From the NCBI GenBank assembly GCA_017654935.2, contig CM065706.1, positions 17,579,557 through 17,643,556 of the forward strand: a DNA stretch of 64,000 bases, in the 5' to 3' direction. Each line of letters starts with the position of its first letter. Positions within the stretch are counted from its first letter, which is position 1. Source of the stretch: Phymorhynchus buccinoides. Lineage: Eukaryota > Mollusca > Gastropoda > Neogastropoda > Raphitomidae. Shown here piece after piece: positions 1 to 64,000 of the stretch. The notes beneath the pieces were generated by a model. The model ran no database searches. It was not told the origin of the DNA and worked only from the letters and a program-made list of their open reading frames with translations. The translations under genes were made by a program, and so were the position numbers.

Positions 1-318
1 CAACCCAATTTACATAAATTTGAATAACTTCCAAACTATTTAACATAAAACATATCATCACCAAACTACTTTCCGACCTGGGCCAACATAAGGGCTACAA
101 TATCCAGTAGTCAGTTTAGTGACGTGGCTTCCGGTTTTGGCTATTCCATGAGCCAAAAGAAAGCTGCACGTTCGCACGCTTCCCACCGTCAATCTGCCAC
201 CTCAGCAGCCTTCGAAGAGTTGCCACAGTCCTCTTCGGTGTACAGTGCTGGTCAGACCCGCTCTGTACGGATCCCAGGGTTGGAAATGAAAACCCTTGTA
301 AGCCCTTTCATTCTTCTT
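1..318. other. No recognised feature
   Basis: The stretch is AT-rich at first, then of mixed composition. A 67-codon open frame (124-327) has no recognisable motif, and I regard it as chance. Confidence 0.4.
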
Positions 319-516
319 TTATCTTGATTTCTGCTTTGTGTATTGGTTTGCAAATGGCTTTGTGAATAAGACAGGGCCTAATATGCTACCTTGGGGAATG
401 CCACTAAGGACCTTTACTAGAATGTTTTGCCAAGCAGCAAACACGTCCTCAGACCACGTTTTCTCTCTGGTCCGTTTCTCCTCCAGTAGATTTTCATTGG
501 ACTGAACAATAAACAC
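319..516 (-). mobile_element. Non-LTR retrotransposon reverse transcriptase remnant
   Basis: The minus strand reads LSGIPQGSILGPVLF at about 365-410. This is the G-[IV]-PQGS-x-LGP-x-LF block conserved in Jockey/CR1-type LINE reverse transcriptases. Only this block is recognisable; the flanking frame does not continue into the downstream FADD motif. It is a decayed fragment with no coding potential. Confidence 0.75.
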
Positions 517-767
517 CTATGGTAATAAAGGGAGGTCATTTAGTTATTCGCTAAGATGTGCTTTGGACATTGTTACTATAATTAGCATTGCTCATAAAAA
601 AACGTTTCGTGATTCTGATTAAAAAGAGTTAAAGACACTGCATCAGAATCACTTTTTTTTCTTTATCTTATGACAACATTTATTATTTTGATTATCAAAA
701 ACAAAAGTCCTCAACTCAACTAAGTGACTTTTTCACAATGCCAACTTTGTTTCATTCCATCCAGTAG

Positions 768-769
<2 letters not shown>
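517..769. other. AT-rich, no recognised feature
   Basis: AT-rich DNA with short A and T runs. No exon-like frame or repeat structure was seen. Confidence 0.4.

Positions 770-842
<73 letters not shown>
769..842. repeat. (AC)n microsatellite
   Basis: An uninterrupted AC dinucleotide tract of about 36 units. It creates the Cys/Val-rich shadow frames on the minus strand. Confidence 0.97.
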
Positions 843-845
<3 letters not shown>

Positions 846-1019
846 ACAAACACACAAGAAATATACACACAGACAAGACGTAAAGCATGCTTCTTGTTCC
901 ACTTTCGTAAAGCGAGAACAAACATTTCCCCTTTTCAAATGACAGTTGAAACACACTCCAAAAATTGCACTGGATAGTATCTTGGACGATATTCTTACCT
1001 TCCGCAAATTGACCAAATA

Positions 1020-1650
1020 AAATAGTTCCCCCACCTTCTGAAAGTTCTGTGCTAGCAACGTCCTCTAATCTATCACTCTCTGTGACTGCCTTTTCCTCCT
1101 TTTCTTACTTAGTTACTATCACCTACTATTTTTCTGACTTATTGGTCCATTATCCTGCCTTTTTTTCCAAAACCTAAAACAATAGGTGTAGAGTGGCACA
1201 GAGATTTTTCCTCTCACTTTGCACTAGGCTTGAACGTGGAGTCTATCGGACGAGACGATAAACCGAGGTCCTGTGTGCCCATGCACTTTGCACACGTTAA
1301 TCCCAGTGGCAACGAAAAAGTTGTCATTTGGTCAAAATGTACCCCCACCCCCACCCCTCCCCTTTCCTTCCTCATCAATCAAACAAAAATCGCATGCAAA
1401 AAATAAATAAATTGGGTGGCGCGCCTCTGGCTGCGATGCGCTCTCCAGGTGGGAGTAACCCCAATTTCACAGAGACGCATCTGTGACTATAAAGTACCTA
1501 ATACCTAATACCATAATTTTCTCCTTTGAGCTCCTCCAAAATCAGAAATTGTTGGCTGAATGCAGCGAGGAGACCGGTGAAACTGGACAAATATGTACTT
1601 CCCCGCATTATGTCCATATGGCCTGGGAACGCAGAAGAAGAAAACCTAGT
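1020..1650 (+). mobile_element. LINE 3'-end fragment, copy 1 (split by a SINE)
   Basis: 1020-1183 and 1514-1650 match 43915-44215 (+) and the reverse complement of 10545-10855. Shared landmarks are AGTTCCCCCACCTTCTG, CTGACTTATTGG, TTTGAGCTCCTC and the end GGCCTGGGAACGCAGAAGAA with a GAA-rich tail. Three dispersed copies sharing an A-rich 3' end suggest a non-LTR 3' untranslated region. A SINE (1184-1513) interrupts this copy, and the interruption is absent from the other two copies. Confidence 0.75.
1184..1513 (+). mobile_element. SINE body, truncated at the 5' end
   Basis: This matches the reverse complement of 22978-23300 over about 300 bp. Shared landmarks are CCTCTCACTTTGCACTAGG, GTTGTCATTTGGTCAAAATG, GGTGGCGCGCCTCTGGCTGC and a tail of ATACCTA repeats. 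The copy at 23 kb carries a tRNA-like head; here the head is missing. It is inserted into the older LINE 3' fragment at 1020-1650. Confidence 0.75.
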
Positions 1651-2111
1651 TGAAATACTCACTGCAGTCCACTTTCCAGGTGGTCCATGGCAACCACCAT
1701 GGCGTCAATGACTGAAAACTCAAGTCAAGGAAAACACATTACCAAAGCCTTCAAGGCTCACACAAATGATATCTAATCAACTCAGTCTAGCCTTCAGGAA
1801 TAACAGCTGCCTCTTCTGCTATCTGGAAGACTTAGTCGTGCGTAGATGCCTACCCTATTATTTTAATTTTGGGAACAAAAACCTTTAACATCCTAAATTT
1901 AGCACAATTTCCTAGAACATGACAAGAAAATGCAGCTTGCTTGGTATTAACATTGACCACTGCCAGATGTCGTTCATCTTACGCCGGTTCACAAGAACAA
2001 AATTCACAAAAAATGTACGAGTTAATCTTTTGTTATCTAACATAATGGACGTCCTTTTTGCATGTTTGGGGTCTTTTGGCAGTTTTCTTCTTTGGGGTAG
2101 AACATTTCACA
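1651..2111. other. No recognised feature
   Basis: Intergenic-looking sequence. The short open frames have no motifs. Confidence 0.4.
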
Positions 2112-3008
2112 TTAACCCTCTTATGCGGTGAACGTTCGGGAACGTTCAGAAAAAAATCGGATCATAAATGCCGAGAACGTTTGGGAGCGTACAGATTCCA
2201 TGTGGCGCTTCCATTTTGTTTCTATCACATGGCAGTCACGTGGGCGCTTCAGCCTCGCTTTCGCAATAGATTACACTTCCGTCCTGTTGCTTGCAATGGC
2301 TTCTAGGCCGATTGGTTTGAAAGATATGAATTTTTGAAAATTAGTGATCGACTTCGGCATTTTCGCGATTTTTCTAATATGGATGACGAACAGCTATGGC
2401 ATCCATTGACTGAGGAAAGCGATGAATAGTCGTATTTTTGTGAAAGAAGTGATGAGTAAGGAGTGTACTCTGACCTATTTCGGCAGCGAGCTTGTTTTTG
2501 TTCGATCAATGCGAATTTTTGAAGTCGTGTTACTGACATCGGCATTTTCCCGACTTCTACATCATGGATGATGAATCGTTATTGCATCCACTGAGTGATG
2601 ATAGCGATGAAAATTCCTTTTTTTGCGAAAGATAGGAATTATAAGATCGTGAATTGAAAGGGTAAGTGAATGATTTTGATCTACATTTCCATTTCAGTTG
2701 TCTTAGGCTTCACCCGTCTGCAAAAAGTAGGCAGTGAATGACTAGTGAATGCAGTTTGTGACTACACTTTGGCATTTTGATTTTTTTGGTGGAGCCATGC
2801 ATCCCTATAACATCTTGAAATTCATTTTGCAAATCAGATAGACATCTCGGCAACACATCCAAAACAAAAAAACAAAAAAAATCTGCTAGGGTATATTTTA
2901 TTTTATTATTTTTCTGACGCTACCCCCCCTTTTGTACGGAGTTACGTCCCTTGGGCTAGGATTTCAGAGGTAACTGAGCGCACAGAGCGTCAGGACTTAA
3001 AGGGTTAA
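2112..3008 (+). mobile_element. piggyBac-like element (decayed, ~0.9 kb)
   Basis: It is bounded by TTAA at both ends (2112-2115 and 3005-3008), with inward termini beginning CCCTCTTA and, on the other strand, CCCTTTAA. TTAA target duplication plus CCC-start termini is the piggyBac signature. Inside, two diverged tandem segments each encode an acidic start: MDDEQLWHPLTEESDE near 2380 and MDDESLLHPLSDDSDEN near 2563. These resemble the acidic N-termini of piggyBac transposases. Stops follow both, and no catalytic DDD core is visible, so the element is non-autonomous. Confidence 0.7.
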
Positions 3009-3325
3009 ACAGTCGGAATTGGCTCTCAGGTCACGCTGTGCCGCCATTTTCAAGCATACTACACAAAAAGGAAGTGATGTTGGGCACTCAAACTGTTCAA
3101 AATGGTTGCATCCACAATTTCGTCAGTTTCAAATTTATCTAACTGGCGATTAGTGATAACCGGAACAGGCGGGTAAAAATCGTATTTTTGGAACATCGCG
3201 ACCAAATTTCTAATTTTCCAGGACAAATATGGACACTTCGTGACGGCAGGCATCTCTGCCTCTACGACACACACGTACGTGCATACCTTACATATTACAC
3301 CTTAATGCCCAAAAGTCAAGGATAC
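3009..3325. other. XRCC5 intron 3 sequence (left part)
   Basis: This lies downstream (minus strand) of XRCC5 exon 3. No further Ku80 exon was recognised between here and position 1, so the next exon is probably outside the window. Confidence 0.5.
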
Positions 3326-3506
3326 AGTCTGCCGGGGAGTCCCCGGGCTGGACGTCGTGCACCATGCTCAGCAGGTCGAAGTCGGCCACGCCCAGGTGGC
3401 GCACGATGCTCACGTGCTCGTAGCTGTCCCCGTCCACCAGGGGGTTGTCCGTGTCCGCCGTGCCGAACAGGATCAGCGCCACCTCGTCCTTAGACTCAGA
3501 GAACAT
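3326..3506 (-). CDS. XRCC5: XRCC5 exon 3
   Basis: The exon is 181 nt (60 codons plus 1 nt) and opens after a CTCTCTCTCAG acceptor (3507 upward). It closes at GCAGACT|GTATCC, a weak but usable donor. It encodes the Ku80 vWA-like segment: SKDEVALILFGTADTDNPL, then YEHVSIVRHLGVADFDLL, then DVQPGDSPAD. These align with the vertebrate pattern DEIALVLFGTDGTDNPL / HRHLMLPDFDLL / IQPGSQQAD. The exon is strikingly GC-rich compared with its flanks. Its 5' end and acceptor are partly duplicated 95 bp upstream (see 3485-3680). Confidence 0.92.
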
Positions 3507-6500
3507 CTGAGAGAGAGAAACAAGGTGGCGAGTATTACGAGTGTACTCCCAGAAATCGTGAGTGTGAATCTGTGCTACTTGTCCTTCGACTCAGAAAACA
3601 TCTGAGAGGAAAACAACAATGTGGCGAGTCAAATAAGAGAACTCCCACTCCCAGAGATCGAGTAAATTTGATATTTCACATGCCTTTGATGGTGACATTT
3701 GTTTTATTTGCAGTAAATGCTTTTTGGCTCACTCACGAAGTGAGTCTATAGTATGATTGTTGTCTGCTGTGTGTCTGTGTGTATGTGTGTGTATGTGTAT
3801 GTGTGTGTGTGGGGGGTGGGTGGGGGGGGGGGGGGGTTGCGTCCATGGTCTAATCTCCAAACTTTAACATTGGCATTTTGTCGGGAAATAGAAGGCATAC
3901 ATTGTTCAAACTTTGCACACATATATATGTCTATGCAAGCTTTCAAACAATGATTTGAATAATTAAATACTTAAAACACTGTAAACAAGATAACAAACAG
4001 ATAACATTTTAGATTAGTGGGTTAGAGAGTATTCAACACGCAACATGAGTTAAGCTACTCATCAACACTGAAAGCCTCGATAGCTCATTGGTAGGGTGTC
4101 TGTCTGTCATGCCAAAGGTTCCGGGTCCGATTCTTGGCACGGGCACTTTAAAATTTTATTGGCAATCTTGTACTTTAGACACCCCCCTCAATCTTTGTTT
4201 GTTGTTGTCCCACTTGCTCCTGTTCAATTGAGCCTTGAAGGCTTTGCCTCTTGTTTTCTTTAGTCTCCTATTTTGGTTCTCTGTATTTTTTTAATTGTGC
4301 ATGTGCTTTATTAAGTTGTGATTCAGCATAGCGGGCACCTAGCAGTTACAGACAGTTTTGACCAGTCTGTTGGGTGGTCGGTTTACTGAGGTTCAACGTG
4401 ATAAGAAGAATTTCAACAATTTTCTGGGGAACATAGAGGTTGCTGGTCTCTGCATATTCCTTTATAAATTTTCTCTCAAACTAAAACCAAAGACAAATCT
4501 CTCTCAAAGCAAAATATAAAGCTTACTTCGCATATTTCTGGTAGCTCTCTTCTTCAGCGTAGACTGCTGCATGGCTTGGTGGCTCAGCAACCATGAGTAC
4601 ATTAACATGCCATGCCATTTTGATTAACTGAATTAAAGGACATCACAGTTGGGGCATCAGGGACAATTCCAGTGCCAATTTTCATTATGACAGGTTCAGT
4701 AGTTTCGACTCTATGGCCACACACAAAAATGCAGACAAAGGCACAGGCCCTAATTCCAAATCAAAGAACTATTCTACTCAATAAAAAGTGCTATGTAAAT
4801 GTTCATTTATTATGATTATACAACCTGGAATACAAAAAAGAAACCACACACACACACACAGAATCTCTTCTTCCAAATATCCAATATCAATCACAAAACA
4901 AAACAAAATACAAACTTATTATTGGTACAAATCGAAAACCTCAGAACCAGTACTGCAAGATAATTCCAAGGAGGTATGCCATGTGAAAAGATTGAGCGAG
5001 ATGTGGTTATGATTTGAGCATTTAAAACACCCACATCTATTGGACTCGTGAAGCATGCACATACTTTAGTCAAAGGCACTTAGCTTACGCAAAGACAGTG
5101 CACTTGGCTCCCAGCTTGAACGTGTTGTTGAAGCCATATCTGGCATCCATTCCTACCACTCACCCATTAGTATGCCTAGGTCCAGTGGGAGTGGCAGGTT
5201 CAGCAGGGCAATCAGCTACCATTCACCCTTTAGTATGCCTAGGTCCAGGGGGAGTGGCAGGTTCAGCAGGGCAATCAGCTACCATTCACCCTTTAGCATG
5301 CCTAGGTCCAGTGGGGAGTGGCAAGTTCAGCAGGGCAATCAGCTACCATTCACCCTTTAGCATGCCTAGGTCCAGGGGGAGTGGCAGGTTCAGCAGGGCA
5401 ATCAGCTACCATTCACCCTTTAGCATGCCTAGGTCCAGTGGGGAGTGGCAAGTTCAGCAGGGCAATCAGCTACCATTCACCCTTTAGCATGCCTAGGTCC
5501 AGTGGGAGTGGCAGGTTCAGCAGGGCAATCAGCTACCATTCACCCTTTAGCATGCCTAGGTCCAGGGGGAGTGGCAGGTTCAGCAGGGCAATCAGCTACC
5601 ATTCACCCATTAGCATGCCTAGGTCCAGTGGGAGTGGCAAGTTCAGCAGGGCAATCAGCTACCATTCACCCTTTAGCATGCCTAGGTCCAGGGGGGAGTG
5701 GCAGGTTCAGCAGGGCAATCAGCTACCATTCACCCTTTAGCATGCCTAGGTCCAGGGGGAGTGGCAGGTTCAGCAGGGCAATCAGCTACCATTCACCCTT
5801 TAGCATGCCTAGGTCCAGTGGGGAGTGGCAAGTTCAGCAGGGCAATCAGCTACCATTCACCCTTTAGCATGCCTAGGTCCAGTGGGGAGTGGCAAGTTCA
5901 GCAGGGCAATCAGCTACCATTCACCCTTTAGTATGCCTAGGTCCAGTGGGAGTGGCAGGTTCAGCAGGGCAATCAGCTACCATTCACCCTTTAGCATGCC
6001 TAGGTCCAGGGGGAGTGGCAGGTTCAGCAGGGCAATCAGCTACCATTCACCCATTAGTATGCCTAGGTCCAGGGGGAGTGGCAGGTTCAGCAGAGCAATC
6101 AGCTACCATTCACCCTTTAGCATGCCTAGGTCCAGTGGGGAGTGGCAGGTTCAGCAGGGCAATCAGCTACCATTCACCCTTTAGTATGCCTAGGTCCAGT
6201 GGGGAGTGGCAGGTTCAGCAGGGCAATCAGCTACCATTCACCCTTTAGCATGCCTAGGTCCAGGGGGAGTGGCAGGTTCAGCAGGGCAATCAGCTACCAT
6301 TCACCCTTTAGCATGCCTAGGTCCAGGGGGAGTGGCAGGTTCAGCAGGGCAATCAAACAGCTACCATTCACCCTTTAGTATGCCTAGGTCCAGGGGGAGT
6401 GGCAGGTTCAGCAGGGCAATCAGCTACCATTCACCCTTTAGTATGCCTAGGTCCAGGGGGAGTGGCAAGTTCAGCAGGGCAATCAGCTACCATTCACCCA

Positions 6501-9500
6501 TTAGTATGCCTAGGTCCAGGGGGAGTGGCAGGTTCAGCAGGGCAATCAAACAGCTACCATTCACCCTTTAGCATGCCTAGGTCCAGGGGGAGTGGCAGGT
6601 TCAGCAGGGCAATCAGCTACCATTCACCCATTAGTATGCCTAGGTCCAGGGGGAGTGGCAGGTTCAGCAGGGCAATCAGCTACCATTCACCCTTTAGTAT
6701 GCCTAGGTCCAGTGGGGAGTGGCAGGTTCAGCAGGGCAATCAGCTACCATTCACCCATTAGTATGCCTAGGTCCAGTGGGGAGTGGCAGGTTCAGCAGGG
6801 CAATCAGCTACCATTCACCCTTTAGCATGCCTAGGTCCAGTGGGGAGTGGCAGGTTCAGCAGGGCAATCAGCTACCATTCACCCTTTAGCATGCCTAGGT
6901 CCAGTGGGGAGTGGCAGGTTCAGCAGGGCAATCAGCTACCATTCACCCTTTAGCATGCCTAGGTCCAGGGGGAGTGGCAGGTTCAGCAGGGCAATCAGCT
7001 ACCATTCACCCTTTAGCATGCCTAGGTCCAGGGGGAGTGGCAGGTTCAGCAGGGCAATCAGCTACCATTCACCCTTTAGTATGCCTAGGTCCAGGGGGAG
7101 TGGCAGGTTCAGCAGGGCAATCAGCTACCATTCACCCTTTAGTATGCCTAGGTCCAGGGGGAGTGGCAAGTTCAGCAGGGCAATCAGCTACCATTCACCC
7201 TTTAGCATGCCTAGGTCCAGGGGGAGTGGCAGGTTCAGCAGGGCAATCAGCTACCATTCACCCTTTAGCATGCCTAGGTCCAGTGGGAGTGGCAGGTTCA
7301 GCAGGGCAATCAGCTACCATTCACCCATTAGTATGCCTAGGTCCAGGGGGAGTGGCAGGTTCAGCAGGGCAATCAGCTACCATTCACCCTTTAGTATGCC
7401 TAGGTCCAGTGGGGAGTGGCAGGTTCAGCAGGGCAATCAGCTACCATTCACCCTTTAGCATGCCTAGGTCCAGTGGGGAGTGGCAGGTTCAGCAGGGCAA
7501 TCAGCTACCATTCACCCTTTAGCATGCCTAGGTCCAGGGGGAGTGGCAGGTTCAGCAGGGCAATCAGCTACCATTCACCCTTTAGTATGCCTAGGTCCAG
7601 TGGGAGTGGCAAGTTCAGCAGGGCAATCAGCTACCATTCCAGGTCCAATCAGCTACCATTCACCCATTAGTATGCCTAGGTCCAGGGGGAGTGGCACGTC
7701 AACATGTGGCTTCACTCATACTACTACTGTAATATTTAATTTATAATATAAGTGTAAGCGGTCAAGGGTCAGGCATTGAGGCAATGATCAATCATTAATA
7801 AAAAGACGTCTTTTTAGGGATCAAACTGTATTGCGATTAAAATATTACAAGCACTTAAAAGTTCCCTTTTTTATCATAAAAAGTCAAACATAGTGTTAGG
7901 GGCAGGTAAGAAGGAATGGAAATGGAAGCCCACCGTTCACACTGACACTACAAGCGGTATGCTGACATGGCTTGCTACTTGGTTACCTTTCGCTGCAGGA
8001 TCATGGTGATGGCATCGATGGCCATCTGCAGACTGGTGGCCTCACCAGCGGGCGCACTGCCCATGGACGGACCGACGTCCAGAACGATGGCAATTGCCTC
8101 CTGAAAGATGTCAACATAAGTCACATTTAGTTCATTTTCATTCTCATTTCTATACAGGTTCATGTTGTTGTTGTTGTTGTCGTACCCTGGCTAAAACTGT
8201 AAAAGACTCCGGGGATCATCCCAACAGCTGAAGCACTTGAATACTATGGCACAAATGCACCAGCTAAGGATGAGAACATTACATGCATGACCGTTTTTTA
8301 TTATCCCACCACGTGGGCAGCCACACTCCAACTTCGGAGGATTTGGGAGACTGACGATGTAATGCTAGGAATTTGTTATGGCTAAAGACAATCCCCACAT
8401 AACTATGCAGAGCATAACACTTTGATGTAGCCTTGGTTTTCTAGCCTATGTCAATGTCAATTTGCCGTGTGCCTGCGACCTTGAATTTCACTGAGTTAAA
8501 TTTAGAGAGTTGAATTAGAAAGGTCAGCGTAACTCGGGCAGAACGAGTGCGGGCAAATTAGTAGTCTAATATGGAGAACGAACACTCGTGGCAAATGCCC
8601 TATTGGTCTGACACAGCCTTAAGCTAAGGCAACATTCTATACATAAAAGCCCACAAATACACCATTATACTTTTATAATTATAGTGATGCACTTCTTTTT
8701 TTTCAACAGTGGCTATTGTTACGGGATTGTTGTAACACTCAACCATGCTCAGGGATAGTAAGTAACTCTTGCTAGTCGAATGTTTTGTCAACAAACACAT
8801 TTTCTAATTTTGTATTTAACGCATCAAGGTTTCGCTACAATAAGGAATAGGGTTACGAACATAGAGTCAATGTCGGTAGGTTTTCAAGACACTTGCGCAC
8901 AATGTTTGCATCCAGTGACTGAGCCCCGTATCTGTAGCCTGGAGAAAGCGGGTTACGGACCCATAACCCCTGCTTCTGCCTTTATTTTTAACAGCACTTG
9001 GCTATTCTCTTTAACTATCTTAGTATCTGGATCTGGATGCATAGTTGATAGGGCCATCTTGCGGCATATCATCGGCGGAAAAGAAAACAAGATGGCAACA
9101 CCATGTAAACGTGCTCCCAGTACCATCAACACCCACACAATTATACATCCACACAGATCTCACCATACACATGAATAACGGCATAATCACTTGGACAGAC
9201 AGACAGACAGAAATTGACAGGGAGAGGAGGGAGGGAGGGAGCAAAAAAATGACAGTCAATTATATTAGTAACATTCATGAATACTTTATTATCTGTTGTA
9301 AAACAATAATAATAATAAAAATGGGAAAATAAATTGCATACCACTTGTAAATTTAGAATGATCTCCCTTGAATTTCATCAAATAAGACCTACTGATGAAA
9401 TTCAGGGGAGTTAATTTTGGACTATAATGTCATTGTGTATAAATTTGTTTAATAATTTCCTGTATTACTATTAGTACAACATTGTTTAGAAATAAGATAT

Positions 9501-9990
9501 TTTGCAACAAACTAGTATTAAGCAATGCCTATTCACTATTCAGTATACCTACTTTGGTTTAAATCCACCCATTGGCAATGGCATTATCTTTTAAATAATC
9601 AGTGGGGGGTTTTATATTCAAACATTTCTCACTGGGATTACGTTGATATGGCTTGTCATTCTGTGAATCTGACATGGTGTGCAGCATCTGCAAGGTCTAA
9701 GGAATTATTGTACCAAGTGTCATTATGATTGGTCAAGTGGTTTAGGCGCTATGGACTGGAACACATATTGACTACACACACCTTTAGACATACACAGACT
9801 GGACAACACACAGTCGTTCCCATCCTAATGTACCCCCGTTCTGTAAGAACTGGGAGTACAAAAAAAAAATTTTTTAAATAAAATAAACAAATATATTAAA
9901 TGTCTTAAACATTCGCTCACTTCCAGTGTACAAGTGGAAGGCCTCTGCGCTAAAAATAGATTTAACTGGTAACTTGTGTGTGTGTCTATC

Positions 9991-10035
<45 letters not shown>

Positions 10036-12595
10036 TCTGTAAATTAGTTGAAAGGCCCACTTTTATGTTAATGTATCGACAAAGACTTGGGGAGAGCACT
10101 AACAATTAGGTAGATCTATCATAAATCACAATTAAATGAATGACCTGGCCAGCCAGTGCCCGTTCAGCGGGTCACCAGAATGATGCCAAGCCCAGCAGCA
10201 CCTATACCTATTCTCCTATCTGATTTCCTTTTTGCTCTTGGTGGTGGCTCTCCGTCATCAGATTATCTTTTCTTACGGGCGAAAATGTGGATTTGGGGCA
10301 AACAAAATGTTACAAATCGATTCACACCACCAGGACCAGACAAACAAGATCGAAAAGGTACAGCGCAGAGCAGCCAGGTACGCAACCAACCACTACCACA
10401 ACACCAGCAGCAACATAAATCAATGCTGGAATCGAGTGGATGAACTAGGATGGGAGACATTTGAATCCAGAAGATCCAGCTCACTATGTTGTATAAGATC
10501 AACAACAACCTTGTGGATATCCAACTAGCATGCTAGCTCATACAAGAACTGCTTTCCCAGGCCATATGGCCAGAATGGGTAAGGTACGTATGTGTCTGGT
10601 TTTCAGTCTACTCTTTACTGGTCTCCCCGTTGTGTACAGTCGACACATTCCAATTTCGGAGGAGCTCAAAGGAGAAAAATTATTTGGAAGATTGTTTTTT
10701 AAAGGCAGGCGAATGGGCCAATAAGTCAGAAAGATAGTTGATGATAGAAAGCAAAGGGAAAAGACAGAGTTAAACTTAAAGAGAGCACTAGCAGATTAGA
10801 GAAAGTTACATGCACAGAACTTCAAGAAGGTGGGGGAACTATTTTTATGAAAGACCCCAACCCCTCCCAGTATTCCCACGGGGAGAGACTTGTGGAGGGG
10901 GTGGGGTCATCCAGCTCCCCATATGGAGGCATGAGGCATCCACCCACTGCCCCGCCTCCCAGTACAAGAACAAACCACAAGAACAAATTCTGACAGTTCC
11001 ATCAAAACATGAAGTTTCAAATACAGCTTTCTTCCTAGAACCGTCCCTGTTTGGAATTTGCTCCCAGCATCCGCTGCAGAGGTACACTTCAAGCAGGAGC
11101 TCAACAACCTCTCATTCTAAATCTGTCGCTCCCTTCCCAACAAAAAGTGGTCAAGGTCAGGGCTGTGCCGGTCGGGGTCTGTCCCCGGGGGCCGCTATGG
11201 AAGTCGGATTGGCCTGACTGGAGCCATGAAACACTGGGGAGATTTCTCTTTAGTTCCTTTTTTTCAGTTAATTTTAAATTTGTTTTGTTTTATTTTTCTT
11301 CCTGCTGCTCCACACCAACTAACTAAATATATATCCCATGTAAAAAAAAAGATTAAAAAAAGGCTGTCATTTCAAGAAGTCGTAACTTAGTGTTTTTTTA
11401 CCAATTTAGACACATTTGGTATCATTTTAAAATTATTATTATTCTTTCCTGTAAAGCAACCACAGTCACTTCTGACTATTCTGTCGCTGTAACTTTCTTT
11501 TCAAGCTCTTTCCAATCATAGTATGATAGTAGTAACTAGTAGTAGTAGTAGTACTAGTAGAGGGACTGGCTTCTGCCTAAGCCTCGCGGCTTATAATACG
11601 TCCCATCCAGAATGTTTTCTCTAATTAGGTTGCATTTGCATGTGAAAAACAATCAAACTATCAGATAACATTTCACTAAAATTTTCATTATTGTCAGGTC
11701 AGGTCAGGTCAGGTACTAGGGCGACCAGGCCTTGCAGCCTCTCAATGCGTCCTTCCTTTTGGTTAGAGTTTGGCAATTGCTGTGGCGGTTTTTAGCATCC
11801 ATATTGATGCACTAATCATAAACGTACTTTAACAGGGCAATTTTTGGATCACTGTCTAGGAGGTTTTTGAATTTGTTAGTATCTGAGGTCAATTTAGCAT
11901 ATGCATGGAGGTTGTTCCAATATTGGGTGACTCTGTTAGAAAAAAAGTTTTTTCTAATGTTAGTTCTGCTGTACCTGGTTAGGATTTTAAGTTCACTATT
12001 TTTCCCCCAAATTTTCATTTTTGTCAAGTAGATTTTTGAAGGCGTTAGTAGTACTAGATGGTGCATTTTTTAGTTCAGGTGGCAGTAAGTTCCAGGAGTT
12101 AGCAACTCTGTTACTAAAACAATGCTTACGTTTGTTAGTGTTATACCGTTTAACTTGTACTTTCCCCTCTAGGTTTCTAGTTGTTAGACAAGGATGGTGA
12201 GAAGAGACTCAAAACTGATATCAAAACTAAGTTGTGAAATATTTATATAAATTGATAATTAATATAGGTTTGATAAAGTTTTGACTAAAAATACTTTTTT
12301 TTTTTAAATCTGCCAATCCTACATCACGCTGCATAACTTCTATAAGTGCATAATTATCCTTCTCATTATTGTTCTTCTCTTTGATCATTTAGTAAAATCT
12401 GGCACCCAAGTTGGGCATCATGATTCGATAAAATTCTGTACTACACAATGTTAGGCAATGTATCTTATTTTCCTCTTTCCCTAATGTATGCAACCGACAT
12501 TTGTCCTCATTATTTCAATGTTTATATGCATGAAAATGTAAGTCATAATACATAAAAAATATTTCTGACGCCAATCGCACCTTAGTTGCCGCCAT
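3326..12595 (-). CDS. XRCC5: XRCC5 (Ku80) gene, first three exons, partial
   Basis: Ku80 pairs with Ku70 to form a ring that binds DNA double-strand ends and recruits DNA-PKcs and ligase IV in nuclear end joining. The exons read in order on the minus strand are: exon 1 MAATK (12581-12595), exon 2 with LDVGPSMGS and AIDAITMILQRK (7987-8100), and exon 3 with DEVALILFGTADTDNPL and FDLL (3326-3506). Together they give about 103 residues, equal to the start of the Ku70/Ku80 von Willebrand A-like domain. The junction phases are 0, 0, then 1. As in vertebrate Ku80, the metal-site motif is degenerate (DVGPSMG instead of DxSxS). Intron 2 holds a 2.5-kb minisatellite; intron 1 is 4.5 kb and full of LINE debris. 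The remaining ~600 residues lie past the left edge. Confidence 0.88.
3485..3680 (-). repeat. Two-copy tandem duplication across the XRCC5 exon 3 acceptor
   Basis: The true acceptor and exon start (ATG of the exon at 3504-3506) are repeated about 95 bp away (ATG at 3599-3601). Both copies share the CTCAG acceptor, the ATGTT(C/T)TCTGAGTC exon start, and intron sequence GTGGCGAGT...CTCCCAGA(A/G)ATCG. The outer copy has diverged, and its exon part reads into TAG after the ninth codon, so it is a decayed pseudo-exon. Confidence 0.8.
3681..4073. repeat. XRCC5 intron 2, with GT/G-rich microsatellite at 3776-3836
   Basis: A mixed TGTG/TATG tract passes directly into an 18-base G-rich run. The rest is AT-rich intron. 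Confidence 0.85.
4074..4300 (+). mobile_element. tRNA-derived SINE
   Basis: The head resembles a tRNA. It has a Pol III A-box-like TAGCTCATTGGTAG at 4081-4094 and a B-box-like GGTTCCGGGTCCGATTC at 4118-4134, about 37 nt apart. A T-rich body follows with no clear end. It lies inside XRCC5 intron 2 in the antisense orientation. Confidence 0.65.
4330..4405. mobile_element. Tigger/pogo-type MITE relic
   Basis: CAGTTTTGACCAGTCTGTT and GGGTGGTCGG, followed by ACTGAGGTTCAACGTG, match the right half of the better preserved MITE at 32997-33177. Only one end remains. Confidence 0.55.
4406..5146. other. XRCC5 intron 2, no recognised feature
   Basis: Mixed intronic sequence with one short (AC)n at 4846-4860. 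No exon or complete mobile element was seen. Confidence 0.4.
5147..7697. repeat. 63/64-bp minisatellite, ~40 copies, in XRCC5 intron 2
   Basis: The unit runs AATCAGCTACCATTCACCC through TTAGCATGCCTAGGTCCAG to GGGAGTGGCAGGTTCAGCAGGGC. Variants are common: GGGGAGTGG (64 bp) against GGGAGTGG (63 bp), TTTAG against ATTAG, GTATG against GCATG, and AGGTTC against AAGTTC. Two copies carry an extra AAAC (near 6355 and 6548). Copies are very similar, pointing to recent amplification. The 1-bp length polymorphism makes all the nested open frames artefacts. Confidence 0.97.
7698..7986. other. XRCC5 intron 2, right flank of the minisatellite
   Basis: AT-rich intronic sequence between the array and the donor of exon 2. 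Nothing further was recognised. Confidence 0.5.
7987..8100 (-). CDS. XRCC5: XRCC5 exon 2
   Basis: The exon is 114 nt, exactly 38 codons, with phase 0 at both ends. The acceptor is CATCTTTCAG|GAGGC and the donor CGAAAG|GTAACC. The product contains EAIAIVLDVGPSMGS near the start and AIDAITMILQRK at the end. These match the Ku80 first beta-strand and metal-site loop (VVLCMDVGFTMS in vertebrates) and the following helix (AKKVITMFVQRQ). It joins in frame to exon 3, MFSESKDE. Confidence 0.9.
8101..10229. other. XRCC5 intron 1 (part): dispersed repeat pieces
   Basis: It contains a short (TTG)n at 8163-8180. Two segments recur elsewhere: AAGATGGCAACACCATGTAAA (9090 and 31852) and a GATTGGTCAAGTGGTTTAGGC block (9730; compare 32118). 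Both probably come from one dispersed SINE or LINE tail. A GACAG/GGGA-rich patch lies at 9196-9240. No coding exon was recognised. Confidence 0.5.
9974..10031. repeat. (GT)n microsatellite
   Basis: A GT dinucleotide tract, interrupted once near 9990, then continuous to 10031. Confidence 0.95.
10230..11225 (+). mobile_element. CR1/Jockey-type LINE, C-terminal part, interrupted
   Basis: The plus-strand frame near 10320-10440 reads DQTNKIEKVQRRAARYATN, then ELGWETFESRR. This matches the conserved C-terminal block (LExVQRRAARFV... LGWxxLxxRR) of CR1-like LINE reverse transcriptases. The rest resumes after 10856, with a degenerate WNLLP-type end near 11050. The element is split by the antisense LINE 3' fragment at 10545-10855, and no intact frame remains. 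Confidence 0.75.
10545..10855 (-). mobile_element. LINE 3'-end fragment, copy 2 (antisense)
   Basis: Its reverse complement matches 43915-44215 and 1020-1650: CCTGGGAAAGCAG end, GGCCATATGG, TTTGAGCTCCTC and AGTTCCCCCACCTTC. It is inserted in the CR1-type element at 10230-11225. Confidence 0.7.
11226..11695. other. No recognised gene; short (AGT)n tract
   Basis: AT-rich DNA. A short AGT trinucleotide tract occurs at 11527-11562. No exon was recognised. Confidence 0.4.
11696..12125 (-). mobile_element. LINE C-terminal and 3' end with (GACCT)n tail
   Basis: The minus strand encodes TRYSRTNIRKNFFSNRV, then QYWNNL and NKFKNLLDSD. This is the RxNFFSxRVxxxWNxLP...FKxxLD C-terminus typical of CR1/Jockey-type LINEs. 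The 3' side carries GGTCA pentamers (11696-11712 on plus). A second copy lies at 22330-22945 and a tail-only copy at 19395-19480. Confidence 0.8.
12126..12580. other. XRCC5 intron 1, no recognised feature
   Basis: AT-rich sequence between the LINE fragment and the proposed first exon. Nothing was recognised. Confidence 0.4.
12581..12595 (-). CDS. XRCC5: XRCC5 exon 1 (probable, 5 codons MAATK)
   Basis: The minus strand has ATGGCGGCAACTAAG followed by GTGCGA, giving MAATK with a phase-0 donor. It joins exactly to exon 2 (EAIAIVLDVG), so the protein would start MAATKEAIAIVLDVG, close in layout to vertebrate Ku80 (MVRSGNKAAVVLCMDVG). The start has a strong Kozak context (CACAATGG). The donor is only moderate, and five codons cannot carry homology, so another first exon is possible. 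Confidence 0.5.
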
Positions 12596-12735
12596 TGTGA
12601 ACAAGGAAAATAATAACTACATAACCAGTGGTTTCCCTTTGCCGAATCAGAAACTAGCGGTCCTCTAGTTGTCTTCGCTTCGCCTGCATGAGCGCGTCGC
12701 ATTAAACTTCTTCTTGCAGTAGACAACCGCCATCA
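12596..12735 (-). promoter_or_regulatory. Probable XRCC5 5' UTR / promoter-proximal region
   Basis: This is upstream of the proposed start and holds several CpGs (GCGACGCGC, GGCGAAGCGAAG), unlike the AT-rich flanks. No TATA box is evident. It is inferred from position only. Confidence 0.3.
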
Positions 12736-13315
12736 TCTTTTTGATGGTTCCGTGTATGTAAAAACTAATAATTTATTTGGCCGCCCAGATGATCGGCTTG
12801 AATGGCTGGGGTAAAGATGGGACAAGGGACAAGTTGGAAGTAGGATTGGGGAATACTGGAGGGAAATGAGTGGGGCAGGGTCAAAGAGGGAGGGGCGCTG
12901 TTTAGATCCGGGACTTGAAGCTCTCCACCGAGGCCGATGATACTGCCTCAGGTGGGAGGGAGTTCCACTCAGAGATGGTCCGTGGAAAAAAGGAAAACTT
13001 TCTGTAGCTGGTTTTGCAAGAGGGGAGGAGGTATGTTGCTTGGTGGGACTTTCTCGTTTTGTCTTGTTGGTGGGTGGAGGGATGGGGTGTTAATAGTGAC
13101 GTCACTGTGGTGGAACTTAAAGAAGGTCGTCAGTCTGGATGTGCACCTTCTGGGCGAGTGAGGTCCACTGCAGCTGGGAGTACATATCCTCTATGCTGGA
13201 TGTCTGGCGGTGCCTGTTTACCACCCAGCGGGCAGCACGTCGCTAAACCTTTTCCATCCGGCCGACCTCTTTAGCGGTGTAGGGGTCCCATACAGGGGAG
13301 GCGTACTCAAGTGTC

Positions 13316-14950
13316 AAATCCTAACCACTAGACCACCTGGGAATCTATACTCAAGTGTTAATTATGCTTTTCGTCCTCTCGGCCGAAGCCATATGGGAGG
13401 ACGAGTGTTGGTTAATTATGCTTTTCGTCCTCTCGGCCGAAGCCATATGGGACATTACTTTCTACTTTTAGTTATTTGGAAATGGGGGGAAAGGGAAGAG
13501 AAAAAAGCTGTTTTTATTTTACTTTAGATATTTGTTTTATTATTTATAATTGTTTATCTCTTGAATAAAGGTCAAGGTTTTTACATTTTATGAGCCATGG
13601 CCCGTACGAGACTACTGTCTAGTTAAAACTTGACTTTTTAGATAAAAGTGAGTGATTAAAATTATAATTTTTGAGCTGCACCCCTCCTGGCGAGAGCCTA
13701 ATGATTAAAACTTCAGGACCACAATAATGTTTAAAAGAACGAGTATTTAATGAAAATGTTAAAAAATTCAATTTTAAGGTCGAAAAAACGATATTTACAA
13801 GTTTTGTGTCTTAGAGACTTTATTTTTGAAAAATATTCATTGTTAAAAAGTTATCACTACAAGTGGACAACTATTTATACTATGTTGTTTAAAAATAATA
13901 GGTCAATCAATTTCTCACATAGTGAGAAAAGATTGTATGAAAGAATAAATAGACTGGGGTCTCAAGAAAAAATATTTACAAACTTAACTCTATCTCAGAC
14001 TCAAAAAGAAAGGCACTAACAAATTTGGCCGAGCCCGGGCAGAAAAAGTTGCTTCTGGACCCCCAGTCTTCAATTGTTAAGATTTTTAAAGAAATTTTAT
14101 TATTTTAATAGTTTATTAAAAACCATCTATGTTTAAGATATTTTTAAAACCAAAGTTTAAAACTAGTACTTTATGACGGGGATAGTTAACGATTCCTACT
14201 TGTTTAGGTCGGAGGGAGGGAGGTAGAGGGACCCCTCCTCTCCGGCCAAAACAGTGGTAGGGCGTCGTTATATAGGTCCAGCATTAAGTGCGGGGGGACC
14301 TATTGGGATAACCCTGACCGTAATTTCACGTTCGCGACTACGAAGGCACCCCCCCGGAGGTCGGGCCGCGCACCCATCTACTAGGGGAGGGGGAGTAAAA
14401 TGTACTCGGAATCAAAAGAATCCTACCGGTCATGTGTAATACATGCCGTAAGTTAAAAAAAGGGAAAACTGAAAATTTGTATGGGTTTGGGAGTGGACTG
14501 TGGGTAGGTACGCGGCCCGCTGTCCGGAGGGACCCTATACCCGTCATAGGACGAGTGTTCGGTTAATTATGTTTTTCGTCCTCTCGGCCGAAGCCATATG
14601 GGACATTACGTTCTACTTTTAGTTATTTGGAAATGGGGGGAAAGGGAAGAGAAAAAAGCTGTTTTTATTTTACTTTAGATATTTGTTTTACTATTTATAA
14701 TTGTTTATCTCTTGAATAAAGGTCAAGGTTTTTACATTTTATGAGCCATGGCCCGTACGAGACTACTGTCTAGTTAAAACTTGTCTTTTTAGATAAAAGT
14801 GAGTGATTAAAATTTTATTTTATTTTTGAGCTGCACCCCTCCTGGCGAGAGCCTAATGATTAAAACTTCAGGACCACAATAATGTTTAAAAGAACGAGTA
14901 TTTAATGAAAATGTTAAAAAATTTAATTTTAAGGTCGAAAAAACGATATT
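13316..14950. mobile_element. Insertion with ~400-bp terminal direct repeats (LTR/TRIM-like)
   Basis: Two near-identical direct repeats, 13398-13795 and 14548-14950, both start AGGACGAGTGTT and end CGAAAAAACGATATT. They enclose about 750 bp without recognisable gag or pol. Differences are a few substitutions and small indels. The left side also has an extra tandem copy of the first ~55 bp (from about 13345). The layout fits a terminal-repeat retrotransposon in miniature or a local duplication. The internal 89-codon frame (13750-14019) has no motif. Confidence 0.55.
13320..13350 (-). other. tRNA-Glu-like 5' half fragment
   Basis: The minus strand reads TCCCAGGTGGTCTAGTGG followed by TTAGGATTTG. 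This closely resembles the 5' half of a tRNA-Glu (TCCCTGGTGGTCTAGTGGTTAGGATTCG). No anticodon arm or 3' half follows, so it is not a functional tRNA. It sits at the left edge of the insertion. Confidence 0.5.
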
Positions 14951-14996
14951 AGGACGAGTGTGGGCCTGACCAGCGTTTTATACGCCTTCTCCTTGA

Positions 14997-15214
14997 TAGG
15001 GGAAGACGGGGTAAAAAGCGCATGGGCGGGTAAGAAGCCCACCCCAATTATCTCATGAAATAAAGAAAATTACAGTCAAATTTGCCCATGAGACGAATGC
15101 TAGACATTAACGCTCGTCTCATGGGCAAAATGAGACTGAAATTTGCTTCATTTCATGAGATAATTGGGGTGGGCTTCTTACCCGCCCATGCGCTTTTTAC
15201 CCCGTCTTCCCCTA
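14997..15214. mobile_element. Foldback MITE with perfect 65-bp arms, TA-flanked
   Basis: 14997-15061 and 15150-15214 are perfect reverse complements over 65 bp, starting TAGGGGAAGACGGGG. The 88-bp centre contains a further inverted pair (TTTGCCCATGAGACGA against TCGTCTCATGGGCAAA). TA lies at both outer edges, fitting a TA target duplication (mariner-like group). The flanking LINE reads on naturally across the insertion, which defines the boundaries. Confidence 0.88.
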
Positions 15215-15694
15215 TGTACTGATCCCACTTTCGGATTTCTTCGGAGGAAGCCAAGTGTCTTGCTGGCTTTGCTGGTTGTGTTGGAGATATGAGTGTCCCA
15301 TCTGAGGTCGTGGGAGATGGTGTCACCCAAGTACTTTGCCTCCTCTACTTGACTCAGGTTTTGACCGTGGAGGTAGCTAGTAGTTCTCTTTCAGTGGACT
15401 TCTCTTCCTGGTAACGTGGAGAGTCTGACACTTGTCTGGATGGCCGAATGACATCATCCACTTCTGTTCCCAGGACGCCAGCTTATCCAGATCTTGTTGG
15501 AGATTCTCGTGATCTTTGGGAGAATCCACAATCCTATGACAGAGAGTGTCATCAGCGAAGATCAGGCGGGAGGTCGAGGAAAGATCCCTGGGCAGTTCGT
15601 TTATATAAAACAGAAACAGGGCCGGGCCAAGCACTCTTCCAGTGCCAAGTATTTTTCTGTTTCTTTGTAACCAGAGATGTAGAAAGGAATACAC

Positions 15695-17638
15695 ATCTCT
15701 GTTGTAACTTTGCCTGCCAAGTTATATTTAAAGAGAACTAAACACGATCACCTATTGTTGTTTTGTAAAGCCGGCCTTTTGCCCTCGATAGTGACCTTTT
15801 TTTGTTCAGAGCTTGATTGACTTTATAGCCCGTGTATTTAGTTATGACATTTGTAACACTCAACTTTACGATTCAAGTATGTCCAAATTTGTAGAACACA
15901 TTAGTGTTGCTAAATCCTTATCAATGTGATTTTTAAATGCATTTACATATGGTGCATTGACGGTATCATGGGACAAACTATTCCTTAAAATGATTATTCT
16001 AGTGTAAAATATGAGTGGAATTGACGGGTATTGGTTTGCTTTTTGGTTAGTTTAAAATTGTGACCTCTTGTAACATTATGACTAGATAATTCAAAGAGCT
16101 GAGTAGTAGTTGAGGAATCATATGCATATAATCCATGCATAATCAAAAACGTCTATCTGTCACCTCTGACTCTCCTATTTTCTAAGCTAGGCAACTTCAA
16201 CCACTTTAGGCAATCTTCATAATTCAGGTCACGGGTACCAATTATACATGTTGTGAAACGTCTCTGCACACCTTCAATTAAATCTATGTTTTCTTAGGTA
16301 AGGACACCATACAGGATTACCACATTCTATAATAGAACGAATTAAGGATTTATATAATGGAATCATAATGTCTTTAGTTTTGACGTTAATAGTTCTTCTT
16401 CTGTGGGCCAGCTGCTTTTTATAGAAGTAAATGCACACACTTTAGGGGGTGAGTGACCAAAGAAAAAGAAGCAGAAGAGAGAGAAAAGAAAAGCAGAGAC
16501 AGAAATCAGCTATCACACATAGTCTACTTGAATTTACTTGGGTCCAGTAGAAAAATACAAGAAGCAGCAAACAAAATTTTAAAAAATCCTATTTCTGGAC
16601 TGGGATAGGGATATTTACAGGGAGCTGCCGGCAGCTACTAATTTTCACGTTCGCCCCCAGTTCTCACTATTAAACCAGCTAAACGATGTGCCTTAAATCT
16701 TAATACCATTTATATCTTCATTAAAACTAAGATATGGATCCACAACAATTCCCAGGTCTTTTTCAGCTGTTGTACTTTCTAGTTTATGGAACTCCTTATC
16801 GTCATGCACTCATATAATAATCGATAGTTTGGATTGTGTCTACCTAAATGCAATACTTTACATTTTTCTGCATTAAATTTTAAAAGTCAAGTGTCTGTCC
16901 AATCAACTAATTTGTGAATGGATGACTGCAAATTGTCTCTATCACTCACTTTTTCAATTGTCGAGTAAGCTTTGGTATCGTCTGCAACATTTTTTATATT
17001 ACAGTCTACTAAGCCAGGCATGTCATTTATGTAGTAAATAAAGAGTATTGGGCCCAATACACTCCCCTGTGGGACACCACTAGTAACTGGTATTCTAGAT
17101 GACACAGAACCAAATACTGACATTAACATATTGAGTTCTATGATTTAAAAAGTCACTTATCCAGCTAAGTAATTTCCCTTGAATGCCATATCCTTTCAGT
17201 TTGTTTATCAATCTCTGATGAGGCACAGCTATATTGCCAAATGCCTTTCTAAGATCCATAGATATATTGCATCTGTGGGTTTACCATTATCTAAGTTGTA
17301 CATCCAGTCATGTATGGTTATTAAAAGTTGGGTCACGCATGATCGCCCTTTACAAAAACCAAATTGATCCTCAGAGAGAAGTTTATTGTTAGTCAAGTGA
17401 TCACAAACCCTTCAAATACTTTACACACCACTGATGTAAGGCTGATAGGTCGATCATTCCCTGCATTGCTTTTTATCCCTTTTTTAAAAATGGGTCGCAC
17501 TTCAGCCTCTTTCCAATTTTGAGGTATCAATCCCTGGACAATAGCTTTATCAAACAAAAGTTTTAAAGGATAAGCAAGTTCCTCAGATAGTTCCTTTAAT
17601 ACTAAAGGATGTATCTCACCTCATCAAGAATATCGTCC
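15695..17638 (-). mobile_element. Jockey/CR1-type LINE, decayed RT region
   Basis: 16887-17129 encodes [25 protein letters not shown], then NVADDTKAYS and LVDWTD. These are RT blocks with the FADD motif altered to VADD. Further minus-strand remnants extend to about 17640 with frameshifts and stops. This is a different family from the LINE at 12775-15694. A tight boundary at 15700-16500 cannot be drawn by eye. Confidence 0.75.
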
Positions 17639-17882
17639 TTAACCCTTTCACCGCCAAAGTCGCATTTTAGCACCACAGCGGTTTAACACTTATGTCACTA
17701 AAAGGCGTCAAATTGGTGTATATTATCCAAAGACCCTATTGTCTTAGTTTTGAGAAGTAAGGATAGACCTTATTTTATGTGTAGCAGAAGAATCCCCAAT
17801 ACTGCATATGGATTTTGTGCTCTATCCAGGTAAATTTAATGGACATTTTTGGCTGAAATATGGCTGGCGGTGAAAGGGTTAA
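17639..17882. mobile_element. piggyBac-type MITE (244 bp)
   Basis: The ends are TTAACCCTTTCACCGCC and GGCGGTGAAAGGGTTAA, perfect 17-bp inverted repeats that include the TTAA target site. The interior is non-coding. The CCCTTT start after TTAA is typical of piggyBac-derived MITEs. Confidence 0.88.
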
Positions 17883-18006
17883 GAGGCCACGCCTGATAGG
17901 ACGCTAATCTCACCTTCTCCATGGTCTATGACCGGGAGGACGTAGAACACTGCGCGAATTCCTACAGCGCGAATTCCCATTCCGCGAATTTCTACTGCGC
18001 GAATTT

Positions 18007-18009
<3 letters not shown>
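17883..18009. other. LINE tail-like piece and short degenerate repeat
   Basis: GGACGCTAATCTCA near 17899 recurs at 20743 and, inverted, at 55968; it looks like a dispersed LINE 3' end. Next comes a (GCGAATTCC)-like degenerate repeat at 17950-18005. Confidence 0.5.

Positions 18010-18076
<67 letters not shown>
18010..18076. repeat. (GT)n microsatellite
   Basis: An uninterrupted GT tract of more than 30 units. Confidence 0.97.
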
Positions 18077-18077
<1 letters not shown>

Positions 18078-18420
18078 CGCTGAATCTTGCACTAAGTTAT
18101 AATCTCCCCCTATTATTATTTTATCAACATTAAATTCTTTTATCTTTTCCTTCAAACTCACATACAAAATCTGGTTCATCCCTATTTGGCCCATAAATGT
18201 TAGCAAAAAGGAAGTCATTTTGCTTGATTTCAGCCAACACTATGATACCGTTTCCCCCCCACCATATTTTTACATACCCGTTTTACTTTAAACTCAAAAT
18301 TGTTGTTAAAGAGAATAGCAACTCCCCTTGCATTCGAGGCATAACTTGAGAAGTACCCTTCATAACCCCATTCAGCGAGGACATAACTTTCTAGGCTTTC
18401 TAGCATCGTCAAAGTTCATG
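18077..18420 (-). mobile_element. LINE endonuclease (APE-type) fragment
   Basis: The minus strand reads LAEWGYEGYFSSYASN, ARGVAILFNN (18290-18400) and, in another frame, KIIIGGDYNLVQD (about 18090-18130). These are the SxNARGVAIL and GGDFN blocks of the apurinic-type endonuclease of L1-like LINEs. The frame is broken, and the (GT)n tract truncates the downstream side. Confidence 0.75.
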
Positions 18421-19394
18421 GCTTAGATGCAAGCATCTGTGAGGAGATTTAGCATTGTGAGACAGCCAAAAGGTTGCTCCTGTAGTCCTGCTTGTCTGAT
18501 CATCGCTGTTGGCGTTGGCGTCGATGGTGTTGCTGGTGTGGACCAGTCTTCCCCTCCAAAAGGCCATCCTCAGGACCACCGGGCGACCTGCTCCGTACCG
18601 GGGAATCGATGTCGTCGCAGGCGGGCCAGAGTATGATGGACATGCAGTCAAGTCGAGTCGTCTCTGCAGGCGGATGCATCCCTCCCAGTAGACAGGTGGA
18701 GCTGGACCCACTTATACCAGCCTCGAACAACTTGCAACTGGTGTCTACTGGGCATCGGCGGCTTTGTTGACTCAAAGGCCAACACTGCAGAGATGACCCA
18801 AGTCACTGCACGTCAATCCTTCCAGTATGCAAGTCCCTCAACTCCCAATGATGAGGGAGGAGATCCGGTGTCGCCCTTCCCATTATCTGCCACCTAGTAG
18901 GACGTCGAATGCAATCTGCCACCTTGCATCGGAATTAGCTGCGCGCACTGAGAGAGTCAATATAGTCGACCCTCTCAGTACGGAGACCCAGTTGGGAATG
19001 TCATAGACCATATGGGACATTACTATTTATACAGCGCCAATATGAAAATCTGCGGTTTAACTTCCTCCGGTCTGAAACAGACACATAATAATATGGGACA
19101 TTAGTAGATATAAAGATGGTGGGAACGATCCTGGAGGCAATGCCCGGAGGCAGTGCAACACCAGTAAATTCCCGAATTTTTAACAATACATATACGTTAT
19201 AATGAATGATTCTGCTTAACGTCCTCCGGTCTTGAACAGACACATATGGCCGGGACATTAGTAGATGAAATAATGCTTAACGCCCTCTTTAGCCTTTCGG
19301 CCATGTGGGGCATTAGTAGATTTAGATGAATCTCTATTATATAGTGTCCATGGTATGACGTCAGCACACTGTCGGTTTAGGTCGGTTTGAAGTC
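18421..19394. other. Repeat-derived, not classified
   Basis: 18421-18780 is GC-rich with overlapping open frames on both strands but no recognised motif. From 19008 to 19320 a short phrase of the type CATATGGGACATTAGTAGAT recurs about four times (19008, 19090, 19250, 19300). The same phrase ends the repeat at 13440 and 14600. Confidence 0.45.
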
Positions 19395-19480
19395 AGTGTC
19401 AGGTCAGCGGGTCAGGTCAGGTCAGGTTTTTAGGGCATCCATGCCTCGCAGCCTCTTGATGTGCCCTTTCTTTTGTTTGT
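19395..19480 (-). mobile_element. LINE 3' tail with (GACCT)n
   Basis: GGTCAGGTCAGGTCAGGT followed by GCCTCGCAGCCTCTTGATG matches the tails at 11696 and 22330. Only the 3' end is present. Confidence 0.65.
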
Positions 19481-19639
19481 TTGGTTTATGATTTTGTTTT
19501 GCAATTTGATTGCCGTTTTACGTCTGACCCCGGCGCCCCAGCGCCAAACCCCGGCGCCCCAGCGACTCAACAGATCTACGTCGTCCGTCGGTTTTTGTCT
19601 GATTAATGACGTCAACCCCGACCAAAGCCGTCACCGCTG

Positions 19640-20451
19640 ACATCGTTTGGTTGGTAGGGTACTAATGCATCAGATCAGATACAAAACATGTGAGTGTGGA
19701 GCTGGCACCTCACTGGACCACATCCTGGCAGAGTGCCCAGCGCTGGCTGACACTCTGTCAACCCTCTGGGTGTACAGGCACACCCACGGACTAAAGGCCT
19801 CTGACTTCACTCCTGCCCCATTCCTCACTAGGAATCGAGCCAATGAAGTTCTTGACCGACAGTCTCATCTCCAATGGCCTAGACAGCTGGTTTTAATCAG
19901 CCATCAAACACTGAGAAGGACTGGTCAAGGTTAGACCCAAAGCCAAAAAAGATCATGGGTATCCCATGCTACTCTCGTAGGCCTTGTGGAAACCCAACGT
20001 CTTACCACCTGCCCTCTGGCCTTACAGCGGGGATGAGGGTGTTCAGTAATGGTGTCCTACCCGAACTGGGCCCATTGGATCACGTGGATCCATATTAATT
20101 ACCCGGGGGTGGCCCTGAAAAGCAAACCTCGGGATTGGAAGATGCAAGAAGAAAGCTCAAGCAAGCTCGTCGATCAACAGAGGACCCTTCATCCACCACA
20201 GCAACCACCTGCTACGACAAGACAAGACAAGGCAAGACAAGACAAGACAACCAGATGGTGGGGGAGCTGCGTGTAGGGGTCTCTGGGCCGCTACCCCCCC
20301 CCCCCCCCCCCCCCCCCCATCTCGGTTCATCGCCACCAGCACCAGAGCATCTATTTGCAACGACAAGACAAGCCAAGACAAGTCAGGAAGAGACAACCAG
20401 ATTGTGGGGGATCTGCGTGTAGGGGCCTTCGGGTCGTTACCCCCCCCCCCC

Positions 20452-20482
<31 letters not shown>

Positions 20483-20568
20483 ACATCCTGGTTCACGAAG
20501 ACATGAGACAAGACAAGGCAACCAGATAATGGGGGCGCTGCGGTAGGGGTCTTAGGACCGTTACCCCC

Positions 20569-20599
<31 letters not shown>

Positions 20600-20770
20600 A
20601 CACACACATCTCGGTTCACCAAGCCTACACCAGAGCAGCTACCAGTACGACCCTTCCTCATCACCATCATATCATCCTGTACCTCATCAACAAGAAGATC
20701 CAATCTTCAGGAATACCGTCCATAAGGGTCTCTGACCGATTGGACGCTAATCTCATCATCAGATCAGATA
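19640..20770 (+). mobile_element. LINE C-terminal zinc-knuckle fragment and 3' UTR
   Basis: The frame at 19647-19934 reads YKTCECGAGTSLDHILAECP, the CxCG...DHxLxxCP zinc-binding motif that follows the RT in many non-LTR elements. Downstream is non-coding 3' UTR containing the triplicated C-tract block. It ends near GGACGCTAATCTCATCATC, a tail shared with 17899 and 55968. Confidence 0.75.
20215..20640 (+). repeat. Three tandem blocks each carrying a long poly-C tract
   Basis: Three diverged blocks of about 140-150 bp share GACAAGACAAG, CAACCAGAT, GTAGGGGTCT, a (C)n run (20295-20319, about 20440-20468, about 20565-20585) and TCTCGGTTCA. The second and third runs pass directly into CACACA. On the minus strand these are G-runs long enough for quadruplex formation. 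Confidence 0.85.
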
Positions 20771-21263
20771 GTAGGGACAAAGTTGATAAGCGTTAGGCTT
20801 TTAAAGTCCCATCGTTTTATGCAATTACTATGTGTTATCAAGATCTATCGATTGCTCAGGTTTTGTAGCAATACATGGAATAACCTTTATAAAAGGAGGA
20901 TGTTAAGAGAGAAAGAAGAACGAAGCAGTAAATGCATCGAACGAAGCAGTGAATGCATTCAAGAATTAATTAGATAGGTATTTCCACAATATTGTGTATT
21001 TTGTAAATTTGAACACATTAAACACGTAAACTGCCTAAGTACTCGATGCCAAATGCCAAATTAGACACGTAAACTGCCTAAGTAGTAATGCCAATACAAC
21101 ACTATAATCAATGTAACTGATTTTTGTCACAACACTGATGAAACTGAATTTGAAGTTGTTGAAGTTGAACTTGAGACGTGATTGAGGCATCAATTGATGC
21201 CTGTTCACCATTCAAGGTGGTAGACTTAGACGTTATGTGCGCGTGGTGGTGCGAATGACTAAG
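20771..21263. other. No recognised feature
   Basis: AT-rich. One short internal duplication occurs (ACACGTAAACTGCCTAAGTA near 21025 and 21065). Confidence 0.45.
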
Positions 21264-21960
21264 TCAATGATAGCATTCTGGATCGTAGACCGTCGGGTGC
21301 TTCGACCAGAAGGCATCTAAGCGTGACTTGAAGGCGTTGACAGAGGGTGCTGTTACCACAGAGTCTGGCAGGCTATTCCAAAGGTTGATAACTCTAAGAG
21401 AGAAGAAGTTGCCTCTGATCTGGAGCCTATGGTGCCTTTTGGATAATTTCAGGGAGTGGCCTCTATTGTCTCTGCCAGATAATTGTTCGAAGTGTTGGAT
21501 CTCACATTGATAAATATTATGCACATACTTGAAACAGTCGATCATGTCCCCGCGCTTACGCCTGTGTTCGAGACTAGGGAGATGAAGATGGGCTAGACGC
21601 TCAGGATAAGTTTTGTCCTTGAGATGGGCAAGCAACTTTGTTGCTCTGAGTTGGACGTCTTCAACCTCTTGGCACAGTGTCTTGCTATAGGGTTGCCATA
21701 CTGAGTGACCATACTCCAGAATAGGTCGAGCCAGAGACTTAAACAGTTGTACAAAGAGATCGTCACTCAAATAATCAAATGTCCTTCGCATAACCCCTAC
21801 TACTCTATTTGCTTTCGCTGTAACTTGAGACACATGATCCTTGAAACTCAGTTTATTGTCTATGTATACTCCCAGTGGGCGTTTGTGTTCTTTGTTTACT
21901 TGTGTAAAAAATCAACGTAGAGGGCAAAAGGCTGAAAAGCCTATAGTGCCAAAAATGATA
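21264..21960 (-). mobile_element. CR1-type LINE reverse transcriptase C-terminus (189-codon open frame)
   Basis: The minus-strand frame 21833-21264 is open for 189 codons. In order it contains VTAKANRVVGVMRRTF, LFKSLARPILEYGHSVWQPY, VEDVQLRATKLL, LHLPSLEHRRKRGDMI, then RGNFFSLRVINLWNSLPDSVV and FKSRLDAFW. This is the complete thumb and C-terminal region of a CR1/Jockey-like ORF2, and the least decayed LINE frame here. The RT core upstream is absent, so it is a 5'-truncated copy. Confidence 0.88.
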
Positions 21961-22329
21961 TGAGATGATATATTAATAATTTAAGGTCATGCTCGCTCGC
22001 TGTCTCAGGTGTCTTAAAAACTGGGAGTATGTTTGTACGACTTGTCATCTTGTTTTGTAAGAGGACTTTCTTTGATGAAAGGGAGAACACTCTTGTGTGG
22101 GTTCATTTGCAAACACGTGCTTCCGGTTGTGGGATTTGCTGTGTGTACAGCCGTGTGATTTTAATGTTTCAGGTAAGGTGAAGCATAGATATATGTCTCT
22201 GGGTGAAGGTAATCTACTTGTAAGTTGTAGTTGTACTTCTTCTTTCATTAAGCAACCGATGTTATCATTTTGACGGTGTAAAACCTTTCTGTCCTCTGGC
22301 TATTTGGACGACCAGGCCTTGCAGCCTTT
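21961..22329. other. No recognised feature
   Basis: Mixed sequence without exon-like frames. Confidence 0.4.
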
Positions 22330-22945
22330 CAGGTCAGGTCAGGTCAGGTCAGATCTTCAGGGCAGCCAGGCCTCGCGGCCTCTTGACGTGCCCTATCTTT
22401 TGATTATTTGTTATTGTGGTTTTGTTCATCAATCAGATTGGCATAGCTGTGGCGCTTTTTGAACTATCATTGTCGTCTCAATCATAACTGTATTAAAAAA
22501 CATTAATTTTGGGGTCACTATCTAGCCATTCTTTATGATTCTAGGACTAGGAGGTTTTTTAAATGGTTCAATGCGTCCTTCCTTTTGGTTAGAGTTTGGC
22601 AATTGCTGTGGCGGTTTTTAGCATCCATATTGATGCACTAATCATGGATGTACTTTAACATGGCAATTTTTGGATCACTGTCTAGGGATTTTTGAATTTG
22701 TTAATGTTAGTATCTGAGGCCAATATTGGGTGACTGTTAGAAAAAAAAGTTTTTTCTAATGTTAGTTCTGCTGTACCTGGTTATGATTTTAAGTTCACTA
22801 TTACGGGTTCTTATTTCGTTAGACAAGTGAAACAAGCCTTTGTTAGTATTGTCAGTGCCTTGAAAAATCTTGTAAACATTTATCAAATCTCTGGCAGACT
22901 GGCTCTGGGCTCTGGACATGTTTTCCGGCTTGTGAGACAAACGTT
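22330..22945 (-). mobile_element. LINE C-terminal and 3' end, second copy
   Basis: The minus strand encodes ARDLINVYKIFQGTDNTNKG, then ITRYSRTNIRKNFF. The non-coding part TGCGTCCTTCCTTTTGGTTA, GCATCCATATTGATGC matches 11740-11810. (GGTCA)n lies at 22331-22350. This is the same family as 11696-12125. A duplicated tail occurs at 22310-22400. Confidence 0.8.
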
Positions 22946-22977
22946 GACAAACATGTGCATGATTTGAACAAGATATT

Positions 22978-23335
22978 ATTAGGTATTAGGTGCTTTATAG
23001 TCACAGAGGCGTCTCTGTGAAATTCAGGTTGCTCCCACCTGGAGAGCGAGTCGCAGCCAGAAGCGTGCCACCCAATTTTTTCTCTTTTTTTGTGCATGTG
23101 ATTTTTGTGTGACTGATGAGTAAGGAAAGGGGGGGGTTAAATTTTGACCAAATGACAACTTTTTTGTTGCCACTGGGTTTAGCTAAGTGCATGGGCACAT
23201 GGGACCTCGGGTTATCATCTCATCCGAAAGACTCCACGTTCAGACTGTAAGGCCTAGTGCAAAGTGAGAGGAAAACTCCCCTGTTCAAACTCGGGTTTAC
23301 TTGACACGAAGCGAACGTGCTACCACTGTCTTCTT
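22978..23335 (-). mobile_element. tRNA-derived SINE, near full length
   Basis: On the minus strand the head reads CAGTGGTAGCACGTTCGCTT (A-box-like) and, about 30 nt on, CGAGTTTGAAC (B-box-like). The body is shared with 1184-1513, and an ATTAGGTATTAGG tail lies at 22978. Head, body and tail order is that of a tRNA-derived SINE. Confidence 0.75.
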
Positions 23336-23549
23336 CTTCTTCTGTGGTGGTGACCAACTTCTTTATATAGAACTAGAAGTAATTGTATACACTTTGCCAC
23401 TCTTGACTCTACACCCAATATCTTAATTCACAATGAAGAAAACAAAATGTTTCCTTGTGTGTTTTAATTTTGACTGAGATAATAAAGAAACAACAAAATC
23501 AATGTTGATGCATTTGTGTTTGTTGTTTGCGTGTGGTGAACGATTGTTT
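23336..23549. other. No recognised feature
   Basis: AT-rich with a short CTT tract at 23331-23345. Confidence 0.4.
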
Positions 23550-23980
23550 ACTTGCTATCGTCAGAAAAATGACTCGCGATTTCCCGGTTTTTATATCAGG
23601 TGAAATGAAACTTGCAAAACACATTATATGTGACACAATTATATTTGTGTCACTATTGGTATTTGGATTGATAGAATTTATTACATATATATATATATAT
23701 GTAATAAATTCTATCAATCCAAATACCAAAATTCATTCTAATAGTAATACCAAAATTTTTAATGGCCCAATTCTGACTTCGTTTTCACCCCGTGTCAGTC
23801 ACAGAAATCTGTGGCTGAGTACTGTTTTGAAACTCATGCACAGCCTTTGCACGAACATTCCAATGACACAACTACGAGAGAAAATAATGATTGAAACTTA
23901 TGAAAGTCGTTAGAAAGTTTAAAACAACATCAACTTTCCGTGTTGAGTTTGTCAGTCACTGAAAACTGACGATAGCAAGT
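23550..23980. mobile_element. MITE-like element with 15-bp TIRs and a central palindrome
   Basis: The outer ends ACTTGCTATCGTCAG (23550-23564) and CTGACGATAGCAAGT (23966-23980) are perfect inverted repeats. Inside, 23657-23728 is a 72-bp perfect palindrome centred on (AT)n, beginning TTGGTATTTGGATTGATAG. The 128-codon frame covering it is a by-product of the palindrome. No transposase was recognised and the target duplication is unclear. Confidence 0.65.
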
Positions 23981-24289
23981 TTTGAAAATGTTTGAATTAT
24001 GGACTAAATGTGGCCTCACTAAAGCTTTATACAGTTTGGAAAAAATGTTGCAGTCAATATTAATACATGTTCTTTTAATTAAACCTGTCATGTTGTTAGC
24101 CTTACTTATAAATGCAAGTTTGGGTGTGACTGGATAAGCTAGGTAAATAGTGATTACTCAGCTGAAGGAAGGATGGAAGGAAGATCCAAATTTCATTTTC
24201 TTTTCTTCTTCTTCTTTCATAGCATTCTCCTTCAACGTTGTGAAGAGTCTGATACTTTAATCAGGGAAGGGGGGTGGGTGGGGGGGTGT
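23981..24289. other. No recognised feature
   Basis: AT-rich; a short G-rich patch occurs at 24267-24288. Confidence 0.4.
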
Positions 24290-24670
24290 CCACTAGATTA
24301 GATAAGCTATCAAAATGAAAGGGCTGCCCAGATAATCGGCTTCAAGGGGGCAGGGGGGGAGGGGGGAGCAAATGGGGTGGGGGTGGGAAGCAGGGAAAGA
24401 TGGATTGGGGAGGGGAAGGGAGGGGAGAGGGTTAGATTCGGGATTTGAATGCCTCCACTGAGGTTGCTGTGATTGCCTCTAGTGGAAGACCAAACTCCGC
24501 CACAGCCCTTGGGAAGAATGAGAACTTCTTGCAGTTATTCCTACATGCTGGAACTGAGTGGAAGTAGGTAGTCTGCAGCATGCACCTAGTGACCTACACC
24601 TTTCTGATTCATTAGATACAGTGCCAGTCCACATATTTGTGTCGTTTCCGGTTATGCCTGCTTCTCTTGT
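24290..24670 (-). mobile_element. CR1-like LINE 3' fragment
   Basis: The non-coding start GGGCTGCCCAGATAATCGGCTT matches 12782 (GGCCGCCCAGATGATCGGCTT). The minus strand then reads a degenerate KFSFFPRAVAEFGLP and VEAFKSRI, the same C-terminus as at 12902-13105. It is 5'-truncated and frameshifted. Confidence 0.7.
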
Positions 24671-25399
24671 GATCAAGTCCTAACTTTCAGACAAGATTGT
24701 GAAAAGTGTGGGGCCTGTTGATATCAGTTGGAGCTTCAATAATGACGTCATATCAGTCTACTTTCATGACGTCATTTCTTAAACCCTGTCATTCCGTAGA
24801 TTTTCTTCCAGGGCAGTGGAAATAACGTGCAGGCATCAGAATTGTCAGAGGATCAGAGGATTTCAGAGGATTAAGAATTTCTGACAGAGGATTGGCTTCT
24901 CTTGTCAGAGGTTTTGCCTTTTTATTGAGTGTTATCCTTTGAGCTAAATAGCATTTTAAAGTGATTTCTCACTATATTAAGCCTTTTTGGTGGTGTTCCG
25001 AACTCATTTCAATGTTGTCCCTCTTCAGTCTAGGGCCTTGATGTCCCTTTTACCATGTTTTCAGAGGATTGGACTTCAGACTATTCTGATGCCTGAACAT
25101 GAGTCGCAGAGACAGTCATTTTTCAGTAGACTCAAAAGAATGATTGTATCATCAACATAGAAATACAGTGAAAGTATTTAATACAGCCAAAGAATGGGAA
25201 ATAGGCCACACAACAGTGTTCAATTTCATTTTTTGTTCTTCAATACATGATGAAGTTGAATGCATGCCCTTCATTGGCACAATGAAACTTCTAGTACCAT
25301 AGAAATCGAAAGTTCAATTTTCAAACTTGTACACAAAAATTCTAGAGGGTCTGTGACATATATAACCTACATTTTTAACAATTGCAAGGCAAGACAATT
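24671..25399. other. No gene recognised; TGACGTCAT-rich patch
   Basis: AATGACGTCATATCAG and CATGACGTCATTTC lie at 24744-24778, two CRE-like palindromes 28 bp apart. AGAGGATT recurs several times at 24845-24900. No exon was seen. Confidence 0.4.
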
Positions 25400-26000
25400 G
25401 TTTTAGTCAAGTGTCGGAAAAATTCCCAAATAACAATGGTTCCAAAAGTGATGAGTTTGAAAGAACATGGTTATGAAGGAGATCAACATAAAGAAATGGC
25501 TAATATATGTAAAGGAGGAGAAGTGTGGAAGGAGGATGGGACCAAGTAACCTTTACTGATGAAACCAAGATAAAAGTTGACAAAATTCAGCATGTGTGTG
25601 TCAGGAGAAGAGCCGATAAAGAAGTCTTACTGCACACGTCAAGCCACATTCAAACCAAGTGGTAACTTTGAGGCTCTGGTAAGCTGTTTTCTAGCCCATT
25701 AATAGATCCGATTGTGTTTGTCGATTAAAATATGAACAATGGGCTGTGTATCTGCATGCTGGATGAAAACCTGAATCTTTCTGTATATCCCCACAGACTT
25801 GGTCAAGATTCAATCAAAAATAACACTAGCCCACTTTATGAAGCGTTTGCAGTCACGAGAGTAAAGGGAGGAAAACAATCACGACATCCCTGTGACTGAC
25901 ATAGAATCCATATCTAAATTTGATCAAAAACGGCTGACTTCTGTTGAAAAGAAAACAGTGAGGGGGCTGTGTTTTAATGATCAAAATTTAGGACTGCCTC
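25400..26000 (+). pseudogene. Possible Tc1/mariner-like transposase relic
   Basis: A frame near 25551-25590 reads VTFTDETKIKVD, like the second catalytic aspartate block of Tc1-type transposases (VLFSDESKF). Surrounding codons are broken by stops, and no DNA-binding domain or terminal repeats are clear. This is weak evidence from one motif. Confidence 0.3.
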
Positions 26001-26351
26001 TGATTTTTACAGGGTGTACACGCTGACATCATTATGACGACATCATAGCAACCTAGAACATAATTCTTAGAAGATCCGTGGAGTATAGACAGTGAAATAG
26101 CACCACCTCAAATGCTAAAGTGATCAAGCAATTAACTGATTTTCTGTGATTTTTTTAAAAGTACACATGATTTTGTGCAGTCATGCTGTCCAACCTAAAA
26201 CGACACAAACAAGTGGCCCAAGACTGTAGATCAGCCAGAAAGTCATCAAACGAGTGAGCTTTTTTGTCATTGAACACTTTCACAGTTTTGGCAGTTTAAG
26301 TCTCTCTTTGTCTTACCCTCTGGCTTCTGAGAATGTCAACTTTATAGAGTG
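26001..26351. other. No recognised feature
   Basis: Mixed sequence leading into the 65-bp minisatellite. Confidence 0.4.
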
Positions 26352-27985
26352 ACAGCAACTGGACACCTACATGGACATCTTAATGCTACAAACACTACCT
26401 CTGGCAGACCCATTTGACAGCAACTGGACACCTACATGGACATCTTAATGCTACAAACACTACCTCTGGCAGACCCATTTGACAGCAACTGGACACCTAC
26501 ATGGACACCTTAATGCTACAAACACTACCTCTGGCAGACCCATTTGACAGCAACTGGACACCTACATGGACACCTTAATGCTACAAACACTACCTCTGGC
26601 AGACCCATTTGACAGCAACTGGACACCTACATGGACAACGTAATGCTACAAACACTACCTCTGGCAGACCCATTTGACAGCAACTGGACACCTACATGGA
26701 CACCGTAATGCTACAAACACTACCTCTGACAGACCCATTTGACAGCAACTGGACACCTACATGGACACCGTAATGCTACAAACACTACCTCTGGCACTGA
26801 CAGACCCATTTGACAGCAACTGGACACCTACATGGACACCGTAATGCTACAAACACTACCTCTGGAACTGACAGACCCATTTGACAGCAACTGGACACCT
26901 ACATGGACACCGTAATGCTACAAACACTACCTCTGGCACTGACAGACCCATTTGACAGCAACTGGACACCTACATGGACACCTTAATGCTACAAACACTA
27001 CCTCTGGCACTGACAGACCCATTTGACAGCAACTGGACACCTACATGGACACCGTAATGCTACAAACACTACCTCTCACAGACCCATTTGACAGCAACTG
27101 GACACCTACATGGACACCGTAATGCTACAACTACCTCTGGCACTGACAGACCCATTTGACAGCAACTGGACACCTACATGGACACCTTAATGCTACAACT
27201 ACCTCTGGCAGACCCATTTGACAGCAACTGGACACCTACATGAACACCGTAATGCTACAACTACCTCTGGCAGACCCATTTGACAGCAACCTACATGGAC
27301 ACCATAATGCTACAACTACCTCTGGCAGACCCATTTGACAGCAACTGGACACCTACATGGACACCTTAACTACCTCTCGCAGACCCATTTGACAGCAACT
27401 GGACACCTACATGGACACCTTAACTACCTCTGGCAGACCCATTTGACAGCAACTGGACACCTACATGGACACCATAATGCTACAACTACCTCTGGCTATG
27501 GCAGACCCATTTGACAGCAACCTACATGGACACCATAATGCTACAACGACCTCTGGCAGACCCATTTGACAGCAACCTACATGGACACCATAATGCTACA
27601 ACTACCTCTGGCTCTGGCAGACCCATTTGACAGCAACTGTACACCTACATGGACACCTTAACTACCTCTGGCAGACCCATTTGACAGCAACTGGACACCT
27701 ACATGGACACCATAATGCTACAACTACCTCTGGCTCTGGCAGACCCATTTGACAGCAACCTACATGGACACCATAATGCTACAACTACCTCTGGCAGACC
27801 CATTTGACAGCAACCTACATGGACACCATAATGCTACAACTACCTCTGGCAGACCCATTTGACAGCAACCTACATGGACACAGTAATGCTACAAAGTAGA
27901 AGTCTACCTCTGGCAGACCCATTTGACAGCAACCTACATGGACACAGTAATGCTACAACTACCTCTGGCACTGGCAGACCCATTC
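26352..27985. repeat. 65-bp minisatellite with many internal deletions
   Basis: The core unit runs ACAGCAACTGGACACCTACA, TGGACACC(T/G)TAATGCTACAA, ACACTACCTCTGGCAGACC, CATTTG. Early copies are full 65-bp; insertions (CACTGA) appear from about 26795. Later copies lose ACTGGAC or the TAATGCTACAA block, so length variants accumulate toward the 3' side. It ends about 0.5 kb before POLR1E exon 1. Confidence 0.96.
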
Positions 27986-28490
27986 AGGGTTTGTCAAAAT
28001 ATGAGGATTCTTTGGGGGTACCCTTCAGACACTGGAATACAGCATTTTGACTTCTTGAAGACTTTCAAACCGGCGTCCACATAGGGCTTCTTTGATTTAA
28101 CGGGATTCAACCAAAAGCATTGAACGACAGCATATTGGCAAATGTCCTATTGTATCTCATTTTCATTATCATTTTTTTTATGCCATGAACATATTTCATA
28201 GCCATTGCAACAGCTTATTTCATGATAATCACGATAATGTACAGTGGAAATCTATTTTGAGATAGCTAATATTTTGAGTTAAAAAACTTTTTAGCATAAA
28301 AAGTCAGTGAGTCCAGAAAACTGGGACCAGAAAATTATTGTGAGTTATCCACTAATCCAGTGTTTTTTGCGTTAAATCCGTTTTTGAGTTAACAGGAATC
28401 CATTGTATATATTATGGATTTTGTTGAAATGTGGATTTTTCTTCTTCTTTTTTCCAGGTAAAACTTAGAGCTTGTGACTGAAGCTGCAGA
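27986..28490 (+). promoter_or_regulatory. Upstream region and 5' UTR of POLR1E
   Basis: TTTTTTCCAG|GTAAAACTT at 28449-28466 may be the acceptor of a 5' UTR exon, giving a 33-nt leader before the ATG. No TATA box or CpG-rich core is obvious. The promoter could also lie further upstream. Confidence 0.35.
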
Positions 28491-28545
28491 ATGCCTTCCT
28501 CCAAGAAAATTGTAGTCACAACAAGTGACAAAGAGGTCCCTTTGG
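28491..28545 (+). CDS. POLR1E: POLR1E exon 1
   Basis: ATG in a good context (CAGAATGC) starts MPSSKKIVVTTSDKEVPL. The exon ends in phase 1 at TTTGG|GTAAGT, a strong donor. The next exon supplies TG to make valine, giving EVPL-V-TFAHGKVKD. The strand, beta-rich start and downstream GK motif fit the N-terminus of RPA49 proteins. Confidence 0.75.
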
Positions 28546-31500
28546 GTAAGTTGTGATGATATTAAAAAAAAACCTACTTGAAGGTTCTTTTTAGTTCCTG
28601 AGCGAAGCTTCGGGAAGTATTGTTTTTGTTTTGTCCGTGTGTGTGCGGCTGGCTGGCCGCATTTAAAAAAAACCTGTTGAATCTATTTCAATCACATTTA
28701 CTAATTTGGTATACAAGTTTCAAAGGATATTAGCTATCGGTTGATTGCTTTAGTTTAATTTGAAGGTCAAGGTCATGATGATTAAGGAGACTTGCAAACC
28801 CCAAAACACTTAATTGCTAATATCTCGTGAAGTTTTGCACATATTTCAATGCAATTTTTTTTCACAACGTTTTCTGATGAAAGGGCTATGACTACAGATA
28901 TAACATCAGGGCTCCCAGGGACCCCCATTTGGGGGTCTATGAAGTACTAGAATTCTAAGGGACCCTCTAAAAGAATGTGCAGGGGGTCCCAGGGATGCAC
29001 TAGAAAGTTTACTTTTATTTTTAGCTTTCGCAATGTCACTGGGACCCTCTATCCCGCCTCTAGGGGCCTCTTTACCGTAAGTGAAGGAGTCCCTGGGACC
29101 CCTTGTTTTGCGGGACGATTGGGAGCCCTGAACATAATCATGAATTTGTCTGTGTGCTCGTGCGTGCGTGCGTGTGAATCACGGGGTTCAAACCCCAAAG
29201 CTGTATCTCAAGAACTGTTGCATGGAATCACTTCAAATTTACTGTGGTGGTGCATCACGGTGCACGAAAGGTCCCATGCAAAAATAGTAACCATGCTGAC
29301 CTTGGCCTTAACCCTCTCACTCTGATCAATCGAACCGAGAATCGATCCTATTGCATAAGAGAGGGGGAGTAACTCCGAACATCACACCAAATCTTTTATT
29401 TTAAAAAATCACCCAGAATAAAGTCTAACTCACCTTTCATTTCTGAAAGATGCATATTGAATAGCAATGATGATATTTTCATTCGAAAGCTAACACACTG
29501 TCACACAACAAACCATGAATTGGAGGTAAAAATCCGTAATAGCGCTCCAAACAATCGACCGGGTCAATACTGCTGACGTCACGTGGCAAAAAAACCAAAC
29601 TTTAGCGTCTCCTTTGAAAAATTCATTCACAAAGACTATTGGGTGCTTTCCCTTGCTGTAAAGACCAAAAACCGACCCGGGAGTGTCAGAAACAGGAAGA
29701 ACTAACTTAGTATATTGCATTGTGGGTAGGGAGAAAGTGAAAGTGAACCTACTAGACCTGGCATTCAGCGGCGGCTATCGGGGGTTACGGGATTCTGATA
29801 ATCCATTTTGGACGGGAGGTCCTGGAGACTGCGGGGATCACAGGGTTAAGGTTTGACCTTGAAAACGTAAATTTCTTCATGTGGCCTTATCTTTCACATC
29901 GTTGGACTTGCAATGTTCCAATTTGGTGTGCAAATACATTGGCATATGAAATTCTGAATACTTAGTACAAGAAATGTCAGGGTCACAACGGTTATAGTCT
30001 GCCGATAGAACCGTCTGTAACCGGTCATTTACACATTTTTTAGACATTTCTGATTTTTTTTTGGTGGCAATTGCTCAGTTTCTTGTCATTGGAGTGCAGA
30101 TGCGTCATGCTGCTGTTATGTGCCCAAGTTCAGCCGCTCGGGAACTTATCTCCCGCTTGGTGATACACTTGTTTTTATTATTATTGTTTTTGGGTTTTTT
30201 ACTTTACTTTTATACTATGCTAATCTGCCCAACACTGAAAAGCAATGTTTATTAATGTTTTCATGTCACTGTTAGGCCTTTTATTTTAAATCATTGTTTT
30301 AATTTTTAACATTTGCTGTGAACAGATGTGGTTAAAATGTTGTGGGCATACATGATACAAAGTAAAGATGCCACTCAAGACATATTGTTTTAAGTTGATA
30401 AATGTTAATACTCACTAAGGGCACGTACACAGTACATCCAGATTTTCTGTGTGGAAATAATCAATAAGTAAAAGAAAGAAAACAAAATACACGAATGTGT
30501 ACATATTTCCCCTGGGTCCCAAGGCGGCTCAGAACCCAGGCCTTCCTGCTTTTTGCTTTTTATGTTGTCCAAATTTCACCCTTGAAAAAATTAACGAAAA
30601 CAAAAAACAACACAAAATGTTGTTGACAGTGACTTTTGCCCATGGGAAAGTGAAGGACACCCAGAAACGCAAAATGAAAGTGTCAGCGCTGCACGACACT
30701 AGCCACAAAGGGCCGGACAAGAGGAGGAAAGTGCTGGTAAGTTCCTTCACCAAACTGCACGACCCCAGCCACAAAGGGCCGGGCAAGAGGAGGAAAGTGC
30801 TGGTAAGTTCCTTCACCAAACTGCACGACCCCAGCCACAAAGGGCCGGACAAGAGGAGGAAAGTGCTGGTAAGTTCCTTCACCAAACTGCACGACCCCAG
30901 CCACAAAGGGCCGGGCAAGAGGAGGAAAGTGCTGGTAAGTTCCTTCACCAAACTGCACGACCCCAGCCACAAAGGGCCGGACAAGAGGAGGAAAGTGCTG
31001 GTAAGTTCCTTCACCAAACTGCACGACCACAGCCACAAAGGGCCGGGCAAGAGGAGGAAAGTGCTGGTAAGTTCCTTCACCAAACTGCACGACCACAGCC
31101 ACAAAGGGCCGGACAAGAGGAGGAAAGTGCTGGTAAGTTCCTTCACCAAACTGCACGACCACAGCCACAAAGGGCCGGGCAAGAGGAGGAAAGTGCTGGT
31201 AAGTTCCTTCACCAAACGTTTTTCTTTTGACAGGCAAATGAGGCACAGAGATTGTGTGCAGTGTGTGTGTGTGCGGGATGTGTGTGTGTGTGTGTGCGGG
31301 ATGTGTGTGTGTGTGTGTGTGTAGGCATTGGGGGATGGGGGATGAATGGAATGAAAGAGAGCAAGCTAAGAGAGAGGGGTGTGTGGTTCTGTTCACCTCC
31401 CACCATCTTATTTAAGAGCAGGGGCTAAGATCAACCATGTTTTGAGCATTGGAACATAAATTAAAATGACTATATTTTATGGACTGTAAGAGCATCTCAT

Positions 31501-34500
31501 TACCAGGCACTCCAAAGTTGTTTTATATTTCTGTGCCCCAAGTGGGTATGAAATAAAACACTTGCCTTGCCTTGCCTTGTTAGAATAGTCTATTACCATA
31601 CTACTAGTCATATAAGTTGCATAGGTCAAAGTCTAGAAAGAGAAAACAAATCCTCAAAAGAGTCCATAAAATATTGTATTTTTTAAAGGTAGCACTGAAT
31701 AAAATCAACAACTATCAACCACAAAATTAGTTTGGACAAGTTTTGTTTGTTTCTTTGTTGAAGGTTGAAATTTTCAATGAGCAGCACTCGCTGTTGTTTT
31801 TAGAACCCTGAAGCATATTGAGGGGTATATGCTAGAAAGCATTATCAAACAAGATGGCAACACCATGTAAACATAGTCCCAGTACAAGCAACACCCACAC
31901 ATACACTCCCCCTGAGCATTGTCTCCCACTGCATTCCCCCAATGATGCTGATCACGAAAATAAATGGTTATAGTGGTCTAACGCCAACAATTTTGAAACT
32001 ATGAACACTTGTTTTCAGAGCCCCCTCAGCTCTCACTCTCACTGTGCTATTGGCCCCTTCAAAATGTCACGGGCAACATCTAGGCATCCTAAGTAACAAT
32101 TCTGCCAAGTTTTGTTCAGATTGGTTCAGTGGTTAGGCACTATGAAATGGAACACATTTCGGTCACACATGCACGCACGCACGCTCACACACACACGCAC
32201 ACAAACACGCACTCACTCACGCACATGCACACGCACGCATGCACGCTACTTCTCTGAGACATTGCCCTTCTTTGTAAGTATTAAAATTACCTCCCTTATA
32301 CAACTCCCTCCCATTTAAGACCTCATTTTGGATGATTTTTGAAGTTCTTATAAGGGAGGTTCTACTGTAGTACCTTCTGGAAAATGCCCCTCCATTTAAT
32401 GGCATGCCGCATGTTGCAGGTTGCAGAGTCCGACAAATTGGCCTACAGGGGAGATAACTTTGGACCTCTCTCTGCACCGGAGCAGAGCACAGAGTGAGTT
32501 CAAATCTCCAGATTTTGTGGTATGAAATTGTAAGTAGTGATGTAATGCTTGAACATGCACAGTCTGCAGCTAACCTTGCAGAAACCCTGAAATTAGCTTC
32601 TAAGTTCTTGTTGGTGTTTTATATATGTATTAAACTTGCTTCTTGACATAGCAGCCCCATTGTGCCTATGACAATTTGAGCACCACGATTTTGGAATTCC
32701 ATTTGTCACTTTTAATGTCATGTTATTGGCATTGTGCTAGCAAACTTACCTGTTTTAAAAGCTGGTGGTTTTTGAGACTGTGTGGGGAAAAACCCACACC
32801 TGATGTTTAGAGGGCTTGATGTGGATGGCTAAACTGTAATGACAAAAGATTCAAAAACTGAAATGGGGGGGAATGCTAATTCTATTCTTGTAGATTGAAA
32901 GCTTCAGGATCTGTTACATAATTAGTGGAGCCTCTGGGACATGGGCCACCCAATAATAACAGCCCTCAACAGCCCTCATAATGAATAATGGCAGAATACA
33001 GTCAAACCTCGCCTAACCTCGAGGTTACCGCGGACACCCTGGAAATCAGGACAGTTGTATTCAGTCTCTTTTCCACCATTTTACTACTGAAAGAATCTAC
33101 TGTATAGCGACCACCCCGCAATGATGGGCAGTTTTGGCCAGTCTGTTGGGTGGTTGGAATGCTGAGGTTCCACTGTAGCTCCCAGTGTACCGCTGATATG
33201 GCTTGTGATGTGTCTGACATGATGTCATTTACTTCAACTCAAATGGTCAGCCGTGATGTGTCTGACATGATGTCATTTACTTCAACTCAAATGGTCAGCC
33301 GTGATGTGTCTGACATGATGTCATGTACTTCAACTCAAATGGTCAGCCGTGATGTGTCTGACATGATGTCATTTACTTCAACTCAAATGGTCAGCCGTGA
33401 TGTGTCTGACATGATGTCATGTACTTCAACTCAAATGGTCAGCCGTGATGTGTCTGACATGATGTCATGTACTTCAACTCAAATGGTCAGCCGTGATGTG
33501 TCTGACATGATGTCATGTACTTCAACTCAAATGGTCAGCCGTGATGTGTCTGACATGATGTCATTTACTTCAACTCAAATGGTCAGCCGTGATGTGTCTG
33601 ACATGATGTCATGTACTTCAACTCAAATGGTCAGCCGTGATGTGTCTGACATGATGTCATTTACTTCAACTCAAATGGTCAGCCGTGATGTGTCTGACAT
33701 GACATGATGTCATGTACTTCAACTCAAATGGTCAGCCGTGATGTGTCTGACATGATGTCATGTACTTCAACTCAAATGGTCAGCCATGATGTGTCTGACA
33801 TGATGTCATTTACTTCAACTCAAATGGTCAGCCGTGATGTGTCTGACATGATGTCATGTACTTCAACTCAAATGGTCAGCCGTGATGTGTCTGACATGAT
33901 GTCATGTACTTCAACTCAAATGGTCAGCCGTGATGTGTCTGACATGATGTCATGTACTTCAACTCAAATGGTCAGCCGTGATGTGTCTGACATGATGTCA
34001 TTTACTTCAACTCAAATGGTCAGCCATGATGTGTCTGACATGATGTCATTTACTTCAACTCAAATGGTCAGCCGTGATGTGTCTGACATGATGTTATGTA
34101 CTTCAACTCAAATGGTCAGCCATGATGTGTCTGACATGATGTCATTTACTTCAACTCAAATGGTCAGCCATGATGTGTCTGAAATGATGTCATTTACTTC
34201 AACTCAAATGGTCAGCCGTGATGTGTCTGACATGATGTTATGTACTTCAACTCAAATGGTCAGCCGTGATGTGTCTGACATGATGTCATTTACTTCAACT
34301 CAAATGGTCAGCCATGATGTGTCTGAAATGATGTCATTTACTTCAACTCAAATGGTCAGCCGTGATGTGTCTGACATGATGTCATGTACTTCAACTCAAA
34401 TGGTCAGCCGTGATGTGTCTGACATGATGTCATTTACTTCAACTCAAATGGTCAGCCATGATGTGTCTGACATGATGTCATTTACTTCAACTCAAATGGT

Positions 34501-37500
34501 CAGCCGTGATGTGTCTGACATGACATGATGTCATGTACTTCAACTCAAATGGTCAGCCGTGATGTGTCTGACATGATGTCATGTACTTCAACTCAAATGG
34601 TCAGCCGTGATGTGTCTGACATGATGTCATGTACTTCAACTCAAATGGTCAGCCGTGATGTGTCTGACATGATGTCATGTACTTCAACTCAAATGGTCAG
34701 CCGTGATGTGTCTGACATGATGTCATGTACTTCAACTCAAATGGTCAGCCGTGATGTGTCTGACATGATGTCATGTACTTCAACTCAAATGGTCAGCCGT
34801 GATGTGTCTGACATGATGTCATGTACTTCAACTCAAATGGTCAGCCGTGATGTGTCTGACATGATGTCATGTACTTCAACTCAAATGGTCAGCCGTGATG
34901 TGTCTGACATGATGTTATGTACTTCAACTCAAATGGTCAGCCGTGATGTGTCTGACATGATGTCATGTACTTCAACTCAAATGGTCAGCCGTGATGTGTC
35001 TGACATGATGTTATGTACTTCAACTCAAATGGTCAGCCGTGATGTGTCTGACATGATGTCATGTACTTCAACTCAAATGGTCAGCCGTGATGTGTCTGAC
35101 ATGATGTCATGTACTTCAACTCAAATGGTCAGCCATGATGTGTCTGACATGATGTCATGTACTTCAACTCAAATGGTCAGCTGTGATGTGTCTGACATGA
35201 TGTCATGTACTTCAACTCAAATGGTCAGCCATGATGTGTTTGACATGATGTTATGTACTTCAACTCAAATGGTCAGCCGTGATGTGTCTGACATGATGTC
35301 ATGTACTTCAACTCAAATCGTCAGCCGTGATGTGTCTGACATGATGTTATGTACTTCAACTCAAATGGTCAGCCGTGATGTGTCTGACATGATGTCATTT
35401 ACTTCAACTCAAATGGCCAGCCGTGATGTGTCTGACATGACATGATGTCATGTACTTCAACTGAAATGGTCAGCCGTGATGTGTCTGACATGACATGATG
35501 TCATGTACTTCAACTCAAATGGTCAGCCGTGATGTGTCTGACATGATGTCATGTACTTCAACTCAAATGGTCAGCCGTGATGTGTCTGACATGACATGAT
35601 GTCATGTACTTCAACTCAAATGGTCAGCCGTGATGTGTCTGACATGATGTCATTTAAACTGCCAGCCAGGTAACATACATCCAGGTAGGTCCGTGTTTTC
35701 ATGAAAGATGTGTACTGATCGCCACAGCCAGAACTACTGAACTGATCGTGAAGACATGGGCGCTACCCTTCAGGCTATGTACCTGATCAGTGTTTCCCAT
35801 AGGGGTGAAATGTGAGAGTCCCAGGGACTCCCTGTGCAAAATTTTAAGAGTCCTTTTCATATTTTTAAGAGTCCCCTAAGTATATGATAAAAAATGCTTT
35901 AACAAAAGCAAATACATGCTAAGCACACATGCTACATGCACAGTGAACACACAGGCAAACACATGTGCATAACCCCTGGAAATGGAATAGGCTGACTAGA
36001 GAGAGAGAGAGAGAGAGGGGGGGGGGAGACAAACAGATCGAGATATAGACAGAGAGACAGGCAGACAGACACACAAGCGTACACACACACTTGCATATGC
36101 AGTAGCTTATATTTTTGAGATGATGCCATTCACATCTCTAAAAGAACGGCTTGATGCTGCTGCTTTTTCCTCTGTCAAACTTGCAAAAACCGTTCAGATT
36201 TGGTCAACGAAGAAATCAGACCCAAAACTTGAAGCACTTCACTCTCGCGAACAAGCATTCAGATCGTTTTGGAATGACCGGACATGTGTCTGCTTTAGAA
36301 AGGAAAAACCCGGTTGTCAAACCAGGAAAACCAAAGCAAACAGACTGACCGCTGTGGCACGAAGCGAAAATCGGGTTCAGAGTTTTGATATGGAAAAGTT
36401 GGGGTGGCTTGACCTAATTCCAACGATCCTACAAGTTGCAGACGATGTTTGAGCGAGTCCGAAACTAGCAAACATATTCTTCTGCCCCTTTCCTACTCGT
36501 GGCTTCTTTTGGGGAGGCATGGCTGGTTTTAAACACGAATTGTTGTCAAAAGGCCGAGAACGATCTTGTTTAGCATTAGAAGACTAGGTCACGCTGGAAC
36601 TTTATTTGGTTTTAAAAAAGTTGGATCGGAAAAGCTTTACCGAATGTGCAATGCCGCTATTTCTTCGTTTCGGCGTTCGTTTCGCCAGATACAACTTTTT
36701 AGTTGTGATTATGGTCTGAGGCTGCGGAAGAACTAAGTTTAGCAGACGACAGAATCCGTGAAGTTGTTGACTGCTTTGACGAAAAATCAATCGGTCAGAT
36801 GACCGCCTGCCTGCTAAAACTATCGGTCAAAATCGAAGAATGAACCCTGCTGTCTCGGTCTGTTGAAAAAAGTGTGCGTCCCATGGGACGCCCAGAGCTG
36901 AAATCAAAGAGTCCCTCTATGATTTTTGTGCTTCAGGGACGCACATATGTGCGTTATGGGAAACACTGCTGATTCTTTCCCAGGCGCCTCTACCTAAATT
37001 TCATCTTCTTTTTTTTTGCTGTTTTTTTTTTAAAATTGAGGAGCAACTTCCTTTTCTCTCATTCACATTCCCATATTTTGTCCTTACCCCCTCTTGCCCA
37101 TGTCATGCCTTAGCTTTGTACTTGGCTTCAAGAAGAGCGTGCCAGATCCCTTTTAAATAGCAGTGTCCATCCAGCTTCAGAGGGGGGGGGGGGGGGGGCA
37201 TTGTCCCCTCATTCCCCAGCAGGGATGCTGCCCCTCATTCCCCAACAGGGATGCTGCCCCTCATTCCCCAGCAGGGATGCTGCCCCTCATTCCCCAACAG
37301 GGATGCTGCTCCTCATTCCCCAGCAGGGATGCTGCTCCTCATTCCCCAGCAGGGATGCTGCCCCTCATTCCCCAGCAGGGATGCTGCCCCTCATTCCCCA
37401 ACAGGGATGCTGCTCCTCATTCCCCAGCAGGGATGCTGCCCCTCATTCCCCAGCAGGGATGCTGCCCCTCATTCCCCAGCAGGGATGCTGCCCCTCATTC

Positions 37501-40500
37501 CCCAGCAGGGATGCTGCCCCTCATTCCCCAGCAGGGATGCTGCCCCTCATTCCCCAGCAGGGATGCTGCCCCTCATTCCCCAGCAGGGATGCTGCCCCTC
37601 ATTCCCCAGCAGGGATGCTGCCCCTCATTCCCCAGCAGGGATGCTGCCCCTCATTCCCCAGCAGGGATGCTGCCCCTCATTCCCCAACAGGGATGCTGCT
37701 CCTCATTCCCCAACAGGGATGCTGCTCCTCATTCCCCAACAGGGATGCTGCTCCTCATTCCCCAACAGGGATGCTGCCCCTCATTCCCCAGCAGGGATGC
37801 TGCCCCTCATTCCCCAGCAGGGATGCTGCCCCTCATTCCCCAGCAGGGATGCTGCCCCTCATTCCCCAGCAGGGATGCTGCCCCTCATTCCCCAGCAGGG
37901 ATGCTGCCCCTCATTCCCCAGCAGGGATGCTGCCCCTCATTCCCCAGCAGGGATGCTGCCCCTCATTCCCCAGCAGGGATGCTGCCCCTCATTCCCCAAC
38001 AGGGATGCTGCCCCTCATTCCCCAACAGGGATGCTGCTCCTCATTCCCCAACAGGGATGCTGCTCCTCATTCCCCAACAGGGATGCTGCTCCTCATTCCC
38101 CAACAGGGATGCTGCTCCTCATTCCCCAACAGGGATGCTGCTCCTCATTCCCCAACAGGGATGCTGCTCCTCATTCCCCAACAGGGATGCTGCCCCTCAT
38201 TCCCCAACAGGGATGCTGCTCCTCATTCCCCAGCAGGGATGCTGCCCCTCATTCCCCAGCAGGGATGATGGTGGGGACTAGGCTGCCCCTTCTTCTTGTT
38301 GACTGTGCATGGACACAATTAATACGTTGATTATTTTGCCAGGGGAGGTTCAACCACATAATATGTTGGAAGAAAGGGCCTTAAAGGGGCACACTGATGG
38401 ATGAAGTTTTGCAAGAAACACGTCGAGATCACCAGGAAAACACCCGTCACAGAGATCGCAACACTCACTTCACTCTGGTTTCCTAGAAATCAAACCATCA
38501 AATCAGCGATTCCTCCTTGGCGGAGGTGCTGGAAGTCAAATTCTTTCAGTGAAACCTTTTCAGTAAAACCTTTTTTTTTTAGCCAATAGAAGCACAAGGT
38601 CTATTACTTTATCAGTTCTTGTATCTGCTTTTACACCAAACAAAACTAATTCCTTACTTAACTCCATGTTATGACAATGTTGACATTTGTCTTTGAACAA
38701 ATTCTCAAAGTCGGTCCAAAATATTTTGGGAACAACACAATCATATAACATGTGTGTGAACACTTTTCTAATGGCCGCCTGAGTTTAGACCAAATCGTTT
38801 GCACGAAATTTCCACAATTTCCTTTTTATTTTTATTTTTTAATTTTGTTTATACAGTTTACCAAAAGGAGTTTTGCTCACAACAAAGGACATAGCTCCTT
38901 TTTTTTTTTACTGCACTACAAAGAAGAAAAATCTTCAACCACAATGAGTGGCCTCCACCCACCCCATCCAAAATGGCTTCTCTCTTCAGCAACTCCGCCA
39001 AGGAGGAATCGACGTTTTAACGGTTTGATTTATAGGAAACCAGAGCAAAGTGAGTGTTCCAATCCTTGAAAAGGCTGTCTTTCTGGTGATCTTGACGAGT
39101 TTCTTGCAAAAACTCGTCCATCAGGGTCCACCTTTAAGTAGTCCAGAGAAGGAAATTTGAGAATTAAGAGAAAAGATAGATAAAGAGGATCGTAAATTGG
39201 ATTCACAAAAAAACCACCAACCCAAAACTGGACCCTGCTTTTCATGCTGTCCAGGGTTTTGTAGAAGCACCCATGTATAGAGAATTAACAAAATATTCCT
39301 CTTTGGTCCTGATGATGAACCCAAATGGCAGGGCATACAACTATTCCTCTTTGGTCCTGATGATGAACCCAAATGGCAGGGCATACAACTATTCCTCTTT
39401 GGTCCTGATGATGAACCCAAATGGCAGGGCATACAACTATTCCTCTTTGGTCCTGATGATGAACCCAAATGGCAGGGCATACAACTATTCCTCTTTGGTC
39501 CTGATGATGAACCCAAATGGCAGGGCATAAAACTATTCCAGGTAACTAAGATCATTTTTGTTATAAGGATAAGGATATCATAGAGCTTAAGATCACAATG
39601 AAAATTGTTAGAAGTGTCCCCAGTTTGCATTTACTCATCTACCCAAATGGTTAGTCATATAAACTTACTCCTATGAATTCACATTTTTTTTATGGGGGAG
39701 TACATTTATAATTATTATGGGTTGCCGACTTGTTTCTGTGTTGTCATTATAGGTTGTACGTGGCGGAGGTGAATAAAACCACGGGTCACATGACTCTGTT
39801 CCCTGCCCAGATGTTTCACCTTCACCCCGAGTTTCAAGGTCAGCACCTCCGCTTAGGAGGCAAAATCTTTGCTTTTCTTTTCTTAAACTTGTTTTTTTCT
39901 TAGGCAAAATCTTTGTGTTGGCTTGTTGGTCTGTCTGTATGCGAATGAAACAGTGCCCCTGAAGTTGTTGGTGGATCAAGTGGATTTTCAAGGACATTTG
40001 TACTGGTGTCTAATAGGTATCACCCAAAGAGCATTGTTATCTTACAGTTTGGAGTCTGATCTGGAGTAAGGCAGTCAAATGAGCTGTTTAGGTGGAGTTG
40101 TGGTCCTTAGTTCTTGACACCAGGTGGCGTTTCATTTGAAGGCACTCACTGAGTCACTCTCTTTCTCTCTCTTTCTCATTCTCCTCTCTTTCTCCTCTTT
40201 CACCTGTGCACAGTAAAAATAGATGTTGCCTTTTATTCGACCACAGGGATGTAAAATAAGCCAGTAGAGGGATCTCCTGACAAGCCACCAGAAACTTTCA
40301 TTCATAATTTTTTGGGGGGGGTTGAAAATGTAACCTTATTTTTCTTTATTAGCAAATTTACTGTACAAAGTTCTGGAAGTACAGTGGAGTCCGGGTAAAA
40401 CGAATTTTAACGGAACACAGACTCAGTTCGTTGTATCAGGATTTCGTTATACATGTACATGTACAATGTATGTTGAAAACAAAAACAGTTCAAACACTCG

Positions 40501-43500
40501 CCAATGATAACCGAAAACATAAACTTGACCAGTTTGGATCGTCTGTCTTAATCACGGGATGTACAAGGCTTGAAGAAGTTCAGCAGTGTTGTCTGACGCT
40601 GATCTGTTTTGGCACACTTTTCAACAAGTTTGTCCATTAAGTGACAACACATCACACAAATTTAGTTTGTTATAGGCTTTCACGAGCTTTTCGATCTTTA
40701 TTTTGAGCGCGAATTGTAAAGCGACCTTGAGAAACCGAATGATCTGTAGGAAGCCTAGGCCTAGCAGACGACCCAGTGTGAATCTAAATGAGTTCACGCA
40801 TGCGCAGTTCATATTTTCCAACTTCCTTCCTCTTGACAACACGTTCTAGCTTGGAGTTTGAAGGCCTAGGTTTTTGCAGCGCATCGCACAGGCTGAGTTC
40901 GTTATAGGCTATTTTTCCAAGTAAATAAAATTATCCTGGGGCGTAGAACATGAGTTCGTAAAAAGCGGATGTTCGTTATTTCAAAAGGACTTTTTGTTCG
41001 TTATACCCATGGCTTTGCAAGTGACAAATAGAAGGGCATTTGCCGGGAAATTGAAGTCAGTTCGTTAATCGCGAAATTTCGTTAAAAGCGAGTTCGTTAT
41101 AGTTGGACTCCACTGTAGATGTGGAAACCCCACGCGCAGTCCGTAAATAAGTGAAAGGAAGAAGGAAACAAATAAACGCACGTGTCCGTATTTCCCCTAA
41201 TCCGTGTATCCTCCCCTCCCTCCTCCTCGTGGTTTGATGAATATTCGTGCTGATTTGGTTGGTCATGGTAACCATTTGATAGATTTTATTGAAGCATCAT
41301 GACTTAATTTTTTAATTAATAGAAATATGGTAGCAGTTTAATTCTTTTATTAGACGACTGAATTATTCTTAGTGGTTTGATGACTATTCATGGTGATTGA
41401 GGTATGAAGGATGGTTTAAATGTTCATGATGATGTGATGAACGTTTGTGGTGATATGAATTTCATTATTCATTGTGGTTTCATGACTGCTCATGGGTGAT
41501 TTGATGTTGATTCATTGTGGTTTCATGACTGCTCATGGGTGATTTGATGTTGATTCATTGTGGTTTCATGACTGCTCATGGGTGATTTGATGTTGATTCA
41601 TTGTGGTTTCATGACTGCTCATGGGTGATTTGATGTTGATTCATTGTAGTTTCATGACTGCTCATGGGTGATTTGATGTTGATTCATTGTGGTTTCATGA
41701 CTGCTCATGGGTGATTTGATGTTGATTCATTGTGGTTTCATGACTGCTCATGGGTGATTTGATGTTGATTCATTGTAGTTTCATGACTGCTCATGGGTGA
41801 TTTGATGTTGATTCATTGTGGTTTCATGACTGCTCATGGGTGATTTGATGTTGATTCATTGTGGTTTCATGACTGCTCATGGGTGATTTGATGTTGATTC
41901 ATTGTGGTTTCATGACTGCTCATGGGTGATTTGATGTTGATTCATTGTGGTTTCATGACTGCTCATGGGTGATTTGATGTTGATTCATTGTGTTTCATGA
42001 CTGCTCATGGGTGATTTGATGTTGATTCATTGTAGTTTCATGACTGCTCATGGGTGATTTGATGTTGATTCATTGTGGTTTCATGACTGCTCATGGGTGA
42101 TTTGATGTTGATTCATTGTGGTTTCATGACTGCTGATGGGTGATTTGATGTTGATTCATTGTGGTTTCATGACTGCTCATGGGTGATTTGATGTTGATTC
42201 ATTGTGGTTTCATGACTGCTCATGGGTGATTTGATGTTGATTCATTGTGGTTTCATGACTGCTCATGGGTGATTTGATGTTGATTCATTGTGGTTTCATG
42301 ACTGCTCATGGGTGATTTGATGTTGATTCATTGTGGTTTCATGACTGCTCATGGGTGATTTGATGTTGATTCATTGTGGTTTCATGACTGCTCATGGGTG
42401 ATTTGATGTTGATTCATTGTGGTTTCATGACTGCTCATGGGTGATTTGATGTTGATTCATTGTGGTTTCATGACTGCTCATGGGTGATTTGATGTTGATT
42501 CATTGTAGTTTCATGACTGCTCATGGGTGATTTGATGTTGATTCATTGTAGTTTCATGACTGCTCATGGGTGATTTGATGTTGATTCATTGTGGTTTCAT
42601 GACTGCTCATGGGTGATTTGATGTTGATTCATTGTAGTTTCATGACTGCTCATGGGTGATTTGATGTTGATTCATTGTGTTTCATGACTGCTCATGGGTG
42701 ATTTGATGTTGATTCATTGTAGTTTCATGACTGCTCATGGGTGATTTGATGTTGATTCATTGTGGTTTCATGACTGCTCATGGGTGATTTGATGTTGATT
42801 CATTGTGGTTTCATGACTGCTCATGGGTGATTTGATGTTGATTCATTGTGGTTTCATGACTGCTCATGGGTGATTTGATGTTGATTCATTGTGGTTTCAT
42901 GACTGCTCATGGGTGATTTGATGTTGATTCATTGTGGTTTCATGACTGCTCATGGGTGATTTGATGTTGATTCATTGTAGTTTCATGACTGCTCATGGGT
43001 GATTTGATGTTGATTCATTGTAGTTTCATGACTGCTCATGGGTGATTTGATGTTGATTCATTGTGGTTTCATGACTGCTCATGGGTGATGCTCATGGGTG
43101 ATTTGATGTTGATTCATTGTGGTTTCATGACTGCTCATGGGTGATTTGATGTTGATTCATTGTGGTTTCATGACTGCTCATGGGTGATTTGATGTTGATT
43201 CATTGTGGTTTCATGACTGCTCATGGGTGATTTGATGTTGATTCATTGTGGTTTCATGACTGCTCATGGGTGATTTGATGTTGATTCATTGTAGTTTCAT
43301 GACTGCTCATGGGTGATTTGATGTTGATTCATTGTAGTTTCATGACTGCTCATGGGTGATTTGATGTTGATTCATTGTAGTTTCATGACTGCTCATGGGT
43401 GATTTGATGTTGATTCATTGTGGTTTCATGACTGCTCATGGGTGATTTGATGTTGATTCATTGTGGTTTCATGACTGCTCATGGGTGATTTGATGTTGAT

Positions 43501-46500
43501 TCATTGTAGTTTCATGACTGCTCATGGGTGATTTGATGTTGATTCATTGTGGTTTCATGACTGCTCATGGGTGATTTGATGTTGATTCATTGTAGTTTCA
43601 TGACTGCTCATGGGTGATTTGATGTTGATTCATTGTGGTTTCATGACTGCTCATGGGTGATTTGATGTTGATTCATTGTGGTTTCATGACTGCTCATGGG
43701 TGATTTGATGTTGATTCATTGTTGGTGGTTGCAGGAGAGGTGCAGAGGGAAGGCCTCGAGCTGGAGTCCATGTCATTTGGTGAAAAGGTCAGTGGTTTTG
43801 ACTGGAGCGAATGGGACAGTGTGTGGATGCCTCGTGCCTCCATACAGGGAGCTGGACGACCCCGCCCCATCCACGAGTCTCTCCCCGTGGGGATACCAGG
43901 GGGTCTTTGCAAAAAAATAGTTCCCCCACCTTCTGGAAGTTCTGTACTTGAAACTTTCCCTAATCTGCCACTCTCTGTGACTCTACCTTTTCCCTTTGCT
44001 TTCTATCATCTACCGGTACTATGTTTCTGACTTATTGGCCCATTCTCTTGCCTTATTTTCCAAAAAATACTCCAAATAATTTTTCTTCTTTGAGCTCCTC
44101 AGAAATCTGAATGTGTCGGCTGTATGCAGCGGGGAGACCAGTGAAAACTGAAAACTGGACACATACGTGCCTTACCAATTATGGCCATATGGCCTGGGAA
44201 CGCAGAAGAAGAAGAAGATTGGAGCGACAAGGGTCATCATTCCATTTCTTCATTGCCTCTGGCATCAAACTCACATACTATCCTTTTGCCAATTCTTCTT
44301 GAAAAAACTACCATGGCAACCAAGTAAACAAATGCAACTTTTTGCCTCCAGACATTTTTCAGGCAACAATTTCTGTGAAACTTACCTGGGTAAAGAAAAG
44401 ATGGCGTCTGCAATACTGTGAACCCTCTAAGACGTGCTTCAAATAAGGCCTTAACTTATCTCCCAAAACCAACAACATACGGTCACTGGATAACAGATCC
44501 TGATTTCATGCCTTTTAGTGACAGGGGTGTGAAGTCAGTGTGGTGCAGCAATGTCACATTGTGTGAAGTCAGTGTGGTGCAGCAATGTCACATTTATGCA
44601 TTGTGGGCAAGGCATCTTTGCGAACAAATTCATGCATAGAGTCTTCAGGATTGGCCATCTTGTCATCTGGATCTTATAAAATCAAACATTTCTGCCAACA
44701 TTGATGGTAGACACAGACACACACACATACACACATGCGTGCATGCATGCATGCATAATTCCTCCCCCTTACATCCCCACCTACCCCCACCCCATTTTAT
44801 TTCCAATGACTTTTCTCACGTGCCTGTGCCCTTCAGGCGGACTTACTGACGGACGCCTTTGGCAGTCGGAAGGAGAAGCGTGCGGTGCAGCAGCGACAGA
44901 GGAGCAAGGTCGCTGAGAAGGCCGTGACCTCTGCCATGGGGTCGGCACTTGACCTTGCCCTCACCACGCACCAGGCACAGCCAGGTAAGGCATCTAATCG
45001 ACTTTGTCCATCAATCAACCAATCAATCAAATCAAAATCACTTTATTATCTCTTACATGCCAGTATAACGGACACATTGGCATTCAGCATGCATAAATAT
45101 AAATTTGTTTCTAGGATGAAGCAAGTCACATGAGTAATACATATACATCAGGACATTCAGCATGTATGAGTATAATAAAGTACATATTTTAGGGTTACAC
45201 AGGTCACATGAGTAATACATAGATGCATCAGGACATTGACATTCAGCATGCATGAGTATAATAAAGTACATATTTTAGGGTTACACAGGTCACATGAATA
45301 ATGCAATAAAAAAAAAAGTATTTTATTTATACTTTTATAGTGCCTATTCGCACAGTGGGGATATGAGTGTTTTTATTTCTCCTGTGTGTTGGGTGTGTGT
45401 GTGTGTGAAGTTTGTATGTTGCAGCCTGTGTATGTAATGTGTTGCAATCTATACATGTGTGTGTGTGTGTGTGTGTGTGATTTAGCATCTATGTGTGATA
45501 TTCTCTGTGTGTGTTCAATGAGTGAGTGTGTGTTTGCCTGTCTGTGTGTGTTTGCATGCAAGTATGAGTACATGTACATGCGTGTATGTATGCATGTTTG
45601 TATGTGTGTGTGTGCGTGCTCGCGTGTCCGTTGAAGAGCGCCTTCATTATTTGTGCGTGTGTCATTGTGTGCACAGCCACAGACCCCCAGGCCTCCTCCT
45701 CCTCCTCAGCCATCCCCCCCCACAACAAAGACGCCCAGACTGCTGCCGAGGTGTACAGCCTGCACCACAGTGAGTTCACCTCTCATAATACAGGTGTACA
45801 GCCTGCACCACTGAGTTCACCTCTCATAATACAGGTGTACAGCCTGCACCACAGTGAGTTCACCTCATAATACAGGTGTACAGCCTGCACCACAGTGAGT
45901 TCACCTCTCATAATACAGGTGTACAGCCTGCACCACAGGTGTACAGCCTGCACCACAGTGAGTTCACCTCTCATAATACAGGTGTACAGCCTGCACCACT
46001 GAGTTCACCTCTCATAATACAGGTGTACAGCCTGCACCACAGTGAGTTCACCTCATAATACAGGTGTACAGCCTGCACCACAGTGAGTTCACCTCTCATA
46101 ATACAGGTGTACAGCCTGCACCACAGTGAGTTCACCTCTCATAATACAGGTGTACAGTTCACCTCATAATACAGGTGCCACAGTGAGTTCACCTCATAAT
46201 ACAGGTGTACAGCCTGCACCACACAGGTGTACAGCCTGCACCACAGTGAGTTCACCTCATAATACAGGTGTACAGCCTGCACCACAGTGAGTTCACCTCT
46301 CATAATACAGGTGACAGCCTGCACACAGTGAGTTCTCATAATACAGGTGTACAGCCTGCACCACAGTGAGTTCACCACAGTGAGTTCACCTCTCATAATA
46401 CAGGTGTACAGCCTGCACCACTCATAATACAGGTGTACAGCCTGCACCACAGTGAGTTCACCTCTCATAATACAGGTGTACAGCCTGCACCACAGTGAGT

Positions 46501-49500
46501 TCACCTCTCATAATACAGGTGTACAGCCTGCACCACAGTGAGTTCACCTCTCATAATACAGGTGTACAGCCTGCACCACAGTGAGTTCACTCATAATACA
46601 GGTGTACAGCCTGCACCACAGTGAGTTCACCTCATAATACAGGTGTACAGCCTGCACCACAGTGAGTTCACCTCTCATAATACAGGTGTACAGCCTGCAC
46701 CACAGTGAGTTCACCTCTCATAATACAGGTGTACAGCCTGCACCACAGTGAGTTCACCTCTCATAATACAGGTGTACAGCCTGCACCACAGTGAGTTCAC
46801 CTCTCATAATACAGGTGTACAGCCTGCACCACAGTGAGTTCACCTCATAATACAGGTGTACAGCCTGCACCACAGTGAGTTCACCTCTCATAATACAGGT
46901 GTACAGCCTGCACCACAGTGAGTTCACCTCTCATAATACAGGTGTACAGCCTGCACCACAGTGAGTTCACCTCTCATAATACAGGTGTACAGCCTGCACC
47001 ACAGTGAGTTCACCTCATAATACAGGTGTACAGCCTGCACCACAGTGAGTTCACCTCATAATACAGGTGTACAGCCTGCACCACAGTGAGTTCACCTCTC
47101 ATAATACAGGTGTACAGCCTGCACCACAGTGAGTTCACCTCTCATAATACAGGTGTACAGCCTGCACCACAGTGAGTTCACCTCTCATAATACCTGTACA
47201 GCCTGCACCACAGTGAGTTCACCTCTCATAATACAGGTGTACAGCCTGCACCACAGTGAGTTCACCTCTCATAATACAGGTGTACAGCCTGCACCACAGT
47301 GAGTTCACCTCTCATAATACAGGTGTACAGCCTGCACCACAGTGAGTTCACCTCTCATAATACAGGTGTACAGCCTCACCACAGTGAGTTCTCATAATAC
47401 AGGTGTACAGCCTGCACCACAGTGAGTTCACCTCTCATAATACAGTGTGTGCACCACAGCCTGTACAGCCCACAGTGAGTTCACCTCATAATACAGGTGT
47501 ACAGCCTGCACCACAGTGAGTTCACCTCTCATAATACAGGTGTACAGCCTGCACCACAGTGAGTTCACCTCTCATAATACAGGTGTACAGCCTGCACCAC
47601 AGTGAGTTCACCTCATAATACAGGTGTACAGCCTGCAGCCCACAGTGAGTTCACCTCTCATAATACAGGTGTACAGCCTGCACCACAGTGAGTTCACCTC
47701 TCATAATACAGGTGTACAGCCTGCACCACAGTGAGTTCACAGCCTGCACCACAGTGAGTTCACCTCATAATACAGGTGTACAGCCTGCACCACAGTGAGT
47801 TCACCTCTCATAATACAGGTGTACAGCCTGCACCACAGTGAGTTCACCCTCATAATACAGGTGTACAGCCTGCACCACAGTGAGTTCACCTCTCATAATA
47901 CAGGTGTACAGCCTGCACCACAGTGAGTTCACCTCATAATACAGGTGTACAGCCTGCACCACAGTGAGTTCACCTCTCATAATACAGGTACAGCCTGCAC
48001 CACAGTGAGTTCACCTCTCATAATGTACAGCCTGCACCACAGTGAGTTCACCTCATAATACAGGTGTACAGCCTGCACCACAGTGAGTTCACCTCATAAT
48101 ACAGGTGTACAGCCTGCACCACAGTGAGTTCACCTCATAATACAGGTGTACAGCCTGCACCACAGTGAGTTCACCTCTCATAATACAGGTGTACAGCCTG
48201 CACCACAGTGAGTTCACCTCTCATAATACAGGTGTACAGCCTGCACCACAGTGAGTTCACCTCAGTGAGTTCACCTCTCAATACAGGTGTACAGCCTGCA
48301 CCACAGTGAGGTGTACAGCCTGCACCACAGTGAGTTCACCTCTCATAATACAGGTGTACAGCCTGCACCACAGTGAGTTCACCTCATAATACAGGTGTAC
48401 AGCCTGCACCACAGTGAGTTCACCTCTCATAATACAGGTGTACAGCCTGCACCACAGTGAGTTCACCTCTCATAATACAGGTGTACAGCCTGCACCACAG
48501 TGAGTTCACCTCTCATAATACAGGTGTACAGCCTGCACCACAGTGAGTTCACCTCATAATACAGGTGTACAGCCTGCACCACAGTGAGTTCACCTCTCAT
48601 AATACAGGTGTACAGCCTGCACCACAGTGAGTTCACCTCTCATAATACAGGTGTACAGCCTGCACCACAGTGAGTTCACCTCTCATAATACAGGTGTACG
48701 GAGAAAATGTTTTAAAGAAAAGATGCCCTAGCATATTTCTATTGTTTAAGCCAACTTTAGAACCCCTCTCTCTCAGCCGGTTGGCATATTTTTGTTGATC
48801 ACACCTTTATTTTTATTCTGATATACCTTTATTTTGAAAATGAGTCTGTGTTTCTGTCTTCAGTCATAGGGCCCGTAGAGCTGGACAGCTTAGTTCATGC
48901 AGCAGAAGTCTTCATGAACTGCTCGTCTGACACGCTGAGAGGATGGACAGAGACAAAAGAGTAAGTACAAAAATGGTCTAACCTGGTCTCAGTGATTTTT
49001 CTACAGGACATTTCTTTCAGACAAACATTAAACTGATTTGATTGTGGCCCCCCAAAAAAAAAATTAAAAAATTATGACATAAATTGCTTTTACGTGTTAG
49101 GGCATGTGCACATAAACCCATGTGCAGATCCCATCCACAAATAAAGGAAAGGAAAGTGAGAAGCAGGTCGATGGGTTTCCGCCTGTATGTGCACACTGCT
49201 TTACATTTCTTACTTCCAGATTTGTATTTTTGCGGGTTGCAAATGGGTTTCCGTACCGAATTTGGACATATATGTGCACACAGCCTAAAACTTTAAACTT
49301 TTATTGATTGGTTGATATTCTTTTGCTGTTTACGGACCATCTGTCTTCCCGGAACAGACTGATTCTTTCTTAAAACTTTTATTCCTTCTCTGTGAGCGAT
49401 TTATATTTTCTGCTTTAACCCTTTGACTGCGACAATGTTACTGATCAACATCAACATAAAAAAATTTTTTATGTCAAAATTGCCTAAGTTTTGCACAAAA

Positions 49501-51427
49501 TTATGTAATTACTTCCAAAACTTGCAATGACGTTTGCCTGATGTCTTTCATCCTGAAAATTTGTCCCGATTTCTTTTCCTGCTATTAACTGTAAAAACTG
49601 GAAGCCATCCTGAAGCCACAAGTTTTGACACTCAAAAAAACGGCAGCCACGAGTTTCGGCACTCCAAAAAAACAGGCCACTATGCCAAAACTGGAAGTCA
49701 CAAGTTTCGGCACTCCAAAAAAACAAGCCACTAGTTTTGGCACTCCAAAAACCTGAAGCCACGAGTTTTGGCACTCCAAAAGCTGGATTTCAGGCGTGTT
49801 CCGGAAAAGTAGCAGCTCAATGACTATTAATGTGTGATTAATCACATGCTTGTGATTTGACTGTTTTCAACATTAAACACCTTAGAAATGCTGTATGTTG
49901 TTGTTGTTGTTGTTACTATGTGTGATGTTTGTTTGCTGTGCCAGGTACCCCCTCTCAGTGGTGTCTCATCTGTATGTTGTTGTTGTTGTTGTTGTTGTTA
50001 TTATGTGTGATGTTTGTTTGCTGTGCCAGGTACCCCCTCTCAGTGGTGTCTCATCTGTATGTTGTTGTTGTTGTTGTTGTTGTTATTATGTGTGATGTTT
50101 GTTTGCTGTGCCAGGTACCCCCTCTCAGTGGTGTCTCGTCTGTATGTTGTTGTTGTTGTTGTTGTTACTATGTGTGATGTTTGTTTGCTGTGCCAGGTAC
50201 CCCCTCTCAGTGGTGTCTGTCTGTATGTTGTTGTTGTTGTTGTTACTATGTGTGATGTTTGTTTGCTGTGCCAGGTACCCCCTCTCAGTGGTGTCTCATC
50301 TGTATGAATGTTTGGTGTTGCTGTTGTTGTTGTTGTTGTTGTTGTTATTATGTGTGATGTTTGTTTGCTGTGCCAGGTACCCCCTCTCAGTGGTGTCTCG
50401 TCTGTATGTTGTTGTTGTTGTTGTTGTTACTATGTGTGATGTTTGTTTGCTGTGCCAGGTACCCCCTCTCAGTGGTGTCTCGTCTGTATGTTGTTGTTGT
50501 TGTTGTTGTTACTATGTGTGATGTTTGTTTGCTGTGCCAGGTACCCCCTCTCAGTGGTGTCTCATCTGTATGTTGTTGTTGTTGTTGTTGTTGTTATTAT
50601 GTGTGATGTTTGTTTGCTGTGCCAGGTACCCCGTCTCAGTGGTGTCTCATCTGTATGTTGTTGTTGTTGTTGTTGTTGTTATTATGTGTGATGTTTGTTT
50701 GCTGTGCCAGGTACCCCGTCTCAGTGGTGTCTCATCTGTATGTTGTTGTTGTTGTTGTTGTTGTTATTATGTGTGATGTTTGTTTGCTGTGCCAGGTACC
50801 CCCTCTCAGTGGTGTCTCGTCTGTATGTTGTTGTTGTTGTTGTTGTTACTATGTGTGATGTTTGTTTGCTGTGCCAGGTACCCCCTCTCAGTGGTGTCTC
50901 GTCTGTATGTTGTTGTTGTTGTTGTTGTTACTATGTGTGATGTTTGTTTGCTGTGCCAGGTACCCCCTCTCAGTGGTGTCTCGTCTGTATGTTGTTGTTG
51001 TTGTTGTTGTTACTATGTGTGATGTTTGTTTGCTGTGCCAGGTACCCCCTCTCAGTGGTGTCTCGTCTGTATGTTGTTGTTGTTGTTGTTGTTATTATGT
51101 GTGATGTTTGTTTGCTGTGCCAGGTACCCCCTCTCAGTGGTGTCTCATCTGTATGTTGTTGTTGTTGTTGTTGTTGTTACTATGTGTGATGTTTGTTTGC
51201 TGTGCCAGGTACCCCCTCTCAGTGGTGTCTCATCTGTATGTTGTTGTTGTTGTTGTTACTATGTGTGATGTTTGTTTGCTGTGCCAGGTACCCCCTCTCA
51301 GTGGTGTCTCGTCTGCGGGTGATGCCCTTAGGGGAGCAGCAGCGCGGGGAGCGGGCCTGCCTGCTGATGTATCTGCACTACATGATCACCTTGTTCCGCT
51401 TCAAGTCGGACCAGATCAAGAAACGAG
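28491..51427 (+). CDS. POLR1E: POLR1E (RPA49/PAF53) gene, nine exons, 3' part missing
   Basis: The product is an RNA polymerase I subunit. With POLR1G it forms a TFIIF-like dimer that aids initiation and elongation on rDNA in the nucleolus. Exons: 28491-28545, 30630-30736, 32420-32493, 39753-39838, 43735-43787, 44837-44984, 45677-45769, 48864-48960, 51288-51427; all have GT/AG borders and every phase agrees (853 nt, ~284 residues). Family landmarks: THGK-like FAHGKVKD, VAESDKLAYRGDNFG, NKTTGHMTLFPAQMFHLHPEF, LLTDAFGSRKEKRAV, AEVYSLHHI and the LMYLHYMI helix. Residues 1 to about 120 form the dimerisation domain; the linker and the start of the winged-helix region follow. The C-terminal ~120 residues are not found before the assembly gap. 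Introns hold at least seven minisatellites, three of them copying splice junctions. Confidence 0.92.
28546..28906. other. POLR1E intron 1, left part
   Basis: Intronic. A phrase GAGCGAAGCTTCGGGAAG lies near 28600 and the rest is AT-rich. No exon was seen. Confidence 0.45.
28907..29130. mobile_element. hAT-type MITE with 5-bp target duplication
   Basis: The ends CAGGGCTCCCA and TGGGAGCCCTG are perfect 11-bp inverted repeats, flanked on both sides by AACAT (28902-28906 and 29131-29135). The CAGGG start and 5-bp duplication fit the hAT5-like group. The internal sequence repeats phrases such as AGGGACCC and GGGGTCC in both orientations. It sits in POLR1E intron 1. Confidence 0.85.
29308..29849. 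mobile_element. piggyBac-type MITE (542 bp)
   Basis: TTAA lies at both ends (29308-29311 and 29846-29849) with termini CCCTCTCACTCTGATC and, inverted, CCCTGTGATCCCCG. The interior is non-coding. It is in POLR1E intron 1. The termini differ from those of 17639-17882, so this is another family. Confidence 0.7.
29850..30629. other. POLR1E intron 1, right part
   Basis: AT-rich intron ending in ATGTTGTTGACAG, the acceptor of exon 2. The pyrimidine tract is weak. No other feature was seen. Confidence 0.5.
30630..30736 (+). CDS. POLR1E: POLR1E exon 2 (to its first donor)
   Basis: The exon is 107 nt, enters in phase 1 and leaves in phase 0. It encodes V then TFAHGKVKDTQKRKMKVSAL and HDTSHKGPDKRRKVL. 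This matches the RPA49 pattern FSNGKL...NPRKRNQRIL just before AAETDRLSYVG. The donor is GTGCTG|GTAAGT. The last 48 nt plus 18 nt of intron are tandemly repeated, and seven further copies of the same donor follow in frame, so the true exon end among eight candidates cannot be settled by eye. Confidence 0.85.
30689..31216 (+). repeat. 66-bp in-frame minisatellite duplicating the exon 2 donor, 8 copies
   Basis: The unit runs CTGCACGACCCCAGCCAC, AAAGGGCCGG(G/A)CAAGAGG, AGGAAAGTGCTG|GTAAGT, TCCTTCACCAAA. Donors follow 30736, 30802, 30868, 30934, 31000, 31066, 31132 and 31198. Each unit is 22 codons with no stop, so the frame is preserved whichever donor is used. GGACAAG and GGGCAAG units alternate strictly, showing growth as 132-bp dimers; CCCCAGCC changes to CCACAGCC in the last three. 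Confidence 0.95.
31256..31322. repeat. GT-rich microsatellite
   Basis: (GT)n blocks separated by GCGGGAT phrases, directly after the 66-bp array in intron 2. Confidence 0.95.
31323..32419. other. POLR1E intron 2: dispersed repeat pieces
   Basis: CCTTGCCTTGCCTTG lies near 31566. The segment 31850-32160 shares AAGATGGCAACACCATGTAAA and the GATTGGTTCAGTGGTTAGGC phrase with 9090-9790. An ACGC/CACA-rich tract lies at 32165-32245. Confidence 0.5.
32420..32493 (+). CDS. POLR1E: POLR1E exon 3
   Basis: The exon is 74 nt with phase 0 in and 2 out. The acceptor is CATGTTGCAG|GTTGCAG and the donor ACAGA|GTGAGT. It encodes VAESDKLAYRGDNFGPLSAP then EQST. This aligns with the highly conserved RPA49 block AAETDRLSYVGNNFG. 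The acceptor is itself a small tandem (GTTGCAG twice), so a 7-nt shifted acceptor exists but would break the frame. Confidence 0.92.
32494..32996. other. POLR1E intron 3, left part
   Basis: Mixed intronic sequence; nothing was recognised. Confidence 0.4.
32997..33177. mobile_element. Tigger/pogo-type MITE (TA target site)
   Basis: The ends TACAGTCAAACCTCG and GAGGTTCCACTGTA are imperfect inverted repeats with TA outermost. The CAGT-start termini and TA duplication fit pogo/Tigger elements. It is immediately followed by the 48-bp array. Confidence 0.7.
33195..35657. repeat. 48-bp minisatellite, ~51 copies, in POLR1E intron 3
   Basis: The unit runs GATGTGTCTGACATGATGTC, AT(G/T)TACTTCAACTCAAATGG, TCAGCC(G/A)T. 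Because 48 is divisible by 3, long frames of 185-306 codons appear, broken only where TGACATGACATG adds 5 bp (near 33700, 34520, 35437, 35487 and 35590). Point variants (CATGTAC/CATTTAC, CGTGATG/CATGATG) are mosaic. Nothing suggests translation. Confidence 0.97.
35788..36968. mobile_element. hAT-type non-autonomous element (~1.2 kb)
   Basis: The ends CAGTGTTTCCCATA and TATGGGAAACACTG are perfect 14-bp inverted repeats, flanked by CTGAT on both sides (35783-35787 and 36969-36973). Subterminal parts share GTCCCAGGGAC/GTCCCTCTATG phrases. The CAGTGTTTCCC terminus is typical of hAT elements. A (GA)n/G-run lies at 36000-36026. The interior holds a 110-codon frame (36120-36452) with no recognised transposase motif. 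Confidence 0.8.
36120..36452 (+). CDS. 110-codon open frame inside the hAT-like element
   Basis: It starts MMPFTSLKERLDAAAFSSVK and contains a basic centre (KEKPGCQTRKTKANRL) and an acidic, hydrophobic end (LDLIPTILQVADDV). No hAT dimerisation motif, zinc-finger pattern or catalytic residue set was seen. It may be a remnant of captured or transposase sequence, or chance. Confidence 0.2.
   Translation: MMPFTSLKERLDAAAFSSVKLAKTVQIWSTKKSDPKLEALHSREQAFRSFWNDRTCVCFRKEKPGCQTRKTKANRLTAVARSENRVQSFDMEKLGWLDLIPTILQVADDV
36974..37198. other. POLR1E intron 3; ends in a G-run
   Basis: Mixed sequence ending in an 18-base G-run (37181-37198) that directly abuts the 26-bp array. Confidence 0.6.
37199..38272. 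repeat. 26-bp minisatellite, ~41 copies, in POLR1E intron 3
   Basis: The unit is CATTCCCCAGCAGGGATGCT GCCCCT, with two variant sites (AGCAGG/AACAGG, GCCCC/GCTCC). All three forward frames are open because the unit has no stop in any frame, which makes three 355-372 codon phantom frames. AACAGG/GCTCC variants cluster at 37680-37760 and 38020-38220, showing segmental amplification. Confidence 0.97.
38281..39290. mobile_element. Dispersed repeat split by a TTAA insertion
   Basis: 38281-38380 plus 39138-39200 match 55380-55910 in order: TTCTT...GCATGGACACAATTAATACG, ATTATTTTGCCA, GAAAGAAAGGGCC, then AGTAGTCCAGAGAAGG and TTTGAGAATTAA. At 55845 the same sequence runs uninterrupted as GGGCCTTGAGTAGGCCAGAG. 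The family is otherwise unclassified. Confidence 0.7.
38385..39133. mobile_element. TTAA-flanked DNA transposon with long inverted ends (749 bp)
   Basis: TTAA lies on both sides (38381-38384 and 39134-39137). The inverted ends include CTGATGGATGAAGTTTTGCA and TGCAAAAACTCGTCCATCAG, extending over about 55 bp with a shared GATCACCAG block. A further internal inverted pair is CTCCTTGGCGGAG against CTCCGCCAAGGAG. An uninterrupted paralogue of the target at 55845 confirms the boundaries. No intact transposase is present. Confidence 0.82.
39290..39538. repeat. 48-bp minisatellite, 5 copies
   Basis: The unit runs AACTATTCCTCTTTGGTCCT, GATGATGAACCCAAATGG, CAGGGCATAC. Copies are almost identical. It lies in intron 3, about 0.2 kb before exon 4. 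The final partial copy ends AACTATTCCAG|GTAACT. Confidence 0.95.
39539..39752. other. POLR1E intron 3, end
   Basis: Intronic sequence ending in GTCATTATAG, the acceptor of exon 4. Nothing else was recognised. Confidence 0.5.
39753..39838 (+). CDS. POLR1E: POLR1E exon 4
   Basis: The exon is 86 nt with phase 2 in and 1 out. The acceptor is GTCATTATAG|GTTG and the donor TTTCAAG|GTCAGC. It encodes LYVAEVNKTTGHMTLFPAQM then FHLHPEFQ. This is the diagnostic RPA49 strand VGILNKTSGQMEVYDAELFNMQPLF in vertebrates, at the end of the dimerisation domain. Confidence 0.95.
39839..40379. other. POLR1E intron 4, left part
   Basis: Mixed intronic sequence with a CTCTTTCTC-rich patch at 40155-40200. Confidence 0.45.
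40380..41117. mobile_element. pogo/Tigger-type non-autonomous element (738 bp)
   Basis: The ends TACAGTGGAGTCC and GGACTCCACTGTA are perfect inverted repeats with TA outermost (40380-40381 and 41116-41117). Subterminal GTTCGTTAT and ACGAACT-type phrases recur, typical of pogo-like MITEs. It lies in POLR1E intron 4. Confidence 0.85.
41118..41465. other. POLR1E intron 4, between pogo element and array
   Basis: AT-rich, with diverged forerunners of the array phrase (GTGGTTTGATGACTATTCATGG near 41370), suggesting the 43-bp array arose from local sequence. Confidence 0.55.
41466..43722. repeat. 43-bp minisatellite, ~52 copies, abutting the exon 5 acceptor
   Basis: The unit runs TTGATTCATTGT(G/A)GTTTC, ATGACTGCTCATGGGTGATT, TGATG. 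Copies are nearly identical, with the G/A variant in mosaic and a 42-bp variant near 41990 and 42680. The last copy stops 12 bp before the exon 5 acceptor, so the branch-point region of intron 4 lies within repeat sequence. Confidence 0.97.
43735..43787 (+). CDS. POLR1E: POLR1E exon 5
   Basis: The exon is 53 nt with phase 1 in and 0 out. The acceptor is GGTGGTTGCAG|GAGAGG and the donor GAAAAG|GTCAGT. It encodes G-EVQREGLELESMSFGEK, aligning with vertebrate SDVSVESELALESQTKTYREK, the short linker after the dimerisation domain. Confidence 0.85.
43915..44215 (+). mobile_element. LINE 3'-end fragment, copy 3
   Basis: The same family as 1020-1650 and 10545-10855 (inverted): TAGTTCCCCCACCTTCTGG, CTGACTTATTGGCCCATTC, TTTGAGCTCCTC, then GGCCTGGGAACGCAGAAGAA with a GAA-rich tail. 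This copy is uninterrupted and defines the empty site for the SINE at 1184. Confidence 0.78.
44216..44836. other. POLR1E intron 5, right part
   Basis: It contains a 31-bp direct duplication (GTGAAGTCAGTGTGGTGCAG at 44530 and 44561) and a CA/TGCA-rich patch at 44712-44756. It ends GTGCCCTTCAG, the acceptor of exon 6. Confidence 0.55.
44837..44984 (+). CDS. POLR1E: POLR1E exon 6
   Basis: The exon is 148 nt with phase 0 in and 1 out. The acceptor is TGCCCTTCAG|GCGG and the donor CAGCCAG|GTAAGG. It encodes ADLLTDAFGSRKEKRAVQQR, then QRSKVAEKAVTSAMGSAL and DLALTTHQAQP. The [TE]AFGS-K-x-KRA block with the following basic helix is the best conserved linker motif of RPA49 (EAFGTTKQKRALNTRRMNRV in vertebrates). 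Confidence 0.96.
44985..45676. other. POLR1E intron 6: short tandem duplication and GT-rich tract
   Basis: 45070-45305 holds three diverged ~80-bp copies (CATTCAGCATG...AGTATAATAAAGTACATATT...GGTCACATGA). 45390-45640 is GT-rich with TGTATG variants. It ends GTGTGCACAG, the acceptor of exon 7. Confidence 0.7.
45677..45769 (+). CDS. POLR1E: POLR1E exon 7
   Basis: The exon is 93 nt with phase 1 in and 1 out. The acceptor is GTGTGCACAG|CCAC and the donor CACCACA|GTGAGT. It encodes ATDPQASSSSSAIPPHNKDA then QTAAEVYSLHH; codon ATC (I) is completed by exon 8. This matches LYLPPCYDDAAKPEDVYKFEDLLS in vertebrates, where PP and xDVY are conserved. The final 19 nt and the donor are the seed of the large array that follows. 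Confidence 0.92.
45751..48699 (+). repeat. 43/41-bp minisatellite copying exon 7's 3' end with splice sites, ~69 copies
   Basis: The unit runs CTCATAATACAG|GTGTACAGCC, TGCACCACA|GTGAGTTC, ACCT. It equals the last 19 nt of exon 7, its GTGAGT donor, and a pyrimidine-containing CACCTCTCATAATACAG acceptor-like stretch. 41-bp units lack one CT. Some units are truncated or rearranged (near 46160, 46300-46380, 47445-47480, 48260-48320). The last unit ends at 48699 without a donor. A 19-nt inclusion would shift the frame. Confidence 0.96.
48864..48960 (+). CDS. POLR1E: POLR1E exon 8
   Basis: The exon is 97 nt with phase 1 in and 2 out. The acceptor is TCTGTCTTCAG|TCAT and the donor AAAAGA|GTAAGT. 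With exon 7 it reads HHI-IGPVELDSLVHAAEVF, then MNCSSDTLRGWTETK. This fits the vertebrate segment DLLSPAEYEALQSPSEAF...TSEEILKM, the entry to the winged-helix part. Its junction with exon 7 proves that the true donor is the first array copy or an equivalent one. Confidence 0.9.
48961..49899. other. POLR1E intron 8, left part
   Basis: TTAACCCTTTGACTGCGACA at 49418-49437 looks like one end of a piggyBac-type MITE, but no partner end was found. 49605-49790 holds about five diverged copies of a ~35-bp phrase (GCCACAAGTTT(T/C)GGCACTCC AAAAA). Confidence 0.5.
49900..51315 (+). repeat. 82/85-bp minisatellite copying exon 9's 5' end with its acceptor, 17 acceptors
   Basis: The unit runs TACTATGTGTGATGTTTG, TTTGCTGTGCCAG|GTACC, CCCTCTCAGTGGTGTCTCGT, CTGTATG, then (TTG)5-8. 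It carries the acceptor GCTGTGCCAG and the first ~30 nt of exon 9. Acceptor copies fall at about 49945, 50029, 50114, 50195, 50272, 50377, 50459, 50541, 50626, 50711, 50796, 50878, 50960, 51042, 51124, 51209 and 51287. Length variation is mainly in (TTG)n. The last copy runs into the real exon. Confidence 0.96.
51288..51427 (+). CDS. POLR1E: POLR1E exon 9 (last recognised)
   Basis: The exon is 140 nt with phase 2 in and 1 out. The acceptor is GCTGTGCCAG|GTAC and the donor AAACGAG|GTCAGC. It encodes YPLSVVSRLRVMPLGEQQRG, then ERACLLMYLHYMITLFRFK and SDQIKKR. This aligns with vertebrate EALKSLPSDVESRDRQARCIWFLDTLIKFRAHRVVKRK, a helix of the winged-helix region. The following family block (PHIINTKLLKHF) is not found downstream in the window. 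Confidence 0.92.
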
Positions 51428-51654
51428 GTCAGCACCATATCCGTGTGACCCCCCCACCCCTCCCGGTCTCAAAGTGCCACCCGTGTCTGTGTCTTGTGCC
51501 CCCGTCTCTATGTCCCCGTGTTTATGTGTCCCCTTGGGTTCTTCTTCTTCTTGGACGTGTATGGCCACAATCAATACGCTGATCATTTTGCCATAGAACC
51601 ATGGGGAGGGGGGGTCAATATGCTGATCATTTTGCCATAGAACTATGGGGGGTG
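51428..51654. other. POLR1E intron 9 start, with one unit of the 69-bp dispersed repeat
   Basis: 51538-51600 reads TTCTTCTTGGACGTGTATGG, CCACAATCAATACGCTGATC, ATTTTGCCATAGAACCATGG, the same phrase arrayed at 55376-55830. A partial second unit follows at 51615-51645. Confidence 0.75.
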
Positions 51655-52945
51655 TGGCGGCACGGATTGTCTCCGCTGCACAAATTGTCTCCGAGACAAT
51701 CCGTGCAGGGAGACAATCCGTGCCGCCTAAGACAGCACGGATTGTCTCCGCTGCACGGTTGTCCACCTGTGTCGACCCTTACAGCATGGATTGTCTCCGC
51801 TGCATGGTTGTCCACCTGTGTCGACCCTTACAGCACGGATTGTCTCCGCTGCACGGTTGTCCACCTGTGTCGACCCTTACAGCACGGATTGTCTCCGCTG
51901 CACGGATTGTCCACCTGTGTCGACCCTTACAGCACGGATTGTCTCCGCTGCATGGTTGTCCACCTGTGTCGACCCTTACAGCACGGATTGTCTCCGCTGC
52001 ACGGTTGTCCAACTGTGTCGACCCTTACAGCACGGATTGTCTCCGCTGCACGGTTGTCCACCTGTGTCGACCCTTACAGCACGGATTGTCTCCGCTGCAC
52101 GGTTGTCCACCTGTGTCGACCCTTACAGCACGGATTGTCTCCGCTGCACGGTTGTCCACCTGTGTCGACCCTTACAGCACGGATTGTCTCCGCTGCACGG
52201 GTTGTCCACCTGTGTCGACCCTTACAGCACGGATTGTCTCCGCTGCACGGATTGTCCACCTGTGTCGACCCTTACAGCACGGATTGTCTCCGCTGCACGG
52301 TTGTCCACCTGTGTCGACCCTTACAGCACGGATTGTCTCCGCTGCACTTTGTCCACCTGTGTCGACCCTTACAGCACGGATTGTCTCCAGCACGGATTGT
52401 CTCCGCTGCACGGTTTGTCCACCTGTGTCGACCCTTACAGCACGGATTGTCTCCGCTGCACGGTTGTCCACCTGTGTCGACCCTTACAGCACGGATTGTC
52501 TCTGCTGCACGGTTGTCCACCTGTGTCGACCCTTACAGCACGGATTGTCTCCGCTGCACGGTTGTCCACCTGTGTCGACCCTTACAGCACGGATTGTCTC
52601 ATTGCACGGTTGTCCACCTGTGTCGACCCTTACAGCACGGATTGTCTCCGCTGCACGGTTGTCCACCTGTGTCGACCCTTACAGCACGGATTGTCTCCGC
52701 TGCACGGTTGTCCACCTGTGTTGACCCTTACAGCACGGATTGTCTCCGCTGCACGGTTGTCCACCTGTGTCGACCCTTACAGCACGGATTGTCTCCGCTG
52801 CACGGTTGTCCACCTGTGTCGACCCTTACAGCACGGATTGTCTCCGCTGCACGGTTGTCCACCTGTGTCGACCCTTACAGCACGGATTGTCTCCGCTGCA
52901 CGGATTGTCCACCTGTGTCGACCCTTACAGCACGGATTGTCTCCA
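51655..52945. repeat. 49-bp minisatellite, ~25 copies, presumed POLR1E intron 9
   Basis: The unit runs TGTCTCCGCTGCACGGTTGT, CCACCTGTGTCGACCCTTAC, AGCACGGAT. The first 100 bp hold an inverted arrangement (GGATTGTCTCCG...CGAGACAATCC). Some units have CACGGATTG in place of CACGGTTG. The unit is CpG-containing and stop-poor, so frames of up to 573 codons appear; these are not genes. Confidence 0.96.
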
Positions 52946-53035
52946 GTGCAAGCTTTCTTTCTCTTATTTTTCTGTCACTTTCTCTTTGTCACTGTCTCTC
53001 TCTGTCTTTCTCTGTCCCTCTGTTTCTGTTTTTTT
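52946..53035. repeat. CT-rich flank shared, inverted, with 55190-55270
   Basis: GCTTTCTTTCTCTT...CTGTCACTTTCTCTTTGTC...TGTCCCTCTGTTTCTG is the reverse complement of 55196-55268. It forms part of a composite repeat. Confidence 0.85.
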
Positions 53036-53345
53036 TTTGCTGTCCCATCTTCTGGGCTGTACAGTGGCGTTGCTCCCACACCGCTCATTCCGAATCCCAA
53101 TTCGCAGCTACACCCGGATTTGTTACAAGTCGCAGAAACCGAGACCAGCAGTCCAAGGGGGGCGAATCTATGTTAGGCCGTCAGGAGGCAACCAACCGAG
53201 GAGACACTGCACTTCTGCTGAGTCACCACGACCGTCCACCGACAGCTCCCCAGAACACACTGATCCCCATGACTTTGACCCGAACGCACCAAGGCACAGA
53301 CTGGATTGGAAACCGAAACTGAGGTCACCATGAGAGCAGGGCATG
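53036..53345 (+). other. Coding-like GC-rich segment, unidentified
   Basis: All three plus frames are open for 75-110 codons. One frame is basic and proline-rich (SESPRPSTDSSP / NAPRHRLDWKPKL), reminiscent of the end of a retroelement polyprotein. It does not match the expected POLR1E C-terminus. It begins after GGGCTGTACAG, which could be an acceptor. Function is unknown. Confidence 0.25.
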
Positions 53346-53806
53346 CAAAGCCACAGAATTTGAGACATTTTTTCATTTTTATGATTGATGGAAAATGAGG
53401 CCGATGATTTCTGTTACTCCATGCAATAAATGTTTCTGACATACAAAGCAAAAAGCATGGTATGCCGCCATGCTTATTTTTTTTAAATAAAAAAAGAAAG
53501 ACTTATTTAACACCCAACCGGAAATCAATGTTTTAACCTCCAGCAGAGACTACAATCATCATAAATCCATCAAATGTAATGACAATTCTCTGATATTTTG
53601 CAGGAATAATGTTTAATGTGTTCTTGTCACATTATAAACAATTAAGGTACATCACCATGTTTACTTTTTAAAAAAAAGAGGAAACGCATATCCAAATCCA
53701 CTGAAAAATCAAAATGTTGACTACGATCAGAGACTAAAATCACCATAAGTCTTTCAAAAGTAATTACAATTGCCTGAAACTTAGTAGGAATAACACAGAG
53801 ATAGAT

Positions 53807-53838
<32 letters not shown>

Positions 53839-53884
53839 AAGAAAAGAGAGAGAGAGAGAGAGAGAGAGATGCTCATATAAAGGG
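53346..53884. repeat. AT-rich stretch and (GA)n tract
   Basis: 53346-53795 is AT-rich. Two diverged ~190-bp segments (CTCCAGCAGAGACTACAATCATCATAA near 53538; GATCAGAGACTAAAATCACCATAA near 53726) look like a local duplication. (GA)n runs from 53799 to 53868. Confidence 0.7.
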
Positions 53885-53915
<31 letters not shown>

Positions 53916-55085
53916 CAACAACAACATACAGTATTTATACGGCGCTGAATCTTGATATAAATCAAATCAAAGCGCACACACACGTTAGCATTCATAGCGC
54001 ATTCAAACAAAAACGCAATACAAAGCGAACACACACGGATGACATAAATGGAACATAGCAGAAACAGACATAATGGCAAGAGAGAGAAGAGAAAGAGAGC
54101 GGAGCTTTAATGTCGGGGGAACAGGTGGGTTTTGAGGTTAGCTTTGAAAGCAGAGAGGGTCGGTCGCTGACGGAGGGAGAGAGGAAGTTTGTTCCAGGAG
54201 GTCGGTCCTGAGACAGCAAAAGAGCGCCGACCAACAGTTGAAAGCTTATACCTAGGGATCTGGAGAGAAAGAGGGTCAGAAACTGAACGTAAAGTGCGAG
54301 CTGGCGTGTAGATGGAAATATTGTCGCAGAGGTAAGATGGAGCAGCTTTATGGATAGATTTATAGCAAAGTGTGTTTAATTTATACTCAATTCTGTCTGC
54401 GACAGGAAGCCAGTGCAAAGAACGCAGAAGATCGAACTTTTTCTTCCTAAGGACAAGACGAGCAGCTGTGTTTTGAATACGCTGGAGACAAGATAGAGAA
54501 GAGACTGATAGGCCAGAAAGGAGAGCATTACAGTAGTCAATACGAGATAGGATGAGGGAAGTAACAAGCTTTGCTGTGGCTTCATCTGAGAGGTATTTAC
54601 GAATATAGCCAATGCGACGAATTTGATAGTAGCAGCACTGACAGGTCTGAGTTAGGAAACTCTGCATCGAAAGAGTATTGTCCAAAGTGACACCTAAGTT
54701 TTTGACTGAGTCTGAGAGGGGAATGATATTGTTACCCAGTTGGATTGACTCTATGGAAACAGAGGCTAGTTTGTTTTTTGTCAAGTCAACTTTATTCCAA
54801 AAAACCCTGGGGGCACAAGCATTGCTTCGGTTTTTTCACCATTTAATTGAAGTTTATTTTGAACCATCCAGTTTTGAATATCAATATAGCAGTTGTTACT
54901 TTCTGTAAGAATGGAATCTAGATCTTCAGGGGTTGTACTGTTTTGGAGTTGTGAGTCATCTGCATAGAAGTGATGTTTCATGTTGTGCTGGTCGATGACA
55001 TTGGCAAGAGGTGACGTATACAAAGTAAACAAGACAGGACCAAGCACAGACCCCTGGGGGACTCCACAAGAAAGCCTAACCTGTT
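53885..55085 (-). mobile_element. L2/CR1-type LINE, 5'-truncated, with 3' microsatellite
   Basis: 55080-54782 encodes [27 protein letters not shown] and [18 protein letters not shown]. After a frameshift at about 54782, 54784-54107 encodes VKNLGVTLDNTLSM, LILSRIDYCNALLSGL, LQRIQNTAARLVLR, LRSLHWLPVADRIEYKL and SWNKLPLSLRQRPTLSAFK. These are RT palm, thumb and C-terminus with the catalytic YADD. The 3' end GCGCTTTGATTTGATTTATA...AGCGCCGTATAAATA, followed by TTG/TG repeats, is L2-like. It is truncated 5' at the (AC)n. Confidence 0.92.
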
Positions 55086-55087
55086 CG

Positions 55088-55097
55088 GACACACACA

Positions 55098-55155
<58 letters not shown>
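55088..55155. repeat. (AC)n microsatellite
   Basis: An AC tract with one AT interruption at 55104; it marks the 5' truncation of the LINE. Confidence 0.97.
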
Positions 55156-55156
<1 letters not shown>

Positions 55157-55189
55157 GTGTGTACGCACACTCACGCAGGCATGCTTGCA

Positions 55190-55375
55190 TGGATAAACAG
55201 AAACAGAGGGACACAGAGAGAGACAGTGACAAAGAGAAAGTGACAGAAAAAGAAGAGAAAGAAAGCTAGTACTGGAGACAATCCGTGCAGCGGAGACAAT
55301 CTGTGCCGTCTTAGGCGGCACGGATTGTCTCGGAGACAATTTGTGCAGCGGAGACAATCCGTGCCGCCACAGGGG
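55190..55375 (-). repeat. Inverted copy of the 49-bp array edge and CT-rich flank
   Basis: The reverse complement reads the CT-rich flank of 52946-53035 and the inverted-arrangement start of the 49-bp array (GCACGGATTGTCTCCGCTGC, ACAAATTGTCTCCGAGACAA), as at 51655-51770. Confidence 0.85.
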
Positions 55376-55830
55376 GTCAACCACTTCTTGGACATGTATG
55401 GCCACAATCAATATGCTGATCATTTTGCCATAGAACCATGGGGGGTCAACCACTTCTTGGACATGTATGGCCACAATCAATATGCTGATCATTTTGCCAT
55501 AGAACCACAGGGGGTCAACCACTTCTTGGACATGTATGGCCACAATCAATATGCTGATCATTTTGCCATAGAACCACAGGGGGTCAACCACTTCTTGGAC
55601 ATGTATGGCCACAATCAATATGCTGATCATTTTGCCATAGAACCATGGGGGGTCAACCACTTCTTGGACATGTATGGCCACAATCAATATGCTGATCATT
55701 TTGCCATAGAACCACAGGGGGTCAACCACTTCTTGGACATGTATGGCCACAATCAATATGCTGATCATTTTGCCATAGAACCAGTCAACCATGGACATGT
55801 ATGGCCACAATCAATATGCTGATCAACCAC
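55376..55830 (+). repeat. 69-bp minisatellite, ~6.5 copies
   Basis: The unit runs GGGGTCAACCACTTCTTGG, ACATGTATGGCCACAATCAA, TATGCTGATCATTTTGCCAT, AGAACCA(CA/TG)G. Single diverged units occur at 51538 and 38300. The unit is 23 codons and stop-free on both strands. Confidence 0.95.
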
Positions 55831-56000
55831 TTCTGTGGAAAGAAAGGGCCTTGAGTAGGCCAGAGAAAGAATTTTGAGAATTAAAAAAGAGAACAAGATA
55901 ATAGAGAATCACAAGCCAAAAAAAAAGCTGAGTTAGGGATAGGGTTAGAGGATGGATGGATGATGATGAGATTAGCGTCCTATTAGGCGTAACCTCTTAA
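55831..56000. other. Dispersed repeat flank before the gap
   Basis: GAAAGAAAGGGCCTTGAGTA, GGCCAGAGAAAG and TTGAGAATTAA form the uninterrupted paralogue of the site hit by the TTAA element at 38385. GAGATTAGCGTCCTATTAGG is the inverted LINE tail seen at 17895. Confidence 0.7.
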
Positions 56001-56500
56001 NNNNNNNNNNNNNNNNNNNNNNNNNNNNNNNNNNNNNNNNNNNNNNNNNNNNNNNNNNNNNNNNNNNNNNNNNNNNNNNNNNNNNNNNNNNNNNNNNNNN
56101 NNNNNNNNNNNNNNNNNNNNNNNNNNNNNNNNNNNNNNNNNNNNNNNNNNNNNNNNNNNNNNNNNNNNNNNNNNNNNNNNNNNNNNNNNNNNNNNNNNNN
56201 NNNNNNNNNNNNNNNNNNNNNNNNNNNNNNNNNNNNNNNNNNNNNNNNNNNNNNNNNNNNNNNNNNNNNNNNNNNNNNNNNNNNNNNNNNNNNNNNNNNN
56301 NNNNNNNNNNNNNNNNNNNNNNNNNNNNNNNNNNNNNNNNNNNNNNNNNNNNNNNNNNNNNNNNNNNNNNNNNNNNNNNNNNNNNNNNNNNNNNNNNNNN
56401 NNNNNNNNNNNNNNNNNNNNNNNNNNNNNNNNNNNNNNNNNNNNNNNNNNNNNNNNNNNNNNNNNNNNNNNNNNNNNNNNNNNNNNNNNNNNNNNNNNNN
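56001..56500. other. Assembly gap (500 N)
   Basis: Exactly 500 N, probably a fixed-size scaffold gap. Adjacency of the two sides is not proven by sequence. Confidence 0.98.
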
Positions 56501-56950
56501 TATCGCTTATAGCACTTTTTCATATTCGGTCTTTTGGGGTTATTCTTTCCCTACTGTCTCGTCTTGAAGTTGGTTTGGGGTAGTTTCTCGGTTCAAATTA
56601 GATTAAAAAATGGAAGTTACCTACCTTAAACACAACTATATTTTTGTTCTTGTCTCAGTCCTTAGGTATTAATGTGGTCTATCAGTAACAAATAGAACAT
56701 ACTGTTTATAGTCACGAATGTAACACTTTAAGAAGAAACAGGACTTAATATTATTTAAATCTACAACTATAACTGTCATTAAACCCCTCTATTCAATATG
56801 GAGCAGCCATGCCGTGTTTACCAGCGTTTCCCTACCGGAACTAAGTGTCCTACCGGGCACACAACATCAGTCTTTAACTATCCGTTTTCATTCGAATCAG
56901 TGCTATAGGGCGTTACTCTACTTCTCTGCCTCTCCTCTCTATTAAAACAA
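56501..56950. other. No recognised feature
   Basis: AT-rich sequence after the gap. Confidence 0.4.
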
Positions 56951-56970
56951 TTTTTTTCTCCCCCCCCCCG

Positions 56971-57004
<34 letters not shown>

Positions 57005-57813
57005 GGCTCTCTCTCTTCTCTCTCTCTCGTCTCTCTCATCTCTCTCTCCTCTCATTCTCTCTCCTCTCTCTCTCTTCTTTCTTGACACCTTCTGCTCTTT
57101 CCCTCAGACCATTCCGTTTCTCTCTTTGCCTGTCATCCCTGTTCTATTTCTTTCTCTGCCCCCACCACTCTCTTCCCCTCCTCCTTACTTCCTCTCCCAT
57201 TTTTCTTACTTTTCTTTACCTTCTTCTTTTCTTGACTCAAATTTTCCGTCTTTACTGCATGCTCCTTAATATATTCTGTCCCTTTCTCCCTTTGTTACGT
57301 GTCTATGTACAACGCTGAAATTCACATTTGTTTGTTTATATTTGATTATGTTGGGTTCCTTTTTTCTTTTGATTTGGCATTGTTGTTCCGTTTATTGAAT
57401 TCTTGTTTAGTTGTCTTTTTCTTTTTCTTCTTTTTTCTTGTTCTCGAAGATTGGATGACCAAAGTTTGTATAGTATTCTGTTCCCGAAGAACAATCATTC
57501 ATTTATTCATTCATTCATTTATTTATTCATCATTCTTTCTTCATAACTTTTATTTATTTGTTTCACATTCATTCATTCTTTCTTCCATTCTTTCATTCAT
57601 TCTTTTGTGTTCGAATTTGGTTTGTTTCCTGTGTATGATTGTGCTTGTCATTCTCAGTTTCTCAGTCTCTGTCTCCCCGTATCTGTCTGTCTGTTTGTCG
57701 CCGTTCTCACTCTGTCTCGCTCTCCTCTCTCTCTCTCTTCTCTCTCTCTCATCTCTCCTTCTCTCTCATCCTCTAACTATCTCCTCTCTCTCTTCCGCCC
57801 TTCACTCTCTCTC

Positions 57814-57847
<34 letters not shown>

Positions 57848-58110
57848 CCTCGTCTCTCTTCTCATCTTCACTCTCTCTCTCATCTCTCTCTTCTCTCTCT
57901 CTTCTCTCTCTCTCTCTCAAATCTTATCTTGTTAATAAAGTTGGTAAGTGCTCTCTCTCTCTGCTCTCTCTCTCCTCTCCTCTCACCGCATCGTCTCTCT
58001 TCTCTCTCTCTCTCTCTATCTCTCCTCTCTCTCTCCCTCTCTCTCTCCTCGTCTCTCTCTCTCTCTCTCTCTCGTCTCTCTCTCTCTCTGCTCGTGCGTA
58101 CACGCGCATA
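56951..58110. repeat. CT-rich low-complexity region
   Basis: Long (TC)n runs with scattered G and A (56960-57085, 57700-58095) separated by T-rich DNA (57290-57620, including (ATTC)n at 57495-57605). The 295- and 257-codon Leu/Ser-rich frames here follow from composition. Confidence 0.9.
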
Positions 58111-58459
58111 TGCGTTTGCGTGTGTGTGTGTGTTTGTGTATCTGTCGTGTGTGTGTTTTTTGTGTTTGTGTGGGATGTGTGTGTGACGCGTGCGTGTGTG
58201 CGATTCGCGTTTGTGCGATTGGTACTTGCGCGTGCGTGCACGCGCGCGTGTGTGCACTTTATACAGTCCAAATACGTCTTTACTTATGAATTGCACGACA
58301 TTAAAAGTGATCCATCCATGCTTCTTTTCACTCAATCGTTAGTTCACTCAGTCGTCCTATCTTTCTTCTGTCATTTGTAGTGTAGCCTCACTATCCGCCG
58401 CTTCTCTCTCTCTCTCTCTCTCTCCTCCTCTCCCTCTCAATCGCTCTTCATCTCTCATC

Positions 58460-58494
<35 letters not shown>

Positions 58495-59394
58495 CCCCCC
58501 CTCTCTATCCCCCCTCTCCTCTTGTCTGAGATGCACTGCTGGCCTCGCTCTCCTTTGGTGGGGGCTGTTGGATGCGTCTGGTTTTAGAGTGGTTGTTTGT
58601 TTTTTCCGTTGGGCTCTGCAGTCCATAAAACGGGCCAGGTACACGCCGATGGGACATTTGTGCAGACTCCTTTGCCATCGTATCGGATTATCACAACCGG
58701 GATTGCGTCCATATGTATACCTATGTATCCTCTCACCAGTAACACACAAGAACTTTCAGGCTGGAGCAGGGCCTTGGCTCTCTAGTGTTGATAAGGGCAG
58801 GCGTGCTTTGGTGGCAATCTGGGTCCTATCAGTACTTCGGTGTTTATTTCTTTTCTTTTTATTTCTATCTCTGTTGTTGTCTGTCCTTTCTGTCAGTGTC
58901 TTCCTGTCTGTCTCTCTGTCTGTCTGTGTGTGTCTCTCTCTCTGTGTCTGTCTCTCTCTCTGTATTATATATCTCTTCAATAATTGTCTGAATACACTAT
59001 TTAATGTAAGACAAGGCTATGAAATGCACTCATTCTGAGCATTTTAACAGTTATTTATCGATAATAGTGCATACAAATATAAACTTAACGCTGTTCTTTC
59101 GTCCATAGTAGTTTTTTTTAAAATTGCAATACAAATCGTTTTCCGGCGGTCTCGAGATTTTCTTTATACAAACTAAAAAATAATCCTTTTTGGCAGTTAC
59201 AACCGTTACAACTTGGGGTCGTCCATTGAATGTTTTTGTTTTTCGGTGTGTGTGGTGGGCTGAGATCCATTGCATAGCTATTTCCATTTTTGTATCTATG
59301 TTCAATTTTTAAGAGCTAGCGCAAAGCTAGTACCGTAACCCTAGTACCTGCAACGATTCTAAGACTGGTACCGCCAAGTCCGTACTGCCTGAGT
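58111..59394. other. GT-rich and CT-rich patches; rest unrecognised
   Basis: GT-rich at 58115-58260 and CT-rich at 58400-58520. 58520-58800 is of balanced composition without a recognised motif. A TCTG-rich tract lies at 58870-58975. Confidence 0.5.
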
Positions 59395-59670
59395 ATACCG
59401 GTTTTATCGCCGTGTCCGCAAATATTATATTATTAGTTTTTGTCTGTGTCCCCTCCTTCCATCCTTCTTCTCTCATCAGTTAACCCCCCCCCGCCACCGC
59501 CCCCCCCCCCCCCCCAAACACCCCCCCCCCCACCGATAAACGCCTAGTACCATTCACGCCTAGTACCGGTGATGCCAAGTACCGGTAATGCTGAGTAGCG
59601 GTTTTGCCGGGTCCGCAAAATATTATATTATTGCTTTTGTCTGTGTCCCTCCTTCCATCCTCTTGTCTCG
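59395..59670 (+). repeat. Two-copy ~200-bp tandem duplication
   Basis: GGTTTT(A)TCGCCGTGTCCGCA, AATATTATATTATTAG, TTTTGTCTGTGTCCC and TCCTTCCATCCT recur 200 bp apart (59399 and 59599), separated by a poly-C tract (59485-59532) and repeated GCCTAGTACC/GCCAAGTACCGG phrases. Confidence 0.8.
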
Positions 59671-60087
59671 TCCCGATTAAGATAAACGGGGGGGGGTATA
59701 TAATAAAAGAAGTGGAGAAAGAAAAACCCCCCACACGTACCCGAACCCCCCACCAACCAACCATCAGTGTTTTTTTGTATAAGCCATATCCCTAAAGTAT
59801 TCATATCCACTTGTCTGCAATTTGTAAATGTCTGTTTTTAGTTGTGGTGCACTCACAAAGTAGCGTACCCCCAAAACGCGTACGTCGCAATAGTCGGCAC
59901 ACCAGTGTGTGTTGCGAGCGCGCGTGTGTGTCAGCTAAAATCTTGTTCCAATTGTGCTTTATGGGGTATTTTGTGGTCAAAACAACAGTAGTATTCCATT
60001 CTGCCATGTAATTGTTTTATTTGGTTTCTTAGCTGTGGTGCACTCACAACGTAACACTCACTCTCTTTGAATGTGTATGCATTCAGA
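59671..60087. other. Upstream of the 60-kb pseudogene
   Basis: A phrase TTAG(T/C)TGTGGTGCACTCACAA occurs at 59837 and 60030, a short duplication. GTGTATGCATTCAG at 60073-60086 could be an acceptor. No upstream coding part of the pseudogene was found. Confidence 0.5.
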
Positions 60088-62538
60088 AAATGTGTGGCAT
60101 CTTTTTCAGCTACGACCACCCAAATTATGCGAGGTACACTGCAGTGTACCTTGAAACGTTGCTTAACCTCCCGTCCTCACACCCTGGAGCTGAAGACCTC
60201 TTGAAAGACAAAGGCTTCAGTGTGAACAGATCTCAAAAGCCTAGTTCAAGAACTGCTGTTGACATTACGATTGAACAAACGATCAATCGACATGCAAAAA
60301 GCCAGAGTGGGATCAAAGGGTTCAGCCGAAATCAAGCAGCCTACTACAGATGGATGACAACAAGGCATGACAGAGGACTCTTCTATCAGGCAACTCTGTT
60401 GTTGGCTGATATGGACAATCAGGAATCTGCAGCTCAAAAAGACCTTCGACCATCACAGATCATCCAAAGTGACCAAGACACAGCAAAGGTCATCCAAGCT
60501 GTGAAAAACTATTTGAATCCCTTTGATGCGGAGAACAAGGATGAGCTCTATTGCTTATCGTCAGGAGTGCCAGCCCCGGAAGACGTTGCTAAAGACCTGC
60601 TCAGTGCTAAGCAGAAAGGAGAGGAAGCGTACAGAGCATTTTTTCAGGACAGACTGATGAACAAATCTGTGGCTTTCAATGATTCCATCAAGAAACTGAA
60701 CCTAAAAACATTTGTGAAGACAGCAAAGAAGGTGACCGTGACTGGCAAGGCAAAGACAAGACAGATCACTGCAGAGTGAGACGTGTTCTCACAGCTTGTT
60801 CTCTTGGCAGTCAAGCACAACTTGAGTCTGGAAAAGGCGCTTCAGTTCCCACTTGGCCCAGTTCCTTGGGCGCTTGCCACAGCTGATGGAACACCTACCA
60901 AAACTGACAAGTCAAAACTAATGCACCACTTAGAAGCTGGGTCCTACCTAGCTGATAGACCTGTGCTGGCAACCAACACCTACATCATGGATGGAAACGC
61001 TCTGCTCCAAGCACAAGTGACTCTGCCACCAACATTTGGAGAACTTGCAGAAAACGTCTTTGCACAGCTTCCCAAGGCGCCTCGTGTTGATTTTGTGACA
61101 GATTCTTACTTCCCAGAGTCAATCAAAAGTCTGGAGAGAAGAAGGAGGCGGGAATCAGACGTGCTCTTACTCAAAGGGCCTGCAACGAGAAAGTCCCCAG
61201 AGACTGGAAGGGGTTCATGGCAAACGATGAAAACAAGCTAGCTCTCATAAGAGTTCTTCTCCAAGAATGGAGGAAGGATAAATATGCTTCCAAGCTTCAA
61301 GGAAGACAAGTTCTCTTCGTCTGTGAACAGACATGTACACGCCTGGAGAGCATCAATGGGGAGAAGCCGCTAGCAGAGGATTTGGAAGAACTCTGCTCAA
61401 CACATGAAGAGGCTGATGTCAAGATCATATACCACTGTCTTCATGTTTCTGCCAGCTGTGCAAATAATGCTACAATCTGCGTGAGATCACCTGATACTGA
61501 TGTGTTTGTGTTGCTCCTGAAATTTTCAAACAACATGGAACAGAAAGTACTCTTTGATACGGGGTACGGAGACAAAAGAAGACTCGTTAAACAAAAGAAG
61601 ACTCATTGATGTGAAAGCCATTGTTGAAGACATTGGGCATGAATTCTGCTGTGCCCTCCCAGCTCTACATGCGTATACAGGCTGCGACACCACGAGTGCA
61701 TTCGTGAGAAAAGGGAAGGCATCAGCACTGAAACTCCTACAAAGGCATCCAGACTTTCTCGATGCTTTCTTCCATCTTGGATCTGAAGAATATGTCCCAG
61801 AGTTCCTCTTTGAGAAGCTGGAGCACTTCACCTGCTGTCTGTATGGATCACCCATGCACAAGAATATCAATGAGCTGCGCCATCAGAAGTTCGCACAACG
61901 CTTCAATCCTACATCTGCTGCCTTGCTGAATAGCTATGATGGCATTGATATGAGCCTTCTGCCACCTTGCAGCGATTCACTCAGGATGCATCTGAAGAGA
62001 GTGAATTATCAGACACTCATCTGGCTCTCAGCAGACAACCCAACTGCAAGCATTCCTTGCTGAATAGCTATGATGGCATTGATATGAGCCTTCTGCCACC
62101 TTGCAGGGATTCACTCAGGATGCATCTGAAGAGAGTGAATGATCAGACACTCATCTGGCTCTCAGCAGACAACCCAACTGCAAGCATTCCTTGCTGAATA
62201 GCTATGATGGCATTGATATGAGCCTTCTGCCACCTTGCAGGGATTCACTCAGGATGCATCTGAAGAGAGTGAATGATCAGACACTCATCTGGCTCTCAGC
62301 AGACAACCCAACTGCAAGCATTCCAAAGCCAGAAGGAAATGGTTGGGAGCTCGTTGATGGAAAGCTGGATTTGAAGTGGACGGGCGGTTATTTCATGCCA
62401 CAAGAGCTGGCGGAGATCCTTGTTGAAGAGCCGGACACCCATGAGGATCCTAAGCAGGCAGAAGAGGAGCCTGGCTCAGAACCTGAGTCCGACATGGACA
62501 ATGTTGATGAATACTTTACTGATGAAGAAGATGACTGA
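60088..62538 (+). pseudogene. Decayed member of a multicopy invertebrate family (possible PIN/FEN-like nuclease core)
   Basis: The protein family is widespread and multicopy in molluscs and cnidarians. Landmarks in order: NYARYTAVYLETL, SSRTAVDITIEQTINRHAKS, FPLGPVPWALATADG with KTDKSKLMHHLE, PRDWKGFMANDENK, EEADVKIIYHC, SPDTDVFVLLL, LPALHAYTGCDTTSAF and RKGKASALKLLQ, ending in an acidic tail (DNVDEYFTDEEDD). EEAD, DTD and GCDT followed by GK...ALKLL resemble the acidic residues and helix-hairpin-helix of FEN-type nucleases; this is inference. It is broken by TGA at 60777 (probably from CGA), a frameshift near 61190, a 19-bp duplication at 61572-61609 and a 134-bp triplication at 61923-62324. 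The N-terminus appears missing. Decay looks young because all blocks remain readable. Confidence 0.8.
61923..62324 (+). repeat. 134-bp tandem triplication inside the pseudogene
   Basis: Three copies (61923-62056, 62057-62190, 62191-62324) begin TTGCTGAATAGCTATGATGG and end CAACTGCAAGCATTCC. They differ by very few bases (GCAGCGATT/GCAGGGATT, AATTATCAG/AATGATCAG). 134 is not divisible by 3, so each copy changes frame; removing two copies restores one frame. Confidence 0.97.
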
Positions 62539-62605
62539 GTTGTGTGATACAAAAGATCGCTGAGCCCTCATCTCAACAGTACATTGACTCTTATGCATAG
62601 CCCCG

Positions 62606-62609
<4 letters not shown>

Positions 62610-62692
<83 letters not shown>

Positions 62693-62706
62693 TGGTGTGT
62701 GTGTGT
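62610..62706. repeat. (GT)n microsatellite
   Basis: About 40 GT units with small interruptions after 62685. Confidence 0.97.
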
Positions 62707-62981
62707 TTCTGCCATACCCAATGTAGCCCTAAGTGGTGTCAAAGCGTTATCATGCTCACAGTCACGCCATAATATTGCTAAATTCTAAAATTATCTATGG
62801 AAAAAGTGATAAGCTTTGCATGGCTACGTTCGTGACATTTTTCCCCATGATTTTATATTATTTTCAGTTTATAATAACAACAAAACAAAATAAATGAGCA
62901 TGAATACAATGCTAACAATGTATTGAGCATATAGATGTTCCAAAAACATGACAGACTTGAAAGTTTAGTTGAAAACCAATG
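62707..62981. other. No recognised feature
   Basis: AT-rich spacer between microsatellite and array. Confidence 0.45.
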
Positions 62982-64000
62982 TGCGTGTTGCCCCATAAAT
63001 GTGTTGCCCCATAAGGGTGTTGCACCAATGTGTGTGTTGCCCCATAAGGGTGTTGCACCAGTGTGTGTGTTGCCCCATAAGGGTGTTGCACCAATGTGTG
63101 TTGCCCCATAAGGGTGTTGCACCAGTGTGTGTGTTGCCCCATAAGGGTGTTGCACCAGTGTGTGTGTTGCCCCATAAGGGTGTTGCACCAATGTGTGTGT
63201 TGCCCCATAAGGGTGTTGCACCAGTGTGTGTGTTGCCCCATAAGGGTGTTGCACCAATGTGTGTGTTGCCCCATAAGGGTGTTGCACCAGTGTGTGTGTT
63301 GCCCCATAAGGGTGTTGCACCAGTGTGTGTGTTGCCCCATAAGGGTGTTGCACCAATGTGTGTGTTGCCCCATAAGGGTGTTGCACCAATGTGTGTGTTG
63401 CCCCATAAGGGTGTTGCACCAATGTGTGTGTTGCCCCATAAGGGTGTTGCACCAGTGTGTGTGTTGCCCCATAAGGGTGTTGCACCAATGTGTGTGTGCC
63501 CCATAAGGGTGTTGCACCAATGTGTGTGTTGCCCCATAAGGGTGTTGCACCAATGTGTGTGTTGCCCCATAAGGGTGTTGCACCAATGTGTGTGTTGCCC
63601 CATAAGGGTGTTGCACCAGTGTGTGTGTTGCCCCATAAGGGTGTTGCACCATTGTGTGTGTTGCCCCATAAGGGTGTTGCACCAGTGTGTGTGTTGCCCC
63701 ATAAGGGTGTTGCACCAGTGTGTGTGTTGCCCCATAAGGGTGTTGCACCAATGTGTGTGTTGCCCCATAAGGGTGTTGCACCATTGTGTGTGTTGCCCCA
63801 TAAGGGTGTTGCACCATTGTGTGTGTTGCCCCATAAGGGTGTTGCACCATTGTGTGTGTTGCCCCATAAGGGTGTTGCACCATTGTGTGTGTTGCCCCAT
63901 AAGGGTGTTGCACCAATGTGTGTGTTGCCCCATAAGGGTGTTGCACCAATGTGTGTTGCCCCATAAGGGTGTTGCACCAATGTGTGTGTTTGCCCCATAA
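62982..64000. repeat. 33-bp minisatellite, ~31 copies, running off the window
   Basis: The unit is TGTGTGTTGCCCCATAAGGG TGTTGCACCA(A/G/T)TG. It is itself a diverged dimer (TGTTGCCCCATAAGG and TGTTGCACCAATGTG). 31-bp units occur near 63095, 63490 and 63950. 33 bp is divisible by 3 and stop-poor, giving phantom frames on both strands. The array continues past 64000. Confidence 0.97.

Follow-up and report, generated by a model that had tools for sequence, protein, structure and literature searches.

The window analysed here (the whole 64,000-nt stretch of DNA from the gastropod Phymorhynchus buccinoides) holds the gene POLR1E/RPA49, an identity proposed by the initial annotation and borne out by a PF06870 match (8.1e-11). 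Three related proteins were found, all of them predicted gastropod protein models (P0001-P0003), the closest being P0001, an RPA49-like protein of the neogastropod Babylonia areolata. By these hits the host is probably a caenogastropod; amphioxus, considered on account of its known mirages, was rejected once the relatives proved to be gastropods. When nine exons are joined with single-copy joints, they yield an open product of 284 aa with 64% identity to P0001 over 281 positions, and the exon of interest is indeed the seventh coding exon of this reconstructed gene. Exon 1 is placed by a weak row (E 0.29) and by the open joined product. Human-query rows were retained only if collinear, out of many chance matches, and P0001 tblastn rows were considered from at least 22 bits. 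P0001 residues 282-400 gave a single in-order row, at 57755-57877 (22.7 bits, E 1.2; leucine/serine-rich), which was taken as chance. POLR1E can be followed as far as exon 9, its end lying out of view. The protein piece of exons 7-9 had no PDB match at 0.001, and no known RNA family reached its gathering score within the window.

The anatomy of the arrays, the identity of the gene, the seed-like repeat, the frame consequences and the sister arrays described below are established from genomic sequence. Their coordinates are collected in Table 1.

Table 1. POLR1E exons, splice signals and tandem arrays within the window (positions of the window).
Feature	Position	Strand	Basis or remark
POLR1E exon 2	30630..30736	+	homology to P0001; splice signals
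POLR1E exon 5	43735..43787	+	weak tblastn row (E 0.39), backed by open joined product
POLR1E coding exon 7, 93 nt, phase 1 at both ends	45677..45769	+	homology to P0001; splice signals read directly
POLR1E exon 8	48864..48960	+	homology to P0001, joined product
POLR1E exon 9	51288..51427	+	homology to P0001, joined product
Exon-proximal donor GTGAGT	45770..45775	+	the one implied by related proteins
Next GTGAGT, +84 nt	45854..45859	+	in frame and open
Exon 7 array	45749..48699	+	overlapping TRF rows chained, period mostly 41-43 bp
AGGTGTAC, first member of presumed seed repeat	45749-45756	+	within exon 7
AGGTGTAC, terminal partial copy	48692..48699	+	second member of presumed 8-bp seed repeat
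Second junction array, 66-bp unit, 8 copies	30689..31217	+	97% matches, 0 indels
Third junction array, unit about 85 bp, 17 copies	49896..51315	+	GCTGTGCCAG/GTACC in each copy
Fourth array, intronic, 43-bp unit, about 52 copies	41467..43722	+	

Arrays at the exon edges of POLR1E

The largest share of intron 7 (2930 of its 3094 nt) is taken up by the exon 7 array, whose units, mostly of 43 or 41 bp, for the most part consist of the last 19 nt of exon 7, a GTGAGT donor and an acceptor-like stretch, CATAATACAG. Both this anatomy and the extent of the array had been described in the initial annotation; unit counts and the chained TRF rows agree with it. Its figure of about 69 copies captures a large array that is real and proves slightly high, the number being 64 to 67 according to what is counted. 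Sixty-four units start with GTGTACAGCC; GTGAGT occurs 67 times, CTCATAATACAG 65 times and CATAATACAG also 65 times, and splice signals are thus carried by the copies. The 19-mer GTGTACAGCCTGCACCACA is present in 59 copies, in 56 of them with GTGAGT attached. Acceptor and donor sequences no more than 30 nt apart form 58 pairs, 52 of which are spaced by exactly 19 nt. In 63 units we find CAG/GTGTACAG with its AGGT motif, and the AGGT-bearing CAGGTGTACAG likewise occurs 63 times. An array of such size is not chance. Elsewhere in the window (outside 45701-48799), the unit finds short matches only (best 20 bp, 90%, E 0.10).

The units are highly uniform: 32/64 share an identical 43-mer, with 0 substitutions over 1376 bases, and 13/64 an identical 41-mer. 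They differ by indels and chimeras. At the 5' end, the order AdBAxAdBAx shows that multi-unit blocks were duplicated, and one 2-bp deletion is common to two units inside a duplicated block. Indels and chimeras without substitutions in the 43-bp units are also what misassembly could give, that is, a few real copies multiplied or scrambled by the assembler. We regard such an artefact as very unlikely, given the recurrent defined variants (the 13 identical 41-mers and the deletion shared within the duplicated block) and the many other arrays in the window, which vary in divergence. The existence of the array is fairly safe; its exact copy number is not, as it depends on the assembly. The homogeneity of the units, seen in one haplotype, is compatible with length instability between alleles/cells.

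Two more arrays of POLR1E span a boundary, at the exon 2 donor and at the exon 9 acceptor. The 66-bp unit of the former holds 48 nt of the end of exon 2 and a GTAAGT donor, and each copy of the latter comprises the exon 9 acceptor and the first 28 nt of exon 9, the exon-proximal copy being the last. In both, an intact copy adjoins the exon body. The fourth array falls short of the exon 5 junction by 13 nt, lacks the AG and was not scored as crossing. The window contains many other arrays, of varied divergence. The initial annotation mentioned neither the two sister arrays nor the existing class of mirage minisatellites.

For the enrichment analysis we took the 11 arrays with a period of at least 20 and a length of at least 200 bp within 28491-64000, leaving out shorter arrays (e.g. 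45125-45302 and 49613-49781), overlapping TRF rows and microsatellites. Three of these 11 lie at junctions against 0.46 expected by random placement (P 0.009); without the index (exon 7) array, 2/10 do (P 0.066). Because the end of POLR1E past exon 9 is out of view, a second test was confined to E1-E9, where 3/7 arrays are at junctions against 0.45 expected (P 0.007), or 2/6 without the index array (P 0.053). Each of these tests is post hoc. Plain neutrality leaves the junction excess (3/11) unexplained, an excess that weakens without the index array (P 0.066).

A rival reading is a regulatory role, in which copies of the donor would serve as U1 decoys or slow the removal of intron 7, so that copy number would set POLR1E output. 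The presence of 67 GTGAGT within one 3.1-kb intron speaks for it, as does the high unit identity, which suggests a recent and probably variable array. Against it, 8/11 large arrays in the gene span cross no junction, so array growth in POLR1E needs no splice site, and the donors, taken over the whole site, are weak (5/9). Such regulation is highly improbable in our judgement.

Splice signals and reading frame of the copies

The donors had been called perfect 5' splice sites. GTGAGT, their intronic part, is good, yet the claim is too strong for the whole site: ACA/GTGAGT agrees with CAGGTAAGT at 5/9 positions, the lowest score among the nine donors and one shared with exon 3. GT sites scoring as high number 1013 on the + strand of the window, of which the exon 7 array contains 134. 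The first exon 7 donor is identical to its copies (5/9) and no stronger, which leaves no basis in strength for choosing it. The same holds for acceptors: 42/65 copies have 11/16 pyrimidines, compared with 7 to 12 of 16 in the eight acceptors of POLR1E's own, and the pyrimidine count offers no basis for ignoring the copies. The copies are thus no weaker, as donors or as acceptors, than the native sites of POLR1E, and the choice between them must rest entirely on position and spacing.

Masking of the copies by structure was considered and rejected. RNA folding is not special for one exon 7 unit (z -0.61) or two (z -1.52; 16/200 shuffles fold as well), nor for the exon 2, exon 9 and intron 4 units (z 0.29, 0.53 and -0.34), and DNA structure is not special either (-0.83 and -1.12). 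In local folding, donor accessibility is near zero throughout (0.0044 for the first; mean 0.0024, range 0.0001-0.0071 for the others) and thus uninformative.

In the exon 7 array, a donor is followed by the next acceptor after 24 nt in 40/67 cases and after 22 nt in 17/67; when one copy is skipped, the second acceptor lies 65-67 nt away in 43/66. The usual minimum intron length in animals is about 40-50 nt. Gaps of 22-24 nt fall below it and are too short for one copy to be spliced to its neighbour; the idea that every unit can act as an independent micro-exon is not supported. Every second copy might be used, as a 65-67-nt intron left by skipping one unit may be spliceable.

The reading frame sets a further constraint. 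With 0 to 7 added 19-mers, the frame is open at 0, 3 and 6 and meets a stop at 1, 2, 4, 5 and 7, as expected from the rule, already stated in the initial annotation, that the frame shifts unless the number is a multiple of three. A stop is reached within the joined E7-E9 from 65/67 exon 7 donors and from 15/16 upstream exon 9 acceptors. Apart from the exon-proximal donor, only the one at 45854 keeps E7-E9 open; it is the next donor owing to a 2-bp deletion that leaves the unit 2 copy without GTGAGT. At exon 2, E1-E4 are in frame and open with 8/8 donors, and mis-splicing there would therefore not be purged by stops.

It is conceivable that the copies are spliced at a low stochastic rate, giving a spread of isoforms lengthened by 84 nt (28 aa) at exon 7 and, at exon 2, in steps of 22 aa, much like the dual-specific sites (AGGT) of polyubiquitin UBC, where splicing across a tandem array is stochastic. 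The open, in-frame donors at exon 2 and at 45854 would allow this; AGGT in 63 exon 7 units, CCAG/GTACC in the 17 copies of exon 9 and acceptor copies that match the own acceptors in pyrimidine richness point the same way, and human DSS-spliced introns are, in the available part of one report, 8.4-fold enriched in tandem-repeat genes (PMC10809524). Yet the frame stays open with only 2/67 exon 7 donors, P0001-P0003 contain no extra copies or repeated peptides at the E2/E3, E7/E8 and E8/E9 joints, and amphioxus mirages reportedly leave splicing undisturbed (PMC3087553, PMC3902484, as excerpted). We consider stochastic use unlikely. One authentic boundary copy has presumably been retained, which would encode the normal protein.

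Known repeats across splice junctions

Structurally, the POLR1E junction arrays are mirages, tandem repeats across exon-intron boundaries. The available text of the amphioxus studies (PMC3087553, PMC3902484) describes such minisatellites in Adh3, the globins BflGb6/BflGb9, PGBD5 and TnC, at 5' and 3' boundaries alike, and, on the authors' data, regular splicing seems to be unaffected. As in that text, the POLR1E units span boundaries, many carry splice signals and an authentic copy is left. The differences, as far as the same text extends, are the mollusc host, a copy number of about 64 where the amphioxus globin and PGBD5 cases have 2-7, three junction arrays against two in PGBD5, and exon 7 units that pair acceptor-like and donor sequences 19 nt apart. 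The type of array is thus already known; what appears to be new is the mollusc host, the presence of three arrays within a single gene and the number of copies. Among the literature matches listed (for some searches the best 20 of 261 and the best 20 of 115, with few subscription papers covered), 'mirage' is used for such repeats only in the two amphioxus papers. The accessible portions of studies on C. elegans intronic minisatellites (PMC4039745) and Conus introns (PMC3862624) contain no boundary repeats.

Other systems are related in part. Human segmental duplications have internal tandem repeats at exon-intron boundaries, with a unit of about 30 bp on average, and share with POLR1E a minisatellite expansion at boundaries; in the excerpted text they have about four copies on average, lie in recent paralogs and have a splicing change shown with transcripts (PMC2812944), whereas POLR1E is a single gene known from genomic sequence alone. 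With the dual-specific sites of UBC, the exon 7 units share an AGGT in tandem units. UBC units are whole in-frame coding monomers, unlike the out-of-frame 19 nt of exon 7; frame-keeping of that type is absent from the 43- or 41-bp units of exon 7 and present in the 66-bp unit of exon 2, whose donor is TG/GTAAGT and not AGGT. Rogers-type intron gain, the tandem duplication of an AGGT proto-splice site (a model named in the available part of PMC3087553), also has a duplicated unit edged by an exonic AGGT, but in POLR1E the existing intron 7 has been lengthened and no new intron is implied.

Probable origin and likely tolerance of the exon 7 array

The initial annotation rightly held that a gene with so many copies must tolerate, suppress or exploit them. 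Our favoured explanation, which we think likely, is that the exon 7 array is a mirage-type minisatellite tolerated by splicing and not exploited. The history, exon definition, first-donor use and decay of errors that it involves are what we infer. In a single-copy ancestor, AGGTGTAC would have occurred once in exon 7, from 21 nt before the exon end, and again about 43 bp downstream, in intron 7. This 8-bp direct repeat is probably the seed of the array. Slippage or unequal repair between the pair would have duplicated the segment with the exon end and donor, and more slippage and block duplication may then have produced about 64 copies, with intron 7 growing from roughly 0.2 kb to 3.1 kb. CATAATACAG would be ordinary intron sequence set before an exon copy by duplication, and not part of an evolved micro-exon.

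The exon 7 array closes with a partial copy of 8 bp, the remnant expected of a direct-repeat seed. In pooled non-array gene sequence, 0/11787 positions show a repeat of this kind at a spacing of 43 bp. The seed is nevertheless not special, because direct repeats of 8 bp spaced by 20 bp or more are common (364/1174 150-bp windows). The end of the exon 2 array, with at most 1-bp overlap, counts against the seed model.

Tolerance by splicing would have three causes. Exon definition would pair the exon 7 acceptor with the nearest donor, the one adjoining the exon body; the 19-nt copies, with gaps mostly of 22-24 nt, would be unable to act as consecutive exons; and wrong donor choices would mostly lead to a premature stop and removal of the transcripts, purging most errors.

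A broader reading, which we put forward as speculative and rather doubtful, is that splice junctions are favoured minisatellite birthplaces in the snail lineage, an independent second case after amphioxus. Introns would then lengthen outward from exon edges and gain reserve splice sites, of which those at exon 2, being in frame, could extend RPA49 by 22-aa repeats.

Taken as mirages, the POLR1E arrays suggest that such minisatellites are no peculiarity of amphioxus. The exon 7 array provides a natural test of exon definition, as it offers dozens of identical donors of which position alone can mark the right one; with the 17 acceptors of exon 9 and the eight in-frame donors of exon 2, POLR1E holds three such tests. 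The arrays may also serve as a model of intron growth from exon edges.

Host gene and anatomy of the exon 7 array

The joined pieces of exons 7–9 match PF06870 (A49-like RNA polymerase I factor, 8.1e-11), and three relatives came up in a protein search: the RPA49-like proteins of Babylonia areolata, a neogastropod (60% identity), and Littorina saxatilis (50%), and one unnamed protein (44%). These relatives make a caenogastropod host probable. With these, tblastn gave nine collinear coding exons from 28491 to 51427, with GT donors throughout and AG acceptors for exons 2–9; exons 1 and 5 have weak tblastn rows of their own. The joined product is open (284 aa) and 64% identical to the Babylonia protein over 281 positions; for the last 30% of that protein the window gave no convincing tblastn match. 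By this reconstruction the exon whose end the array repeats is the seventh coding exon, as the initial annotation had it.

The exon 7 array is a true structure. TRF rows and direct reading both give a tandem unit of 43 or 41 bp, and the array takes up 2930 of the 3094 nt of intron 7. Direct counts yield 64 unit starts (56 with an intact 19-mer followed by GTGAGT), 67 GTGAGT and 65 CTCATAATACAG. The approximately 69 copies claimed initially are thus slightly too many; the rest of that sequence description holds, except that the supposedly perfect donors match CAGGTAAGT at only 5 of 9 positions as whole sites. Substitutions, scored in the 32 units of 43 bp only, number zero; the remaining units have indel differences or are chimeric, and at the 5' end a block of units sharing a 2-bp deletion is itself repeated. 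The array is either of recent origin or strongly homogenised.

Arrays and other features of the window
Feature	Position	Strand	Details
Exon 2 donor array	30689-31217		66-bp unit; 8 near-identical copies of exon end and donor; 97% matches, no indels
Intron 3 array	37205-38267		26-bp unit, ~41 copies; consensus unit with acceptor-like TTCCCCAG
Exon 7 donor array	45749-48699		
Exon 9 acceptor array	49896-51315		17 copies of acceptor and 28 nt of exon; TGT microsatellite inside unit
Ku_N (PF03731) frame	3288-3587	minus	1.9e-06
Ku_N (PF03731) frame	7978-8190	minus	0.0012, below curated cut-off
63-bp array	5153-7639		between the Ku_N frames; no junction seen at it
RVT_1 reverse transcriptase fragment	15380-15721	minus	8.6e-07, just under cut-off
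RVT_1 reverse transcriptase fragment	54784-55170	minus	2.1e-13
Similar peptides	51583-52944 and 55076-55822	opposite	ORF list, by eye
N run	about 55997-56506		window total of N, 500
ORF series	60033-62538	plus	no Pfam match in either of the two parts searched
134-bp repeat, three copies	61921-62324		within the ORF series
33-bp array	63000-64000		reaches window end

Placement and origin of the arrays

Three arrays in POLR1E cross a junction (exon 2 donor, exon 7 donor and exon 9 acceptor), and a fourth ends 13 nt before the exon 5 junction without crossing it. When 11 single units were placed at random in the collapsed gene span, 0.46 crossings were expected (P = 0.009 for at least three); once the array that motivated the test is set aside, 2 of 10 cross (P = 0.066). 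The excess at junctions is suggestive; the test is post hoc. By arithmetic on TRF rows, seven arrays account for 10914 of the 22937 bp that exons 1–9 span.

Read outward, the exon 7 array begins with AGGTGTACAGCC on the exon side and finishes with AGGTGTACGGAG on the intron side, an 8-bp direct repeat. Such a repeat is consistent with slippage between two copies that already existed there, which would have started the array; the acceptor-like unit end would then be mere intron sequence to the left of the second AGGTGTAC. Pooled non-array gene sequence has no repeat of at least 8 bp at 43-bp spacing (0 of 11787 positions). Possible seeds are nevertheless common, since 364 of 1174 segments of 150 bp hold an 8-bp direct repeat whose copies lie 20 bp or more apart. 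Unlike at exon 7, the edge overlap of the exon 2 array does not exceed 1 bp.

Elsewhere in the window, the two Ku_N frames are presumably XRCC5/Ku80 exons. We infer that the RVT_1 fragments are of LINE type; the similar peptides on opposite strands may represent two repeat-bearing segments in inverted orientation, or a mobile element, and the N run is probably a scaffold gap.

Splice-site choice and reading frame

Exon 7's own donor is identical in sequence to the array copies, and of the 65 acceptor copies 42 have 11 pyrimidines in 16 positions, which falls inside the span of 7 to 12 seen in the gene's eight own acceptors; therefore, position must decide. Only two of the 67 donors keep exons 7–9 open, the first and that at 45854, which would add 28 aa if used. 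Adding one, two, four, five or seven 19-mers brings a stop; three or six bring none. For 57 of the 67 donors the next acceptor lies 24 or 22 nt away, below normal animal intron length, so adjacent copies cannot both be exons. With one copy skipped, the gap is 65–67 nt in 43 of 66 cases, across which splicing might conceivably occur.

At exon 9, 15 of the 16 upstream acceptors lead to a stop, and the nearest, 79 nt away, is open to the exon's end in the wrong frame. All eight exon 2 donors are in frame and keep exons 1–4 open, and their use would add 22 aa per copy; exon 2 is the sole place where the copies could make the protein longer without introducing a stop.

Relation to known mirages

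Mirages, minisatellite-like duplications of intron–exon boundaries, are described in amphioxus globin, Adh3, TnC and PGBD5 genes; either boundary can be affected, and the authors' data suggest undisturbed regular splicing (PMC3087553, PMC3902484). Other reports describe smaller boundary cases with altered splicing in human segmental duplications (PMC2812944) and stochastic use of AGGT sites in the polyubiquitin tandem array (PMC10809524). In genomic sequence, the POLR1E arrays have the structure that defines amphioxus mirages; the mollusc host, the presence of three such arrays in one gene and the copy number are new as far as the literature was searched. The genomic sequence gives no sign that POLR1E exploits its array, and the arrays are best explained as minisatellites that grew at exon edges and are tolerated. 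They make a good natural experiment in how splice sites are chosen.
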